A stretch of 64,000 nucleotides of DNA. Origin: Craspedostauros australis (taxonomy: Eukaryota > Bacillariophyta > Bacillariophyceae > Mastogloiales > Achnanthaceae). Numbering within the stretch: position 1 is the first letter of the stretch; the number at the start of each line of letters is the position of its first letter. The DNA is taken from contig JAMXDE010000043.1 in the NCBI GenBank assembly GCA_026770025.1, positions 310,001-374,000 of the forward strand, read 5' to 3'. Shown in pieces: positions 1 to 64,000 of this stretch. Both the position numbers and the translations under genes were made by a program. The notes under the pieces were generated by a model, which worked only from the letters and a program-made list of their open reading frames with translations, did no database searches and was not told the DNA's origin.

Positions 1-306
1 ACTCTCGTTGTCCGTCTGCGGCACAGATGTCGATCCAAACGGCGTTGCGCCAGTGCCGATTCGCTTCGTCCAACAACTTTCACTCCACTGCGAATCAGAG
101 TCGTTGGCGGTGTTGCCAATCTCCTTCTTGTTTTGCGATCTGTGATGCAACGCAATGCAATCGATTATATGGAATGGGGGGTTCAGACCGATGCTTCCAC
201 TCTGTTGCCGCCTCCCTTGGCTGTTGCTGTCGTCCTTTCTTGTTACTGTCTCTCGGTTGTGCCATCTCCGAATAACTCCGCTTCGTTTTCTCGGATGTCC
301 TGTCAA
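1..306 (-). other. Open frame running off the left edge, possible partial exon
   Basis: One minus-strand frame stays open from a TGA at 307-309 to the left edge (about 102 codons) without an in-frame ATG. If real it would be an internal or 3' exon. Its last part, nearest the edge, reads as a polar Ser/Asn/Asp-rich peptide (for example KKEIGNTANDSDSQWS), which looks more protein-like than its surroundings. I recognise no family and found no decisive splice acceptor. It may be chance. Confidence 0.2.
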
Positions 307-467
307 TCACAACAGCGTGACGACCGTCGGTGATGGTGTCGATCATGGCGCCATGTCTTTGCACACAACTCGTGAAGTATCGGCGCAGCTGTCGCCAGTC
401 ATTCCGTCCAACAACAGCGCATCAAATCGTCCTCTCTCTTTTTGTGTTCGCGCTCCACCACAATAAA

Positions 468-485
468 TAGAGGGGTTCGAGTGGC
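468..485 (+). repeat. Left copy of 18-bp perfect inverted repeat (candidate TIR)
   Basis: TAGAGGGGTTCGAGTGGC on the + strand recurs exactly on the - strand at 3622-3639. The outermost dinucleotide at both ends is TA, as expected if a TA target had been duplicated around a 16-bp terminal repeat. An exact 18-mer match within 64 kb is not expected by chance. Similarity does not extend inward or outward. Confidence 0.45.
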
Positions 486-3400
486 TATTTTTTGGCATGG
501 CCGGCGACCCCAGCCAATCAAATGGCTTAGACTTTATCATTGTTACGAGCAAGCCATCCCATTGAAGGGTGAATTGAGGGGAGTTTGGGTCAATTTTCCC
601 CAGCTTTGTTGCGCTTGGGGTTCTCATTTGGAACCGTGTGACGCAGACGATCTGTTCCCTGTCTGATCGATTCTCGTTGTGAACGCTGACAGAGGCGGTG
701 GGATTGCGTGGTCGGTTTCGCACGAGGAATTGTGGAACTTTGACACTTTCTCAGAAATCACGTATTGAGCAAATAAACTGTAATTATTTACGTGCAGTAT
801 CTCCGTTTGAGTATCTCTACGCGACAAACTTCATTGTCGTAACAGAACGACGATTCCGACCGATACGTTCATGATATTGTTGTGATGGTACTATAGTATG
901 CTCAGTATTGTTGTCGCTTAATACTAGTACTACACAAATAGTACCAAGACATACGCAAAATTGACAAAATTGTTTTCTACAAAATCCCAACAAAACAAGG
1001 ACAGAAGTGTTCCTTTGATGTGAACGGCGACACAGCAGTTGGCTGTTGAGATACTTCTGTTGGTAGTATCCGTTTTGGTATCATGTCGTCGGCTGTGACT
1101 TTGTGAACACAGTTGTGAGTGAGATTCTGGGTCTTTGTGTGACACCAGAAAACACCAACACCAACATCGGCATCAAGATCGACAATGGCATCGGTGCTGT
1201 CGTCGAGTACAAGTACCCACAGGTCTGTGCTCGCTAGCAGGATGAGCTCACGCTACAAATGTACGCAATGCTTGGCACACCGGCCATATGCAACACATGC
1301 GCACATCACAGCAAACCAATAACAAAAATGACAATGCTGATTACAATGGTGTAAACACGCTGCTGTCGGTCACAGTCACCACTGTGGCCTGCAATATGGG
1401 TTGAATTCAAGATTGCAACTTTGGCAACTTCACTCATGGGGCATCTGCCTTGGTGGTGGGCATGCCATATTGGCCGCAGCACAGGACCCACCCACCCATC
1501 TATTCATCCATGAAGATCATCCATCCTTGTACAAGTTCCGGCATTGGCATCCAGGTTGGGATCTTTCCTCTACATTCAATGGGCAGAGATCCTTTGAAAA
1601 GTGTATGATTGTTGGTGTTGGAAAGAGTGTTGGAGCAATGTTGTGGTGGCCTTGCGCAAGCAACAGGAAGCTTTGACACCATTGGACTCCATTCAACCTC
1701 AAGCATCCAGCTGTGTCGACATGTACATGCGTGTATATGTCAAGATGTACGTGTATATGTGCATCGTTCACCTGTTAATCTCTTATTCATGTACGGACGG
1801 TACAACTACATTCGTGTCAATTGTATACTGTGATTTGTCAGAATCACAGTGGAAATGGAACACACAAAAATGAGCAGAATTTCTGGAGGAAATTTGCAAT
1901 CGACGATTTCTGAGAGAATTGGAAATATCGTCCGTCCATCCATCAATGGTACCAAGAGAATCTTGAGGTACTTCCTAACTAAACCTCAGATGACGATATC
2001 ATCTGACAGACTACTGCATCACCAATGGAACGTGACATCTGGAGCGCAGAAGGACTCCTACTGACGTTGACAGGATGTCATTGTGTCACCACGTTGACAT
2101 CTGTCTCCAAGTCAGAGCAGGAGGCAAAGATCCAATGACCGAAGGGCATCAAGATCATGGATACAGGAGATGAACTTCAAATGGTAAGTACTCATGGAGT
2201 AGGAACCAGAAGTGAATGAATGGAGTGTCGAATGCGGAGTACGCATTGAACACGGAGCATGGTGTAGCACAAAACACATAATGCTGAGACAGAGAGAATA
2301 CAAAGAGCATCGAGAGAGCATCTCGCACACCAACTCATAGTCGGAGACTGAATCTACAAAACAGATTGAAGCGCCAAGAGCATCGGGCAAGAGAACGGGC
2401 GTACACCGAGAGGATCGGAGTAGCCAAGTAATGAAATAGTAAACAGACGACTATCAACCAACACCATCTTCCACGATCGTAGGTTACCGTGAGTGGAACT
2501 TGCCAACACTGTTTTTGCATTGGCAATGTGTGGTCTGATGAGATGGTGAAGACAGAGCAAAGGAACAATGTATACACCATGCATGCCCACTTCGATTGTT
2601 GCAAAGGATGATGGTGCATTGCTGAAACGATCAGTGACATAAGCATAGCATGCCAAGCCCATAACTTGGCGCACCGCACATCTGCAACAGACAGGAGGTT
2701 CTGCAATGAATGACAACTCTGTTGCTTTGCTACAGTGAGGAAATGTGTGACGGATCCCATCAGGTTGTCCACTACAGCTGGGACAGTCTTTGTTTGGTGT
2801 GATATGAGACAGGATGGAGCATCCCCCAGGTGTCGATACTATCTATCTCTAGAGGCACATTGGCATGGCATGGTGTGGCAGGGATGGATAGATGGATGGT
2901 TGTTTGTTGAATGCCAAGTATGGCATGGCTGAGTATGAGAGGGTGGGAGACTGTTGTGTTGGAGTATATTTGTTGTTGGGAATTGTTTGTTGGCATGGCT
3001 TGGGTTCTTGGTGTGACATGCTTCTTCTTCCACTCTCGATCCCACTTCCACATGAGCTACATACTTGCTCTGCAGATGAAGTTGACTTGGAAGGAAGGGA
3101 GGGAGGAGGTAGTGTCAATTGGCAGTGTTGTCAACAAGTTTCTGAATGAGTTGTGTTGAGAGTTGAGCATGGATTGCCACACAAGAAACCAACGCTCCTC
3201 CTCGTTGCCAACAACGCGAATAGACCACAGATCAAAGTACTCAAGTTTTGGCATTATCGTCCTTATTTTTTAACAGTGTGCATTGTTTTGACAGAAAGAA
3301 ACAAGAAGAGACAAGAATCATCCGATGATTCGCGTACAAGAGATACAAAAAGAGAGAGATTTGGACAATCGAATCAATCATTTTGGTTCAGATTGGGCAA

Positions 3401-3621
3401 AAATGCGAAAAACCATGTTGGTACCATGAGGAAACAAACAGTTTGACGAAACAGTGTGGGAAACAGGGAAGGAAGAAAGCGAATCGTGACGTCACATGGG
3501 CATTGCAAAGACCTAAATCCCCACGTAAGTGGCTGTCTCCATTGCGTCCAGACAAGTCTCAATAGCGGGGCTCCCCCTGGAATTCGGACAGCCCGGCGTG
3601 TCCCAGTACCCAAGTTCTGGG

Positions 3622-3639
3622 GCCACTCGAACCCCTCTA
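3622..3639 (-). repeat. Right copy of 18-bp perfect inverted repeat (candidate TIR)
   Basis: Exact reverse complement of 468-485 and also bounded by TA. Together the copies would delimit an element of about 3.17 kb (470-3637) without a recognisable transposase, so a non-autonomous element if it is one. The transposase-like gene at 4397-7603 lies just outside this interval, and no further copy of the repeat was seen beyond it. Confidence 0.45.
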
Positions 3640-4209
3640 ATAGCACGTTGGTGGACGGAAGAATTATCCGTCCGCGGGCTTGAACTTCTTCTTTTGTCAC
3701 TCACGTCAGCACTCTAGTGCTCGATCAGTGAGTCGACCAACTGTTTGCAATCAAGAGTCTAATCAAATTTCTGGGATTTTGAAACTAATTGCATATACAT
3801 AATCCTCGTAGTCTATTTACATATGCTGGACCCTTTCAGCTTGTACTTTGTTTCATTTTAAGTTTTATGGAGTGATCTATGTGTACATTGCAGTCGCGTT
3901 GATCCTACAGCAGAAAACTCGTCAGTTTCTGCCGAAGGTTCGATAGTGTTCTCATGTATTTATCATGAGGTGACCAGTCACGGACTTGCTTCGGAAGGTG
4001 CCGGTGGTTTGGTACGCGTTAATTACACGTTAGCATGTGGCGCATGATTCCACATTCTGCTTGTCACAAAACAGATGACACAAAACACATCACACAAAAC
4101 ACATCATCTCCATCATTTCGCAAAATCGCGCCACACTTTGGCTCCATTCACAACTGTCCTCGCCAATGCCCGGCACACTCGCCCTTTCGCTCAATGCACG
4201 TTCTCGTCA

Positions 4210-4210
<1 letters not shown>

Positions 4211-4258
<48 letters not shown>

Positions 4259-4282
4259 TGTTGTTGTTGTTGTTGTTGTTGT
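4211..4282. repeat. (AGT)16 followed by (TTG)8 microsatellite
   Basis: Sixteen AGT units (4211-4258) run directly into about eight TTG units (to 4282). The frame that later becomes the transposase-like ORF reads through it as a Ser run followed by a Cys run. This is more likely 5' leader sequence than protein, because a better start codon lies at 4397. Confidence 0.9.
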
Positions 4283-4396
4283 CAACGAATGGTCCACCCA
4301 TCATCGCATGCTCTCCTTTCGTCACTTCGTCCTCCACCTGTGCAGTTCATCACATCCATCTTGCAAGCAACACTACTCTACAGCAACAACTGCATC

Positions 4397-7300
4397 ATGC
4401 CTTTCTCTACCACTGCCAAGGCCCTCTCCAAGGATGGCAACCCCTCCCCCAGTAAGAAACCTCGCGCTCACCCTGTGTCTGCTCCTCCTGTCGATTCGAA
4501 GGGTGACTTGCTACCTACTGCTGAACAACTGTTGCCTGACAAGCCGTCCGCTGCGTTGAGGAAGCCGAGCACCATCACGCGAGTGATCGATGTGAAGCCG
4601 ATGCATGCAGCGGATGGCAACCTCGTCCCGAACGGCATGCATGCGCACGCTCGTGAGCTGCACGTGTTCGTACACATCCTCGACAACAACGGAGGCGTCT
4701 ACGACGACTCCCATGTCAGGGTGCGTTCGGAGGGACGAGGTGTCGGCGATGGTACGTTGGTGAGCGTTATCGTGAACGCGCCAACTCCGGTTGAGCCTCT
4801 TGTTGCGGCTGATGTTGCACCACCGGTCAAGCCGACCCCACCAGGGAGGCTTCTCCGGCGCTGCAACACGGTAGCTGCTGGGGGGTACGCAGATCCCTCA
4901 AATGAGAGCGACAGCACGTATGTTGACGAAAAGGAGGAACAGACACGCGCCGGCAGGGGCGGGAGGGGCGGGAAGTTTGGGCATGATCCGGAGGAGGAGA
5001 GCTGGAGGCGCGATGCTATCGTTCGTGTGATGGCAGAGCTTGGATCTAACCTAGATCCAAAACTGTTGCGGTCAATGCCGAAAAAAGGGTTCGTCCTCAC
5101 AGGCAGACACAATCGAACCATCTGGAGTAACATCAAACAGATGTGGAGTGTCGTATCGTGTGCGCTTTGGACTGTCCTGCTTCCAGAAGAGGAGGTGCCA
5201 ACTCGTCAGATGGAACAGGTGGTTGCATACGTGCGCGGTCAGGTTGAGCTTCCTCCGACAATGTTGGCATCTAACCTGTACACCCTCTGCTTGCTCGGAG
5301 AAACTACATCATCCTGCACGGTGAGAGCTGCTTTGGCCATGTCTGCGCCTCATGCACTGTGTACTGCTATCTTGGACAAGCACGCACATGGATTATCGGA
5401 GGAACAGAAGGCGCGCATGCTTCCCAAACGCGACATCATCACGCACAGCCAGGCCTGTACCTTGCGGGGTTACTACGACATCTTGAGCAACGGCAAAGTC
5501 ATCCCATCCCGAGTTCTCCAGTATCGCGTGCGTGCCTGTGATCTCTCTGGTGTGGTGTCCTTCCTCATGACCACTACTACATACAAGGCGGGGCTGAGTC
5601 ACACGGTACAGTATGGGGGGGTTGAATTCGAAAATGTCCCGGTGTTCGATCGAGGTGGCACGACCATCCGAGAATTATTTGGCATGTACTCGTCCACTAC
5701 AAACAGCCCAGTGGGAAGGCCCGCGTTCACCACCATTACTAACCTGCTCACACGCAAAAGCAAGATCAAGACGGGGCTTTCTTCCTTTGAGAGTTACTTC
5801 TGGATGGCAACCGAAAAACTGAAACACGCAATTTTGCGCCTAGTAGAGCTACTCAAGGCTAAGTATGAAGCGAGCGGAGCGGAGAAAAACGATGCAGCTG
5901 TGGATGCCAATGACAGGATCCGCCACGACAACGATGACCCCCATGACGTCATCTCACCACATTTGCGCACAGCAGAGTCTCTGTTGCACGAACTTGAACT
6001 GCTTGTTGTGTTCGTCAAATGGGAATTCACCGCGTCACACATGCAGCTCGAGTGTGATGACCCCATGCATTCCGCCGCGTTCGCTCTCACCACCGAAAAG
6101 GAGAAGAAGAAGGGAACAACCAACCAACGCAAACCACGTACCAACAAGCACAAATGCAAGAAGAACACTGCTGTAACAAAGGACAGTCCAACCATCACAA
6201 TTGACATTTCTTCCGCCACCGCAAACCAACAACCACGCAAAGTATGCAACCATTGTGGAGCAGCAATGCGATTTGTGGATGATCATTTTGTCCCATTCGT
6301 CACATTGCTTAAGGACAACGAACTCGCGGAACACAAGGACGAATTGCAATCAATGCTTGAGGCGGCCCCGGGATTCGCCAATGAAATTGTTAACTACATG
6401 GCTCACAAAGTGCGTGCCAAAGTGCAATTCCGACAAATCGCCTTTTATCAATCCGAACTCAATGATAAGCCTGAAAAAGCCTATGTGGTACTCGACCATA
6501 AGCAAAAAATTCTACCAACAGGCCAAGGCGAAGCCCAGCAAGAATATTGGGGGAAGAAGGGGATGTCACTGCTTGGGGCAATGGTCATCACGTGTCGCAA
6601 TGACATTTTTACTTATCGGTTCATCGACATTGTGGTCGATGAAAGACCAACACAAGACACACTTCAAGTTGGTGGACTGCTGGAGATTGTGCAAAAAAAG
6701 GTCAAAGATATTCTCCCATCCGTGACTGAAATCATCTTACAGAGCGATAACGCGTGTTGTTTTGCCAGTCACGAGCACATCGCGCTCATCACGTCCAAAC
6801 TCAACAAGAACCTCAGGCAACGAAACGCGGCCAAAATCATCGCGTGGATCTACACAGAGGCCCAAACTGGTAAGAGCATGCTGGACACCCACTTCGCGTA
6901 CATCACACGTGTACTGCGAAAATACGTGCAAAGCGGACGTGACATCAAGACCCCGCTCCAACTCTTCCACGCACTGGTAGCCGGTGACATCGCGGGAACA
7001 ACAACAGTACTTGCCAACGCGGCGCTCCTGGCAGGCAACAGCACGATGTTGCCAGGTGCACCAAAACGACGATTCCGCGCATCTGAACAACAGGTACGTA
7101 TGACTCACGAGGTGAAGTACGACGATGACCAGGCGCGGTTGGTGGCTGCATCTGGCATCACCGAAGACGTCGTGGTGAAGAGCACCGAATGGGAGGGCTG
7201 GAGTATCAACGAGTTGGGTGTTGTCGAGGACGATTCGCACATGTCCGAGAAGCTGCCAATCACGTCCGAATCATTCAGGAAGACGGACAAGACGCGAAAA

Positions 7301-7603
7301 CTCGGGCGCACAGCGGCAGAGAGCAAGGCGCTGGTGTTCGGCAAGGCCATCCAAGACGGACAACAACACCTGCCATCCGATCACACCACGGCACTACAAG
7401 ACCAGACCGCGGAAACAGAACACCCACCACTCGCAGTACAAGGCTGGGCAAGCAAAACAACGCGCAAACCCGCGGAACTACCAGACTACGTTGTGGCAAA
7501 ATTGAAGGACATCTGTGAAGCGTCCGCGAAGGACCCGAAAAACAGACCGTCCGAACATGAAGCACACGAGAAACTGATGAAGAACGAAAAAAACGAAAAC
7601 TGA
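4397..7603 (+). CDS. DDE/RNase H-fold transposase-like protein, intact ORF
   Basis: A 1,068-residue ORF from ATG 4397. The same frame is open upstream to an ATG at 4166, but only through a translated microsatellite. The N-terminal third is low-complexity and shows no domain. A CxxC pair (VCNHCGAAM, 6242-6270) precedes a catalytic-looking region: VVLDHKQK (about 6485), WGKKGMSLLGAMVI (about 6550-6590), LQSDNACC (about 6736-6760) and TEAQTGKSMLDTHFAYI (about 6853-6905). The order of D, SDN and a late E/D, with a strand-like block between, matches an animal and protist transposase-like family that reads FGKRG..SDNAGCY..EPQAGK; I cannot name the superfamily. The probable acidic residues are those in LDHK, QSDNA and the EAQ..LDTH block. 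The C-terminus is charged and linker-like. The intact frame argues for recent activity or domestication. No convincing terminal inverted repeats were found around it. Confidence 0.65.
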   Translation: MPFSTTAKALSKDGNPSPSKKPRAHPVSAPPVDSKGDLLPTAEQLLPDKPSAALRKPSTITRVIDVKPMHAADGNLVPNGMHAHARELHVFVHILDNNGGVYDDSHVRVRSEGRGVGDGTLVSVIVNAPTPVEPLVAADVAPPVKPTPPGRLLRRCNTVAAGGYADPSNESDSTYVDEKEEQTRAGRGGRGGKFGHDPEEESWRRDAIVRVMAELGSNLDPKLLRSMPKKGFVLTGRHNRTIWSNIKQMWSVVSCALWTVLLPEEEVPTRQMEQVVAYVRGQVELPPTMLASNLYTLCLLGETTSSCTVRAALAMSAPHALCTAILDKHAHGLSEEQKARMLPKRDIITHSQACTLRGYYDILSNGKVIPSRVLQYRVRACDLSGVVSFLMTTTTYKAGLSHTVQYGGVEFENVPVFDRGGTTIRELFGMYSSTTNSPVGRPAFTTITNLLTRKSKIKTGLSSFESYFWMATEKLKHAILRLVELLKAKYEASGAEKNDAAVDANDRIRHDNDDPHDVISPHLRTAESLLHELELLVVFVKWEFTASHMQLECDDPMHSAAFALTTEKEKKKGTTNQRKPRTNKHKCKKNTAVTKDSPTITIDISSATANQQPRKVCNHCGAAMRFVDDHFVPFVTLLKDNELAEHKDELQSMLEAAPGFANEIVNYMAHKVRAKVQFRQIAFYQSELNDKPEKAYVVLDHKQKILPTGQGEAQQEYWGKKGMSLLGAMVITCRNDIFTYRFIDIVVDERPTQDTLQVGGLLEIVQKKVKDILPSVTEIILQSDNACCFASHEHIALITSKLNKNLRQRNAAKIIAWIYTEAQTGKSMLDTHFAYITRVLRKYVQSGRDIKTPLQLFHALVAGDIAGTTTVLANAALLAGNSTMLPGAPKRRFRASEQQVRMTHEVKYDDDQARLVAASGITEDVVVKSTEWEGWSINELGVVEDDSHMSEKLPITSESFRKTDKTRKLGRTAAESKALVFGKAIQDGQQHLPSDHTTALQDQTAETEHPPLAVQGWASKTTRKPAELPDYVVAKLKDICEASAKDPKNRPSEHEAHEKLMKNEKNEN

Positions 7604-7631
7604 CTGGTACGTCCAACTGCACGCAAATCCC

Positions 7632-7919
7632 ATGCGCGTAAAAGCGTCGCTGTTTGCAGCGTACAGTGCCAAACAACGCAAACAAAAGAAGGAGGCTGCT
7701 CTCATCAAGACAGCAACCAACACAACAAGCAAAGCAACAGCAACATCCAGAATCGTGGCGACCAACAATGAATCAGCTGGAACAGAGGAGGAACAGAGGG
7801 AAGAGGAGTTGCAGAGAGAGGAAGAGCAACTGGACCATCAGATGTGGTGTGATGCTCACACCATGAAGGCGAACAGAGAAAGTGAGGCTGTGTTGGGTGA
7901 TGAGACCGAAACTCCGTGA
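7632..7919 (+). CDS. Small K/E-rich ORF directly after the transposase-like gene
   Basis: A 95-codon frame starting 28 bases after the transposase-like stop codon. It is rich in Lys/Gln at its start and Glu/Arg in the middle (REEELQREEEQLD), suggesting a coiled coil. The frame is also open upstream through the A7 run at 7587-7593. Loss of one A there would fuse it to the transposase-like ORF as its C-terminal tail. It may therefore be a tail lost by frameshift, a tail hidden by a homopolymer miscall, or chance. No family recognised. Confidence 0.3.
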   Translation: MRVKASLFAAYSAKQRKQKKEAALIKTATNTTSKATATSRIVATNNESAGTEEEQREEELQREEEQLDHQMWCDAHTMKANRESEAVLGDETETP

Positions 7920-10602
7920 TGGGAGTGCATCACCGCGATAACACTAGTTGTGGAGTTTTGTGGGCGACAGATCATGCTACTATAACGAGTCTAGAGGCCA
8001 CCCCAAAACCATCCAAACATCTGCTTATCATGCTATATCTCAACAACACATCGTTTGCAATTAAATCTAAACATTGCATTCAGACGCCTGACTATAGGTT
8101 ATACAGAATATCAAAGTTAAATTGACATAGAAATTGTTTTTATTGTCATGTTTGACCACCACACAGTTGTGTGGTGAATTCGAAAAATTCTGGATGGCAC
8201 AATGTTGCCCTCCCCTCAGCACCCATGATCATCATCATCATCGTTGTATTTCTTCAAACTGCGCACCACAATGGCTCTGTATGCTCCCCAGCTATCCACT
8301 CCATGAAGGACAGAACATTTCTGCCACATTGCACACCCCAAAGTGTCGATACACTGAAAAAGAGCGATTTCAAAAAACGAAGTGCAAGCTGGATGCGGTA
8401 TGGATACGGATCCATATCTCATCCACAGGACCCTTTCAGCCCCTCCACGTGACCCTCGTGCATTCCCACACTACCTGGCGACATGCTGATGCATCCAGAC
8501 TGGGCTGGGTGTGGAGGGTTCCGATGGTGCGCCTCCATTTGGTGATGGCCCTGTTGGTTTTGGGTGCCCCACCAAAAATGACAGGTCTGCACTCATTCCA
8601 TGCTGCAGCCTCTTCCAGACCGTTGCAGCAGCTCGAACTTCGCGACGTGCATCTTCAGATGATGCCGCACGGATCTTGTATGGGTGACTTGGCGATTGGG
8701 CAGCTTGATGATGCTGCCCCCTCACTGCCAAAGTCACATGGCAGGTTCGCCACGATCCGCCCAACAAAACTCTTGCCCTCCACCTTTTCCTCCGCGCGGA
8801 CACCTTCCCGGTCCCTCCCGAGCCTCAAACTTCGTGGGGACCTTGATGGTGACCTCCTGGATGCGTCTTGCCCATTCGCAGGTGTTGGTGTGGCCTGTGC
8901 ATGGAATACACAGGCTACATCCAACGAGCCAATCTGCCGCCATTTTGAGACGTTTGCGCGGAGGCCTGCGGCGGCCCCAAATCAACCGCTCTCGCAGCCT
9001 CCGCTCGTCCACCCACCAAGGGTTGCATGGCGGTGACGTCCATGTGCTTGGATTTGTCATTGGGCCGCTGGTTGGTGCGGCGCTGACAATGCCGTTGGGT
9101 GGCCATTGTGATGTTTTTTTGGTGTTCCGCCATTGTCATCTTCTTGTGTCGAGTTTGGCGCTCTCGGCCAGTCGGGCATCCTGGGGGCTGAGGTAAATGT
9201 CAAACATTGCAACGAACGTACGAAAAATGTATGACACAAAACACTTCGAGAGTACCAACCTCACTCAACCATTCCACCACAACAAGGCATTGGTGAGAAC
9301 CTATCACATCATGCTGTGATTGGTGGTTCATGACGCAGCAGCCAGTTTGCTGACGTCGACGACGGATTGGACACGCACAGAGTAGATTGGACGTAAACGC
9401 GCACCCGCCGCTTCTCCCAGAACTCTACAACTAGCGCTATCGTGGACAGGGTGTTGGATGCTCTGATCGGAACGCCTGAAAAAGAGACTAAACAATTCAA
9501 AATGGGAACAACCTTGCTGAAACAAAGAACAGCAACGCGTTAACTTGGATCGATGTAGTCGTAGCCAAAAGGCTGAAACCCGAAGGAGATGGACGAATGT
9601 GCAAATCCATCGATCCATAAAAGGTAAAAATAGGAGGACCCGGAAATCGTAAATGGATCAGTATATGTTTTAGATCTACTAGGATTATGAATATGAGCTT
9701 AGTTTTTAAATCCGGGAAAAAAATATGGAATGTTGATTGCAAACAGTTGGTCGACTCGCTGATCGGGCTCCTAGCAAAACGTGAACTCCATCCACTGTTC
9801 GTGAAGGACGCCCTTTTTGATTCCTTCGAATGCATGTCAAACAAGAATTCGAAATCGATCTCATCGATTAGAAGAAGTTTACATATCTAAGATAGATAAA
9901 GGGCTTGTTCACATCCAAATGATTGGCGCCAAAATGACTCGACCGATCATTGTCGAATCAACAGACTGCAAATTGTGCACGAAAGCGACACGGAAACAAC
10001 GCGAGAAACACAAGAGAGTCATTCGCCGCAAACTGCTCTTTCCGCCTCTCACACACGATCATCTCCGCATGTGGCGTCTCCATACTTGTGATGTCGTGTC
10101 CGCATCATGCTGCGTGTCTGATAGGCGTGTCACGAGCACTGATTCCCACCAAGGCGATTTCAACTTCCAGAGTGTTCGCCGATCGGTTTTGGGTCATGTT
10201 TGATGCTGATGTTTGATGTTTCAGAGTGTGCTGGTTGACATCCACGTACGTAGCTCGAACTTGCATGGTACGTAATCACACTTCGATGTGGGTACTGGTG
10301 TCCGTAGTTGCAGCCGCTTGCAATAGGATCTTTCGGAGTGCACGACTGCAGATACATGTAGAGTACGAGCGACATGCAGATGTCCACATGTGGTTGATGT
10401 GAATGTCCATCATGCCAGGTTGATGTAAATGTCCATGTTGATGCTGACTGTGTGGTACTGGTCACCTCTTCTGCTCCGTCTCTCTCTCTCTCTCTTTTGC
10501 TTCTCCTCATAAAATCAAATTCATCTCATCAATCAACAGCCAGCAACAACAGAAACAGATAACAACAACAACCGCCGCCAACGAACGCATTCATCACACA
10601 CC
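7920..10602. other. Intergenic, no confident gene
   Basis: ORFs here are short or are unrecognisable readings of both strands. Minus-strand frames at 8450-9240 are GC-richer and contain a Cys/His cluster (CSLCIPCTGHTNTC) loosely like a gag zinc knuckle. Frames are broken and no other retroelement domain is visible, so this is at most a relic. A pyrimidine (TC)n tract lies at about 10480-10500, just upstream of the AlkB-like gene, followed by an A/C-rich leader. Confidence 0.4.
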
Positions 10603-11382
10603 ATGACTATCTCCGCAGCGACGACCACAGACACAACCACAACCACAGAGGCAACCATGATGCCACCAACCACCACAACCACGACAGAAGAAGAGACAAC
10701 GGCCGTTCTTCCGTTGGCACCGCTGAAGATTCAAACATCGCCGACGCAGTTCCTTGATGCCTTGAAGGAATCGGAACAGATCGCCGGCATTTTCCTGCGT
10801 CGGCAGTTCCTCAGCAGCCAGGAGGCCGACGCCGCATTCTCCGTCCTCAACGACGACAAGCACTTCCCATGGGATCACAATCCCGTCCTCTTCGGCGAGG
10901 CCCTCACGCAGCACGCTTACTACTACGAGCGCAATGGCAACCCCAACGAGTACGCCGGCATCGACCTCATCGAATCTCTCTGCACGCGCATCGAAACACT
11001 CTACGACGGCAAGATCTCCGACGTCTTTTGCAATCGCTTTCACCACGTCAAGCACAACATCGGCTGGCATCGCGACACGTACGGCGAGCACATCCTGGTG
11101 CTGTCGTTGGGATCGCGGCGCAACATCCAATTCCGCAAGCGTCAGCTCTTCGGAAAGCGCGAAGTTGTCACGGTGCGCCCCAACGCCGGAGATATATACT
11201 TCATGCCGCTGCAGCTGAACAAGACGCACATGCATCGCGTCTGCAAGGCCAATCCCATCGATCAAGATGACGGTCCGCGCATTTCTTTGGTCTTCTTCAT
11301 CCAGGCGCCCAAGTACGCCAAGGAGTACAAGATCGGGCGCATGGATCGCGCGGTGGGGTGGTTCAACAGCATGTTGGAGTGA
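10603..11382 (+). CDS. AlkB-like Fe(II)/2-oxoglutarate dioxygenase
   Basis: Single-exon protein of 259 residues. Residues 7-34 are a Thr-rich low-complexity leader. The double-stranded beta-helix core begins near residue 60. The iron facial triad is visible as H156-x-D158 (GWHRDTYGEH) and H211 (THMHRVCK). R226 in GPRISLVFF is the expected 2-oxoglutarate-binding arginine. N144 in VFCNRF precedes the HxD as in ALKBH2/3-type proteins. The family oxidatively removes alkyl groups from DNA, RNA or protein; the substrate cannot be read here, though length and motif spacing fit nucleic-acid demethylases. No organelle signal is obvious. The start is ATG after an A/C-rich leader. It converges with the sulfotransferase gene whose coding end is 219 bases away. 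Confidence 0.88.
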   Translation: MTISAATTTDTTTTTEATMMPPTTTTTTEEETTAVLPLAPLKIQTSPTQFLDALKESEQIAGIFLRRQFLSSQEADAAFSVLNDDKHFPWDHNPVLFGEALTQHAYYYERNGNPNEYAGIDLIESLCTRIETLYDGKISDVFCNRFHHVKHNIGWHRDTYGEHILVLSLGSRRNIQFRKRQLFGKREVVTVRPNAGDIYFMPLQLNKTHMHRVCKANPIDQDDGPRISLVFFIQAPKYAKEYKIGRMDRAVGWFNSMLE

Positions 11383-11601
11383 GTGGGCGGCGTGTGATTC
11401 AGCGCAACTGAATTGCATGCGTCAAATATAATAGATGGACACAGGCCCTTCACATCAACAAGAATGTACCAAAGCGACATAGAGGCAACAGCAACGCTGA
11501 TGTACATAATATACATACCATACTACCATTTAGATACATTGTAGTACAATATAATTTACGTAGGTACCATGCATTTCCACTCAACAGTGTGCACACCAGG
11601 C

Positions 11602-13606
11602 TCAAAATTCCAGATCGTTCAAACATTGATGATCGCATCCTTCCGCCCAGATGTAGCATGTCCGTTTGCGGAATGGAATCGGATTGCCGCGGGCGTTGCA
11701 CATCCCGTGCACGCGACCCTCGCACTGCTGCTGCGCAAGGACGAGCGCGGCCTGGAATTCTCGCATCTTGGCATCAAAGGCATCGCGGCCCAACGCATCG
11801 ATGGTGCGATCCAGGCTGGCGTTGGCGGCCTGGAAGATGCGTTCGTCTTCGGCCGCCAGCTCTTTCCACTCCGGCGACGCAAAGTAATCCTGCATGCCGG
11901 GCGTCAAACTTGGCTTCAGGATGTACACGCATGGGCGGTCCACGGAAGGGCCGTTCGAGAAGGTTCCCGACGATCGGGCCTTGGTGTACAGGATTTCTTG
12001 CGTCGACAATCCAAATAACATCTGGAAGACCACCAACGATTCGTCCATGCGTTCCATCACGGCAATGAAATTGTAGTCCTGCAGCATATCCTGCACGATG
12101 ACGTCAATCGATGTATCTCCGTAACGCTTGTATCGCTTGAATTTGCGTTGCAGCAGGTTGCGTGGCGATGCCATTTCAGTTTCCAGCTCTTGCGCGGATT
12201 CGTATCCCATCTTGGCGGCGAATTGCATCATGGTCGCTTGGTGTCTCGTCAATCGCGGAGGATTATCTTGATTCTTCTCTGTATCGTTTTCGTTTTCATG
12301 ATCGCTGTCATGATGGTGATGATCGTGGTGGTGATGATGATGCTTGTGCTTTTGCTTTTGCTCCTTTCGGTACTTCTCCATGATCGGTCGTACGTTGGGC
12401 GGATAGGCGCGAGTGGGCAGATCGAGGATGTACGCCTCATTTGACATGGCGGCGCGGCAGTAGGCTATGAAGTTATCGTCAGTCGGCTCGACTTTGTTCA
12501 CCGAAACCTGGAAGTGATAGAACATGGATGTCATACGCTTCGTTGGATCTCGCACGAGGCTCAGAAGAAAGGACTGGGCAGGATCTCGCAGATCGTACTC
12601 CATCCCATCGGCTGCTCCATGCATGGTCCGATGCCTGCAGTATGGGTACTCTGTGGATGTTGGTGCTGCAGTTTGTGATGCGTTGGTCGGAGATGCCTCC
12701 AATCTTCGTGTTCGCAGGTATGTGCTATTCGCGTTCATTGCTGCGCCTGATAATTCGTGCCGTGCCAATTGATTGCTGTCTGCATGATCAGCTTCGGGGA
12801 TGCCAAGTATAGTTGATTCATGCTGTTGCTGACTCTGTTGCTGCTCATATCGATTGTGCGCCAAACGCAGGATGATCCCGACCATCGTCGTACTGGTGCC
12901 AATGGTGTACGAGTAGAGTGACGTGAAAGGTGAACGAAGTTCATGTGCAAAACGAATTGAGTGTGAGAAAGGAGTACTCTGCATAACATCATGCAGAGTT
13001 GAGAGAGCGAGAGAGAGAGAGAGACTGCATGCGGCCGCGTGCACGCACCATGCCGTACACACGTGGCATACTAGAGCAGAGAAGAACAGAACAGAGGAGG
13101 TCTCACCTTCCAACCTTCGTGGGTCTTTGGAACAGAATTCCTTCATGTGCTGGCTTCACGGACCCAAGATCGTCATCACCTGGTAAGCATGGGAACGGAT
13201 GTTCGAACGGCGTAAAGACTGTAGATGGCCCATCGTACTCGAATGTTGTTGTTGCTTCTGCTGCTGCTTCTGCTGCTACTTCTGCTGCTACTTCTGCTGC
13301 TACTTCTGCTACTTCTGCTACTGCTGTACTGATTAACTTGTTCCGATCTTCCATGTGCGCAATGGATGCGTCACCTTCGATGGGATTCATGTGGAGCAAT
13401 TTCAGGCTTCTCGTGGGAGGCGGCGCGATAATGGATTGGATGTGCAGATTCACCAGCATCATGAGCACGGTGGCATTGCAAAGAGCGAAGACAATCATAT
13501 CGTTGCGCCGCCATGATCGCGATGTAAATGCAGAAAGACGGCTCTTCGTGGGCGCGTGCCTGTCAGCATGCTTGTGGTTGATACGCGACGGGAGTTCGAA
13601 CTCCAT
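11602..13606 (-). CDS. Sulfotransferase-like type II membrane protein, two exons
   Basis: Exon 1 is 13606-13107 and exon 2 is 12892-11602, with a 214-bp GT-AG intron; joined protein 596 residues. A short basic N-terminus is followed by a membrane segment at about 37-60, giving type II (Golgi) topology. A Glu/Ala repeat (about 94-115) is stalk-like. The splice junction falls inside the presumed 5'-phosphosulfate loop LFQRPTKVGSTTMVGI (about 156-171), and both halves are needed to see it. The 3'-phosphate motif is SLVRDPTKRMTSMFYHF near 279-294. A His-rich insertion (six His, Asp, four His) lies at about 351-361. The C-terminus is Cys-rich (CYIWAEGC). The family transfers sulfate from PAPS to glycans or other acceptors; the acceptor is unknown. 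Divergent from the carbonic-anhydrase-like gene. Confidence 0.82.
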
Positions 13607-15373
13607 GGTGGCACTGTTCCTGGTGAGATAGATGAGGAGATGGATAGTGGATGGATACGCATGTACAATCGGTGGATGGATGAAGGGATGATTGCCGCTA
13701 CCAAGAAATGCGCATGTGCATCTCGATCACTCTCCAGGCTGTTGGACGATGCAGCGCTTTTGTTGCACTTGCCAGCTCCGAAAGCATGGAGAACTGAGAT
13801 GGAGCACATACGAGTATTCTGTGTAAATGTTGCTGTCGCGACTTCATGGCACCATCCCTGCTCATCAATTGGCCACTTCGAACATTGCAGTTTACAAACA
13901 GCAGCAGAGCATGAACGTCTGCATCAGCAGCTGTCAGACATCCAAGGACAGGTAGGGAAGCATACCCGCATGATGTCCCGAAACAAAGCTGCATCCAACG
14001 GAAGCAAGGCCGAAAAATGTGAGCGGAGCGCCAGAAATATCAGAAACGAAAAGTTGTGCCGCATCACCGTTGGACATCATAGTCTAGTCTACCATGAAGC
14101 TAGATACGGTCTAAAAAAGTCCCGAAGTGAGATGAATCGCGCGGCAGTGGCGGAGCATCTGTAGAACAGAAGGCTTGCTTCCGCGGACATGGAGGTGCAT
14201 GTGTAGGTTTTGTTCAGGTTGATGCTTTGCTTTGGCTATGGATGCTTAGCGTCGGCATCTGCTAAGATCTGCGTGCTGTATGCTCGCGAAGAAGTTCGAG
14301 TGCACTTGCGTCAAGGATACAGACTGACGTTGGTGTGATGTGATGTCCGGGCTGAGCAATGACACTTTCCGCAGGGAGGTTACCAACTGCAAGACAGAAG
14401 AAAACGAAGGAGACCGCAGAGGCAGATACGACCATCGACAAGAGAAAGCCCACGATCGACGATTTCTCGATTGGACAGGACCTCACAACGTTGCAAGCTG
14501 GACCACTCCAACTGTGATTGCGAGCTATCCACACTGAACTCAGGCAGTTGAGGTTGCCGTGTTTCGTTTGGGGTCGTGTTTGTTGCTTTCCATTACCATC
14601 GGCAGTGTAGCGCATGGAATCGTGTCAATGTTGGGGTTCGGTTTGGCGCACTTCGCCTCCCTCCACCCAACGCAACGCAACACAAGCGACGATAGTGGAT
14701 GATGTGAACAAGGCAGCTCAGGAAGTCGTAAATCGTGATTTTCGGTGATGGTTTTCTGTCCATCTTGGTGGCAAAACGGTGAGCACCGCGCTTTGTGTGA
14801 CACGCCAGGCGGGTTGTAAATACATGTGCCTAACGGCGGAGTTTCCTGGTAGCGCGGTCTTTTTGTGTTCCTTTGCATTGGTTTGCAAGACATCCACGCC
14901 ATGTGTGACATGGGCTGAACGCACACCTATCCTCATCGTGAAAATCAAGTTTGAGGTGACGTATATCAATGTTATCATGAGAATGTGTCCAATGGGACGC
15001 TTAGAATAATGTCTCTATTTTCATAGTGTAACGGTTGCGCGCTGTGACGAGGAACACGATGACGCGGCCGTGCGTGATGATGCCACTCACACGATCGGAA
15101 ACAATGCTGATGGTGAAAAACGGAAGGATCTGCCGCCAACGTGGGTTCCGTACACGCAAAATGACACCAACACGCAACAAAAATGTGGAAACAATGCGAT
15201 GCACAGCTCAGCTCTTTCCACCGATCAAGGCACAGATGCGTTGATGGGGCGCATCCGACTTCCGCAAGGTCTTTGTCTCATAATCTGATCTTGGCTTCCA
15301 ACTTCACACCGAAAGCCACTCAAGCCACTCAAGCCTCACAAGCAAGCAAGCTGATCAGAAATCAAAAGACAGA
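13607..15373. other. Divergent intergenic region between the sulfotransferase and carbonic-anhydrase-like genes
   Basis: About 1.77 kb separates two outward-facing genes, so both promoters should lie here. A plus-strand frame at 13556-14164 is open for 202 codons, but it overlaps the start of the sulfotransferase gene on the opposite strand and has no recognisable feature. No RNA gene or repeat is evident. Confidence 0.4.
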
Positions 15374-17074
15374 ATGAACAAGCTGGCCTCCATCGTGGTG
15401 CTGCTCGCAGCAAGCACTGCAAGCGCCCAATACTTGAATCGTTTCAACTACGATGAGACCGTGACGCGCGAAGACGGCTACAAAGACTACGAGCCGAAGG
15501 ATTGGAAGAGCATCAGCTGCAACGAAGGCAGCAAACTGGACGAGTGCATCGGATACCCGGACAAGTGGAAGGAGGGACAGTGGTGGTCCATCAAGGAGAA
15601 CTACTGCCGCTGGTGCCCCGCGGAGGGCAACTCGTGCGGACGCCACCACCAGTCCCCCATCAACGTGCAGCGTTACGAGAGTCTGTGGGGCAACCCAAGA
15701 CACAAGGAATGCTACGACTGGCATTGGATGAAGTACATTGACTCGTCCTGCAGCATCCAGGACCTGGAGCGCACCCGCTCCTTCACCGTCGAGCGCTTCG
15801 CTCTGCGCGTCAAGCAGCCCATCATCCACAGCAACGACGGCTTCAAGCTGGACTGCGTCAGGCCAGGCCTCGGCCGTCGCTTCGGCCGCATCGACTACAG
15901 CAAGGGATTCTCGCAGTGGTGGTTCCTCTCCCACATCGACATCAAGCTCCCCTCCGAGCACACCCAGGACGGCATCCGCTACGATGCCGAGATCCAGCTC
16001 TACCACTTCTACTCGCAGCCGCCGGAGGTCTCCAGCACCAACAACCAGATGGGAACCGTCTCCATCTTCATGGACGTCTACAAAAATGCCCCACCGTACC
16101 GCGAGCTCGACCGCCTCATCTGCCAGTGGCGCAGAGAGGAGGAGCGCGTGCGCTCCGAGTGCGGACTGCCGCCCATCGAGCCAAACTACGGACCCTGCTT
16201 CCCCAACAAGCGCAGCAGCGGAGCCAGACGCAACATGCGCGGTGCCGACGCCGACGCCGACGACATTGAGGTTGAGGAGGGCATCAAGACTGCCAAGACC
16301 AGCGACAGCACCCCGCACGGCCACGTGCACTTCGACACTGTCAACGACCTCCTCATCTACAACCATCAGTACCACGACGAGCCAAACATCACCCAGGTCA
16401 AGCTCCACATGGACGACGGCAACTGGGACGAGGAAGAGGAGAAGGACTGGGATGCATACATCCAAGCTGCCTCTGACGAATTCAAGGCCTATGAACAGGA
16501 CTACGCCGCATCCAAGGCCGAGCACGGCGAGGAGAAGACCATCGAGGAGATCGACCACGACAACCGCCGCCGCCTCGTCGGTGGAGACGAGATCCAGTGG
16601 TTCAACTACTTCCCCATGCTCGGCGTCCGAACCGAGTACTACCACCGCATCTCCGGCACCCAGACCATCCCACCATGCTACGGAGTCTTCATCGGAAGCC
16701 GTAAGCAGACCAACCACTGGCGCATCCTCAAGGACCCAATCCGCATCCACGAGCGCCAGCTGGCCGAGATGCAGCGTCTCATCCGCGAGCGCGTCTCTCC
16801 AAAGGACTACATCGTTGAGCATCTGCAGTGCCAGCCGGACACCGCCGCCAAGGTCGACAGCGACGGCAAAGTCGACGTCACCCGTCCGCTCCAGGAGACC
16901 GACGTTATCAACTACGCACGATTCTGCGAGTGCTCCGACTGGGGTTCCAGATGGCCAGAGGACCGTGCCTGGTGCCGCGGAAACCGCAACAACTACACTC
17001 GCTTCTACGAGAACATTTACAACTTTGAGACCGACGATATCTTCGAGAAGCCACCCAAGCCCCCGCAGTACTAA
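15374..17074 (+). CDS. Secreted alpha-carbonic-anhydrase-like protein lacking zinc ligands
   Basis: Single-exon protein of 566 residues with a clear signal peptide (1-18, ending ASTASA). The alpha-CA fold is recognisable from QSPINV (93-98), a block ending in LPSEHTQDG (192-200) and TIPPC (431-435). In catalytic members the sequence before SEHT is HxH and the later strand reads xExHxxH. Here those positions are D189, K191 and Q208 (HIDIK; AEIQLYH), so all three zinc-binding His appear replaced, while the Glu and Thr of the proton relay remain (E195, T431). About 170 acidic residues are inserted between the two halves of the fold. There are many Cys, consistent with extracellular disulfides, and N-glycosylation sequons such as NIT and NYT. 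Predicted non-catalytic, perhaps structural or CO2/bicarbonate-sensing; that role is inference. Confidence 0.85.
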   Translation: MNKLASIVVLLAASTASAQYLNRFNYDETVTREDGYKDYEPKDWKSISCNEGSKLDECIGYPDKWKEGQWWSIKENYCRWCPAEGNSCGRHHQSPINVQRYESLWGNPRHKECYDWHWMKYIDSSCSIQDLERTRSFTVERFALRVKQPIIHSNDGFKLDCVRPGLGRRFGRIDYSKGFSQWWFLSHIDIKLPSEHTQDGIRYDAEIQLYHFYSQPPEVSSTNNQMGTVSIFMDVYKNAPPYRELDRLICQWRREEERVRSECGLPPIEPNYGPCFPNKRSSGARRNMRGADADADDIEVEEGIKTAKTSDSTPHGHVHFDTVNDLLIYNHQYHDEPNITQVKLHMDDGNWDEEEEKDWDAYIQAASDEFKAYEQDYAASKAEHGEEKTIEEIDHDNRRRLVGGDEIQWFNYFPMLGVRTEYYHRISGTQTIPPCYGVFIGSRKQTNHWRILKDPIRIHERQLAEMQRLIRERVSPKDYIVEHLQCQPDTAAKVDSDGKVDVTRPLQETDVINYARFCECSDWGSRWPEDRAWCRGNRNNYTRFYENIYNFETDDIFEKPPKPPQY

Positions 17075-17990
17075 GCCGCTTTTCGCGCGCTCAATTACGA
17101 GTACTTCACATACCAGGGGACACTAAACTACACTACACACGCACGCATGCACACGCACCACACACAGTGCGGCATGAGATCTGCTGCCGCCGATTGCGAC
17201 GGATGGATGTTGCCACTTCTATTCTCGAGGCCACAAGCGTTGGTGGCCGACGATTAGAACAGTACAGGCTTCTCCATCAAATACATACGCGTACATTGGC
17301 GCAACGTAAGAGCAACAGCAAACAACGAGCATGATCGTGCAAACAATCAAGAAACGATATGTTTCAATCTAGGCTAATGCTGAGAGAGCCACCGACAAAA
17401 TCATACTCTCACAAACCACATAAAATAACGCACATACAAACATTGAATCCATGTCCTCTTATCCACGCTTTCGGTGGTGTTTTGAGCATTCACCATGACC
17501 TTGGATCCACTTGCATCTTTGGGCTCATTTTGCACAAAGACCGCGCATGCGATTCATCAAGGCTCCAATACCCGCGCCATACATCTCAAAGAGCCACAGT
17601 AGGTGACTGTACGAGTGGCTCGTACGGATGCTCTCTTGCGACTGGTGGAGATTTGAGGTCTCGGCCACGACTTGGTGCGAACCTACAATGCGATTGACTA
17701 TCCACACATCAGTGGAGTGGTCAGACACGCATGTCACAGAAACCATGATACCACTCTGGCAGTAGGATGCTCGCACACCACCCGTGATGTGCCAATCGTG
17801 CTCACCGCAAACAACAAGGCGCGATTTCGCTCCGGCATTGCGCGGACAGCCAATCTGCACGTGATTGGCGCCACACACTTGTCCAGACGAAAATCCACAC
17901 TTGCGCAGCGACTCTTGGTTTTGTGTCATGAAAATCTATCTTGTCTATTGGTGTCGATTATATCGTAGTAAGCATTCCGCAGCGTGCAAC
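17075..17990. other. Intergenic, contains a 7-bp-stem inverted repeat
   Basis: Convergent 3' ends of the carbonic-anhydrase-like gene (+) and the small secreted gene (-). No coding signal. A perfect inverted repeat GTACGAG-TGG-CTCGTAC lies at 17609-17625. Confidence 0.45.
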
Positions 17991-18366
17991 TCAAATCCCC
18001 ATCATGTTCATCTCCACCACAGTCTCGTAACGGAACGTGTCCGGGTAGAACTGATCCGGATCGTTCTGCGCGCGCTCTTTTCTCTGGTTCTTGGGTCTCG
18101 TCGTTGTCTTCTTGTTGTGGCTGTTATTGCTGAAGCCGAGGTTGTGCAGTTTGTCGCTGCGGAGTGGTGTGCGAGTCATGGGAAGCAATGCGATGTAAAG
18201 TGGCGCGATGTGAGAAATGAGCTGGCTTGGAATCATCGCGTGTGCATGAAAATGTGCGAGCGAGCGAATGAACTTACCCGAGGATGGAGGCGTTGGTTGT
18301 GGACACAAGGAGCGTCATCGCGAGCACCAGCAGCAGGGCGGTGTACGTTCTCGTCGTGTTCATCAT
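17991..18366 (-). CDS. Small secreted protein, two exons
   Basis: Exon 1 (18366-18278) encodes a textbook signal peptide: a Thr-rich start, the core ALLLVLAMTLLV and then STTNA. It ends at a GG|GTAAGT donor. After a 121-bp intron, exon 2 (18156-17991) follows an acceptor in a pyrimidine-rich context. The joined protein is 84 residues (83 from the second of two adjacent ATGs). The mature part of about 60 residues starts near SILG, is basic in the middle (KKTTTRPKNQRKER) and ends in an acidic/aromatic tail (DPDQFYPDTFRYET). No Cys and no family recognised. It could be a secreted peptide precursor; the KKTTTRPKNQRKER stretch offers dibasic sites. Exon 2 is too short to stand out as a gene alone, so confidence rests on the signal peptide plus frame-matched splice sites. 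Confidence 0.55.
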
Positions 18367-19398
18367 GGTGGTGTACTTGGGTGGTTGCTTTCTTGCTTTC
18401 GTTTGGATCAGCTGGTGTCGTGTTCGGTGTCTCTTGGTTGGGGTGGCTTGTGTTTGGCTTGGGTTGGCTTTGGCTTGGATTACTTTTTGTGGGGACATCG
18501 GTGTTTTGCCTCTCGAAACCTCCGTGATGCGGATCGTGCCGACCCACGACGTCGCCTTTTGTTGGTGGTGTCGTCGTCAACGCTGCTGTCGTGTTTCTCC
18601 CGTGCCAGCACAAGAGAAGCAAACCACGCTTTTCTTCGCTCGAATTCTTTCGTCGATTCCTGCGTCCCAATCAGAACACCGCTGCTTATCCGTTGGACAA
18701 CGGCATTTGGCGAACGCCGGAGTTCTGATTGGTCAATTCTGATGTCGTTTCATGTCCTTGACACCTTCCTTTGACATTGAAATGACCCATCAATGACTGT
18801 CATGTCAAGGTTGAGAACCGTCAAGTCGATCCAAAGGACCACCCAGCCAACTTCGGTTCGGAATTGAATTGATGTCCCAAAACCGTCATTGGCTGATTCT
18901 GCACGGTGGAGATTCGACGTCGCAGTTTTTGTGTGTCACCAGAAAGGGCTGTTCGTCAACCGAAAGACACGATTGGGGATGGTACCTTGCCATCGCTGTT
19001 GGTGTTACGCGAGTACGACCTCCAAGTGTTGACATCATGTCCCACAACGTCTGCAGCGAGGAGCGTGGTGCAAGTACCATACAATACTACCCAATATATA
19101 ATATAATACGAGCTACACCAACAGGTACGTCTCAAATGACATATTATAGTATTATATGACCAGAGTGCAATAGGTTACGCTGAGCGCCGTGCTCTACTCT
19201 CGTTCGCCATCATGATATCTTCAATCTCTCATCTTTTTCTGTTCGTTTTCCTTGTTTTTCGTTTTTTGTTCCTTGGTTTGCTGTCCTCGTTCGTTGCTGA
19301 TGGATCTGGTGCTCCCATCATGCCTCTCTTCTCTCGCTAATTCTCTTCAACGTGGGTTGTCACTTTGCGACCGCAGTCACGCTCCGTCTCACTCCTCT
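18367..19398. other. Intergenic, no gene seen
   Basis: Promoter side of the small secreted gene and downstream of the first peroxidase. AT-rich near 19080-19160 with an ATATAATATAATA-like stretch; otherwise featureless. Confidence 0.45.
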
Positions 19399-21193
19399 CT
19401 AATTGCGTGCTGGGTCCACGCTGAGCAAGCTGGTGGTGTCGATTCCATTGTTCATCATTTCCTCGAACACATTGCGGAAGTCCTCCAACCACAGGTTTCC
19501 GTTGTTGACGTACTCGGTGAGCTTGCCGCTCGTGCTGGCAACGCCGCAATCCGCAGGGCCGAGGTTGTCATTGTTGCCAGCGAAGTTGCAGGTCACGAAG
19601 CCATCCTCATCGATGGATCCTTCGAAGTCGTATGCCAACGCAAGGTCGGCATTGAGGAAGAAGGTGTTGCCGCCGCGCTGCAGGTTGCGGGTCCTACCAC
19701 CGCCGCCGCCGCCATTGAATCGCCAAATGGCGTTACCGTTGGCAGCTTCCTGCAAATTGAAATCACCGTCACGCACACGGTCCAAGAACTGATTGTCCAG
19801 TCTCGTTTCGTTCGGCACCCAACGGCCATTGACCAGGCCGGAGTTGCCGACGTTGAATCGCCCGCTGTGTTGATGAATAAAGAGGTGGATGAAGAGGTGA
19901 ATGGACGTATTGATAGATCGAGAAACGATGCAAGCGCGAGAGTTGGTGAGAGTGGTTTTGTCGTCGTAGACATGGACGGTACCTCGTTAGATGATTGCTG
20001 GCGGACTCGCAGCTAACATTCACACACCAAGATGGATCGACTTACAGCGTATGTGCTCCCATGATGGCAACCACCTGGTCGGAATCGAAACTGAAGTGCT
20101 CCATGAAGTATCCCAGCAAGCTTTCGGTGGTGAAGTTCACTCCTGGCAGCTCACGATTTGGACCGCCAGTCTCAGAGAAGCCAGCGGCGTCGCATGTTGG
20201 CCTACCGTACAAGTTGAAACGGTAGTCGAAGTTGTTGTTGGGCTGCATGGTTTCGGCAGCCGTCAATCCAGCCAACGCCCACACATCAGTCCGAGTGAGG
20301 TATTGCGAGTATCTCTGCACGAGTGGACGCAGGGCCTGGATCGGCGTGAGCAATCCGTTGTTGTCTTGGTTGTTAAGATTAACGCATCCGTCACACATAT
20401 CGACGCAGTCATGGAAGCTGAGACGGACGAGCTGCGGTCCAATACGGTTGCTGTTTCGGACCATCGCAGCGATCTCGCTCTTGAGCTCATCGACTGCCTG
20501 TCTTGGAGATTCGAACGGGCCATCGCTGCCATCGTCTTCGTCGCCAGTCTCGTCGGTGTCGACATCCGCATCGACATCCGTATCGGCATCCGTATCGACA
20601 TCCGTATCGGCACCCGTATCGACATCAGTGTCGGCGTCAGTGTCGACATCTGTATCCGTATCGGCATCTATATCGGCGTCGGCGTCCGTATCGCCATCGG
20701 CGCCTTCATCGTTGCCTGCGTCAACGTCAACGTCAACGTCTGCATCAGTATCGACGTCAGCGTCCGTATCGCCATCGGTGTCTGCATCGTTGCCTTCATC
20801 ATTACCCTCATCTCCTTCCACGTCTTCGTCACCGTCGTTGTTCTCGCCATTATCAGTGTTTTCGTCATTGGTTTCATCCACGCTGTCGTTGACATCGCCA
20901 TCGACATCGATATCCTCGTCGCTGACATTACTGGTGGAGCTTCTTCGTCCACCACGGCTACGACCACGGCCACGGCCACCGCTGCGCCCACTGCCGCGTC
21001 CACCACGTCCTCTACCTCGCTGCAAGGCACGGTCCCCACGAAGGGATCCACTGCGGACATCGGCAGTATCTTCGTCGCACGGAACAGCAGCATCTCCGTC
21101 GTGTGGATTCTCACCTCCAGCGGTGTAGCCAAGGAAGGGGCATGCCTGGGTGGCAACGGCGGTTGTCAGCAGAATGGCAAGGTTGAGCTTCAT
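19399..21193 (-). CDS. Secreted heme peroxidase with RGG and polyacidic insertion (copy 1)
   Basis: Exon 1 is 21193-20046 and exon 2 is 19864-19399, with a 181-bp GT-AG intron that splits the Leu codon of the proximal motif GAHTLGRF; 537 residues. A signal peptide (1-17) is followed by CPFLGYTAGGENPHD, shared with the second peroxidase. Residues 57-83 form an Arg/Gly run and about 92-225 an Asp-dominated repeat (DTDADVDTD-like units). The plant/fungal-type peroxidase domain follows, with distal Arg257 and His261 (LVRLSFHDCVD) and proximal heme ligand His381 (GAHT). The family uses H2O2 to oxidise phenolic, halide or other substrates. Unlike copy 2 it ends soon after the catalytic domain with no anchor, so it is predicted soluble and extracellular. 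The start is the ATG with the best signal peptide, not the upstream in-frame codon at 21268. Confidence 0.85.
20540..20810 (-). repeat. Asp-coding minisatellite inside the first peroxidase
   Basis: Imperfect tandem units (GTATCGACATCC-like on the + strand) encode alternating Asp with Thr, Val or Ala in exon 1. Units vary in length and order, typical of slippage or unequal exchange. The frame is preserved throughout. Confidence 0.85.
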
Positions 21194-23033
21194 CTTTCGT
21201 TGGTAAGATAGTGGTGAATATAGCGTGATAGAGTACGTGTACTTTGGTTTGCGTTTGGGTTTGACCAAGTCTTGATTTTGTGAGATGAAACTGATACCCG
21301 AAGCTGAAGAAGTGTCGCTCTGGTCTATTCTGCTGCAATGTCACTGGGCTTGAAGCCCGATCTTGCAGGAACACACAGGTATTTCTCCACATCATCAAAT
21401 CGACCGTGTGTGAGGAAGACACGAGAAGCAACAACGATAACGTCGTAGATTAGCGTTGATGACAAAGCAGACATCCACCTGAATGGAATATTTCGGAAGG
21501 AGTGGTCCGAGAGCAAATAGCACATCAGAGAACATATTGCATACTTGCAGTATGTACCACACGTACGAGTTACTCGTAGGCATGGGACAATGGGCAGAGC
21601 GATGACAGTTCCAGCTTCGCACGATTGCTTGCGTAGCTCGTATACACGGAGCAACACTATATTCGGCATGCAAGTCACAGCGCGACGAACTGTCCGGTCT
21701 GCAAGTTGGGAATCACTCTGCAGAGGAACCGGTGAATTCCACCAACACCCTCGCAGAAGTCCACATTTTCTCCGCACCGGAGAATCTGTGGCGCGTGTTG
21801 GAGTCAGGTGTGCTTGCGGAAATCACAGAACGATTGCTGTCACAATGTACCATCGGCATGTATCCTGTCAGGCAAAGCAAGGCCTTTCCGCGATGCGAAT
21901 GCACGATCCTCCAATGACGCGAAACGTGGCAAACCAGGGGGCTGAAAACTCTGACATCGCAATTAATAGAATATTTCACAAGGTATCTCAATACCACATG
22001 CGATGCGGCGATTGCTCGACAGGATGCGATGAAGCACGATGTGAATACAACATGAATTCTGAGGTCTTTCGGTTGGTGGCACCATCGCAACGGATGCAAC
22101 CATCCCCAACCATCGCTTGACGTTGCCACATCTGCAGGAGACGATGCCACCGATGCTGCTCCGAATGTCACCAGTTTCCAAACGGGACGCGGGCAAGGGA
22201 GCTTTCGTATCGTGAGTACATTCGCAACAAGTTTGTGGCACGGAGCCCGGACTGCAGCTTCTCTAGCTTACGTACGAGTACGATCCTCCGCCGTCTTTCG
22301 ACCTTTGGTTGCTGGCACCGTTCACAATTGTACCAGTATCATCGCAAAGACTCGATCGTGTGAAGGTGCCATCCCGAGAACGTACGCAGTCACCGGCGTT
22401 GCGTCGTTGGTCTTGGTCGTGACAACGCTCTGCTATGAACGGGACGGGACAAGTTCCGTCAACTGACACCTAAAGATTCACCATGACCTGGCTCGCCGAC
22501 TATGATGGTTCGTGGAATACCCGTACCATAGGAGCAACCAACAGAGGAATACAACCACGGGGCGCCGAAACAGCGAGGTGGCACCGAGAAGCCTCCCCTC
22601 GCGTTGTGATGTGAAATTGACGTTATTTTCACGTTTCGACGCCTCGAACATTCAAAAACAGAAAAATGAAGTGTACACATTTCCACGTAACTCCCAAGGT
22701 TCGCTTCGCATTTCAGCTCTCATGCTCGCGACCGAATGCTTCAACCGTTCTGATTTCCGCAACTCCAGCCAGCGCGTTCGAATGTTTCCTCTTGCTCCGC
22801 TTGCGAGGTGATCGATGACTGTCGTCGGCACACAACAAGGAAGCCCTTTCTGTGCTGATCAGCGATGGGTCTCGTTTTCATCAGCGAAGGGCCGAAACGA
22901 TGACATCACTTCTCGTCGCAATCCCTTGCAACCAGCCGATGGTCTCTCCACCGATTCGAAATTTGATCATTGCCAGAGTGGCGAGTGGTGGCATCTCCAG
23001 TTGACCCACAATGGCACGCTCCTCGGCTGACAA
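21194..23033. other. Intergenic between peroxidase 1 and EF-hand gene A
   Basis: No supported gene. A near-palindrome TACGAGT-T-ACTCGTA lies at 21564-21578. From about 22920 the sequence resembles the 3' flank of EF-hand gene C (about 29400-29511), with nearly identical stretches just before the stop codon, marking the edge of a duplicated or converted tract. Confidence 0.5.
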
Positions 23034-25197
23034 TTAAGTACTACTTGGCACATCATCTTCCTCCTTCTCTTCTCCTCCAGGATTCTCAGGATCAGTTGTC
23101 GCTGCAGCATCGGCAGCTTGGCCTGCAGCGTCTTCCTCGATCTGCGACAGGCGCATGGAGAAGCGACGGGACAAACGCTCCGCCATCAACGTGCGATTGT
23201 CACGAGCATTGTCATATTCCTCATGACACTGCACAGTCGAAGAAGCAAACCAAAGATCGTGGCGGAAAGGGATGGATGGTTTCGGAACAAAGACATCATG
23301 TCAGATGTGAGTACGATAGCGTGACGAATGAAGGAATGGCTGAATGGATGGCTGAATGGTTGGAAACACAGATACACCATACATGCACACCATCATACCA
23401 GCTGCGCATACCATCCACACATACCACCCACTCATACCACATGAAACATACCGCGTCACCCCACAGAACAGGAAGCACACTCACCTGACCCATGAAAGCA
23501 CAGAACTCAAGGAAGTCGACATATCCGCTGCCATCGGCATCCATCACTGCCCACAACGCTTCGAAGTCATGACGGTTCATTTCAACTGCCTTTCCGGAGC
23601 TCAAGAACTCCCACATGCCCTCCTTCGTGATGTTGCCAACGGAGCTCGCACGTCGGTCACTCTTGTCAGCCGTGGATTGGGCGTCGATCTTCTGGAACTC
23701 ACGGGCCAATGCCGCAGCATCCATGCGTCTGGCCGGTACGCGGATGCTCATGGTCTGTGCAACATGTGTGGCGAATACGGCACGGTATCTCTTTGCCTGT
23801 TGTTTGTTGTAGATGTAGACTGCGATGGCGACTATGATGAGGAAGAAGAGGACACCGCCGATGGTGAATCCAGCGATGATTCCTGTCTTGACGGGCGTGG
23901 TTGGCTCTTGGTATGGGTTTGTGGCGCAGTTGGGGTCGAACTGTGTTGTCCATGGATTGAATGATCGATTGATCGATTGGTGGAATGATTGAGAGAAAGA
24001 GGCGAAAGGAGGAAACAGAATTGAGTGAATCAGCAAATCATGATCGAGAGGTGATGAGAACGACTGGAGCCAATGGGAAGACACTCATGGCTGCGCAAAA
24101 TGGCGCCTCGGCGCATTCTCTGCTGCTGAACGTACCTGACACCACTGCTCTTCGGTTGGGAAGAAGCCTGTGGCGGAAGAGCCGACCATCGGGACCTGCA
24201 CCTGGACAAAAGGTGGGATACCGAACTCCAGAAATGTTGTCTGGATACCTTCGACGAACGCTTGCTCCGTCACGCGTCTGAATGTACATCCTTGCGAAAA
24301 AGAGAAGTTGTTGCCAACGTAACTCGCACTTTGCTCACGGACGGTGTTGCAATCTTTGTCAACACAAGTAATGGACGTTGTCAGAAACGAACCTGGTTCA
24401 CCTTCCTGAGGAGTCTTGGTGAAGAGGGTGTCGTCGGCAACTGGGAAGGTGATAGTTGTGTCTGTATCCGCGAAGGGGTCGACTGTGATATTGAAGGTGG
24501 TCTGAAATGGCAATGTAATCGCCCTGCCATCCAATTCGAAACTCGATGTGCCGTATACGTCAAAGGCTCGGGAGATGCCGAATGGTGTGCCTCCTTGAAC
24601 TGGTGGAAAGAAGGTGTATCGATGGTTGACGTTTCTCGTGCCCTGGATTGTTTGGTTGATGAACACCCTGTACGGGAACGATCCAAGTATCAACATTCCT
24701 CCATCTGCCGTATCGAATGATAAGCTCTCCGCTGGTTGATCGTCAGCACCGTAGCTGTACATGTCGCACGTGTAGTATCCTGTGTATGCCCTCTTTGGTA
24801 CAAGTAGTATGGCGAAGAAGATTCAACATTTTGGAGTGAAGCGAATGGGAAATTGTCATAACGATCGTATCGGATGAGAAGGTGGGCAACAGCGTGGCGT
24901 TGACCGTCATCAGAAGCGCGTATGTAAAGTATCATGCCGGCATCTTGGTCATACTCTGAAACACCCATGCCATTCTATTCTCCCATTTTGAGTTGCACAA
25001 CTTACCCACAGGCTGTTTTGATTCTCCAAATCATAGTTGGCGCCATCCGCGTACCGGACATCGGAATCGGAGAGACATGGTTCACGCCATGGGTCACCAC
25101 ACTTGGCGGCCCAAGCTGTTGTCATACGGCTCATGATGATCGATGTTGCAAGCGTAATAGTCGAGGCGACGACAGGTCTGATCACGGGAAACTTCAT
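23034..25197 (-). CDS. Receptor-like membrane protein with cytoplasmic EF-hand, copy A
   Basis: Four exons, all joined in phase 0: 25197-25006, 24792-24136, 23940-23485 and 23228-23034; 499 residues. Exon 1 gives a signal peptide (to about residue 31) and the motif KCGDPWREPCLSDSD. Exon 2 is a Cys-containing ectodomain with NQT and NIT sequons (TGYYTCDMYSYG at its start, PTEEQWCQ at its end). Exon 3 holds FDPNCATNPYQEP, one membrane helix (about 303-327), a basic stop (NKQQAKRYR), a degenerate and then a canonical EF-hand loop DADGSGYVDFLE (417-428). Exon 4 is an arginine- and glutamate-rich tail. Exon 1 (MKFPVIRP..) differs from the MTSRF start shared by B and C, whereas exon 2 resembles C. 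Predicted type I surface protein with intracellular calcium sensing; ligand unknown. Confidence 0.82.
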
Positions 25198-26239
25198 GAT
25201 GACGATTTTCGGATTGATGTTTCGTAGACTGTTGGATGATTGTGGGATGTTCGATGAGTGGATGAAATCTGGTTTTGGGATTGTCTCAACTTGATTTTGT
25301 GGCACATGATGATGATGGCAGCGGCGACGGCGTTACAAAGGGTGCAAGCTTCCTCACTTTTCCCCACTCTGCCCTTTCCGAACAGGAAAAAGTGTGAAAT
25401 GCACAGCTCAAGCGCAAGGAGCGACACCGACGAGTCCATTGGTGTCTTCGGAAAGCCAGGTGATTGCTTTCTTGTTCCCTTCAGCTCTTCCCCTTCAGCC
25501 CAGACTGGGTCTAATGCGCTTGGATCTGCCTCAAGCACAATGCACATCACGTCACTGCTTGCGGCATCTTGTTTCGGTCCGACTTTGCCGAATTGTGGAG
25601 CTCTTCCCTTTGTGTCGTCGTTCGTGTGCACAGCTCGACGAGGATTCATGTTGCGTCATGGACGTTGCGCAGGCAGCAAGGAGGTTTGATGAAATTCACG
25701 TTTGCGTTGTGGACGGACAAATTCAAATTTAACGCTCAACGAGCCAGTCGGACGACAACTCACCTGTCGCTCTTGGCGACCTGCACCCACGGATCCAAGA
25801 AACAGTGACACGATGGACTGTTTTGAGACAACGAGGAGAGAGAGAGAGACATCGCATTCAGCGCAGCAAGCTCAGAATGACATGTGCATACAATAGTACT
25901 CTCTGCATCTAGCTTATGCTTTGGTTATCGAAGTTCCAACGGACTGGGGGCTCTTGGTGACATGCACATCGCCTGCTCTCCTCGTCCACAAAGTTGATTC
26001 GAGCACACACATTCACTGATGAAATGGAAAATGGATTTCGTCCCGCACGACCATGGCTAGCGAAAATAAGATACACGTCATGTTGGACATCGCAATCGGG
26101 CCGCCGCAGATTCCATCCAGTACGGAGGTCATGATTCGGTGCCATTGGATGCTCTCATGAATAAACAGTACTGCGATCGCCGAAGTGTTGGAACAAAAAA
26201 TTGTTCGCGTTGTTAGTGTTTTGGAGATCTTGGATCGCT
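25198..26239. other. Spacer between EF-hand genes A and B
   Basis: About 1 kb holding the promoter side of A and the 3' side of B. A minus-strand frame at 25194-25649 (151 codons) overlaps the A start and shows no domain or signal peptide, so it was left out. A short GA tract lies near 25830. Confidence 0.45.
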
Positions 26240-28361
26240 CTAGACCTCTTCGTCATTCTCCTTGGCTTTTCTGACATTCTCGGTCGAGTCCACTGCACCT
26301 GCGCCTGCTTCAGCAGCTGCTTGGCCCGCAGCGTCTTCCTCGATCTGCGACAGGCGCATGGAGAAGCGACGGGACAAACGTTCCGCCATCAACATGCGAT
26401 TGTCACGAGCATTGTCGTATTCCTCATGACACTGCACAGTCGAAGAAGCAAACCAAAGATCATGGCGGAAAGGGATGGATGGTTTCGGAACAAAGACATC
26501 ATGTCAGATGCGAGTACGATAGTGTGACGAATGCATGCATGCATGGACGGATGGCTGAACAGCTGAATGGTTGGCAACACAGATACACCATACACGCACA
26601 CCATCATACCAGCTGCGCATACCATCCACGCATACCACCCACTCATACCACATGAAACACACGGCGCCACCCCACAGAACAGGAAGCACACTCACCTGAC
26701 CCATGAAAGCACAGAACTCAAGAAAGTCAACGTATCCGCTGCCATCGGCATCCATCACCGCCCACAACGCTTCGAAGTCATGGCGGTTCATCTCGACCGC
26801 CTTTCCGGAGCTCAAGAACTCCCACATGCCCTCCTTCGTGATGTTGCCAACGGAGCTCGCACGTCGGTCACTCTTGTCAGCCGTGGATTGGGCATCGATC
26901 TTCTGGAACTCACGGGCCAATGCTGCAGCATCCATGCGTCTGGCTGGTACGCGGATGCTCATGGTCTGTGCAACACGTGCGGCGAATACGGCACGGTATC
27001 TCTTTGCCTGTTGTTTGTTGTAGATGTAGACTGCGATGGCGACTACGATGAGGAAGAAGAGGACACCGCCGATGGTGAATCCAGCGATGACTCCTGACTT
27101 GACTGGTGTGGTTGGCTCTTGGTATGGGTTTGTGGCGCAGTTGGGGTCGAACTGTGTTGTCCATGGATTGAATGATCGATCGATTGATTGGTGGAATGCA
27201 TGAAGGGAAGGGAGAGATAGCAAATGAAAGAAGATCGGGAATGTGAGAGGGGGGAAGCAGCGGCAGATTTGCGAGGACAAAAGGATCGCCGATACCAACT
27301 GCACTACGAGAATATATGAACCTTGGCATCTGTAGAATACAGAATATATGTACTTGCCTCACACCATTGCTCCTCTGATGGGAATACACCAGTGAGCGAA
27401 GTGTTGGTCATGGGGACCTCGATGCGGAATGCTTCAGGGACAGCGAACTTGTTGTAGTCGCTCCTGATGCCCGCAATGAACTCGTCTTCTGTGATGCGCT
27501 GGCTGTTGCAGCTCAAGAAAAAGAGCAACTTGGAGTTGTTGTAAACAGAATTGATCTCGCTTTGAGCACTGCAGGCTGCATCAAGGCATGTGATCGTGGT
27601 CACGAGAGTCAAGAAGCTCCGACCTGCCACGACTCCTTTGGTCACAGTGGTATCATTTCCAACTGGGTATGTGATCGTGTTTTCTTCACCTGCCTGACGG
27701 ACAGGGAAATCCAGGTTTTGTTGCAAGGGCAAGGTGACAGTCCTCCCATCCAGCTCAAAGGTTGATGTTCCATAGATGTCCAAGGCCTGCGCCAGCCCGA
27801 TTGTGCCGACCTCTGGTGCTGGGGGCAGGATTCTGTATCGATGAACGAATGTTCTTGTCCCTGAGTATGTGTAGTTGTTGTACATCCTTGATGGGAACCC
27901 ACCCGTCAAGAATGTTCCTAGTCCAGCGATGGGGATTGCTTCCACCATGAGAGGCTGGGAGTCTGGTCCGTAAGTGTACGAATCACAGACGAAGAATCCA
28001 GCGGAGACGGACTTGAGAGAGAGAGAGAGAAGCAGAAGCATGTGATTGATATGCGTGGGGATACGCCAAACAGCAAATTGGTCACACACCGGAGAATAGG
28101 ACGAAAGGTGAGGTGAGAACGAAGGGTGTGGGCAGTACTGGCAGAGGTGCAAACATGACCATGCTCCGTCGTTGCGTTGCGAAGACGTACCAAGATTCCT
28201 GGCTGATCGGCAACGTCATACTTGGCGTTGTCCTTGTAGCGAGGATCTGAATCAGAGAGGCAGGGTTCGCGCCATGGATCACCGCATTTGGCACCGGCCA
28301 CCATGTTGCCTGTCATGGCGGCGGCGACGGCGATGCTTGCGATGAGGAAGCGAGAGGTCAT
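26240..28361 (-). CDS. Receptor-like membrane protein with cytoplasmic EF-hand, copy B (GC-AG intron)
   Basis: Exons 28361-28191, 28011-27358, 27151-26696 and 26431-26240; 490 residues, with the same architecture as A and C. The signal peptide comes from MTSRFLIASIAVAAAM (cleavage near VAGA), followed by KCGDPWREPC. The ectodomain is the most diverged of the three: it starts SVSAGFFVCDSYTYG and lacks many A/C-shared residues, but keeps FELDGR..TLP and ends SEEQWCE. The membrane helix (about 295-319) and EF-hand loop DADGSGYVDFLE (409-420) match A and C. The donor of intron 2 reads GAG|GCAAGT where A and C have CAG|GTACGT. Using it restores the phase-0 junction WCE-FDPNCATNPYQ, so a GC-AG intron is the simplest model. 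Intron 1 ends in a long (CT)n tract. The tail differs at its end (AGAGAVDSTENVRK). Confidence 0.8.
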
Positions 28362-29511
28362 GCTGAATTCGTTGGGCTTCGCGTATGGTATCGTACACTC
28401 GCGTTGCGGACGGTGGGTTTGAGTTGCGAAAGGGATCGGAATTTGTGACAACAAACTGAGATCTTGTGGTTGTTCGTGGCCTCCACAGTGTCGGGGCATC
28501 TCGACGTACGCGACTCATGCGGCCTCACTTGTGATCCCGCTCTCTCTCTCTCTCTCTCTCTCTTTCTGACTCTTTGCCTCTCTTGTCGACATCATCACCA
28601 CAACGAGCGTCATCCTGCCATACCCACGCCAAAGATCGTGCTTGCCCCGAACATCAATGTCGGGACTGGTATAGATGCAGGAGCGAGGATCGCAGGGTGA
28701 TGTCACTCGACAAAGAGGTGCGTGTTTAGATCGTAGAGAGCCCATACCATCAACCTGGCATCACCGATGCCTGTAATGCTCTCATCCAAGGCAGATCAAA
28801 AGAATGAATCGGGAGATTCCATTCCGAATTGACCGGTGGACATAACGAAATGATAGATTTGAGTTTCCAGCATGGGTGAGCGAATGTGTACTGGCGACCA
28901 TTGCCTGTGCCGCATTCTTCATTTCGCAAGCAACAAGTGTCTTGTTCTTTGCGTTTGCGCACGCGTAGAGCATCAAATGGCCACAATCAAAACACCACCC
29001 TGACCTAAACCACGACACTTGAAGAGGTTATGGTAAAATTAAGCTTCTTGCATTACTTTGTGTTCACATTCACGGCACTGAAGATCCAACATCGACTACT
29101 TCGACCAACTTCGGGTTCGGATATCAACAAGTGCGATGTTGTGGTGCCTTGAGCATTTGCGACGGCTTCTTCGCTGGCCCACATCACCAAGGCATCACTT
29201 CAAATGGCTTCACATCATGTGACATCGAAGACACGGTGTTGCATAGCCGCAATAGAAAATGGTGTAGATTCAATGCCTCGACTTGACTTGTCTATTCCAC
29301 TATTATATTCTAAGAACTTCTCATTGCGGAATGTGCACACATTCAGCTGCGCATGCGCTTTTGCCCAACGTGTGGCCATGAAACGACATCTTGCCATCAC
29401 CCCTTGCAACCAGCTGGTTGCCCCATCATCAACTCGGAATTTGATCCTTACCAGAGTGGCAAGCGGTGGCATCTCCAATTGACCCGCAATGGCACGCTCC
29501 TCAACTGACAA
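28362..29511. other. Spacer between EF-hand genes B and C
   Basis: Promoter side of B, with a perfect (CT)n run at about 28541-28562, then unremarkable sequence to about 29400. The last 100 bases are homologous to the 3' flank of gene A. No gene seen. Confidence 0.45.
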
Positions 29512-31622
29512 TTAAGTACTACTTGGCACATCATCTTCCTCCTTCTCTTCTCCTTCAGGATTCTCAGGATCGGTTGTCGCTGCAGCATCGGCAGCTTGGC
29601 CTGCAGCGTCTTCCTCGATCTGCGACAGGCGCATGGAGAAGCGACGGGACAAACGCTCCGCCATCAACATGCGATTGTCACGAGCATTGTCATATTCCTC
29701 ATGACACTGCACAGTCGAAGAAGCAACCAAAGATCGTGGCGGAAAGGGATGGATGGTTTCGGAACAAAGACATCATGTCAGATGTGAGTACGATAGTGTG
29801 GCGAATGCATGAAGGAATGGACGGATGGCTGAATGGTTGGAAACACAGATACACCATACCAGCTGCGCATACCATCCACGCATACCACCCACTCATACCA
29901 TATGAAACACACGGCGCCACCCCACAGAACAGGAAGCACACTCACCTGACCCATGAAAGCACAGAACTCAAGGAAGTCGACATATCCGCTGCCATCGGCA
30001 TCCATCACCGCCCACAACGCTTCGAAGTCATGACGGTTCATCTCGACCGCCTTTCCGGAGCTCAAGAACTCCCACATGCCCTCCTTCGTGATGTTGCCAA
30101 CGGAGCTCGCACGTCGGTCACTCTTGTCAGCCGTGGATTGGGCGTCGATCTTCTGGAATTCGCGAGCCAATGCAGCGGCATCCATGCGTCTGGCCGGTAC
30201 TCGGATGCTCATGGTCTGTGCAACACGTGCGGCGAATACGGCACGGTATCTCTTTGCCTGTTGTTTGTTGTAGATGTAGACTGCAATGGCGACTACGATG
30301 AGGAAGAAGAGGACGCTGCCGATGGTGAATCCAGCAATGACTCCTGTCTTGACGGGCGTGGTTGGCTCTTGGTATGGGTTTGTGGCGCAGTTGGGGTCGA
30401 ACTGTGTTGTCCATGCATTGATTGATTGGTGGAATGATTGAGAGAAAGAGGCGAAAGGAGGAAACAGAATTGAGTGAACCAGCAAATCATGATCGAGAGG
30501 TGATGAGAACGACTGGAGCCAATGGGAAGACACTCATGGCTGCGCAAAATGGCGCCTCGGCGCATTCTCTGCTGCTGAACGTACCTGACACCACTGCTCT
30601 TCGGTTGGGAAGAAGCCTGTGGCGGAAGAGCCGACCATTGGGACCTGGACTTGCGCAAATGGCGGCACACCGAACTCGGCAAAAGAAGATTGGACGCCAT
30701 CGATAAACTCTTGCTCCGTGATACGTCTTTGAGTGCACCCCTGAGAGAAAGAGAAAACTGTGCCGATGTAAGTGGCGCCTTGCTCGCGGACTGTGCTGCA
30801 ATCCTCATCAATGCAGGTTTGGCTTGTCGTCACGAAGGTTCCCGGCGCTCCCTCTTGCGGGCTTTTGGTGAAGAGAGTGTCGTCGCCAACTGGGAAGGTG
30901 ATGGTCGTGTCGGTATCCGTGAAGGGATCGACGGTGATGTTGAAATTGCTTTGAATTGGCAGGGTGAGCGCCCTACCATCAAGCTCGAAACTCGATGTGG
31001 CGTACAAATCGAAGGCTCTCGAGACACCGAATGGCGTGCCCCCCTCAACTGGTGGGAAGATGAGGTAGCGGTGATTGATGGTCCTGGTGCCTTGGGTGGT
31101 TTGATTGCTGAAAACCTTGTACGGAAAGGCTCCCACTATCAGTGTTTGTCCGTTGAGGCCGTTCACCCCATCGAGCACGAACCTCGGGAGCGGCTGATCA
31201 TCAGGACCGTAGTTGTACATGTCACACACGTAGTACCCCGTGAACTTTTCCTTTGGTGTTTGGGCGGAGAGAGTTGATCATCGTGGATGGAAGCATAATA
31301 CGCAACAGGGCGTCAGATGATGATATGGACAAGGCAACGGCGGAGTCAGGCCGCAGGTACCGCCCGGACGCCTGGTATTCGATTGCGTCGTCTCAAGCGG
31401 ACCATGTTGCTGCTGAAAGAGGATCGGATTCTCCCCCGCCGTGCAACGTACCCACAGATCGTTTTGGCTTCCCAAATCATAGTCAGATCCACTCTTATAT
31501 CGGATGTCGGAGTCGGAGAGGCAGGGTTCACGCCACGGATCACCGCATTTGGCACCGGCCGCCAAGTTGCCCGTCATGGCGGCGGCGATGGTGATGCTTG
31601 CGATAGAGAAGCGCGAGGTCAT
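29512..31622 (-). CDS. Receptor-like membrane protein with cytoplasmic EF-hand, copy C
   Basis: Exons 31622-31452, 31250-30585, 30401-29946 and 29706-29512, all phase 0; 495 residues. The signal peptide (MTSRFSIASITIAAAM.., cleavage near AAGA) and first exon match copy B, while the ectodomain in exon 2 (TGYYVCDMYNYGPDDQP to PTEEQWCQ) matches copy A. The membrane helix is at about 299-323. The canonical EF-hand loop DADGSGYVDFLE is at 413-424, preceded by RRASS, a basophilic-kinase-like site. The 17-base tract around the ATG is shared with B. From the last part of exon 2 through intron 2, exon 3, intron 3, exon 4 and the 3' flank the sequence is nearly identical to A, introns included. Predicted type I membrane protein; function inferred only from topology and the EF-hand. 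Confidence 0.82.
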
Positions 31623-32233
31623 GCTGAATTCGTTGATCTCACGGAGGATGAATTTCTGGCCAGATCAGAATTTGTGAGAACATCGACAGTTCGTTTCCGA
31701 ACTGCGGAGCTTCAATGCGCCTTGCCGACAACTTGTTGTGGTCTTGATGTGGTTCATCAGTTGCGGCTGCGGTTGTGGCTGCCACCGTCACTGTGCTTCA
31801 ACGCCCACCATGACAATAGCGCGTACACACGGCACCCATCAGGAAAAGAAATTGGATCAACAAATCCGTGTCCACTGTTCTCATTTCCCCGGTCTTCAAC
31901 ACTCCGTCATGGTGGGACATGGTGTCAGCTCTCCACCAATCAGTGCTCGCGCTCCTTGGACACTGAACAAGCGGGGAAGAGACAAGACGCACAAAGCTCC
32001 TACGATCGTCGAGCTTTCCCCTCAACTGCACCATCGTTCTGTGATGTGTTACTAGCACACCAAATCACGCGTTCGTCGCTGTGCCGATGTTTGTCACCTC
32101 ACGCCAGAAACCGTGATTCGTGAACACGAGAATAGATACGGGGTTACGGCAAAAGCGTATTATTTCATGTTTACAGGGAGCTGATCGTGGCTTCGCCTTC
32201 GCCATGTTGGTCATTGTTGATCTTTTGTCATGA
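31623..32233. other. Spacer between EF-hand gene C and peroxidase 2
   Basis: Promoter side of gene C and 3' side of the second peroxidase. No gene, repeat or RNA seen. Confidence 0.45.
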
Positions 32234-33944
32234 TCAAACAAAGAGCAAATATACAATCGATTGGAGGGCCACCAGAGTGCTCAACCCAACCAGTGGTGAC
32301 GATGACGATGTCGGAGCTGCTGTCGGAGCTTCTGTCGGGGCTGCTGTTGGAGCTGCTGTCGGGGCTGCTGTCGGAGCTTCTGTCGGAGCTGTTGTCGGAG
32401 CTGCTGTTGGGGCTGCTGTCGGAGCTTCTGTCGGAGCTGATGTCGGGGCTGCTGTTGGAGCTTCTGTCGGGGCTGCTGTCGGAACTGCTGTTGGAGCTGC
32501 TGTCGGGGCTGCTGTTGGGGCTGCTGTTGGAGCTGATGTCGGGGCTGCTGTCGGGGACCCCACAGCAACTGTGCCGACAGCAGTCAAGTCGGTCATGTTG
32601 AAGCCGTTGTTGGTCATCTTTTCGAAGACGTTGCGGAAATCCTCCATCCACAGCTCGTTGTCGTTCACATAGTCGTTCAGCTTGCTGCTGGTGCTGGCGA
32701 CGGGGCAGTCCACAGCGCCGAGGGTGGCATTGACTTGAGGCATGTTGCAGCTCACGACGCCGCCAGCATCCATGAATCCATCGAAATCGTAGGCCAACCC
32801 GAGATCGCAATTGAGGAAGACAAGCAAGTCGCCCGCCTGCAGGTTGCGGCTTGTGCCGTCACGGTCGATGCCGCTGTTTCCAATGTACTGCCAGATAGCG
32901 GCCCCGTTGGGCGCCTGCGCCGCAACAAAATCTCCGTCCCGCACACTCTCAAAGAATTCATTGTCCAACGTCATTGGGTCGGCCACCCAATTGGTGCTGG
33001 TGATGGGGCCGGACGGCGCAATCGTGATTTGTCCGCTGCGTACATGGATGGATGGATGGACAACAGATGGAAAGAAATTAATGGTTGGTCGAGAGTCGAT
33101 GGAGGCAGAAATGGTGAGCGAGACTCTTGTGTCGTGCACATGTCCTGCACATGACATGCATGTGTGATGCATTTCATTGGATGCTTGCAAGGATGTTGGC
33201 AGAGCCTGTACCTACAGTACGCATTCAAACTCTCACGAGAACAGAAAGCTCAACTTACACTGTGTGTGCTCCGTTTATGGCGACAGTCTCGTCAGCGGTG
33301 AGATCGAAGTGTTGCTTGAAGTAGGCGACAATTTGTTCGGTGGTAAGGTCCACTCCTGGCAATTCCCGTGGTGGACCTGCGACGTCGGTGTAGCCTGCAG
33401 CAGCATCGCATGTTGGCCGACCGAAGTAATCAAATCGGTACTCGAAGTTGTTGTTGGGCTGCATCCCTTCCGCTGCGACCAATCCAGCCAGCCCCCAGAT
33501 ATCTGTGCGGGTGAGGTATTGGGAGTACGTCTCCACGAGCGGACGAAGCGCCTCGATTGGAATGAGCAATCCGCGGTTGTCGCTGTTGGAAAGGTCGATG
33601 CATCCATCACACACATCGACGCAGTCATGGAAGGCGAGACGAATGAATTGCGGTGCAAGGCGGTCGCCGCTTGCGATGAGGTCAACAATATCCTGTCGCA
33701 GCGCGTTGACTGCGTCGCGTGGGGTCGGGAAGTTGAGCGGGGTGACATCATCGCCAGTGGCTCGGCCAGATGTATCCTGGCTCAATCCACGGGTACGACG
33801 GGCGGACCCATTCACGGCATTGTCTGTGCGAGGAGAGGCAGCATCGCTGTCGTGGGGGTTGTCACCGCCCGCGGTGTATCCGAGGTATGGGCATGCCTGT
33901 GCGGCAGCAATGGTTGCGAGGAGAGTTGCGAGGCTGGTCTTCAT
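32234..33944 (-). CDS. Secreted heme peroxidase with mucin-like stalk and GPI-like tail (copy 2)
   Basis: Exon 1 is 33944-33259 and exon 2 is 33035-32234, with a 223-bp intron at the same codon phase and place as in copy 1 (GAHT V|G); 495 residues. Signal peptide 1-17 and CPYLGYTAGGDNPHD as in copy 1, but without the RG and Asp insertions. Distal Arg102/His106 (FIRLAFHDCVD) and proximal His227. After the catalytic domain (to about 380) come about 80 residues of Ala-Pro-Thr repeats (TAAPTSAPTAAPT-like), a likely O-glycosylated rod, then SSSS and an uncharged hydrophobic terminus (LVGLSTLVALQSIVYLLFV), which looks like a GPI-anchor signal. Predicted to be displayed on the cell surface. It is the closest relative of the gene at 19399-21193, and the two flank the EF-hand array. 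Confidence 0.85.
32311..32557 (-). repeat. Minisatellite coding the Ala/Pro/Thr stalk
   Basis: Imperfect 12-base-type units (GGAGCTGCTGTC, GGAGCTTCTGTC on the + strand) encode APT/AAPT/SAPT repeats of the second peroxidase. Frame is intact across all units; the number of units is likely polymorphic. Confidence 0.88.
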
Positions 33945-34110
33945 GCTGGATCTTCGGTGATTTGTTTTCGTTTTTGTTATTGTTTTGGCGTTTGCGTTTT
34001 CTTTGGTGTTTGCTTTTGCTTTTGCTTTTGTTGTTGTTATTGTTTTGGCGTTTGTTATTGTTATTGTAATTGTTTTGGCGTTTGCGTTTTCTTTTGTTGG
34101 TGTTTGATTT
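33945..34110 (-). repeat. A/C-rich 5' leader of peroxidase 2 with repeated motif
   Basis: Directly upstream of the ATG, the + strand motif TGTTTTGGCGTTTG occurs three times, at 33981, 34041 and 34071. The first and third copies match for over 20 bases. (TTTTGC)n and TTGTTATTG units lie between. On the coding strand this is an A/C-rich leader. Probably 5' UTR or core promoter. Confidence 0.6.
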
Positions 34111-36361
34111 TATGAAATGTGAGTGGTGTGTGACGAATTCGGCATTCCCTCGCTGGCATCTCTCCGAGTGGTTGGTGCCCTTCTTCCGTGCCGGCCAGCA
34201 CCAACCTGCTGCCTGACGGAGATGGATACGACTCGAGGAGGAGGATTTGCAAAGAGGCGAGTGTGGCGACGGTGATGCGAAAAATGTACGACTATCCATC
34301 GTTGCCATCCTGTGACGAAGAAACTGGGAGGAGGTCACTTGTTGATGCTTCTCGCGTGTAGCCATCTGGTGATCTGCGATGGGCTCGATTGAGTCTCGGA
34401 AAGCGGAAGACCAGACCAACCCAAGATGTTTGAGTGGCGCGGTTGCTCTCCGCATCGGTCCACGATTGTGACAAGATCACTTTGTGTGGAGATTGCGTGA
34501 TGGAGCATAGAGTACACGCGCGTGCTCGCGGCTTGCCTGTATGCATCGACAGTGCACACTCATGAACACATGTCACCATTTGGTTTGGTTTCGCCGCCCA
34601 ACGAAACACGATTTGTGGCCAAAACGAAACACGAATTGTGCTAATCTTGGGTGACATGCAGATGAAAATTACTGCATACGCCGCACGAGTGTGGAGTGTC
34701 ACCAACGGATGCAGTGGATACCTTTTCTTCATCAACCGCGCGAGTTCCGGTGACGGTTTCTGCACCTCTCGCCTGTTGTGCACACATATTTCGGTTGTAG
34801 TAGACGACGTATGATAGACCCTAAATAGTATGCTATCTCATTCTTGCCTTCAAGTCGTATCGAACAGGGCACCCTCTCCCTGGAAGCAGTGCGTTTTACT
34901 CTCGCTCTCTCTCTCCAGACAGGCAAGAGCTGATCATTGATCTTCTTTGCGACTACACAGGGCAGATCGATCGGTATCTACCAGAAGAGAGAGGTTCGAA
35001 GACAATACACCGCAGATTACTCTGGTTTGCGGTGGTGAAGATCCTTGGTCTTGAGATGTCTCTTTTGTTTCCTTGTTGTGAATGCGAGATGTTGAAGACG
35101 ACATGCGTTATTTTCACGTTAACAAGACATATTATGAAATAAATATTATATCGCCGCAACTTTCAGTACAGTGAACTTGTCCACGTCGTCTTTCCTACAC
35201 GAAAACGTGAATGCTTCGCTGTTTGAAAACGGATACTGCAAATCCTCGTTGGCCTTGTAGGAATCGGTCTTCGGTGACCGGGGGTGACTTTGGCGAATCC
35301 GAAAGCGAAACAAATTGTGACGTACATCGACACGAACACAGACCTGGACGCAGACCACGAGCACCGTCGCGCTTCTGCTGAAAGGGATACGAGCTAGGAA
35401 TGGCACCGGAATGCCTTGATGCGCGGTGGGATGCTCGCAAGCGACACGGACACAGCCATCGCCGGCGGAGCATTATCTTTCCATCGTCCTAAAAGTGGAT
35501 GAAAGGAACGCGCAACCATGCCGTCGGCGAAGAACATGTGTTGAAAAGCGCCGATGCGCACGGAGGGTCCTCGCTGCAACCAAATTCACGGGCATTGCAC
35601 CGAGTAATGAAGCGTCAAGACCCACTTCAAATAGTGGGAGGAAAGCCCCTTGCGTTGCGCTCCAAAGGGGCTCAAAACAGCAAAACGCATTGGCAGGTGG
35701 GACGGAAAACGGAGGGAGAGGTCAGCGAAAGGGAATTTTGTTTGTTTCCTCACCCTCGACGTACTCTTACAGCAGGTTCTTGCGCAGCGGCACAACTCGA
35801 TCCGGCTCATCTCGTGAAGGAAAGCAAGACTGGCCGACAGGGTAATAGGAGCGGGCAATCATGTCGACCCCGTCAATCATTCTTTCTATCTCTGTTGCTC
35901 AGCGGTGACAATTGTGATATACTATGGTTGTTGGAAATGAAGGAGAAAAGCCGACGAACCGACTCGTTGTCCGATGGCATTGGGCCTCGTAGGACGCAGA
36001 CATGGGCAAGCTTCCGGAATATAGTACCAGTCTGCAACTCATGTATCTCGTGACTGCTGCAAGGAGCGTGCCCGCTTCCATTACATGGGTTGAAGTTGTG
36101 GAAAGAGCTGACTGGCGTGACTCCACCAACCATCCGACTGCCGCAAGGGTGGAATTCAATCGCCAGTCTCCTCGGAAGTCGTACTGATCAACTCCCTCCA
36201 ATCCTGGGCCGCAGCCGCGACTGTCGGATATGCTACGAGTAGCAAGTATGGTCCCTTTCTGCTTGTATAATAGCATGGAACTAACAACTCATTGCGAGAC
36301 AACCAACCAGCAGCGATTATAGTACTCTATCTGATTGAAACAACTGATTGGCCCAAATGCG
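34111..36361. other. Intergenic, 2.25 kb without a supported gene
   Basis: Several frames of 140-184 codons exist (for example 35499-36053 +), but none has a domain, signal peptide or sensible composition. A CT-rich stretch lies near 34890-34920. No structured RNA or repeat noticed. Confidence 0.4.
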
Positions 36362-38593
36362 TTATGACTGCGTTACGACGGGCACGAGAACGAGGGCGGC
36401 CAGGAACCAGCTGCCCAACGCCGCAGCCGCGCGGCCGATGTCGACGCCTTCGATCTCCTGCTGGGCCGGCACCTCGGTATCGTTCTCGACGACGTTGTAG
36501 ACGATCCACGCCGACAGCAGCAGATCCCCCTGCGTGCCCGTGAGCGTGAAGTTGCAGACGAGCAGGAGGATCCAGAACGTTCCCGCAATGATGTTGTGCG
36601 CCCCGCGACCGAAGAGGGCCTGCGACATGCGTCCGCCGTCGCTGGAACCCAACGGCATGAGGGCCACGGCGTTGATGAGCATGCCGCAGTATCCGGCGAT
36701 GGCGAAAGGGTGCAGCGGGACGGGTGATTTGGTGTTCTGGTTGGCGATGGCGGCCAGGACGTCGTTGCCGTTGAGGAAGGTGTCGACGATGGTGGTGCCG
36801 AGCGTGCTGAGCTGGATGACGCTGGTGGGCAAGGCGGGCAGGAGCTGGATGGCGGATGCATCGCCGCTGGCCATGATCTCTGTCGTCATGGACAATCCCG
36901 TGAGGAGGAAGGCAGCGGATGCCGCCATGCCGAGGACGGGTCCCGCGATGGCGAAATCAAACAAGGACGAGCGGTTCTTGGGCGACGATATAATTTTGGT
37001 GTAGGCTCCCAGCAGAGGAAGGCTGTTGAGGAAGGGTAGGAGGGTGGGGAAGACGGACGAAACCTTGAATTGGTCGCGCTTGGCCACGAGCTGATGTCCC
37101 AATTCGTGCGATGCCAGGATGGAAAGGAGGGGAACGAGGATCTGAGCGATCTTGCCGTTGAACCAATCGAATCCTGAAAAGTCCCCAAGCGAAGCGTATT
37201 CGTTGAGCTTGTCGAAGACGGCGTCGTTGGAACCGTAGACGCCGATGCAGAAGAGCGACGTCGTGACGATGGCGCAGACCGTGGAGATCTGCGAGAAGAT
37301 GGGATTGCTGGCAGGCGAAAAGTCCTTGTGCAGCAGGACGAGGACCCGCTCCGAGTCGAAAGGACCATCGTCGACGCGCGGCATGGTGGGATCGTTCATG
37401 TAGGCAAGCGTACCGTTCCATGACTCGACCGCCGGCAGCTTGTCGTTGAGCGCCGCCATGAAGTCATCGGGCTTGTCGGTGAAATCCTTGTTGACGATGT
37501 TGCCACGGATGATGTATCCGCACAGGGCCTCCTCCGGCGTGCCGCTCGTCGAGAACATGCGCGACGATGAGTTACCTTGATCCAACGCCGCCATGACGAT
37601 CTCGAGATCCCTGGCCGAGGGACGCACGCCCTCCTTGCGCACGTTGCGAGCGAGTTTGCTGTTGAGGTTGCTTTCGGCGCGCGCCTGTTCCGGCGACTTG
37701 TCGAGGACGTCGGCGAAGAACTTGTCGATCTGCAGCTCCACGTTGTCCAATGACGATTCTGTCTTGTTGGGGGGCGACCTCGTCGCATTGATGGTCTTGG
37801 CGGTGGTGGAAAAGACGAGGTCGGAGATGGTTTTGCCGTCGGCCATGGTGATGGTGACGAGGCCGCGATCGGCACGCTTGATCGCCTTGATGGAATCCTG
37901 CAACCGCTGTTCCGTGAGCTGAATACGGTTGTCGTGGAACCGGCGCATGAGCTGCGGTATCTGCAGCAGCATGCAGAGGCGGTACTCGCCGACCTTGCTG
38001 GTGTCCTCCTTCTCACCCAAGGACAGGAGGGCCTCGACCATGGACCTCTGCGCGATGGAAGGCAGCTTGACGAAGACGGCCATGGCCTGCTGGAACTCCT
38101 CCTCGGACATGCCCTCCGGTGGCTCCATGTTGACGACGATCCTCGCCTGGCCTGCCTCTGCAACGTCGCGCTGCACAAGCTTTTGGTAATTCAGCAGCCT
38201 CTTCTCCTCCAGCCGCAGCTGATCGTCCGTGGTGATCGCTGCGATTCGAGCGTCCGCCGACTTCAGATCCTCGATGATGAACTCCATCTTCTGCTTCTCA
38301 TGCACCAGCGCCCTCCGCGCCACTGGTGACATCGTCTCGTTCTTTCCGCTGGTAGTGGTCGGCTCAGTGGTGGTCTCAGTGGTCGCGCCAGGATCCTCCG
38401 ATGACAGGAACAGCGGCTGCGATCGCGGCATGCTCCTGGTGGAACGCATCATGCTGCGCACGGAGATGGGCGCAAGGGCCTCCACCATCACGGCATTCTC
38501 GTGGCTGCGATGTTGCAGGAGATCCAACGATGCGGCAGCCGCAATGACCACCATCGCGACAGATATCGCACCGCATCTCGTTCTGCGCGCCAT
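36362..38593 (-). CDS. Site-2-protease-like plastid metalloprotease (EGY family)
   Basis: Single-exon protein of 743 residues from the ATG at 38593; the frame is open further but without an ATG. The zinc site HELGH (496-500) sits in a membrane segment, and the second motif, MPLGSSDGGR, at about 646-655 matches the EGY form of the S2P NxxPxxxLDGG signature. Several hydrophobic helices surround both. The family cleaves membrane-embedded substrates; EGY proteins of plants act in thylakoids. The start, basic then hydrophobic (AISVAMVVIAAAASLDLL) with a VEALAPISVR element, resembles a diatom bipartite plastid signal with an ASAFAP-like site where Leu replaces Phe. That targeting is inference. Residues about 90-400 are a long, mostly soluble region with helical Glu/Lys-rich segments, as in EGY proteins. 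Confidence 0.88.
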   Translation of the reverse strand: MARRTRCGAISVAMVVIAAAASLDLLQHRSHENAVMVEALAPISVRSMMRSTRSMPRSQPLFLSSEDPGATTETTTEPTTTSGKNETMSPVARRALVHEKQKMEFIIEDLKSADARIAAITTDDQLRLEEKRLLNYQKLVQRDVAEAGQARIVVNMEPPEGMSEEEFQQAMAVFVKLPSIAQRSMVEALLSLGEKEDTSKVGEYRLCMLLQIPQLMRRFHDNRIQLTEQRLQDSIKAIKRADRGLVTITMADGKTISDLVFSTTAKTINATRSPPNKTESSLDNVELQIDKFFADVLDKSPEQARAESNLNSKLARNVRKEGVRPSARDLEIVMAALDQGNSSSRMFSTSGTPEEALCGYIIRGNIVNKDFTDKPDDFMAALNDKLPAVESWNGTLAYMNDPTMPRVDDGPFDSERVLVLLHKDFSPASNPIFSQISTVCAIVTTSLFCIGVYGSNDAVFDKLNEYASLGDFSGFDWFNGKIAQILVPLLSILASHELGHQLVAKRDQFKVSSVFPTLLPFLNSLPLLGAYTKIISSPKNRSSLFDFAIAGPVLGMAASAAFLLTGLSMTTEIMASGDASAIQLLPALPTSVIQLSTLGTTIVDTFLNGNDVLAAIANQNTKSPVPLHPFAIAGYCGMLINAVALMPLGSSDGGRMSQALFGRGAHNIIAGTFWILLLVCNFTLTGTQGDLLLSAWIVYNVVENDTEVPAQQEIEGVDIGRAAAALGSWFLAALVLVPVVTQS

Positions 38594-39214
38594 CTTGCGA
38601 ATGGATCGTGCACGGCGAGTTCGTCTTGTCGTCGTTAGAAGCAGAGAGTGTTGAGCGGAGCGGTGAGATTGTCTCCAACTTCCGAATTTCTTGAATGAAT
38701 GCTGATTGGTATGCACTTGGATGGTCTCCAGCAAGTGTACTCCTGTACTCTATTCTGCTTTGGAATGCAAGATCAGGGTATGATCGTAGAATGGATTGGA
38801 GCGGTTGTGATGCCAGATGAATCTGACAAGATCGGGCAGGTTGTGGTTGTTGTTTGAGGTTCTTGGATTTTGTGTCAAGCGCGATCCACATTTGTGGTGG
38901 TTGTTCCATCTGGTGACGTGTGCAATGTTCCTTCTGACGTTTTTCGAATGGTTCAAGCAATCGACTTTTCCGATCAAAACTTGGAACAAGCTACAAATCA
39001 AAAGTAGAGTGCTGCAACACAGCATCCAAACAAGCGCAATTCAAACATCAGAATAGAATAGTTGGAATAAAGCCAAGAATTGAACATATTAGTCCTCATG
39101 CGTGCGAGTATTGGTATTGGTCGATCGTACATACATACCACCACCATTCGTTCATGTTTGATTCATAGCACTGCTCCAAAGGACACTTGCATTGGAACGG
39201 ATGCTGTCCATCTC
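38594..39214. other. Intergenic between the S2P-like and sulfotransferase genes
   Basis: Upstream region of the S2P-like gene and downstream of the next minus-strand gene. No coding or RNA signal. Confidence 0.45.
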
Positions 39215-41908
39215 TCATTCGTTTCTGGCGGCGCAATCTTTCTTCACCACCTCCAGATCCATTCCTGCTGGCACATCTGTCGCGTTGCGTATCTTGAGAT
39301 CGTTCCAAATGGCGTAGTCGGTGGCGTACGCTTGCTCCACCATGCGTCGTAATTCCGGTGTGTAGAATTCCTCCTGCTTTTGTTTGGAATTCGTCGAATG
39401 GCGATACACGTCGCGCGATGTCTGATGATGCTGGTTGAAACCGTGCGATATGCCATCGTTCGTCGCTTCGGAGGATGGAGGCATCATGGCGCATGCGGAG
39501 CGCTCAGAGGTGACCTTCGTCTTGCCGTACGCAAACGTCTTGCCGTAATCTTCCCACATTCCCACCCGTTCCAGCAGCATCTTCGTTTGCACGGCGGCAT
39601 GATCGATGTTGCCGACAAAGTCGAAGTTGGGAAGCAGGACGTCCATGCCGCAGGTCATGTACTGCGGTTTCCAATGCGGATCCACGCCCCACGGCACGGG
39701 TGCTGTGGCGTTCGTCTTTGGATCTCGCGTCAGGATGCGCACGAACTCGTCGAAGGATACCTGGCGTTCCTCCGCGAGACCCAGCATGTACTTGGCATTC
39801 TTCGAGTTCCCGCGCACCTTGTTCAGGTAGGCCGACAGCAGCCGTTCCGCAGGGTCTCGGAAGAACACAGCACGCGTCCACGATGGATCGTACCATATGT
39901 TGCGCGCGACGTCCATGTCCAAATGTCGGAATTGGAACACTTCGCGGTCGACCTTGAAGTGCGGGAGACTCAGGTAATCCCTGGCCCCGAAGGAGTACCG
40001 GATGAATTTGACCCATTCGGTGATGGCGACCTTCGGGATGCCACAAAAGATCAGCTTGTGCTCCGGAACGAAGTACATGTGATGCGAGCTCGCTTGGTGC
40101 ACCGGACACGTCAATCCCAACGGGGCTGATCGTTCCGATGCTGTCGCAAGTGCGGCGTCATTGCCATCGTTTGCGTCGTCGTTTGCACTGTCGTCCCTTG
40201 CCATGAACATCGCCAACCGATCTTGCATGGGCTCGCAATCGAAGTGCCGCGATGCGCCTTCTTGATCGCGCTCCTTGCCGCACATTTTGATTTGCTTGTT
40301 GGCCTGGAACGTGTGCATCTCATGTGAGTTCGCAGCCGGCGCGTTGGGATAGAACCGATCGCGCAGCTCCCAGCTCTTCCACGGCCAGGAGTGATTGGCT
40401 TCGCTGGCCTGCGGCGTGAAGCACGTCGCGGTGCACGTGCAGGGTCCGCTGAAGGGCCGACGCCGCGTTTCATCCGTCTGACCCACGTGGTACGCGCCCT
40501 TCTGGATGATCCTGCGCACGTGTTCCGAGACTGGCATGCAGACATGGCCAGCTTTATCGTAGATCATGTTGGGGATGTGTCCCACAGGCGCGAAGCCGTC
40601 CTCGTAGTGATGGACGAAGGTGCTCTGCTGAGTTCGTTGCGCATCTTCAGTAGCGGTGGCGAGAGCGTACACGGAATTGAGGATGCCGCTGAAGGACCAA
40701 TCGGAAAGCAATGACTGCTGCCGATCGTTTTTGCCATTGGCAATGCTTGGCATTTTGCCATTCTGATGCCTGCAACCGGCAAGGTCCGGGCAGGTCTCTT
40801 CGTGGCACACCGTCCACTTGAGTGCGTTCGGATTCAAGGTTCTTTGGGTATTGCCGACCGGGTCGAAGTACGAAAAGGCCGCAACATGCTTTTTCTGAAT
40901 GTCCAAATCGCTCTGCTTCTTCATCTTCTGTGAGGCGTTGAGGTTTGCATCGGCCGTGATGAAGGTCCAGTTGAACGTGACTTGCAACGGATGTTCTGTC
41001 ATGTAGGTCTGTATGTCACTGGGACGCGACGCCACGGTCGGAGAGGCTGGACAGGTGGGGATATCTGCATCATCCTCCGCCGTTTGCTGGGCCTTTGCCT
41101 TCGCTTTGTTGCAAAACTGGAAGGTCACAGACTGCTCCGGCAGCGGCTGCAGCAGCGACTCCGCATGGATTTGCGCCGTGAAGAGGTTTTGCGCCATTTC
41201 CTCCTCCAACGCCTTCGTCAGCCACACGGTGAACTTGATGGAGTTGACTTCGGGTGCTGTTGCTGACGGTGTGGGCGACGATGACGACGATGATGATGCT
41301 GGGTAGTTTGGAGACGGCTCTTCTATTTGATTCATATTATTGGAGTCAACCTCGTCAGTTTCGGCGTCATTGTCAGCGTCGTCAATGTCAGCGACGGCAA
41401 TGTCAGCGACGGCAATGTCAGCGACGCCATTTTCATCACCGCCACCATCCTCATCGATCTCATCATCTCCATCTTCATCCGAATCGCCCATACCGCTTTT
41501 CGCTCCTTTGGTGACCTTCACGACGGCACCAGGCCCACCGACTTTGATGATCTTCATGGACGACGCCGGCACCACAAGTTGCTGAACCGGTGGCGATGTC
41601 GCCTCGGGCTTGGGTTGTTCATGCGTGGCATGCCTCAGAATGGCCTGCTTCGCCGACTTTGTCATGCGCGCTTCCGATGATGGTTGCACTGCATCCATCC
41701 TGGCAACGCGCGTTCGGGCATCGATGTTGGCTTGCGACGCCGTGAAGTGGGACGTCTGCTCCAGGTTGTTGAAGATGCTGAATCCCACGAGGATGGCGAC
41801 GCTCAGGATGGGTGCCGACGATGCGAACGAACGCTTCGATTGCTGCTGCTGCTGCGCGCCGCCGGCAGTCTGCTGGTTCAGCTGTCGTCTTGGGGGTCGC
41901 AGTCGCAT
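39215..41908 (-). CDS. Carbohydrate-sulfotransferase-like type II membrane protein
   Basis: Single-exon protein of 897 residues. A basic Gln-rich cytoplasmic start is followed by a membrane anchor at about 31-47 (SAPILSVAILVGFSIF), as in Golgi enzymes. A long acidic stem (about 140-200) contains ADIAV repeats and Ser runs. The catalytic part is at the C-terminus: FCGIPKVAITEWVKF (621-635) is the PAPS 5'-phosphosulfate loop and FFRDPAERLLSAYLNK (682-697) the 3'-phosphate site, both typical of the Sulfotransfer_2 family. NFDFVGNIDH follows about 90 residues later. There are several sequons (NWT, NAS, NHS, NAT). Likely sulfates a glycan of the wall or secreted mucilage; the acceptor is not determinable. 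It is divergent from HPRT across 729 bases. It is much longer than animal homologues (about 350-450 residues) because of the stem and a Cys-rich middle. Confidence 0.87.
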   Translation of the reverse strand: MRLRPPRRQLNQQTAGGAQQQQQSKRSFASSAPILSVAILVGFSIFNNLEQTSHFTASQANIDARTRVARMDAVQPSSEARMTKSAKQAILRHATHEQPKPEATSPPVQQLVVPASSMKIIKVGGPGAVVKVTKGAKSGMGDSDEDGDDEIDEDGGGDENGVADIAVADIAVADIDDADNDAETDEVDSNNMNQIEEPSPNYPASSSSSSSPTPSATAPEVNSIKFTVWLTKALEEEMAQNLFTAQIHAESLLQPLPEQSVTFQFCNKAKAKAQQTAEDDADIPTCPASPTVASRPSDIQTYMTEHPLQVTFNWTFITADANLNASQKMKKQSDLDIQKKHVAAFSYFDPVGNTQRTLNPNALKWTVCHEETCPDLAGCRHQNGKMPSIANGKNDRQQSLLSDWSFSGILNSVYALATATEDAQRTQQSTFVHHYEDGFAPVGHIPNMIYDKAGHVCMPVSEHVRRIIQKGAYHVGQTDETRRRPFSGPCTCTATCFTPQASEANHSWPWKSWELRDRFYPNAPAANSHEMHTFQANKQIKMCGKERDQEGASRHFDCEPMQDRLAMFMARDDSANDDANDGNDAALATASERSAPLGLTCPVHQASSHHMYFVPEHKLIFCGIPKVAITEWVKFIRYSFGARDYLSLPHFKVDREVFQFRHLDMDVARNIWYDPSWTRAVFFRDPAERLLSAYLNKVRGNSKNAKYMLGLAEERQVSFDEFVRILTRDPKTNATAPVPWGVDPHWKPQYMTCGMDVLLPNFDFVGNIDHAAVQTKMLLERVGMWEDYGKTFAYGKTKVTSERSACAMMPPSSEATNDGISHGFNQHHQTSRDVYRHSTNSKQKQEEFYTPELRRMVEQAYATDYAIWNDLKIRNATDVPAGMDLEVVKKDCAARNE

Positions 41909-42637
41909 CTTGAGTCAATGTTGCGGATACGTGTGGTGCGGAAGTGAGGCGCTGTTTCAAATGTTCAGCGTGCACGATGGTTGACGCTTGCTGGATTGTT
42001 GGTGGCGGTGTTGTTTCAAGACGACGAGGAAGGTCACGACCGCAGTATTGGGAAGTATTGGTATGGTGCTGCTATGATTTATGATATGATCTACGATCCC
42101 ACTTCAGCCAGAATGCTGTCGACGGTACGCCTGTTTGCTTTGCACGTGTTGTTTGCTGTTTGCTCATTTTCTCACATGTTTTCCGTGAAAGTGTTGTTGT
42201 GGTCTTTTGTCGACTATTTGGCGATACTGGTTGCTGACCCATTCGAATGAAACGCCTTCGTTTGTTTGCGTGTAGATTGAGACAACAAATGTAGAGATGA
42301 ACTCTGACGCAAAGATGCGACGAGGAGCCTCGAATTCTCAGAACCGGACAAATCAACCACAACACCAAAATTGCTGACATCACGAAGGGATCTTCTTTGG
42401 CACCGCACACAGAGAAGATGCGAATGCAGACGAGCCAACAAGCACGCGTACAAACGAGAGCAGCACGAGGAGAGGGAGAGACACAACGATCCATCACATC
42501 ACAGTGTATCACAACGCATCGAATTGTGCCACATCACATCAATCTTCTTATCTGCTTGAAGCCGCCAACGTTGCTGTGATCTCCACACGGACATCGACAC
42601 GTCGAAGCGCTCCCCGGCGACAACAAAGAGTGTAGCC
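41909..42637. promoter_or_regulatory. Shared divergent promoter region of the sulfotransferase and HPRT genes
   Basis: 729 bases separate two outward-facing start codons, so both promoters must lie here. I see no unmistakable TATA box or known operator, only short AT-rich stretches (ATGATTTATGATATGATC near 42073). Inferred from geometry alone. Confidence 0.4.
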
Positions 42638-43807
42638 ATGTCGCAAGCAAATGAACATGCCGACGCGGCGATCATCATTCCGGATGAGGAACGATCGTTG
42701 GATGCGTCGGTGAGTGGGCATCGACGCCGATGATGGCACAGCATCGTGGAAGAAAATACAAACACTGTTCAGCCACAACATGATTGCAAATCCATTATTA
42801 TACAGTAAGAACCACGAACTCACACCATCGCAATTGCATTGGATCGCTCTCCACTCTCATCGTTTCATTGCATTGCACTGAATTGTACTGCATTCCATTT
42901 GACTGTCTATTCATTAATCCATTCATCGTGGTGGCCACAACAACCATCGACGAATGCATCGACATCGCGATGCCCGCAACCAAATCCACGACTGGACATC
43001 GTCGCGCCATGACACACGTTTGCATCACAGAATCGTCTGTTCCCAAAAGAGTACGATGGACATCTGAAATCATTAATGATCCCGCGAGAGGAGATCCTTT
43101 CCAGAATCCAAACCCTCGCAAAGACGTTGAGCAAGGACTATGAAGGCAAGCGCCCCGTCATGCTTTGCGTTCTGAAGGGAGCTTGTCCGGTGAGTCAAGA
43201 GTCATGTGATAATGTGTTGCGTTGATTCATGTTGGTTTGATTTGCCTCCCAAAGTTGGTTTGATTGCTCACCATCTCTCTTGCCCATCCATGCCATACCA
43301 TGCTATACCGCACCTTACCATGCCATTTGTTCCATTGCGGTTGATGCCTCGGCACATCACAATTCACGTCAGTTCTATCAACACCTGCTTGATGCCCTCC
43401 AAGACTGCAGACAGGGGTACACGATGGAGTTCCTCCGCGTATCGTCCTACCACGGCACCGAATCCACCGGCAAGGTAAAAATCAGCGGCGGTCTGAAGGT
43501 CGAAGACTTGAAGGGCAAGGACGTCATCATCGTGGAAGACATCATCGACACGGGCACCACCCTGTCCCAGCTCATTCCCATCCTGCAAGAACAGGGTAAT
43601 CCCAAAACCGTGGAAGTGTGCACTCTGCTGTCCAAGCGAATCGGCAAACCGGCGGCATACACTGCGAAGTACGTGGGATTCTCGATCCCTTGCCATTTCA
43701 TCATCGGATACGGTCTTGACTACAACGAGATATATCGCGACTTGAGAGATATTTGGGTCATCTCACAGAAAGGTATCGACTTTGACCAAAGTGAGTGGGC
43801 GGAGTAG
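42638..43807 (+). CDS. HPRT: Hypoxanthine-guanine phosphoribosyltransferase, three exons
   Basis: Exons 42638-42709, 43031-43189 and 43373-43807, all phase 0 with canonical GT-AG introns of 321 and 183 bases; 221 residues. It converts hypoxanthine or guanine plus PRPP to IMP or GMP in purine salvage. Visible motifs are the pyrophosphate loop LKGA (exon 2), the flexible loop RVSSYHG, the PRPP-binding signature VIIVEDIIDTGTT and the purine-binding end region KYVGFSIP..FIIGYGLDYNE..RDLRDIWVI. Only the assembled exons show the whole enzyme; the third exon alone looks like a truncated protein. No organelle signal is obvious, so cytosolic (or glycosomal-like) location is open. The first exon codes just 24 residues, set by ATG 42638 and a GTGAGT donor. 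Confidence 0.95.
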
Positions 43808-44155
43808 AGTGAAACAGACTGTAGAAGAGATGGGACATAATTATTGCTTCTCTTGGCGTACTCTACGCACACTCCCTTTCGTCATCGATTTCGTCTTGGG
43901 TTGATTGCTCTTGAAGGAGATGGATGATAAACGTCTGACCAATTCATTCCACACCATCGCAGCAACAGTCCATCCAATGGCCTTCTTTCAATGCGCATGT
44001 ACGAGTACAGTACGACGAGTACTTGTGTATTTGTTTGTTCCTTTTAAGTGCATTGTTTTGTTTTCGAATGTTTCTGTGTGATACGTACGTCTGCATGGAT
44101 TGTGTATGTGTATTGCGATCATTGTCAGCTTTAACGTGCAACATGTTTCCTCTCA
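43808..44155. other. Convergent intergenic region
   Basis: 348 bases between the stops of HPRT and the DUF6824 gene. Contains GTACGAGTAC- and GTACGACGAGTAC-like short palindromic text near 43998-44025. No gene. Confidence 0.45.
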
Positions 44156-46489
44156 TCAAACGTGAGACTCCTCCGAGGCGTCGGCATCAACTTCGGCAAT
44201 GGCGCAATCGCCATCTTCGTGCATGATGTCTTCTTGTTTGAATGCAACTGCGCCAATGTCCAAATCCATATCCATGCTCTCCTGTCCATGAGCGTTGTCC
44301 GTGTTGGAGAACTGAGCATTGTTGTTCATTTCCTCCTTGACTTTTGCTCGTTCTTGCACTTCCCCATGTCCATCTCCATGCCCATGTCCGTTGTTCTGAT
44401 TGCGCGATTGCTCCTGCTTCAGCACCATGTCACTTTCCAATTCAAACGGTGGGATCAAAAGCTTCTCGTCTCCCATCAAGCCATCATCCAGACCTCTCTG
44501 AGCATCAAAACTCTGGGGGAACCCATTATGGAGTGATGGCGCGGCGCCGACGGTGCCATCAGCATCATCTTGCATCCGAATCATTCTTTGCGAACGCTGC
44601 TGCCTTGCCTGTAGGTCATGAGACAACCAAAGACGTTCAAAATCGAAGAGAGTCTCATCATCGTCATCGCCGTCGTCGCTGCCGCCATCGTCATTGTACA
44701 AGTAGAGAGAGGATGGTGCACCCACCCATCTCTGTTCGTGGTGGCGCTGTTGCAGGCCATTGGCGGCATGCAGATGCGACAAGGATTCTTGTTGCACCTC
44801 ATCTTGCTCATGCACGGTGGTTTGTGTGTCGCTGCCAGGCGATCGTGAAGGACGAGCAAGATTCAGGTCACGCAGTGGAATTGGCTCGTACATTTCAGCT
44901 GTGCCAACACCGCCTTGTTCATCAGCGTGCACATCAGCAGCCCCAACCATGAAATGACAATACGCATCCATTCGAAGTGGCTGTGGCATAGCTGAATCCA
45001 TGCCGTTGTCAAGCTCAGTTGCAGTCTCAGCCACCATGCCCCGTGACGATGTTGCATGTTTGATTGGTGGCATCAGCGTCCAAGCTGCGTTGGCGGCCTG
45101 TTTCTGTTGTGATTGTGGCTTGTGATGTTGGTCGCGATTTTGTGAACGCGCTGAATCGGTGTTTGCGTGAGTTTGGAACGCCCTTTCTGTCGGAACAAAT
45201 TCGCCGTGGGCGGCATACCCAGAGCCGTCACTGAATGTGCCATCAGGCACTTGCTTCGCCCCCGATCGTGCCGCAGCAGCCGCAATGACTACTGATGCAA
45301 CATGCTCGTCTCTTCCGTGAGGAGAGGTGCGAAAAGGATGTGCTGCAGCAACACGTGGCACAGCTGGTGGCGATGTCTCTGTGAATGATGTGGATGCCGC
45401 ATGCGATGATGATGCCGACGGCGAAGGCGAAGGCGGAGGAATCGCCAGGTTGAGGGAAGGTGGATACTGGTGCTGCTGGATGCTGTACGGATGCGTCCGT
45501 GGCGTTCTCTTCATCCTCAGACCATGCTGCACCTTCTTGAAGGCATTGAGATCCGTCTCCTCCACCCATCCGTAATTCTCATCTTCTGGATCTCCGACTG
45601 ACACCTTTCGCAGGAAACGGACGACCAGTTGGCGAGCCTCGCCGCCACCACCACCAGCAGCTCCTGCTTGCTCTGCTTGGTCGTCATCAACTTGCAACCC
45701 GCCATACACAGCATCGCTGTTATCGTCCTCATCAGCCTGATGTTGGAAGCCGAACTTGACGAGGTCAATGACATGCCAGACGAGGCTGTTCTTCGTCGCA
45801 TTATCAGACGCTGCCGCATACTCGGGCTTGTGATCCAAGATGATTGCATGCATGCGCAGGTTGCCAGGGTGCATCTGGTACGGTTTGCCTCGTCCAAAGA
45901 TGACATCGTACTTCCTTGGTCTGTGATGGATTGTCGCAGCCACCGCAGTGCAGATTGTGCCATTGGCAATATGCGTTGTTTTGGTTGTTGGTGTGGTTGC
46001 GGAGGCATCGGTTTGGTTGCGTTTTTGGGAGCGATTGTCATCGAGTTGGTTGCGATTTTGTGATGCTGACATGCTGAGAGAAACGAAAGAACCAACGGGC
46101 GAAGCCGGCGCAGCCAGAGCCTGTGCCTCAGTGGTTGGGGTCTTGCACCGCCGTGGTGGCGATCGCCTTTGCGCTACTTTAGCAGCAGTGGTGGTGCTCC
46201 TCGTGGCTGACTTTCTGGCCGTGCGACTGGATCCGCCTCTTGGCTTGGCTTTTGGCAGAGCTGCTCTCTTCGCCGTCACCGTCGTTCTGGCCTTGGCCTT
46301 TGCCTTTGCCTTTGGTTGTGCCTTTGCTTTAGCCTTGGTTCTGGATGTTGGTTTGACTTTGCTTCCACGTTTGGTTTTGCTTGGGGCTGCAGGTTTGACT
46401 TTCGGTGTGATGTTGACCGAAATTGTGGCGAGACGTGAATGTGGTACGGATGTGAGCTGAAGTTGGGTGTCTGGTGCTGCCGGTATCAT
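44156..46489 (-). CDS. DUF6824-domain protein with basic N-terminus, putative nuclear factor
   Basis: Single-exon protein of 777 residues. Residues 28-110 are Lys/Ala/Pro-rich (KAKAKAQPKAKAKAKAR), like histone-H1 tails, with a PKAKPRGGSS element resembling an AT-hook. The recognisable domain is at about 190-325: KYDVIFGRGKPYQMHPGN, then a central helix region (ATKNSLVWHVIDLVKFG), a species-specific acidic/Gly insertion, and RQLVVRFLRKVS..GWVEETD. This domain is widespread and multi-copy in diatoms; its biochemical function is not established, and DNA binding is often supposed. The remainder is low-complexity with His, Gln, acidic and Ser runs. The frame is open about 37 codons upstream (with a Gln run) but without an ATG, so a short 5' exon is possible. 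Confidence 0.85.
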   Translation of the reverse strand: MIPAAPDTQLQLTSVPHSRLATISVNITPKVKPAAPSKTKRGSKVKPTSRTKAKAKAQPKAKAKAKARTTVTAKRAALPKAKPRGGSSRTARKSATRSTTTAAKVAQRRSPPRRCKTPTTEAQALAAPASPVGSFVSLSMSASQNRNQLDDNRSQKRNQTDASATTPTTKTTHIANGTICTAVAATIHHRPRKYDVIFGRGKPYQMHPGNLRMHAIILDHKPEYAAASDNATKNSLVWHVIDLVKFGFQHQADEDDNSDAVYGGLQVDDDQAEQAGAAGGGGGEARQLVVRFLRKVSVGDPEDENYGWVEETDLNAFKKVQHGLRMKRTPRTHPYSIQQHQYPPSLNLAIPPPSPSPSASSSHAASTSFTETSPPAVPRVAAAHPFRTSPHGRDEHVASVVIAAAAARSGAKQVPDGTFSDGSGYAAHGEFVPTERAFQTHANTDSARSQNRDQHHKPQSQQKQAANAAWTLMPPIKHATSSRGMVAETATELDNGMDSAMPQPLRMDAYCHFMVGAADVHADEQGGVGTAEMYEPIPLRDLNLARPSRSPGSDTQTTVHEQDEVQQESLSHLHAANGLQQRHHEQRWVGAPSSLYLYNDDGGSDDGDDDDETLFDFERLWLSHDLQARQQRSQRMIRMQDDADGTVGAAPSLHNGFPQSFDAQRGLDDGLMGDEKLLIPPFELESDMVLKQEQSRNQNNGHGHGDGHGEVQERAKVKEEMNNNAQFSNTDNAHGQESMDMDLDIGAVAFKQEDIMHEDGDCAIAEVDADASEESHV

Positions 46490-47988
46490 GATTTGCTGCT
46501 GCTGCTGCTGCGAAGAGTGAAGGGATTGTGCGCGCGTGTGTTTCAGATAATTTGCCTCGTGGTGTTTTTGCTGCAGGTGTGATCGATTGCCGATGAAAAA
46601 ACCCGCGATTCAGAATATGTCGAGTGTCAACCGCGTAGATCGGCCACTTTATTCCAATTTGCTTGTCTTCGTCCAATGAATTTGAAACACGGCAGATGCT
46701 GGCTGCACGATCTCGTTGCTTTGCGCACCTCGTGGGGAGTTTTGGTTGGCTGTGGAGTTAGTGGGGTGGTGATGGTGATGGCGATGGTGGTGGCGATGGT
46801 GGTCGCGACGATGATGGTGATGTACTCCTTGACAGCGAAAACCACTGAGGAAAGAACGATGATGAGGCTGATGGTTCAAGGAAGAGCCCGGAATACGTGC
46901 GAAAAGCCGTGGTGAGGGGATAGCGCTTGGCTGTTGAGGTGGAATATTTTATGGATTGCTCTCGGTAATTGGTGTGTCGTGGACGTGATGTTGAAGAGAA
47001 ATGAGCCCAAGAATTACACACGACTCCATTTGCTGTGATGTGCCGTCATTGCTCGTTGTACCTGCACCCTGTCAGTGCTCTTGCGTGTGGCAAATGCGCG
47101 GCGAGGAAGTGCTCCCTCGCCAGATCGCCTTCGGTTTTGTGGTCCACGATTCTGATGACAAATCTTCGTCCATCTTTGTTGTTGTCGCTGTGGTTTGGAT
47201 TGTGGGAGGACTGACTTTTTTCCCTCCGACTTGTGTTGATTTGTTGCTGAAACATCGTTCCGGGAGTCAGGATTCATCGTGACTGCTGCCACGATTCCAA
47301 TTCGTGCAGGTTTGGATCGGACGGTTCTTGTCCGGCAACTCGAATCGTGGACACGACATCATCAAATCGCGATTTGTGCCTGATTTGTGATGGCACGTTT
47401 CGATGAGATAAATCACGATTCAATGCATCCATTTCAGGCGTGGATCTTTGTTTCGTGGTGGATTGTTGCAATCTGCGTACGGCCCCATTCAGCGAAGTCG
47501 AGTATTATTCTGCGGATTTGAGATACTGAAACGTGATATTTTTAGATATCAATTTTTCGTGTTGTCCATTAGGGTTAGATATATTTAGCTAGCTTCTACG
47601 ACACAAATACATGGCTGGCTTGTCCTCACCGTGGACGAAAATGGTGGCGTCATCGACGGTCGATGCCAGACTGAGATGGTATCCAGCCGCCTCGATGGTG
47701 ATGTTGCGAAAGGTTCAGTGTTACGTTCATTCCTTGTGTTGTCGATGGTTTGGCTCTGGTGTGCGTTACCTCCTTTGTGCGTGGGATGTCAAACAGCACG
47801 GTGTTGGTGGTGGCATCCCTACACGTCCACTTCCACGTTCACGGCAATAGCAACACTTGCGAATATGACACAACATAATATTATATCATATAGTATCATA
47901 TAATAATACAGTATTGTGTTATGGAGCATAACACCAGGGACCAGGAAAACAAACACAGTAGAAACATGTAAAGATAGTATTCTACAAA
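46490..47988. other. Intergenic, no gene seen
   Basis: Upstream of the DUF6824 gene: a (GCT)n run at 46494-46510 that would code Gln in that gene's frame, then a GATGGTGATGGCGATGG tract at about 46765-46825. AT-rich near 47870-47920. The retroelement remnant begins at its end. No coding signal. Confidence 0.45.
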
Positions 47989-50900
47989 ATGAATGCAAAC
48001 ACCGAAACAGCACCGACGTCAATGGGTGTCAACTGTAGAAAAGATACAGAAGTGAGGCCAACAGCAGCGACAATGGCAGGCAAAGCAATGGTAAATCATA
48101 AGGAGACTGCCAACGGCATACGCGGAGGAGGACAGTCACAAACAAGGGCTGTCAAGACCATGCCAAGGAAGGCTGGGAGCAAGAAACGGGATAAGATGCT
48201 GACACTTGTGGAAGGAGAAAACGAGGAAGGAGTCTCCATTGCACGTAAGACAACGACAAGCATGTGTAAATCTCTGCCAGGAGAAATCCACAAGGTAGCT
48301 GTTTCATTCTCCTACCGTGAAGTGATGGCAGAGGAAGGCAGGTCGATCCATATCCTGGTGAAAGGGATGATGAATCAACGATAAAGGTGGACTGGGAAGG
48401 CGACTGCGAAAACAGGACACACCATCCCGGTGCAGGAAGTGCAGGTGTTCATCAGCATGGTCATCGATGGAAGAAAAAAATTCGGTGTAGCGCAAGTGCC
48501 CAAAACAGACGAACGACGACAGCAGATCCAACAACTCGCTGCTGACTTGAGCATGACAGATCCAAACATGGTGCTGAAAGACATGATGATTCCCAATTCA
48601 GGAGGGCTCCTGAGGAAGACTGAGATCACCATTGTGCGGAGAGCGGCTGTGAATGTGTTGGGGTCACGGTACCCTGACATCACGTTCGTTCCCCAAGGCA
48701 AAGATGCGGTAATGGGGGAAACCGAAAGCAGCATGATGAGCACAACCGCAGAAGGGAGCGGAAAGAAGGGAAAGACAAGAGATAGCGACATCGTCCAACC
48801 AAGAAACCTCAAGCAGAAGAAAATCAAATTCATGACCAGCACACCAACCGCGATAGAGGTGGAGGGACAGCGTTTGGCAAAGGCGATGGAGCACAACACA
48901 AGTAGTGAGAGTGAGGAGTCCGATGAGGATGAGGAGTCATGCAAGAGTGAAGGGAGCACAAGCAGTGCGAAAACGGATGAAAACAGTGATAGCGATGCAT
49001 CCGTGGAGAGCAAGACCACGCATACGCTGAAGAAAGGCATGGTAGTGAAGAGATTTGACATGACAGTACTGGTCAAATCAGGCGGCAATCCAGTGAAGAG
49101 GTATCTGAAGCCACTTAAAAATGGCTAGGGGCGCTCAAGGATCACGACGACACAATCTTTCTCATGGTGTGGAAGGTGCAAGACATCACCGAGGTGATCG
49201 GCAATGCCAACCAATTTCCAACAACTGAGAAGGAGCTGATGGTGTACATGAGCACAACGAAGGCAACATTGAATGGTCGAATGGTGGCGGCACACATGCG
49301 TATTGCTATGACATGTGATCCAAAGGACATCGTGTCAAAGTCAGGATCGCAGCTGAGTTTCTTCTACCAGCCGACTGGACAGACTCTGTACAAGAGACTG
49401 CTGGATGAAGCGGAGTACACAAAGCAAATTGGAATGCTCACCTACACGAGGAACTTTTCCAATGGACCTGCTATATGCGCCATCATCAACAAGCGTCTGA
49501 AGGCTGCAGGAGTCGAAGGCGAAGTTGGGGGGAGAGTCAGGGCGGACGGAATGATCAACCAGGAATGGCAAGATGCTCATAAAGCTATGGGGAGGAGTTT
49601 CAAGGTGCAACCTTGGCAAGTTCTCAGGCTTGAAGCTGACATCTGCTTACATGTGAGAATCGCCGAAATCCTCTGTGAGATGTTCAATGACATCTCCAAG
49701 ATTGGGCCAGGAGGACTCTGCAACAGATTCATCCCCCATCCAATGGCAATGACGTTGGGCCCAGATGGAGTGGCAGCCATGAAGATGCTACGGAAACACA
49801 AAGTGGTAATGGGAAGGATAGTGGAAGTGCGAATCAGAGGGGTCGAAGACCTTGATGAGCTGGACACGACGGATCCAAGGAACCACTGAGATCGAACCTT
49901 GCCAATCAGGTGCATCTGATCACAAAGAGGCTGGTGTTTATCCACGTTGACAAGCAGGAGGTGCCCTGGAATGGCAAGACCGACATCGCCTACGCATACA
50001 TGCTCCCAGAGCATCTGGTGAGGGCAGAGGCGATCGTAAACACCCTGGCAGCGAGGTGCACGTGGGAAGTGGGAGCCACCAGCGCGAACTGGTTCACTCT
50101 GACTGAGCAAGCCAAGGTGCATCAGGTGCAGTATGACAAGGAGACTTGGAAGGACGTGGTGCTTCAGATCGAATCGATGTTGATGGTGGCAGACGAATTT
50201 CCGGATGTCGAGATCAAAGGACTCGAAGTGGTGGAAGGATCGTTATTTTGACTGCTGGCGCTTGACGACAAAAATGCATACTCGTTCACAACGCACACCA
50301 GTCGAAAAGGAACGGCGCTCGACAAGCCTATCAAGTCGGTCATGAAGCGATGCATGGTGGAGGCTCCTGCGAGCATCCTACCAGGCCGTGGCGACAAGTG
50401 CAGGTATGATGCGAATCTTCCAGGCGGTAGGAAGCAAGTGGTCAATGGTGGTTCCACAGTCGTGGTGGGCAAGTGTGGCTGAATAAGCATCTGCAGCACA
50501 GCTGGAAGTGTGAATGGTGGAGGATCTGATACAACCGAGGAGGCAGGGTGATCGCCCGATAATGGAAGCCATTGCGGAGCTGTGCAACAGGGAGGAAATG
50601 CAACAAGTGAATCTGTGTCAAAGGTCAATGAAGTTGTTCTGGATGTCTGAGATCGTTACGGCGGACGGAACAGGCATTCTGAAGGCGGCCCTTGAAGATG
50701 ATGGAGCGATGGTGGAAGCCAGTGAAGTGAACGTGCCTACAGTTGGGCGGCTCAAGCAAGCGTATTGGGCAACATGGAGGTCCAAGCTCAAGGAGATGCT
50801 GGGTCGGAATAGTGTGCTTCAGGATCGTTTACGGCTGGGCAAGTGGAGCAGTGCAGGCAGTGCGGCCTCCATGAGGTAGAATGAGCAAACTGGGAGGCTT

Positions 50901-52597
50901 CAGGTCCATGGCGATGGATGGATGGGATGGATGGATGGATGGAATGGGGGGAGGGAGGTTCCGATGAAGTCAAGAAGGAAGCTGTTTTCGCAAGTGCCGG
51001 GAGTGGTGGGAAATGGAGAAGGGTCCCCGTGGATGGCTACAAGCAAGGAGATGGCATACTGATGCTGACAGTTGGCGAATGGGATGATACCGTGGTGGCA
51101 GATACCCAGGGGATGGAGAATGTCTGGGGAGATCTTGGCAAGGCCAAGTCATGGGCTGGGAAACACATCCAATGCGAGGTCGACTGGAGAGATATGGCCC
51201 AGAGTATACGAGAAGAGACGGCGGTTGGCAGAAGTAACGAGTCTGCCAGAAATGGCAAGGGAATGGCGGCATGGGCGATGGCCACTGATGAGACTCTGGA
51301 GGTGATGGTGTTTGGAACCTTTGAGGCTCCGCGGAGGGAGGGCCTGACATCGTCCCAGCAAGCGGAGTTGGCGGGAATCTACGGTGCGCCAATGAAGGTT
51401 TGGGAAATGGAGGAGAGGTTTGGAATACAAGGTGGACGGGGGCGCTGAAGCTGTGACAACCTGTAAGCCCTGAAGGTGCTGGAGTGGGTACATGAACCGG
51501 ATCTGGCGAGTCCTGGTCACGACATGATGGTGGCTGCCATGAGGGTCCGAAGCCAGCTGAGTACAACATTTGTGGGATGACACGTGCGTGGGCATCAGGC
51601 CGAGCACAAGAAGCCTGACGAACTTGATGTGTGGGAGCATATGAATGCCATTACGGACCGGATCGCAGTACAGTGATGACGAATGCTCGAAGAGGGCGAT
51701 GCGTGGAGCTCTCACCAGAACACAGGGACGTGATCGTGGCACATTGCAAGACAAGGCGTTCGCAGGTCGAGCATCATGTATGCCAGTGTCGTTGGAGATG
51801 TGGTGGAGGCGGACATGGCGAGGGTCAGGTGGGAGCGAGGCATGAAGGTGATCGGTGGTGATGCCAACAAAAGCGTGCAACGACGGGTGGCGGGCAAGCT
51901 CACCAATACACAGAGGGTGCTCACCATGGAGCTCACAATACAGGAGGTGGCTGTGGGAATGCAGATGGTTTGGTAGAAGGCAAGGACGAGTGACAGCTGC
52001 CCCAGGTGCGGCAAGATGGAAACTCATGGCCACCTCTGGATCTGCTGCTCACTGGAATCGATGGCATTTTGGAAAGTGCAGTGGAAACGGCTGAGGATCA
52101 CGATGTGGAAGATGCCAACTCATCCTGCCATTGCAAAAATACGGTTGAGCAATGTCAAGCAAGTGTTGAGAGGGCTGGGACCTGTTGGACGCATATGCGC
52201 GAACTGGGCTGAGGCAAAGCTGATGGACGATCAACAGGAGGCGGGATGGGATTGGCTGGTCACGGACGTGATCGTGGGGTCATGGACCGAGTTACAGGAG
52301 CAGTACTACGCGCAAATCGGTCGCAGGCTGTCCACAGCAAGGTGGGCGGCACGGATCGTGCACAAGCTCTGGAAGGTGGCATGGGAGCATTGGCACCAAC
52401 GCAATCAGGCGATGCATCGCACTGATGAGGGGCCAGAGGCTCACATGAGGCAGGTGGTGCGAGACTACAGCTCAACCCTGCAAGATGCAGCGCAACTACG
52501 AGGGGCAAGCATGGCTATGTGGGCCCAACTACAGCTGTCAGGCAAAGGAGCCACAGCTATGGGAACAGTCGCAATATGGTTTGGACAAGTGCACTGA
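47989..52597 (+). pseudogene. Decayed retroelement: gag-like and RNase H parts, no reverse transcriptase seen
   Basis: A chain of same-strand frames broken by stops and shifts. 47989-49128 (in-frame TAA at 48382-48384) is a polar gag-like start. A -1 shift near 49114-49128 leads to 49129-49889, with HPMAMTLGPDG and RIRGVEDLDELDTTDP, motifs I associate with a repetitive diatom gene family. A further shift leads to 49910-50251 (VFIHVDKQ). 50514-50879 is another piece. 50918-51448 looks RNase H-like (KGMAAWAMATDETLEVMV then SSQQAELAGIYG). After TAG 51974-51976 comes a zinc-finger-like end, CPRCGKMETHGHLWICC, and a Trp-rich helix (WKVAWEHWHQRNQAMH) to 52597. RNase H plus a late CCHC-type motif is typical of LINE-like and related elements. 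No YxDD or other polymerase motif is visible, so that part is deleted or lies in an autonomous partner. Confidence 0.6.
50918..51448 (+). pseudogene. RNase H-like segment of the decayed retroelement
   Basis: 176 open codons. AAWAMATDE matches the first-strand Asp region and QQAELAGI the catalytic Glu helix of RNase H. The later Asp/His motifs are expected beyond the stop in broken frames (GDANKS near 51859). A GGATGG repeat at 50912-50942 lies at its start. Not a free-standing host gene, because flanking frames continue the element. Confidence 0.5.
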
Positions 52598-54180
52598 GTG
52601 CTGCAGATACCAGGCAATAAAGTTCCCGTTGAAGCCCGAACTTGGCTCCGCCGATGGCGGTACCTGGCCATCGTGAACGAGGCTGTCCCTGGATTTCCCT
52701 GCATGAGTACACAAATACATACACCTTACATATTACCAGAGAGCCACGAATAGTGGAGAGCAGGATAGGTGGAGGCCGTCGTGATCCCCTGAGCGTGCAT
52801 ACATATTGACTTGATAGCCGTTCTGCCTCGTGCCCTACACGAGATAAAAGCGGGTGGCGTAAAAAAGTCTACAGTGCAGGCTGGGCACACACTAATCAGC
52901 TTAATCCATGAGTTATATGTATAGTGCAATGGAGCACAGTGACTTATCCTTCGGTATGCAAAATATAATTTTGTTGAACACTTAGGTTTGTTTGTAAATA
53001 CAAAGTCCTGCTGAACCTGCTTTGCTCCCATGGACATGGGACGCCATGGCCATCTACTGAGCCGTTGGTATGGTGTGGAAAGAGACTGGTGGTGGCAGTG
53101 GTTTTACTTGTTGTTTCTGGTGTTGTGATGTGAGTGCTTGCAGGTTCACTGACACTGAAACAAGAAGTTGAGAGGAGAGCAGATGAACAACAGCCAGAAG
53201 CCAACAATGACTGTTTGCGACGACCAGCAGAGAGGAGGTCCAAGCACACAGGCAGGGAATAGACCTGAAGCAAGGACGAGGCTGTACAATTGAGTGGGTA
53301 CATGGAGGGAAGGCAATGTGTGCTGAATGGGACGTGGACGAAGCTCAACCTGTTGGGCCATGAACGGTGGCAGAACCGAGAACAAGGCAGTGTGACAGTC
53401 TTGGTGGGGGTCAGGCTTTGGATTACACACCAACCCACAACTCTGGATCTCGACAACTGATCCACGGCCCAGATAAAGCAGCAACTTCAGCATGCCTACT
53501 GCCACTGCCCAATCCTCGACATTGTTTCGCAACAACCCGCCTCACCCACGCGAAATGTGAGTGTGTCGATAAAGGACACGACTGGACATTGGTCGAAACA
53601 CGACTGAGAATTTCGAATCCAAGTCGCCCCTCTACGTTCGCATGCCTCACGTGTTTAGTCGTAGACTAATGCGAAAAATATAAACTTTTTAACTACAAGG
53701 CCCAGAAGCTTGTAACTTAACCCATATACTATCTACAACATAATAGGATGATTTAAGTAAAAATATTAAAAATCCGCATTTGTATACTATCGTATCCTGA
53801 ATGGGGTCGTACGTCTCACCAACAAGATCGCAAACGTGGGCGCGAACACGACGATTGAGCACATTAACAAGCGAAGAACAAATACGCGACCAGATCGAAA
53901 CACGCGAGGAGCGGTGTCGAATCAACGTCCCCTTGACAACAACAACAACAACAACAACGTGCTCTGCGGAGCCAGACAAACGCCATCCTTGATTCATGTC
54001 TGAAGATCCTGCCCATAAAACGAAACCAGGCCTGCCTTCAACTGCCCCAGCAACGCTGTCATCAATCATCTGCATCGACGTCCCAAACCACACCACCCTC
54101 ATCAGCACCTATTCTGCCATTATCACCTCCACTCCCACCCCTTCTTCTTCTCCACAATACGAAAAGCGAAGAACTTCACC
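52598..54180. other. Intergenic, no gene seen
   Basis: Includes probable 3' sequence of the decayed retroelement (to about 52700), then unremarkable DNA. An (AAC)n microsatellite lies at 53937-53958, 220 bases upstream of the VWA gene. Minus-strand frames at 52944-53535 show no domain. Confidence 0.45.
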
Positions 54181-55941
54181 ATGGTCCGAAACGAAATGAA
54201 AGGAAACGACGCAGATGCACGCACCAACGCATCACCGTCCACTCCGAACCCAACTCCAAATGCAACCCCACCGTTGGTGCCAGCCTCCGCGGCAACCGCC
54301 GGCGCCAACACGAAGACAAAGACGACCCTGGCTGCCACCGTCATTCCGCAATACGAATGCGTGGGATTGCAGCATGAGATGGTGACGCAGATCATTTGCG
54401 CCAACCTCAAGGCTTGCGCCATGCCAGACGATGAAGATGACGCAAGGGCTGGCGCCGAAAGGCGCGCGCCAATCGATATCATGGTGGCGCTGGATGTTTC
54501 CGGATCCATGTCCGGCGAACCGTTGGCCCTGTGCAAGCGCACCCTCGAGCTGCTCCTCGGCGTGCTGGAGCCGACGGACCGCTTTGGTTTGGTCACGTTC
54601 CACAACACCGCCATGGTTCAATGCGAACTCGGCAAGCTCGACCAGCGCCACAAGGAGAGCTGTTTGACGACCATCCGACACCTCGGGCCAAGTGGCATGA
54701 CCAACATTTCGCATGCCGTTCACATGGCGTGCGACGAACTGCGTCGCATCGATTCACCCAGCGATGTGCAGACCGTCCTTCTATTGACTGATGGACAGCC
54801 CAACAAGGGGATTTCGCTTCAGCCAGAGCTCATCGAGTTCACGAAGAGCTGCCTCAAGGGACAGGCTCCAACCAGCACGTCGGATTATATCCACATGGAC
54901 CAGAAGGTTGCTCCACGTCGCGGCGTCGGCTTCAATTTCAAGGGCGTCTTTCGCAGCCAACGCGCCACGCGCTCAACGCCGGAAGTGGTGCCATCAAAGC
55001 AGAAGGATGGGAAAAAGTACGCCAAGAAGCACGGCGACAAGCATGACATCGGACTCATCTGCTTCGGATACGGTGAAAGTCACAACGGAGAGTTGCTCCA
55101 GGAGATGGCGAATACCGTGCACGGCAGTTACTACTTCGTGAAGGATCTGAAGGACGTCGGAGCAGCCTTCGGCGATGCCATCGGCGGCATCCTCTCCACC
55201 GTGGCCAAGTCCACCACACTCAAGATCCAACTGTCGGCAGAGGCCAAAGAAGCGGGGGTCGACATCGTCAAAGTGCACTACAAGGAAGACGCCATGGAAT
55301 ACAACAGCGAGAACGGAAGCTACTTCGTAGACATGGGCGACTTCCTCGCCGAAGAGTCCCGCGACGTGCTCGTCGAGGTCATCATGGCGACCAAGCATCT
55401 CTCCGATGACGCCAAGCTCGGAGATGCCTCAAACTCTCGCGTGCCGCACCTGGTTGTGTCAGGAACGTACTACGACACCCTCGCCGAATGCAATTCTCCA
55501 ATCCTCCCCATCTTCTGCTACGTCGATCGACCAGCCAACAGCAGCGCCATTTCAATGCCACCATCGCCGCACGTCCACGTCCAATGGCTCCGCATCAAGT
55601 GCCTGGAAGCCATGAACGACATCCGGGCGAACCGATCGCACACCGAAGACACCCTCTCCGTGGCCCGGGCCAACCTGAACAAGCTGCTCGAAGAACTGGA
55701 CGACGGGTTAACCGGAGAAGCCGGTGCAGACGCCATCATTCGGCAGCTCAGGGATGACATATTGGACTTGATGACGCAGCTGAAGGATCCGCAAAGGTAC
55801 CGCCGGGGAGGCGCGATGTTTCTGTCAGGAAAGCTCCAAACGCATGGAATGCAGCGATGCATGGAGTCCAATGCGGCCACCAACAATGTGTACCGCAACA
55901 AGAAGAAGGCCGCGACGTCGATTTCCATGAATCTGGTTTAA
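54181..55941 (+). CDS. von Willebrand factor A-domain protein
   Basis: Single-exon protein of 586 residues. Residues 1-50 are a Pro/Thr/Ala-rich leader. The VWA domain starts near 97 with an intact metal-ion-dependent adhesion site: D105-x-S107-x-S109 (LDVSGSM), T174 (SGMTNIS) and D204 (LLLTDGQPN). A basic insertion (about 225-300, with KKYAKKHGDKHD) splits the domain before ICFGYGESHNGELL. A beta-rich segment and a C-terminal helical region (LNKLLEELDDGLTGEAG) follow, an arrangement seen in intracellular VWA proteins of protists and plants. No signal peptide or membrane helix, so cytosolic or nuclear. It presumably binds a partner through Mg2+; the partner is unknown. The ATG is in a CACCATGG context, supporting the start. 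Confidence 0.88.
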   Translation: MVRNEMKGNDADARTNASPSTPNPTPNATPPLVPASAATAGANTKTKTTLAATVIPQYECVGLQHEMVTQIICANLKACAMPDDEDDARAGAERRAPIDIMVALDVSGSMSGEPLALCKRTLELLLGVLEPTDRFGLVTFHNTAMVQCELGKLDQRHKESCLTTIRHLGPSGMTNISHAVHMACDELRRIDSPSDVQTVLLLTDGQPNKGISLQPELIEFTKSCLKGQAPTSTSDYIHMDQKVAPRRGVGFNFKGVFRSQRATRSTPEVVPSKQKDGKKYAKKHGDKHDIGLICFGYGESHNGELLQEMANTVHGSYYFVKDLKDVGAAFGDAIGGILSTVAKSTTLKIQLSAEAKEAGVDIVKVHYKEDAMEYNSENGSYFVDMGDFLAEESRDVLVEVIMATKHLSDDAKLGDASNSRVPHLVVSGTYYDTLAECNSPILPIFCYVDRPANSSAISMPPSPHVHVQWLRIKCLEAMNDIRANRSHTEDTLSVARANLNKLLEELDDGLTGEAGADAIIRQLRDDILDLMTQLKDPQRYRRGGAMFLSGKLQTHGMQRCMESNAATNNVYRNKKKAATSISMNLV

Positions 55942-57914
55942 ATTGTTGATGATAAAAATAAAAAATACACATAACTTTACGTATAATACAAGTGCGGCAG
56001 CGCACAACCGTTTGGAAAACAACGTTGCGCGCTATTTTGCAAAGTAGAATGTGTTGGTGCACTGGTGTCTTCTGGCCTGGTTGATCTGCTGAGAAGTGTC
56101 ATCGAAGGAACGATGAAGACGAAGACGCAGACAGACAGACAGCTACATAAACAGACATTAAACCAGGCATACACTTGAGATCAAACAGACAGACAGACAG
56201 ACACAGCCTGGTGTTGCATTCTAAAACTCCAGAATAATACAATGTTACCGCAAACCCATTCTTCTCGTCACAACGTGACGGAGCAGAGACGACTGTTGTG
56301 AATACGAAACCATCGTTCCGTCTAATCCCACCTTGGACCCTCGTTGTTGGGTCTTTCTTTCACGAGGCCAACTTGGGTGACGATTGTGTCGTCATGTGGA
56401 TGGTTTCAAGCTTTTCGTACACAACTGTACGAATACAGCTCGCACATCACGCGCCATTCTAAAAAAGGTGCGTTGCAACAAGAGTAGTAGAGACTAACTA
56501 TTCTGCTTCAATGGTTATGAACTTCAAGGTGGAGTTGTGCCAGTGTTCTCCTTGTGGTCATCGAACGGGAAAACATGACGACAACGACATTCCCCCGATG
56601 TCAATGACACCGACCGATGGATGCAAACGTGTGCGAAACTGATTTCACTTTCTGGATTGTGGAAGCCTGTGCTCTTGAGGTGACATCATCCTCGACGAAC
56701 CAAGGAACACGATTCTGAAGGCTGGAACCGATTCGTAAAATAGTGTGATGTCCTCCTCATCGTTCGGAGTGTCTCATGTCTTGTTGTTGCTACAAGTACC
56801 ATTGATCACGTAGGTCTACGGCAGAACAAGAGCAAGAACGAACCACTTCTCTTTTCCAAGATGACCTCTCGTGTGCCATCACCAGGTACTTGTCATTGGC
56901 GAAGTCACCAACTTACAACCATACTCATCTCTTCGGTTGAGATAGCGCCGTTGCCATGGCTTCTCGAATGAGATGAGAAACACGCTGGAGTCCTCCAGAA
57001 TGCTCGACGTAGCTCGATCCAGCTCGAGCAGAGTTGCATCGAGCTGGATCGACACACTCTGTTAAGACTTATGCGACTGTAGTCATGGCAATTGTACCTC
57101 CTCTGCTCAGAGTGTGCACAACCTGCCATACCCAACTGTATCCCAGCCACCGCGGGACCACAACTTCGCTCGACAAAGATGAAGATGGTGACAAGATCTG
57201 GAGACACAACGAGCGTGTTACCAACCTAACACCATACCCGAGTTCCTCACGTCAACACCCTCAGCAATAAGCGAGCTTGCATTGGAATCCTCTGCTCCAT
57301 ACGGAACTGTTCTACACACGAAGTCTAATCGCGACCATGAAGTTGTAGGGACCAGCAACGTGTACTTTGTTCTTCATCTTGGTTTACGTGCGTGGGCATA
57401 AACACTGCTCCAGTATTTCGACATTGGTGCGGCAGGAGAAGGCAGTACTTGTGGAAAGCGAAGATTGGGACGGGGCGTTTTGCGCGGAGTGTTTTGCACG
57501 CAGCATCAGACGAGAGCACAAACAATCAGGAAGGTTCTGTTGGATACTCTTGTTTGTGCTTCGCGAATTCGTATTGTGGACATGACACGAACAGGATGTG
57601 CCAAAATGCTCACGCACGAAGACGTCCCCCACAACCCTCGTTGATCGTATTCGTACCATAGAGTACACGACAGCGTCAACGAACAATCACATACGCCAAA
57701 TTTTCTGTACTTGTGTTCCACGTGCGAGGATGGTACAAGGGTGGATTTGGTCCCATACCAGTGCGCCCGCGCGAAGCTCCCCGTTTGGCATCGTTCCATC
57801 GACACACCCACACTCCTCTCCACCACATGACCATAAAATCAAATCATCACCAACTCAACACAACACAACACGTCCTAATAGCGCTCAATAGCAACAACAA
57901 AACATTCAGCAACC
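55942..57914. other. Intergenic, nearly 2 kb without a supported gene
   Basis: A (CAGA)n tract lies at about 56190-56203 and an inverted repeat TTCGTAC-ACAACT-GTACGAA at 56414-56433. ORFs are under 110 codons and featureless. The last 100 bases are A/C-rich leader-like sequence before 57915. Confidence 0.45.
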
Positions 57915-58331
57915 ATGTGTCTCAGCAAACCGCAACAAAGCCAAGCACAGCCAAACCAGGCGCAGCAACGGCAACATGCAACCTCGGCATCCGAGAATGG
58001 CAGCAGATCGAGCACATCGAGCGGTGGCCAACATCGCTCTGACATTCTGGCGTTGCATGAGACGATTCTTGCACGTGCCGCGCATGAAGCAGCCACCCAT
58101 GCTTCCACACTCCCATCGATGCCGCTGCCTACACCAGCCCAATCACCATTCATGGGGTACAATTCCATTCTGACTCCGTCGCACGGTGGCAAGCAAAGCT
58201 CGACGATGGATCGGAACGAACTTGTCAGTATCCTCGATGAAGCTCTTCGTCTCATCGACGACGATCTTGACTTCTTGGGAGATGATGATTTCGATCTCAT
58301 CGACAGTCACCCATCCCCCATGCAGCAGTGA
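57915..58331 (+). CDS. Small acidic-tailed protein, unrecognised
   Basis: 138 residues from an ATG preceded by an A/C-rich, leader-like stretch similar to those before other genes here. The first 45 residues are Gln/Ser-rich and disordered-looking. 44-90 contains an Ala-rich helix (ALHETILARAAHEAATHA) and Pro/Ser sequence. 98-125 is an amphipathic acidic segment (LVSILDEALRLIDDDLDFLGDDDFDLID), reminiscent of transcriptional activation or docking motifs. No family, no signal peptide. Composition and leader favour a real gene, but there is no homology evidence. Confidence 0.45.
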   Translation: MCLSKPQQSQAQPNQAQQRQHATSASENGSRSSTSSGGQHRSDILALHETILARAAHEAATHASTLPSMPLPTPAQSPFMGYNSILTPSHGGKQSSTMDRNELVSILDEALRLIDDDLDFLGDDDFDLIDSHPSPMQQ

Positions 58332-59192
58332 GCCACAGGCCATCGTCATGGCTATCAATCCGCCGATCGTCCTTCACGTCATGAACCCAATCGAGCACTT
58401 GCACAATCGGTGCTGTATGTACTATTCTACCATTTACCATACCCAAATAACTGAAATAGACCAATATGTAATAGATCAAACAAAACAATATCCTTCGTGC
58501 CAAAAGTGATTGCAGTATACTCTATCGTACTTTTGCATTGACGCACGGCCGCGATGCTGTTCGTCGTCGACAAAAGATGCATGCACAGGAGGAGAATACA
58601 CTGGCCGAATGCAGGTCGAAAGGTCGCGTCAAGTAGAATCGTGTCCGGACTGCTGGCTGGCAACAACATGTTCTTGATCGTCTGGTTGTTGTGCAGCACC
58701 TCACGTTCGAAAGGCAAGGAGGCATCCCAAGTTCCCTCGAGAGAAGAGCGATGTCACGCTGCGGTACCATGCCAATCTCTTCCTAACGTACAAGTAGACA
58801 GACAGAAAGCGAGAGAGAGAGAGCGAAAGCCACCCGGCTGGCCTAAACCGAAGAACGATGGAATGAAGGAAGGGGTTCCGGAGTTGACTGGGCGAAGAAG
58901 GAGACGTCTGCTGTGCCATTGTTCAACTTGACGTTCAAAGAAACAGTGGCGGGCATCTCTCTCTCTCTCTAGAGAATACCATAGTACGACCAACACACAA
59001 ACTGGTAGATCGAATAGTTCTTGTTCGTTGGCCACCTTCTCTTCGATACGGAGTGTAGTGGCACGCCTCTATTGATGGAGAACAGAGCCTGGGCCCAGAT
59101 GATGGAAGCTGTAAGGTTGTTGAAACAGGTCTCAATCCTGTTGCTCATGTAGACCGGGTGGGGCTACAATTGGTTCACTAAGTTAGTTGTTC
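58332..59192. other. Intergenic up to the copia LTR
   Basis: No gene. Short GA tract at 58808-58824 and CT tract at 58957-58970. Ends at the inferred edge of the LTR. Confidence 0.45.
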
Positions 59193-59780
59193 TGTTATCC
59201 CGGGTTTGTAGGTTGGTGATTCCTCTTTCTCTGCGATTTATGAGCTCGACTTGTCTGTCAAAAGTCAACTCATGTCAATCTCCAGTTGCCCTGCAAACTC
59301 GTGTAGTTCTGACTCCTATTGAGTCAGATCATTTCCTAATTCCTAACGATCCACCGCGATGTGAATCCTCGACCTGCGCCAGTTTCCCGCAGTTCGTCGT
59401 GTTGTTGTCTTATTTGGTCTTGGTTGTGTCAGACAGAGATTCAGGAACTCGATTGCGTCAGTCTCTAATCCTGACGTCTTACCTAAGTGGTTCCTCTCAT
59501 CCATATATATCTGGTCTTGCTCCTCTGCTGACGTTCATGCTCTGCTCCTCACGTTCCCGCTGACGTTAGATTCCTCTCGATCGGTAGATTATTTGTTTCT
59601 GAAGATTCCGAGATTCTTTCGTCATATTCGAGGATTCTGCTGTAAATTTCCGTTTTCGGGTTTGGAACATTTGATCGTGAGAAGGAGTTCTGGACAAACA
59701 AATATGTGTGAGCAGTCATTTGCGCAACTGTGACCCCTACCGGGTCATACACGAATCTGAATATTCGTCATGTTCCAACA
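59193..59780 (-). repeat. 3' long terminal repeat of a Ty1/copia element
   Basis: Read on the minus strand, a purine-rich tract (AACAGGGAGAG) follows the polyprotein stop. It abuts TGTTGGAACATG at 59780, the classic TG start of a copia LTR. A matching end, GGGATAACA, occurs at 59193, giving TGTT..AACA termini and a length of 588 bases. A TATATATGG promoter-like box lies near 59505. The partner 5' LTR is outside the window, so limits are inferred. The 5 bases flanking the outer edge (TGTTC at 59188-59192) are the candidate target duplication. Confidence 0.7.
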
Positions 59781-59832
59781 CTCTCCCTGTTTGTGCAGAA
59801 CCTCTCCTTTCATCTCAAAATGACGTCGATTG

Positions 59833-62800
59833 TCACGTCAACCCTCCTTGTCTGATGGATGGCACCAGTCTCTCATGAATGCTCTCCTTCACATTCTTGG
59901 TCATGGGATCCGCGAAGTTCATCTCGGATGGTGTGAACTTCATGGTCATCTCTCCTCCCTGTACCATCTCCTTGATGAAGTGATATGCCACATCGATGTG
60001 CTTGGTGCGTAGTCCAACCTGCTGGTTCTTGGTCAAGAAGATTGCTCCAGTGTTGTCGCCATGTAGAGTGATCTTCGTGTTGGTTCCGGTCATCTCATCC
60101 AGCAGCATCTTGGCGAACTTGCATTCGGTTGCGCAGTTTGCCATCGACACGTACTCCGCCTCTGTGCTCGAGAGTGTCACCGATCGCTGTGTCTTGGACT
60201 GCCAGCTCACAAGACACCCTCCGACCGTCACGATGTTGCCTGAGACGCTGCGACGATGATCCTTGTTCGTTGCGTAATCCGAATCGCACCATGCTTCGAT
60301 CTCCAGCCTGCGCGGCTTCCTGAGCTTGATGGCATAGCTGTCCTCCTTCGCAATCTCAGCCTTGATGTATCCGATCAGTCTCGCCATCGCCTTCCAGTGT
60401 TCCTTGGTTGGATGCTCCAGATGTGATGCAAGTTCTCTGACAGCGTTGGCACACTCTGGTCCCACTTTCTTCATCATCCAGAGGAGCTTGCCAACAATGG
60501 ATCGGTATCCAGCGCGATTGTCCACTTCATCATCTTCGGCTGCCTTCACCAGGGTAGTTGATGGGTATCCTGGGGTCTCAAAGAGTCTGATGTTCGATCC
60601 GTAGTGCTGTTCGAATTCCTTGATCATCTGCTCCACGAAGTCGTCCATGCTGACCACCAGGCACTTGCCATCTGCATCAGTCATCCTCTTGTACCATACT
60701 CCCAGATGTTTGGTGAGCTCTCCAAGGTCCGTGATGTTGAACTTGCGTGCGATCTCTTCCTTGATCCATTCGACTGTGACTGGGTCTCCTCCGATAGCAG
60801 CATCGTCGACATACACGATCACCAGTGCTGTGACTTGCCCGCTCGACTTGTACACGAACAAGCATGGATCTGCCAGACTCTTGGTGAATCCAATGTCCAC
60901 CAGTGCTGCTGTGAAAGTCTTCATCCATGCTCTGGGTGCTTGAACCGTTCCATACACCGCCTTCAGCAGTTTTGCAACATGCTTGTGACGATATTCTGGA
61001 TCTGCCCTTCCGTCAAAGTCTCCGTCCACGAATCCTTCTGGGATCTCGATGTACACCTCTTCTTCAATCTCTGCGTTCAGGAATGCTGCCTCCACATCCA
61101 GGGCTTCGATCACCCATCCAGTGTTGGCCAGGCACACCGCCAGCATTGTTCGAATTGTGGTATCACTTGCGACCGGGGAGAATGACTCTGTGAAGTCCAC
61201 TCCAGGGATCTGTTCGTATCCCTTCACCACCAGCCTCGCTTTGTACCGTGTTGACCCATCCTGTTCGGACTTCTTCACGAATATCCAGCGAGACTTGAGT
61301 GCAGTGCGTCCTCGTCCCATGCCGCCTCGATCAATGACTTGGAGACAGTCGCGCTTCTGGAAGTTGTGAACCTCCTTTTCAGCTGCTCCCTTCCACTTGT
61401 CACCATCTGGCCTGCTCAGAGCGTCCTTGAGCGTCTTCGGCAGCCCTGGATCAGAAGTAAGGGAAGCGTTGAAAACCATCAACACTCTCCCGGATCTGGT
61501 GTTTGGCCTTCCATCATTCCGGCCTTGCACCTCGTAGGATCTCCAGGTCTGTAGTTTCGCTCGCTCTCTCTCCATCTTGGATGACCCTCTCCCAGCTTGC
61601 GGAACTGCCAGACGAGTTGGATGTCTCTCACGTTGGTTCGCAGGTGTCACATGCCGTTCATTCGCCTGATGCACATCCACCATCTCGAAGTCATCCATGC
61701 CCTCATTTCCATCCGAATCAGAGACAAGCCCAGGATCCACAACGATTCCGTTGATATCGTCCCGGACATGGTCGGTTGGGTCCGCCATCACACCGCTCTC
61801 ATCGTCCAAAATGACATGAGGAAGTTCATCGATGCTGACCATCTTGGGAATCTTGGTGGTTGCCGCTCTCTCCCCAGTGGACGGAGTCATCATCAGTGGA
61901 ACATCCGCATTGACCACAGCCTTCTCATCTGGGACTGCGGCTGCGGTTGCTGCTGGTGTTGGATTGGATGCAGGCTCAGGTTGTGCAATGATCTCCACAC
62001 CATCCACGACCCCTGCTCCATGCCACTCCATCCAGTTCAGGTCTCTGGACATCACCACCTTGTTGGTATCGACCTTCAGCATCCGATAGGTATCGCCTGC
62101 ATGGTTGTCAGCATAGCCCAGCATCACCGTTTTGAATGCTTTCGGTGTAAGCTTCGGCTTCTTGGCGCGATCCGTTACGTATCCGACGCGTCCCCATTCC
62201 ATCAGATGCGGATAGAGCTTGGGATTCTGGCCGTAGAAGGTTTCATCTGGACTCTTGTCGTTGCCTGTCGTGACTGTCAGGTTATGGAGCCGGGTTGCCG
62301 TGTGGATTGCCTCCGCCCAAAGCCGTCCTTGTGCCTCATCAGTGAGATCAGCATCCAACATGAGCGCCAGTGCCGAATCTCGAATCGTCACGAATCCTCT
62401 CTCAACAACACCATTCATCATTGGTGTGTTGGGGGCGGTGTACTCCAGTTGGATTCCATGCTCGTCACAGACCTTCTCCAGCTTCCCTTGGTTCTCACCA
62501 GCATTGTCACACCGAATGGCCTCCACCTTCAGGTCTGCACCTTTGAGTTTGGTGAGTAGAGTCTCCACCTGTCCTGCAAGCTGGCTCTTGTTTGTCAGGA
62601 AGTAACTCCACTTCTTCTTGGAAACCTCATCCACAATCAACAGCCAGTAGTTGCTTCCTTTGGCCGTCTTCTTGTATGGACCAGAGATGTCCAGGTATAG
62701 GCGTTGAGCGATGTGGGTAGCTTTCTCAAATGCCTTCTTCCTCACTCCCTTCGCCTTTGCTTTTGCCTTTGCACATGCCTCACATGCTCTCCAAGTCCCA

Positions 62801-64000
62801 GTGAGTGACCAGCCTGCCTTTGCTGCTGTCAGCTTGGTGTAGCGCTCGTTTGGATGCCCCAGGATGCGATGAGCTCGATTGACATCCATGGTGCTCTTCC
62901 TCTCCACAGTTCCCGTGGCCATGATGGATTCCGTTGGCTTCCCCTTTGACTTGCATTTGAGGAAGTACAGGTTGCCGTCTCCATTGTCATCTTCATGTTG
63001 GAACTTCAGACTGATGTTGGCGCTTGGATGTTTCAAAGTGATATCATCCTTGCCTCCACTGAGCGTGCATCCCTTCTCCAGGAATTGGGGAATACTGATG
63101 ATGTTGTGTGCAAATCCTGGGACCACGAAGACTGACTTCAAGATGAACTCGGTACCGTCCAGGCACTCTCCATGAAATTCCCCCACATGGGTTGGTGTCA
63201 CCATGTTGCGGTCTCCCACCTGCACCTGTCTGTCATCGGTGACCGCCACCAGATCTGTGATCCCTTCGGTTGACCAGGTCACATGGCATGTAGCTCCGGT
63301 GTCAGCCAGCCACTTGTTCTTGTCTCCAGCCTGCCTGCCATCTGTCCCAGTTACATGAGATATCGCTGCCATACCAACAAACATTCCAGAGTGGGTGTTC
63401 CCAGATCCTCCTGCTTGTCCGCCCTGTCCGTTCTTCTCCGGACAGTCCTTGGCCTTGTGCCCTTGCTTCTTGCATCTGTAGCACTTGATTTGTTGGAGGT
63501 AGTCATTGTTGTTGGTTGGTGGCTTGGTGCACTCTGCTGCCTTGTGTCCGTATTCTCCACACTTGCGACACGTGCCCTTGAACCCGCTCTGATACCCCTT
63601 CGTCATGGTGTTGAAGGCCTTGTTGGTTGAAGTCGACGCAGTGCTCCCATCCTCACTCGTCCTCACCTTCCTCTTCCAGAATCGGATCAGGGACTTCTTC
63701 AGCGACTCCCACTTGAGGTCTCCATCATTCAGCTCTCTATCCAGTGTAGTCTTCACCTCGCTGTAGATCTCCTCCGGTAGGTTCACCATCACATGCGCAA
63801 TGCAGTCGTCATCCGTCTTCTCCACGCCGAAATCCTTCAGCTCCTTCACAATCTTGTTGATTCTCATCATCCACTGGCTTGGATCCTCTTCCGGAGTCTG
63901 CAGTGTACACATGGTGAACTCGTTGAGCTTCGTCACCTTGTCTGCCTTGTCCCGCGGTGCATACCTGTCCTGAAGTGCCTTCAACGCTGCCACAGCATCA
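59833..64000 (-). CDS. Copia gag-pol polyprotein, partial at its N-terminus
   Basis: At least 1,386 codons, still open at the right edge with no ATG there. Counting from the GTG codon at 63993: UBN2-type gag (1-110), two CCHC zinc knuckles (C142-C155 and C171-C184), protease WLADTGA (Asp231), the integrase HHCC finger (H375, H380, C404, C407), and integrase catalytic D435 (YLDI), D496 (RCDNAGE) and E531 (GVVERG). A Pro/Ser linker follows, then reverse transcriptase from RWIFVKK (VKGYEQIPGVDFTESFSPV, YVDDAAIGG). RNase H shows AWCDSDYA, STEAEYVSM and HGDNTGAI..RTKHIDVAYHF. All catalytic residues I would look for are present. The missing part should be a short gag start plus the primer-binding site and 5' LTR. 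Confidence 0.95.
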   Translation of the reverse strand, partial: DAVAALKALQDRYAPRDKADKVTKLNEFTMCTLQTPEEDPSQWMMRINKIVKELKDFGVEKTDDDCIAHVMVNLPEEIYSEVKTTLDRELNDGDLKWESLKKSLIRFWKRKVRTSEDGSTASTSTNKAFNTMTKGYQSGFKGTCRKCGEYGHKAAECTKPPTNNNDYLQQIKCYRCKKQGHKAKDCPEKNGQGGQAGGSGNTHSGMFVGMAAISHVTGTDGRQAGDKNKWLADTGATCHVTWSTEGITDLVAVTDDRQVQVGDRNMVTPTHVGEFHGECLDGTEFILKSVFVVPGFAHNIISIPQFLEKGCTLSGGKDDITLKHPSANISLKFQHEDDNGDGNLYFLKCKSKGKPTESIMATGTVERKSTMDVNRAHRILGHPNERYTKLTAAKAGWSLTGTWRACEACAKAKAKAKGVRKKAFEKATHIAQRLYLDISGPYKKTAKGSNYWLLIVDEVSKKKWSYFLTNKSQLAGQVETLLTKLKGADLKVEAIRCDNAGENQGKLEKVCDEHGIQLEYTAPNTPMMNGVVERGFVTIRDSALALMLDADLTDEAQGRLWAEAIHTATRLHNLTVTTGNDKSPDETFYGQNPKLYPHLMEWGRVGYVTDRAKKPKLTPKAFKTVMLGYADNHAGDTYRMLKVDTNKVVMSRDLNWMEWHGAGVVDGVEIIAQPEPASNPTPAATAAAVPDEKAVVNADVPLMMTPSTGERAATTKIPKMVSIDELPHVILDDESGVMADPTDHVRDDINGIVVDPGLVSDSDGNEGMDDFEMVDVHQANERHVTPANQRERHPTRLAVPQAGRGSSKMERERAKLQTWRSYEVQGRNDGRPNTRSGRVLMVFNASLTSDPGLPKTLKDALSRPDGDKWKGAAEKEVHNFQKRDCLQVIDRGGMGRGRTALKSRWIFVKKSEQDGSTRYKARLVVKGYEQIPGVDFTESFSPVASDTTIRTMLAVCLANTGWVIEALDVEAAFLNAEIEEEVYIEIPEGFVDGDFDGRADPEYRHKHVAKLLKAVYGTVQAPRAWMKTFTAALVDIGFTKSLADPCLFVYKSSGQVTALVIVYVDDAAIGGDPVTVEWIKEEIARKFNITDLGELTKHLGVWYKRMTDADGKCLVVSMDDFVEQMIKEFEQHYGSNIRLFETPGYPSTTLVKAAEDDEVDNRAGYRSIVGKLLWMMKKVGPECANAVRELASHLEHPTKEHWKAMARLIGYIKAEIAKEDSYAIKLRKPRRLEIEAWCDSDYATNKDHRRSVSGNIVTVGGCLVSWQSKTQRSVTLSSTEAEYVSMANCATECKFAKMLLDEMTGTNTKITLHGDNTGAIFLTKNQQVGLRTKHIDVAYHFIKEMVQGGEMTMKFTPSEMNFADPMTKNVKESIHERLVPSIRQGGLT

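Follow-up and report, generated by a model that had tools for sequence, protein, structure and literature searches.

Haem peroxidases and EF-hand membrane proteins in a five-gene array of Craspedostauros australis, and probable ectodomain exchange in a 24-locus family of likely receptors or adhesins

Results

Gene content of the locus

The window is the whole 64,000-nucleotide stretch analysed, on contig C41, and coordinates are those of the window. Splice-site gene models resolved 19399-33944 into five intact open genes with no internal stops, in agreement with the five minus-strand genes in 14.5 kb that the first-pass annotation had claimed. All were on the minus strand, in the order peroxidase, three EF-hand type-I membrane proteins and peroxidase, between the stop of PRX_A (19399) and the start of PRX_B (33944):

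19399-21193, minus strand: PRX_A, putatively secreted haem peroxidase (gene model and Pfam), 537 aa, 2 exons (20046-21193, 19399-19864)
23034-25197, minus strand: EF_1, type II ectodomain, 499 aa, 4 exons (25006-25197, 24136-24792, 23485-23940, 23034-23228)
26240-28361, minus strand: EF_2, type I ectodomain, 490 aa, 4 exons (28191-28361, 27358-28011 with the donor of its one GC-AG intron, 26696-27151, 26240-26431)
29512-31622, minus strand: EF_3, type II ectodomain within a type I chassis, 495 aa, 4 exons (31452-31622, 30585-31250, 29946-30401, 29512-29706)
32234-33944, minus strand: PRX_B, putatively secreted haem peroxidase with PT-repeat stalk and hydrophobic C-terminus, 495 aa, 2 exons (33259-33944, 32234-33035)

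Co-orientation of five genes was weak evidence when taken alone (2 x 0.5^5 = 0.06, arithmetic). Signal peptides of the five proteins were read by eye from their N-termini; only the leader of EF_2 passed a simple hydropathy cut-off, those of EF_1, EF_3, PRX_A and PRX_B falling below it.

Peroxidases

PRX_A and PRX_B matched PF00141 (E 1.3e-15 and 2.5e-16; 58.3 and 60.6 bits against a curated cut-off of 27), and both contained RL[SA]FHDC and GAHT[LV]G, motifs that provide the distal Arg and His and the proximal His of the haem peroxidase superfamily. The best PDB matches of PRX_B were class I haem peroxidases (ascorbate and cytochrome c peroxidase), and alignment with a PDB ascorbate peroxidase brought the segments around the distal Arg/His, the proximal His and the proximal-side Trp into register; we take these residues to have the corresponding roles in PRX_A and PRX_B. 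Class I enzymes have a distal Trp adjoining the distal His. Because Phe occupied that place in both proteins (FHDC), they were not filed as class I, from which they also differed by an N-terminal leader and extra Cys and, for PRX_B, by the stalk and a C-terminus that is presumably GPI-like. The PT repeat and hydrophobic C-terminus were absent from PRX_A, which had an Asp/Arg/Gly-rich insert upstream of the peroxidase domain. To judge by sequence, both look like intact enzymes at a shared locus. A recent local duplicate pair was rejected because PRX_A and PRX_B were 54-56% identical and PRX_A was nearer to two genes of contig C8 (68-70% identity).

The receptor family

EF_1, EF_2 and EF_3 each contained a single strong hydrophobic helix inside the sequence and a single canonical 12-residue loop (D-x-D-x-S-G-x-V-x-x-x-E). 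PF00036 (EF-hand_1) matched one stretch per protein (E 1.4e-5 to 6.6e-7), above its cut-off in EF_2 and EF_3 and slightly below it in EF_1 (24.8 vs 25.4 bits). With one loop per protein, a calmodulin-like multi-EF sensor was rejected; the earlier description as calcium-sensor membrane proteins held for the ectodomain, the single membrane helix and the EF-hand tail, and is narrowed to one recognisable EF-hand each. In order from the N-terminus, family members had a signal peptide, the Cys-containing motif CG[DN]PWR[ED]PCL, an ectodomain (about 218 aa) that varied between members, the membrane helix and the EF-hand region. The predicted cytoplasmic part was near-constant, combining the EF-hand region and its one canonical calcium loop with RRxS sites, which we take to be basophilic-kinase sites. 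A Pfam scan returned no kinase domain in EF_1, EF_2 or EF_3, and they were not classed as receptor-like kinases. Surface location, calcium binding, phosphorylation at the kinase sites and a receptor role are predicted, and the proteins are most likely single-pass surface proteins, either receptors or adhesins.

The genome contained 24 receptor loci, all 24 pairing an ectodomain exon with a TM/EF exon. The TM/EF exon was 82-100% identical in protein across loci, and the ectodomain exon (about 218 aa) fell into four types (I, II, III and IV). Contigs C41, C34, C11, C18, C36 and C60 held multiple copies. In the stretches examined, every locus had its own exon 3, exons 1-3 were consecutive at 22/24 loci and exon 4 was found at 23/24. 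Two loci, C60_123 (exon 2 far upstream) and C29_29 (exon 2 interrupted by an insertion), were omitted from the exon trees and the module table, with C29_29 still counted in the type III averages for exon 2. Statistics on exon 4, intron 3 and the 3' flank do not include C2_1191, in which no exon 4 was located within 1.69 kb, or three type IV loci missed by the exon 4 pattern.

A Pfam scan of 22 of the 24 ectodomains gave no convincing family (best, KinB_sensor in 5/22, best E 0.0013), and the best E in a PDB profile search was 0.18. No viral or prokaryotic ectodomain relatives were confirmed in the viral contig or genome contig collections, and no relatives of the TM/EF exon were found in the viral contig or phage collections. 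With regard to a possible subtelomeric array, contig ends were at most some 50 kb away from five of the six type III copies (a plain count), and TTAGGG arrays were present in the genome among the matches listed. No diatom paper on such a receptor family was found in open-licence full texts; one may be in print elsewhere.

Mosaic structure of EF_3

Compared with four type I genes on contig C34, EF_3 consisted of three segments:

31506-32142 (outer end approximate), minus strand: 5' chassis, comprising roughly 500 nt of 5' flank and, from exon 1, the signal peptide and N-terminal motif; 86-88% identity
30450-31505, minus strand: variable block, from the end of exon 1 through intron 1 and exon 2 to include most of intron 2; 49-52% identity
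29112-30449, minus strand: 3' chassis, from the end of intron 2, which carries a short (ATCA)n, through exon 3, intron 3 and exon 4 to 400 nt of 3' flank; 87-92% identity

The identities were 0.863-0.879, 0.489-0.520 and 0.868-0.917, respectively. For this computation the block boundary was set 25 nt upstream of exon 3; the tract in common begins about 48 nt upstream of that exon. In the module table (22/24 loci), EF_3 was C34 type I-like in the 5' flank, exon 3, intron 3, the end of exon 4 and the 3' flank, and like EF_1 and C41_97 in the ectodomain and intron 2. Only EF_3 had both junctions, because EF_1 and C41_97 did not share the type I 5' flank. The (ATCA) tract was short, with 3 units in EF_3 and 2 in several type I genes. 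On these comparisons EF_3 is the clearest mosaic in the family, with a small residual chance that the assembly is chimeric at this gene.

Divergence of adjacent exons

Between types I and II, mean pS was 0.747 in exon 2 (30 pairs) vs 0.159 in exon 3; median dS was 0.18 in exon 3, and exon 2 was saturated. EF_1 and EF_2 differed at 106/152 synonymous sites in exon 2 and 13/100 in exon 3 (Fisher p 1e-19), and three further pairs gave the same contrast (p 2e-15 to 1e-27). Identity of types I and II in intron 3 was 0.85 in the 6 C41 pairs and 0.89 in 21 of the 24 remaining pairs (the C2 model was without intron 3), and in intron 2 minus its last 50 nt it was 0.46 (30 pairs), i.e., background. Adjacent exons had differing histories. 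Exon 3 and intron 3 were free to diverge, because the type I by III controls were lower (intron 3 0.49, exon 3 0.84; 15/60 pairs). Control pairs for intron and exon identity were sampled for I by III (5/10 type I and 3/6 type III loci), I by IV (8/50), III by IV (12/30) and II by III (15/18), and the GC3 comparison was sampled likewise.

For type I, omega was 0.70 (0.53-0.96) in the ectodomain and 0.11 (0.05-0.17) in the TM/EF exon; as it was below 1, relaxed constraint fits the ectodomain value as well as diversifying selection. Fast ectodomain evolution was not general, because omega was low in types II (0.15) and IV (0.22), and 0.59 (0.32-1.07) in type III. Omega was low in exon 3 (0.10-0.23) and 0.29-0.65 in exon 4. 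GC3 was 0.66-0.68 in exon 3 vs 0.62 in exon 2 for types I and II, and the gap was largest in type IV (0.74 vs 0.65); biased conversion received no support from GC3, because the excess in I and II was slight and the largest gap was that of IV.

In the exon 2 tree type II grouped with type III (98/95), and a I+II clade was rejected marginally (AU p 0.0499). With exon 3 none of three groupings was rejected (AU p 0.144 for II+III, 0.236 for a type I clade and 0.462 for I+II). Because the exon 3 tree does not resolve exchange, the case for it rests on divergence levels, introns and flanks.

Discussion

Origin and function of the family

We consider it probable (roughly 0.7) that EF_1, EF_2 and EF_3 belong to a 24-locus surface receptor or adhesin family diversified by ectopic exchange of ectodomain blocks on a common, putatively calcium-binding chassis. 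On this view dispersed copies recombine ectopically, by gene conversion or double crossover. The 5' chassis (promoter, signal peptide, N-terminal motif) and the 3' chassis (membrane helix, EF-hand tail, 3' flank) would be common to the copies, with a different ectodomain block inserted between them, and the tails would be kept alike.

As to function, a speculative and less likely reading is that the family is a recognition repertoire of a silicifying alga (mating, self/non-self or pathogen), in which whole ectodomain blocks are exchanged between conserved promoter/signal-peptide and TM/EF-hand anchors and recombination is guided by the short N-terminal coding motif and the (ATCA)n immediately before the membrane exon. 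The proteins might instead be adhesins or anchors of a cell-wall or silica scaffold, with calcium structural rather than signalling and exchange tuning binding to wall or substrate, which would differ in function only and not in origin. The genome is rich in silicon transporters and no kinase or other enzyme domain was found, as such anchors would have it, but the EF-hand and RRxS sites are cytoplasmic in the topology read from the proteins, and we regard this function as rather unlikely.

Linkage of peroxidases and receptors

The linked peroxidase-receptor oxidant/calcium system proposed in the first-pass annotation was not borne out, as 5/24 receptor loci adjoined a peroxidase among the PF00141 matches listed, all of them on C41; what survived of that surface reading was the ectodomain, helix and EF-hand tail and the intact-looking peroxidases. 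The genome-wide search gave at least 12 PF00141 matches among the best candidates scored, none of these beside the other 19 receptor loci. The second C41 cluster (96-107 kb; exons of its peroxidase, C41:101, located by tblastn) was not an independent case, because it contained duplicated segments whose DNA was some 80-90% identical to parts of the window. Ten of the listed PF00141 places lay elsewhere than in the window, and all of these except two on C4 (8 in total) were assessed for peroxidase kinship by tblastn. Three close paralogues (two on C8 and one on C30) had no adjoining receptor exon, the C1 and C10 places matched PRX_A and PRX_B weakly, and those at C29:374 kb and on C25 gave no match to either at E 1e-3.

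A dedicated surface module, with damage, oxidants or partners detected by the receptors and oxidants consumed or produced there by the peroxidases, would be compatible with a mosaic receptor origin, and adjacency recurs in two C41 clusters that include all three type II receptors. In Seminavis, sex-inducing pheromone is reported to cause strong upregulation of a haem peroxidase, and the MT+ response is reported to include an NADPH oxidase that has an EF-hand domain (PMC8027222); both are likened here by description only. Against it stand the 19 receptor loci and three paralogues that lack such neighbours, and the duplication common to the two clusters; with linkage on C41 only, the module was rejected as the main reading and seems improbable. 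The two peroxidase genes look like local neighbours of the receptors rather than proven partners, and the earlier caveat that clustering can arise from tandem duplication alone covers the linkage.

As the origin of the family, simple tandem duplication without exchange, in which ectodomains diverge fast and the tail is under strong purifying selection, would fit the low omega of exon 3 and the same-contig copies, but it is contradicted by introns and flanks and is very improbable, since synonymous sites and intron 3 were also alike between types I and II, unlike I vs III, and both flanks of EF_3 matched C34 genes around a non-matching ectodomain.

Comparison with known systems

Plant CRK/DUF26 receptors carry Cys-containing ectodomains on a common membrane and cytoplasmic part, as the EF family does, but neither DUF26 nor a kinase domain was found in the EF proteins. 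Variant surface families of the Plasmodium var type are likewise made up of many dispersed gene copies that diversify by recombining with one another; the EF family is a different protein, in an alga. In vertebrate clustered protocadherins, also surface proteins, regional gene conversion is reported to homogenise the membrane-proximal part, and the outer ectodomains remain diverse (PMC1852091). The EF proteins differ in having no cadherin domain detected by Pfam scans, their loci are complete separate genes and not variable exons spliced to shared constant exons, and in EF_3 the promoter side is also shared and the whole ectodomain block differs.

Significance

Little is known, as far as we are aware, about surface receptor families that diversify in silicifying algae, although specific recognition is required in mating, in infection and with bacterial partners. 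The EF family, with exchangeable ectodomains on one putatively calcium-binding chassis, offers concrete recognition candidates. If ectodomains are exchanged, variation among strains should be limited to the ectodomain block, genes with a common 5' chassis should have common control of expression, and recognition should be separable from signalling in swap experiments. For annotators of such genomes, trees built from the conserved tail alone would mislead.

Gene structures and neighbouring sequences

The window covers C41:310001-374000. Splice-aware gene models placed five intact minus-strand genes within 19399-33944 of the window, in agreement with the first-pass annotation: three genes of EF-hand single-pass membrane proteins (EF_1 to EF_3) between two haem peroxidase genes (PRX_A and PRX_B). 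Both peroxidase genes had two exons, and their single intron, in phase 2, interrupted the proximal-His motif GAHT[LV]G. Each EF gene had four exons, with all introns in phase 0, as follows:

Exon 1: signal peptide and AKCGDPWREPCLSDSD motif
Exon 2: ectodomain, with C-terminal end EEQWC[QE]
Exon 3: DPNC stalk, membrane helix and EF-hand region
Exon 4: tail

Pfam assigned peroxidase PF00141 to the PRX genes and a single EF-hand PF00036 to the EF proteins, and gave nothing convincing for the ectodomain. The EF proteins had a single canonical calcium loop and, N-terminal of the membrane helix, eight cysteines. Of their two RRxS sites, one preceded this loop, in the stretch where a first EF-hand, in degenerate form, would be expected. 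The cluster was adjoined on the opposite strand by one gene, and two genes lay upstream of PRX_B on the same strand:

15374-17074, plus strand: alpha-type carbonic anhydrase (PF00194, E 1e-11), signal-like N-terminus
36362-38734, minus strand: M50 (site-2-protease-like) peptidase
39215-41908, minus strand: sulfotransferase

The motifs RL[SA]FHDC and GAHT[LV]G were present in both peroxidases. In the PDB, PRX_B best matched entries named as ascorbate peroxidases and cytochrome c peroxidases (lowest E 1.9e-15), at whose distal Trp position PRX_B aligned with Phe; PDB 3riv is the Leishmania enzyme. The family comprised six peroxidases at the places examined, namely PRX_A, PRX_B, one at 101 kb of contig C41 (PRX_101), two on C8 and one on C30. 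PRX_A and PRX_B were 54-56% identical; nearest to PRX_A were the two C8 genes (68-70%), and nearest to PRX_B was PRX_101 (tblastn, 91% and 88% across the two exons). In PRX_A, short tandem repeats made up a long insert rich in Asp (DTDAD) and in Arg/Gly (window 20559-21004). This insert was missing in PRX_B and the C8 paralogues and could possibly bind calcium or silica.

The receptor family

The 152-aa product of exon 3 matched 24 places in the genome (74.8 Mb, 90 contigs) at 82-100% identity, the next matches being weak (58% at most). Two different ectodomain queries recovered the identical 24 loci and, as the only extra match, a separate piece of the C29 copy, whose exon 2 was split by an insertion of ~6.7 kb; in C60_123 an insertion of ~5.5 kb separated exons 2 and 3. 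The N-terminal motif CG[DN]PWR[ED]PCL was read at 24/24 loci. Copies that share a contig represent distinct loci, and some of those on different contigs could be allelic. The ectodomains were of four types (loci named by contig and kb):

Type I, 10 loci: EF_2, C41_104, four on C34, two on C11, C3, C2
Type II, 3 loci: EF_1, EF_3, C41_97
Type III, 6 loci: two on C18, C38, C42, C44, C29
Type IV, 5 loci: two on C36, three on C60

The second donor of EF_2 was GC, and a GC-AG intron 2 (e.g., window 27152-27357) occurred in all 10 type I genes and in 0/13 other loci compared.

A dispersed repeat on C14, C42, C41 (at 179 and 33 kb), C13 and C66 (86-93% DNA identity among the six stretches) was readable in 5/6 as LDPNCAPNPDQEPPTPVKSDVIAAFT or a variant of it, which resembled the beginning of receptor exon 3 at 43-56%; at the DNA level, no match between the repeat and the receptor cassette was found. 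A second dispersed family (C71, C6, C87 and others; NQQAKRYRA...TTKEDMWGY) was ~28-43% like mid exon 3, with frames that seem degenerate, and perhaps derives from the tail exon by capture or decay. Silicon transporters (PF03842) gave 32 matches spanning at least 480 of 513 positions (28/32 without inner stop). They are extremely expanded relative to most diatom species, which have 3-5 copies (PMC10700740); some copies could be alleles. Their abundance makes a silicifying alga the most probable source of the genome, and a diatom is likely.

Divergence of exons and introns

In comparisons of type I with type II, exon 2 was saturated (mean pS 0.747, pN 0.401; 30 pairs), and exon 3 (pS 0.159, pN 0.018) was similar to that within type I (0.153 and 0.017). 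Synonymous differences between EF_1 and EF_2 were 106/152 in exon 2 and 13/100 in exon 3 (Fisher p 1e-19); their intron 3 was 94% identical and intron 2 46%, save its last 50 nt (92%). Mean I x II identity of intron 3 was 0.85 in six C41 pairs (range 0.71-0.97) and 0.89 in 21/24 other pairs, and that of intron 2 minus the last 50 nt was 0.46 (30 pairs); the I x III control gave 0.49 for intron 3 and 0.84 for exon 3 (15/60 pairs). Neighbouring exons thus have different histories, with which the introns agree, and purifying selection on the protein cannot explain the intron similarity. Intron 3 of EF_2 was 92% identical to that of C11_1773, and closer to that of its neighbour EF_3 (97%) than to that of C41_104 (85%), its nearest ectodomain relative, which suggests local exchange.

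In the exon 2 tree each type was a single clade; II grouped with III (98/95), and I+II as one clade was marginally rejected (AU p 0.0499). Types I and II were intermixed in the exon 3 tree, whose short alignment rejected no alternative (AU p 0.144 for II+III, 0.236 for type I, 0.462 for I+II). Ectodomain omega was 0.70 (0.53-0.96) for type I, 0.59 (0.32-1.07) for III, 0.15 for II and 0.22 for IV, and 0.10-0.23 for the TM/EF exon. In type I, pN exceeded pS in 7/21 sliding windows (ratios 1.1-1.7; alignment codons 11-40, 51-70, 91-120 and 151-180). These values fit diversifying or relaxed selection, which would be limited to type I and perhaps III.

Mosaic structure of EF_3

EF_3 was the clearest mosaic of the family. 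Its identities to the four C34 type I genes were:

500 nt of 5' flank and first 117 nt of exon 1: 0.863-0.879
Remaining exon 1, intron 1, exon 2 and intron 2: 0.489-0.520
Intron 2 end to exon 4 and 400 nt of 3' flank: 0.868-0.917

Both edges were sharp in sliding identity profiles, the 5' edge within exon 1 just past CLSDSD and the 3' edge ~48 nt ahead of exon 3. In a module table (22/24 loci), EF_3 had C34 type I modules in its 5' flank and tail, and shared its ectodomain and intron 2 modules with EF_1 and C41_97; EF_2, C41_97 and EF_1 had their own, separate 5' flanks. The remaining type I genes in which exon 4 was identified (two C11, C3, C41_104, EF_2) differed at the end of exon 4 and in the 3' flank, which is a further junction. 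Mosaic genes of this kind are recombination products.

The 3' junction of EF_3 fell in an (ATCA)n tract. Over the final 90 nt of intron 2 there were 2-13 units in type I (mean 5.6), 3-9 in type II (mean 5.0; EF_3, 3), none in type III and 1-2 in type IV (mean 1.2), the background in random 90-mers from these regions averaging 0.60. The tract may act in recombination.

Linkage of receptors and peroxidases

A peroxidase lay near 5/24 receptor loci genome-wide, all five on C41. All three type II receptors were in peroxidase clusters. The second cluster (C41:96-107 kb) had EF_97, PRX_101 and EF_104 in that order on one strand, and the two clusters matched in blocks:

25205-28374 of the window: 90%
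32513-34680 of the window: 87%
29052-31137 of the window: 81%

Segmental duplication common to both clusters thus accounts for the second occurrence on C41. No receptor exon adjoined the C8 and C30 peroxidases, and a genome profile search (best-scoring candidates) placed a PF00141 match beside 0/19 remaining receptor loci. The surface oxidant/calcium system earlier proposed for the cluster found no support beyond proximity, with linkage at 5/24 loci, on C41 only and in clusters with duplicated segments in common; functional coupling of peroxidases and receptors may be hypothesised.

A 670-bp stretch of the window (59118-59787), adjoining its copia-type frame, was 99% identical to C41:102704-103373, between PRX_101 and EF_104, and looks like a recent solo LTR within the second cluster.

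Proposed mechanism and comparison with known systems

The best reading of the family is exchange of ectodomain blocks on a common chassis (the 5' and 3' parts around the ectodomain). Dispersed copies would recombine by ectopic gene conversion or double crossover, anchored at the common N-terminal coding motif and the (ATCA)n/exon 3 boundary, so that ectodomain blocks would be moved onto or off the chassis and tails kept alike. We infer this process, as well as the surface location, ligands and signalling of the proteins.

In clustered protocadherins, regional conversion homogenises the membrane-proximal part and outer domains remain diverse (PMC1852091). The receptor family is likened to them for that pattern, yet is no member; each of its genes is a complete unit, unlike clustered protocadherins, and Pfam found no cadherin, kinase or DUF26 domains in its proteins. 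Variant surface families of protists would work similarly, and the family is not a member of these either. Targeted literature searches, limited to open-licence texts, turned up no report of such a family in diatoms. The outcome of the exchange would be surface receptors or adhesins with varied outer faces and one putative calcium-binding cytoplasmic part. As far as the tools applied to these sequences show, the family is new, and its diversification is of a known kind in an unusual form.
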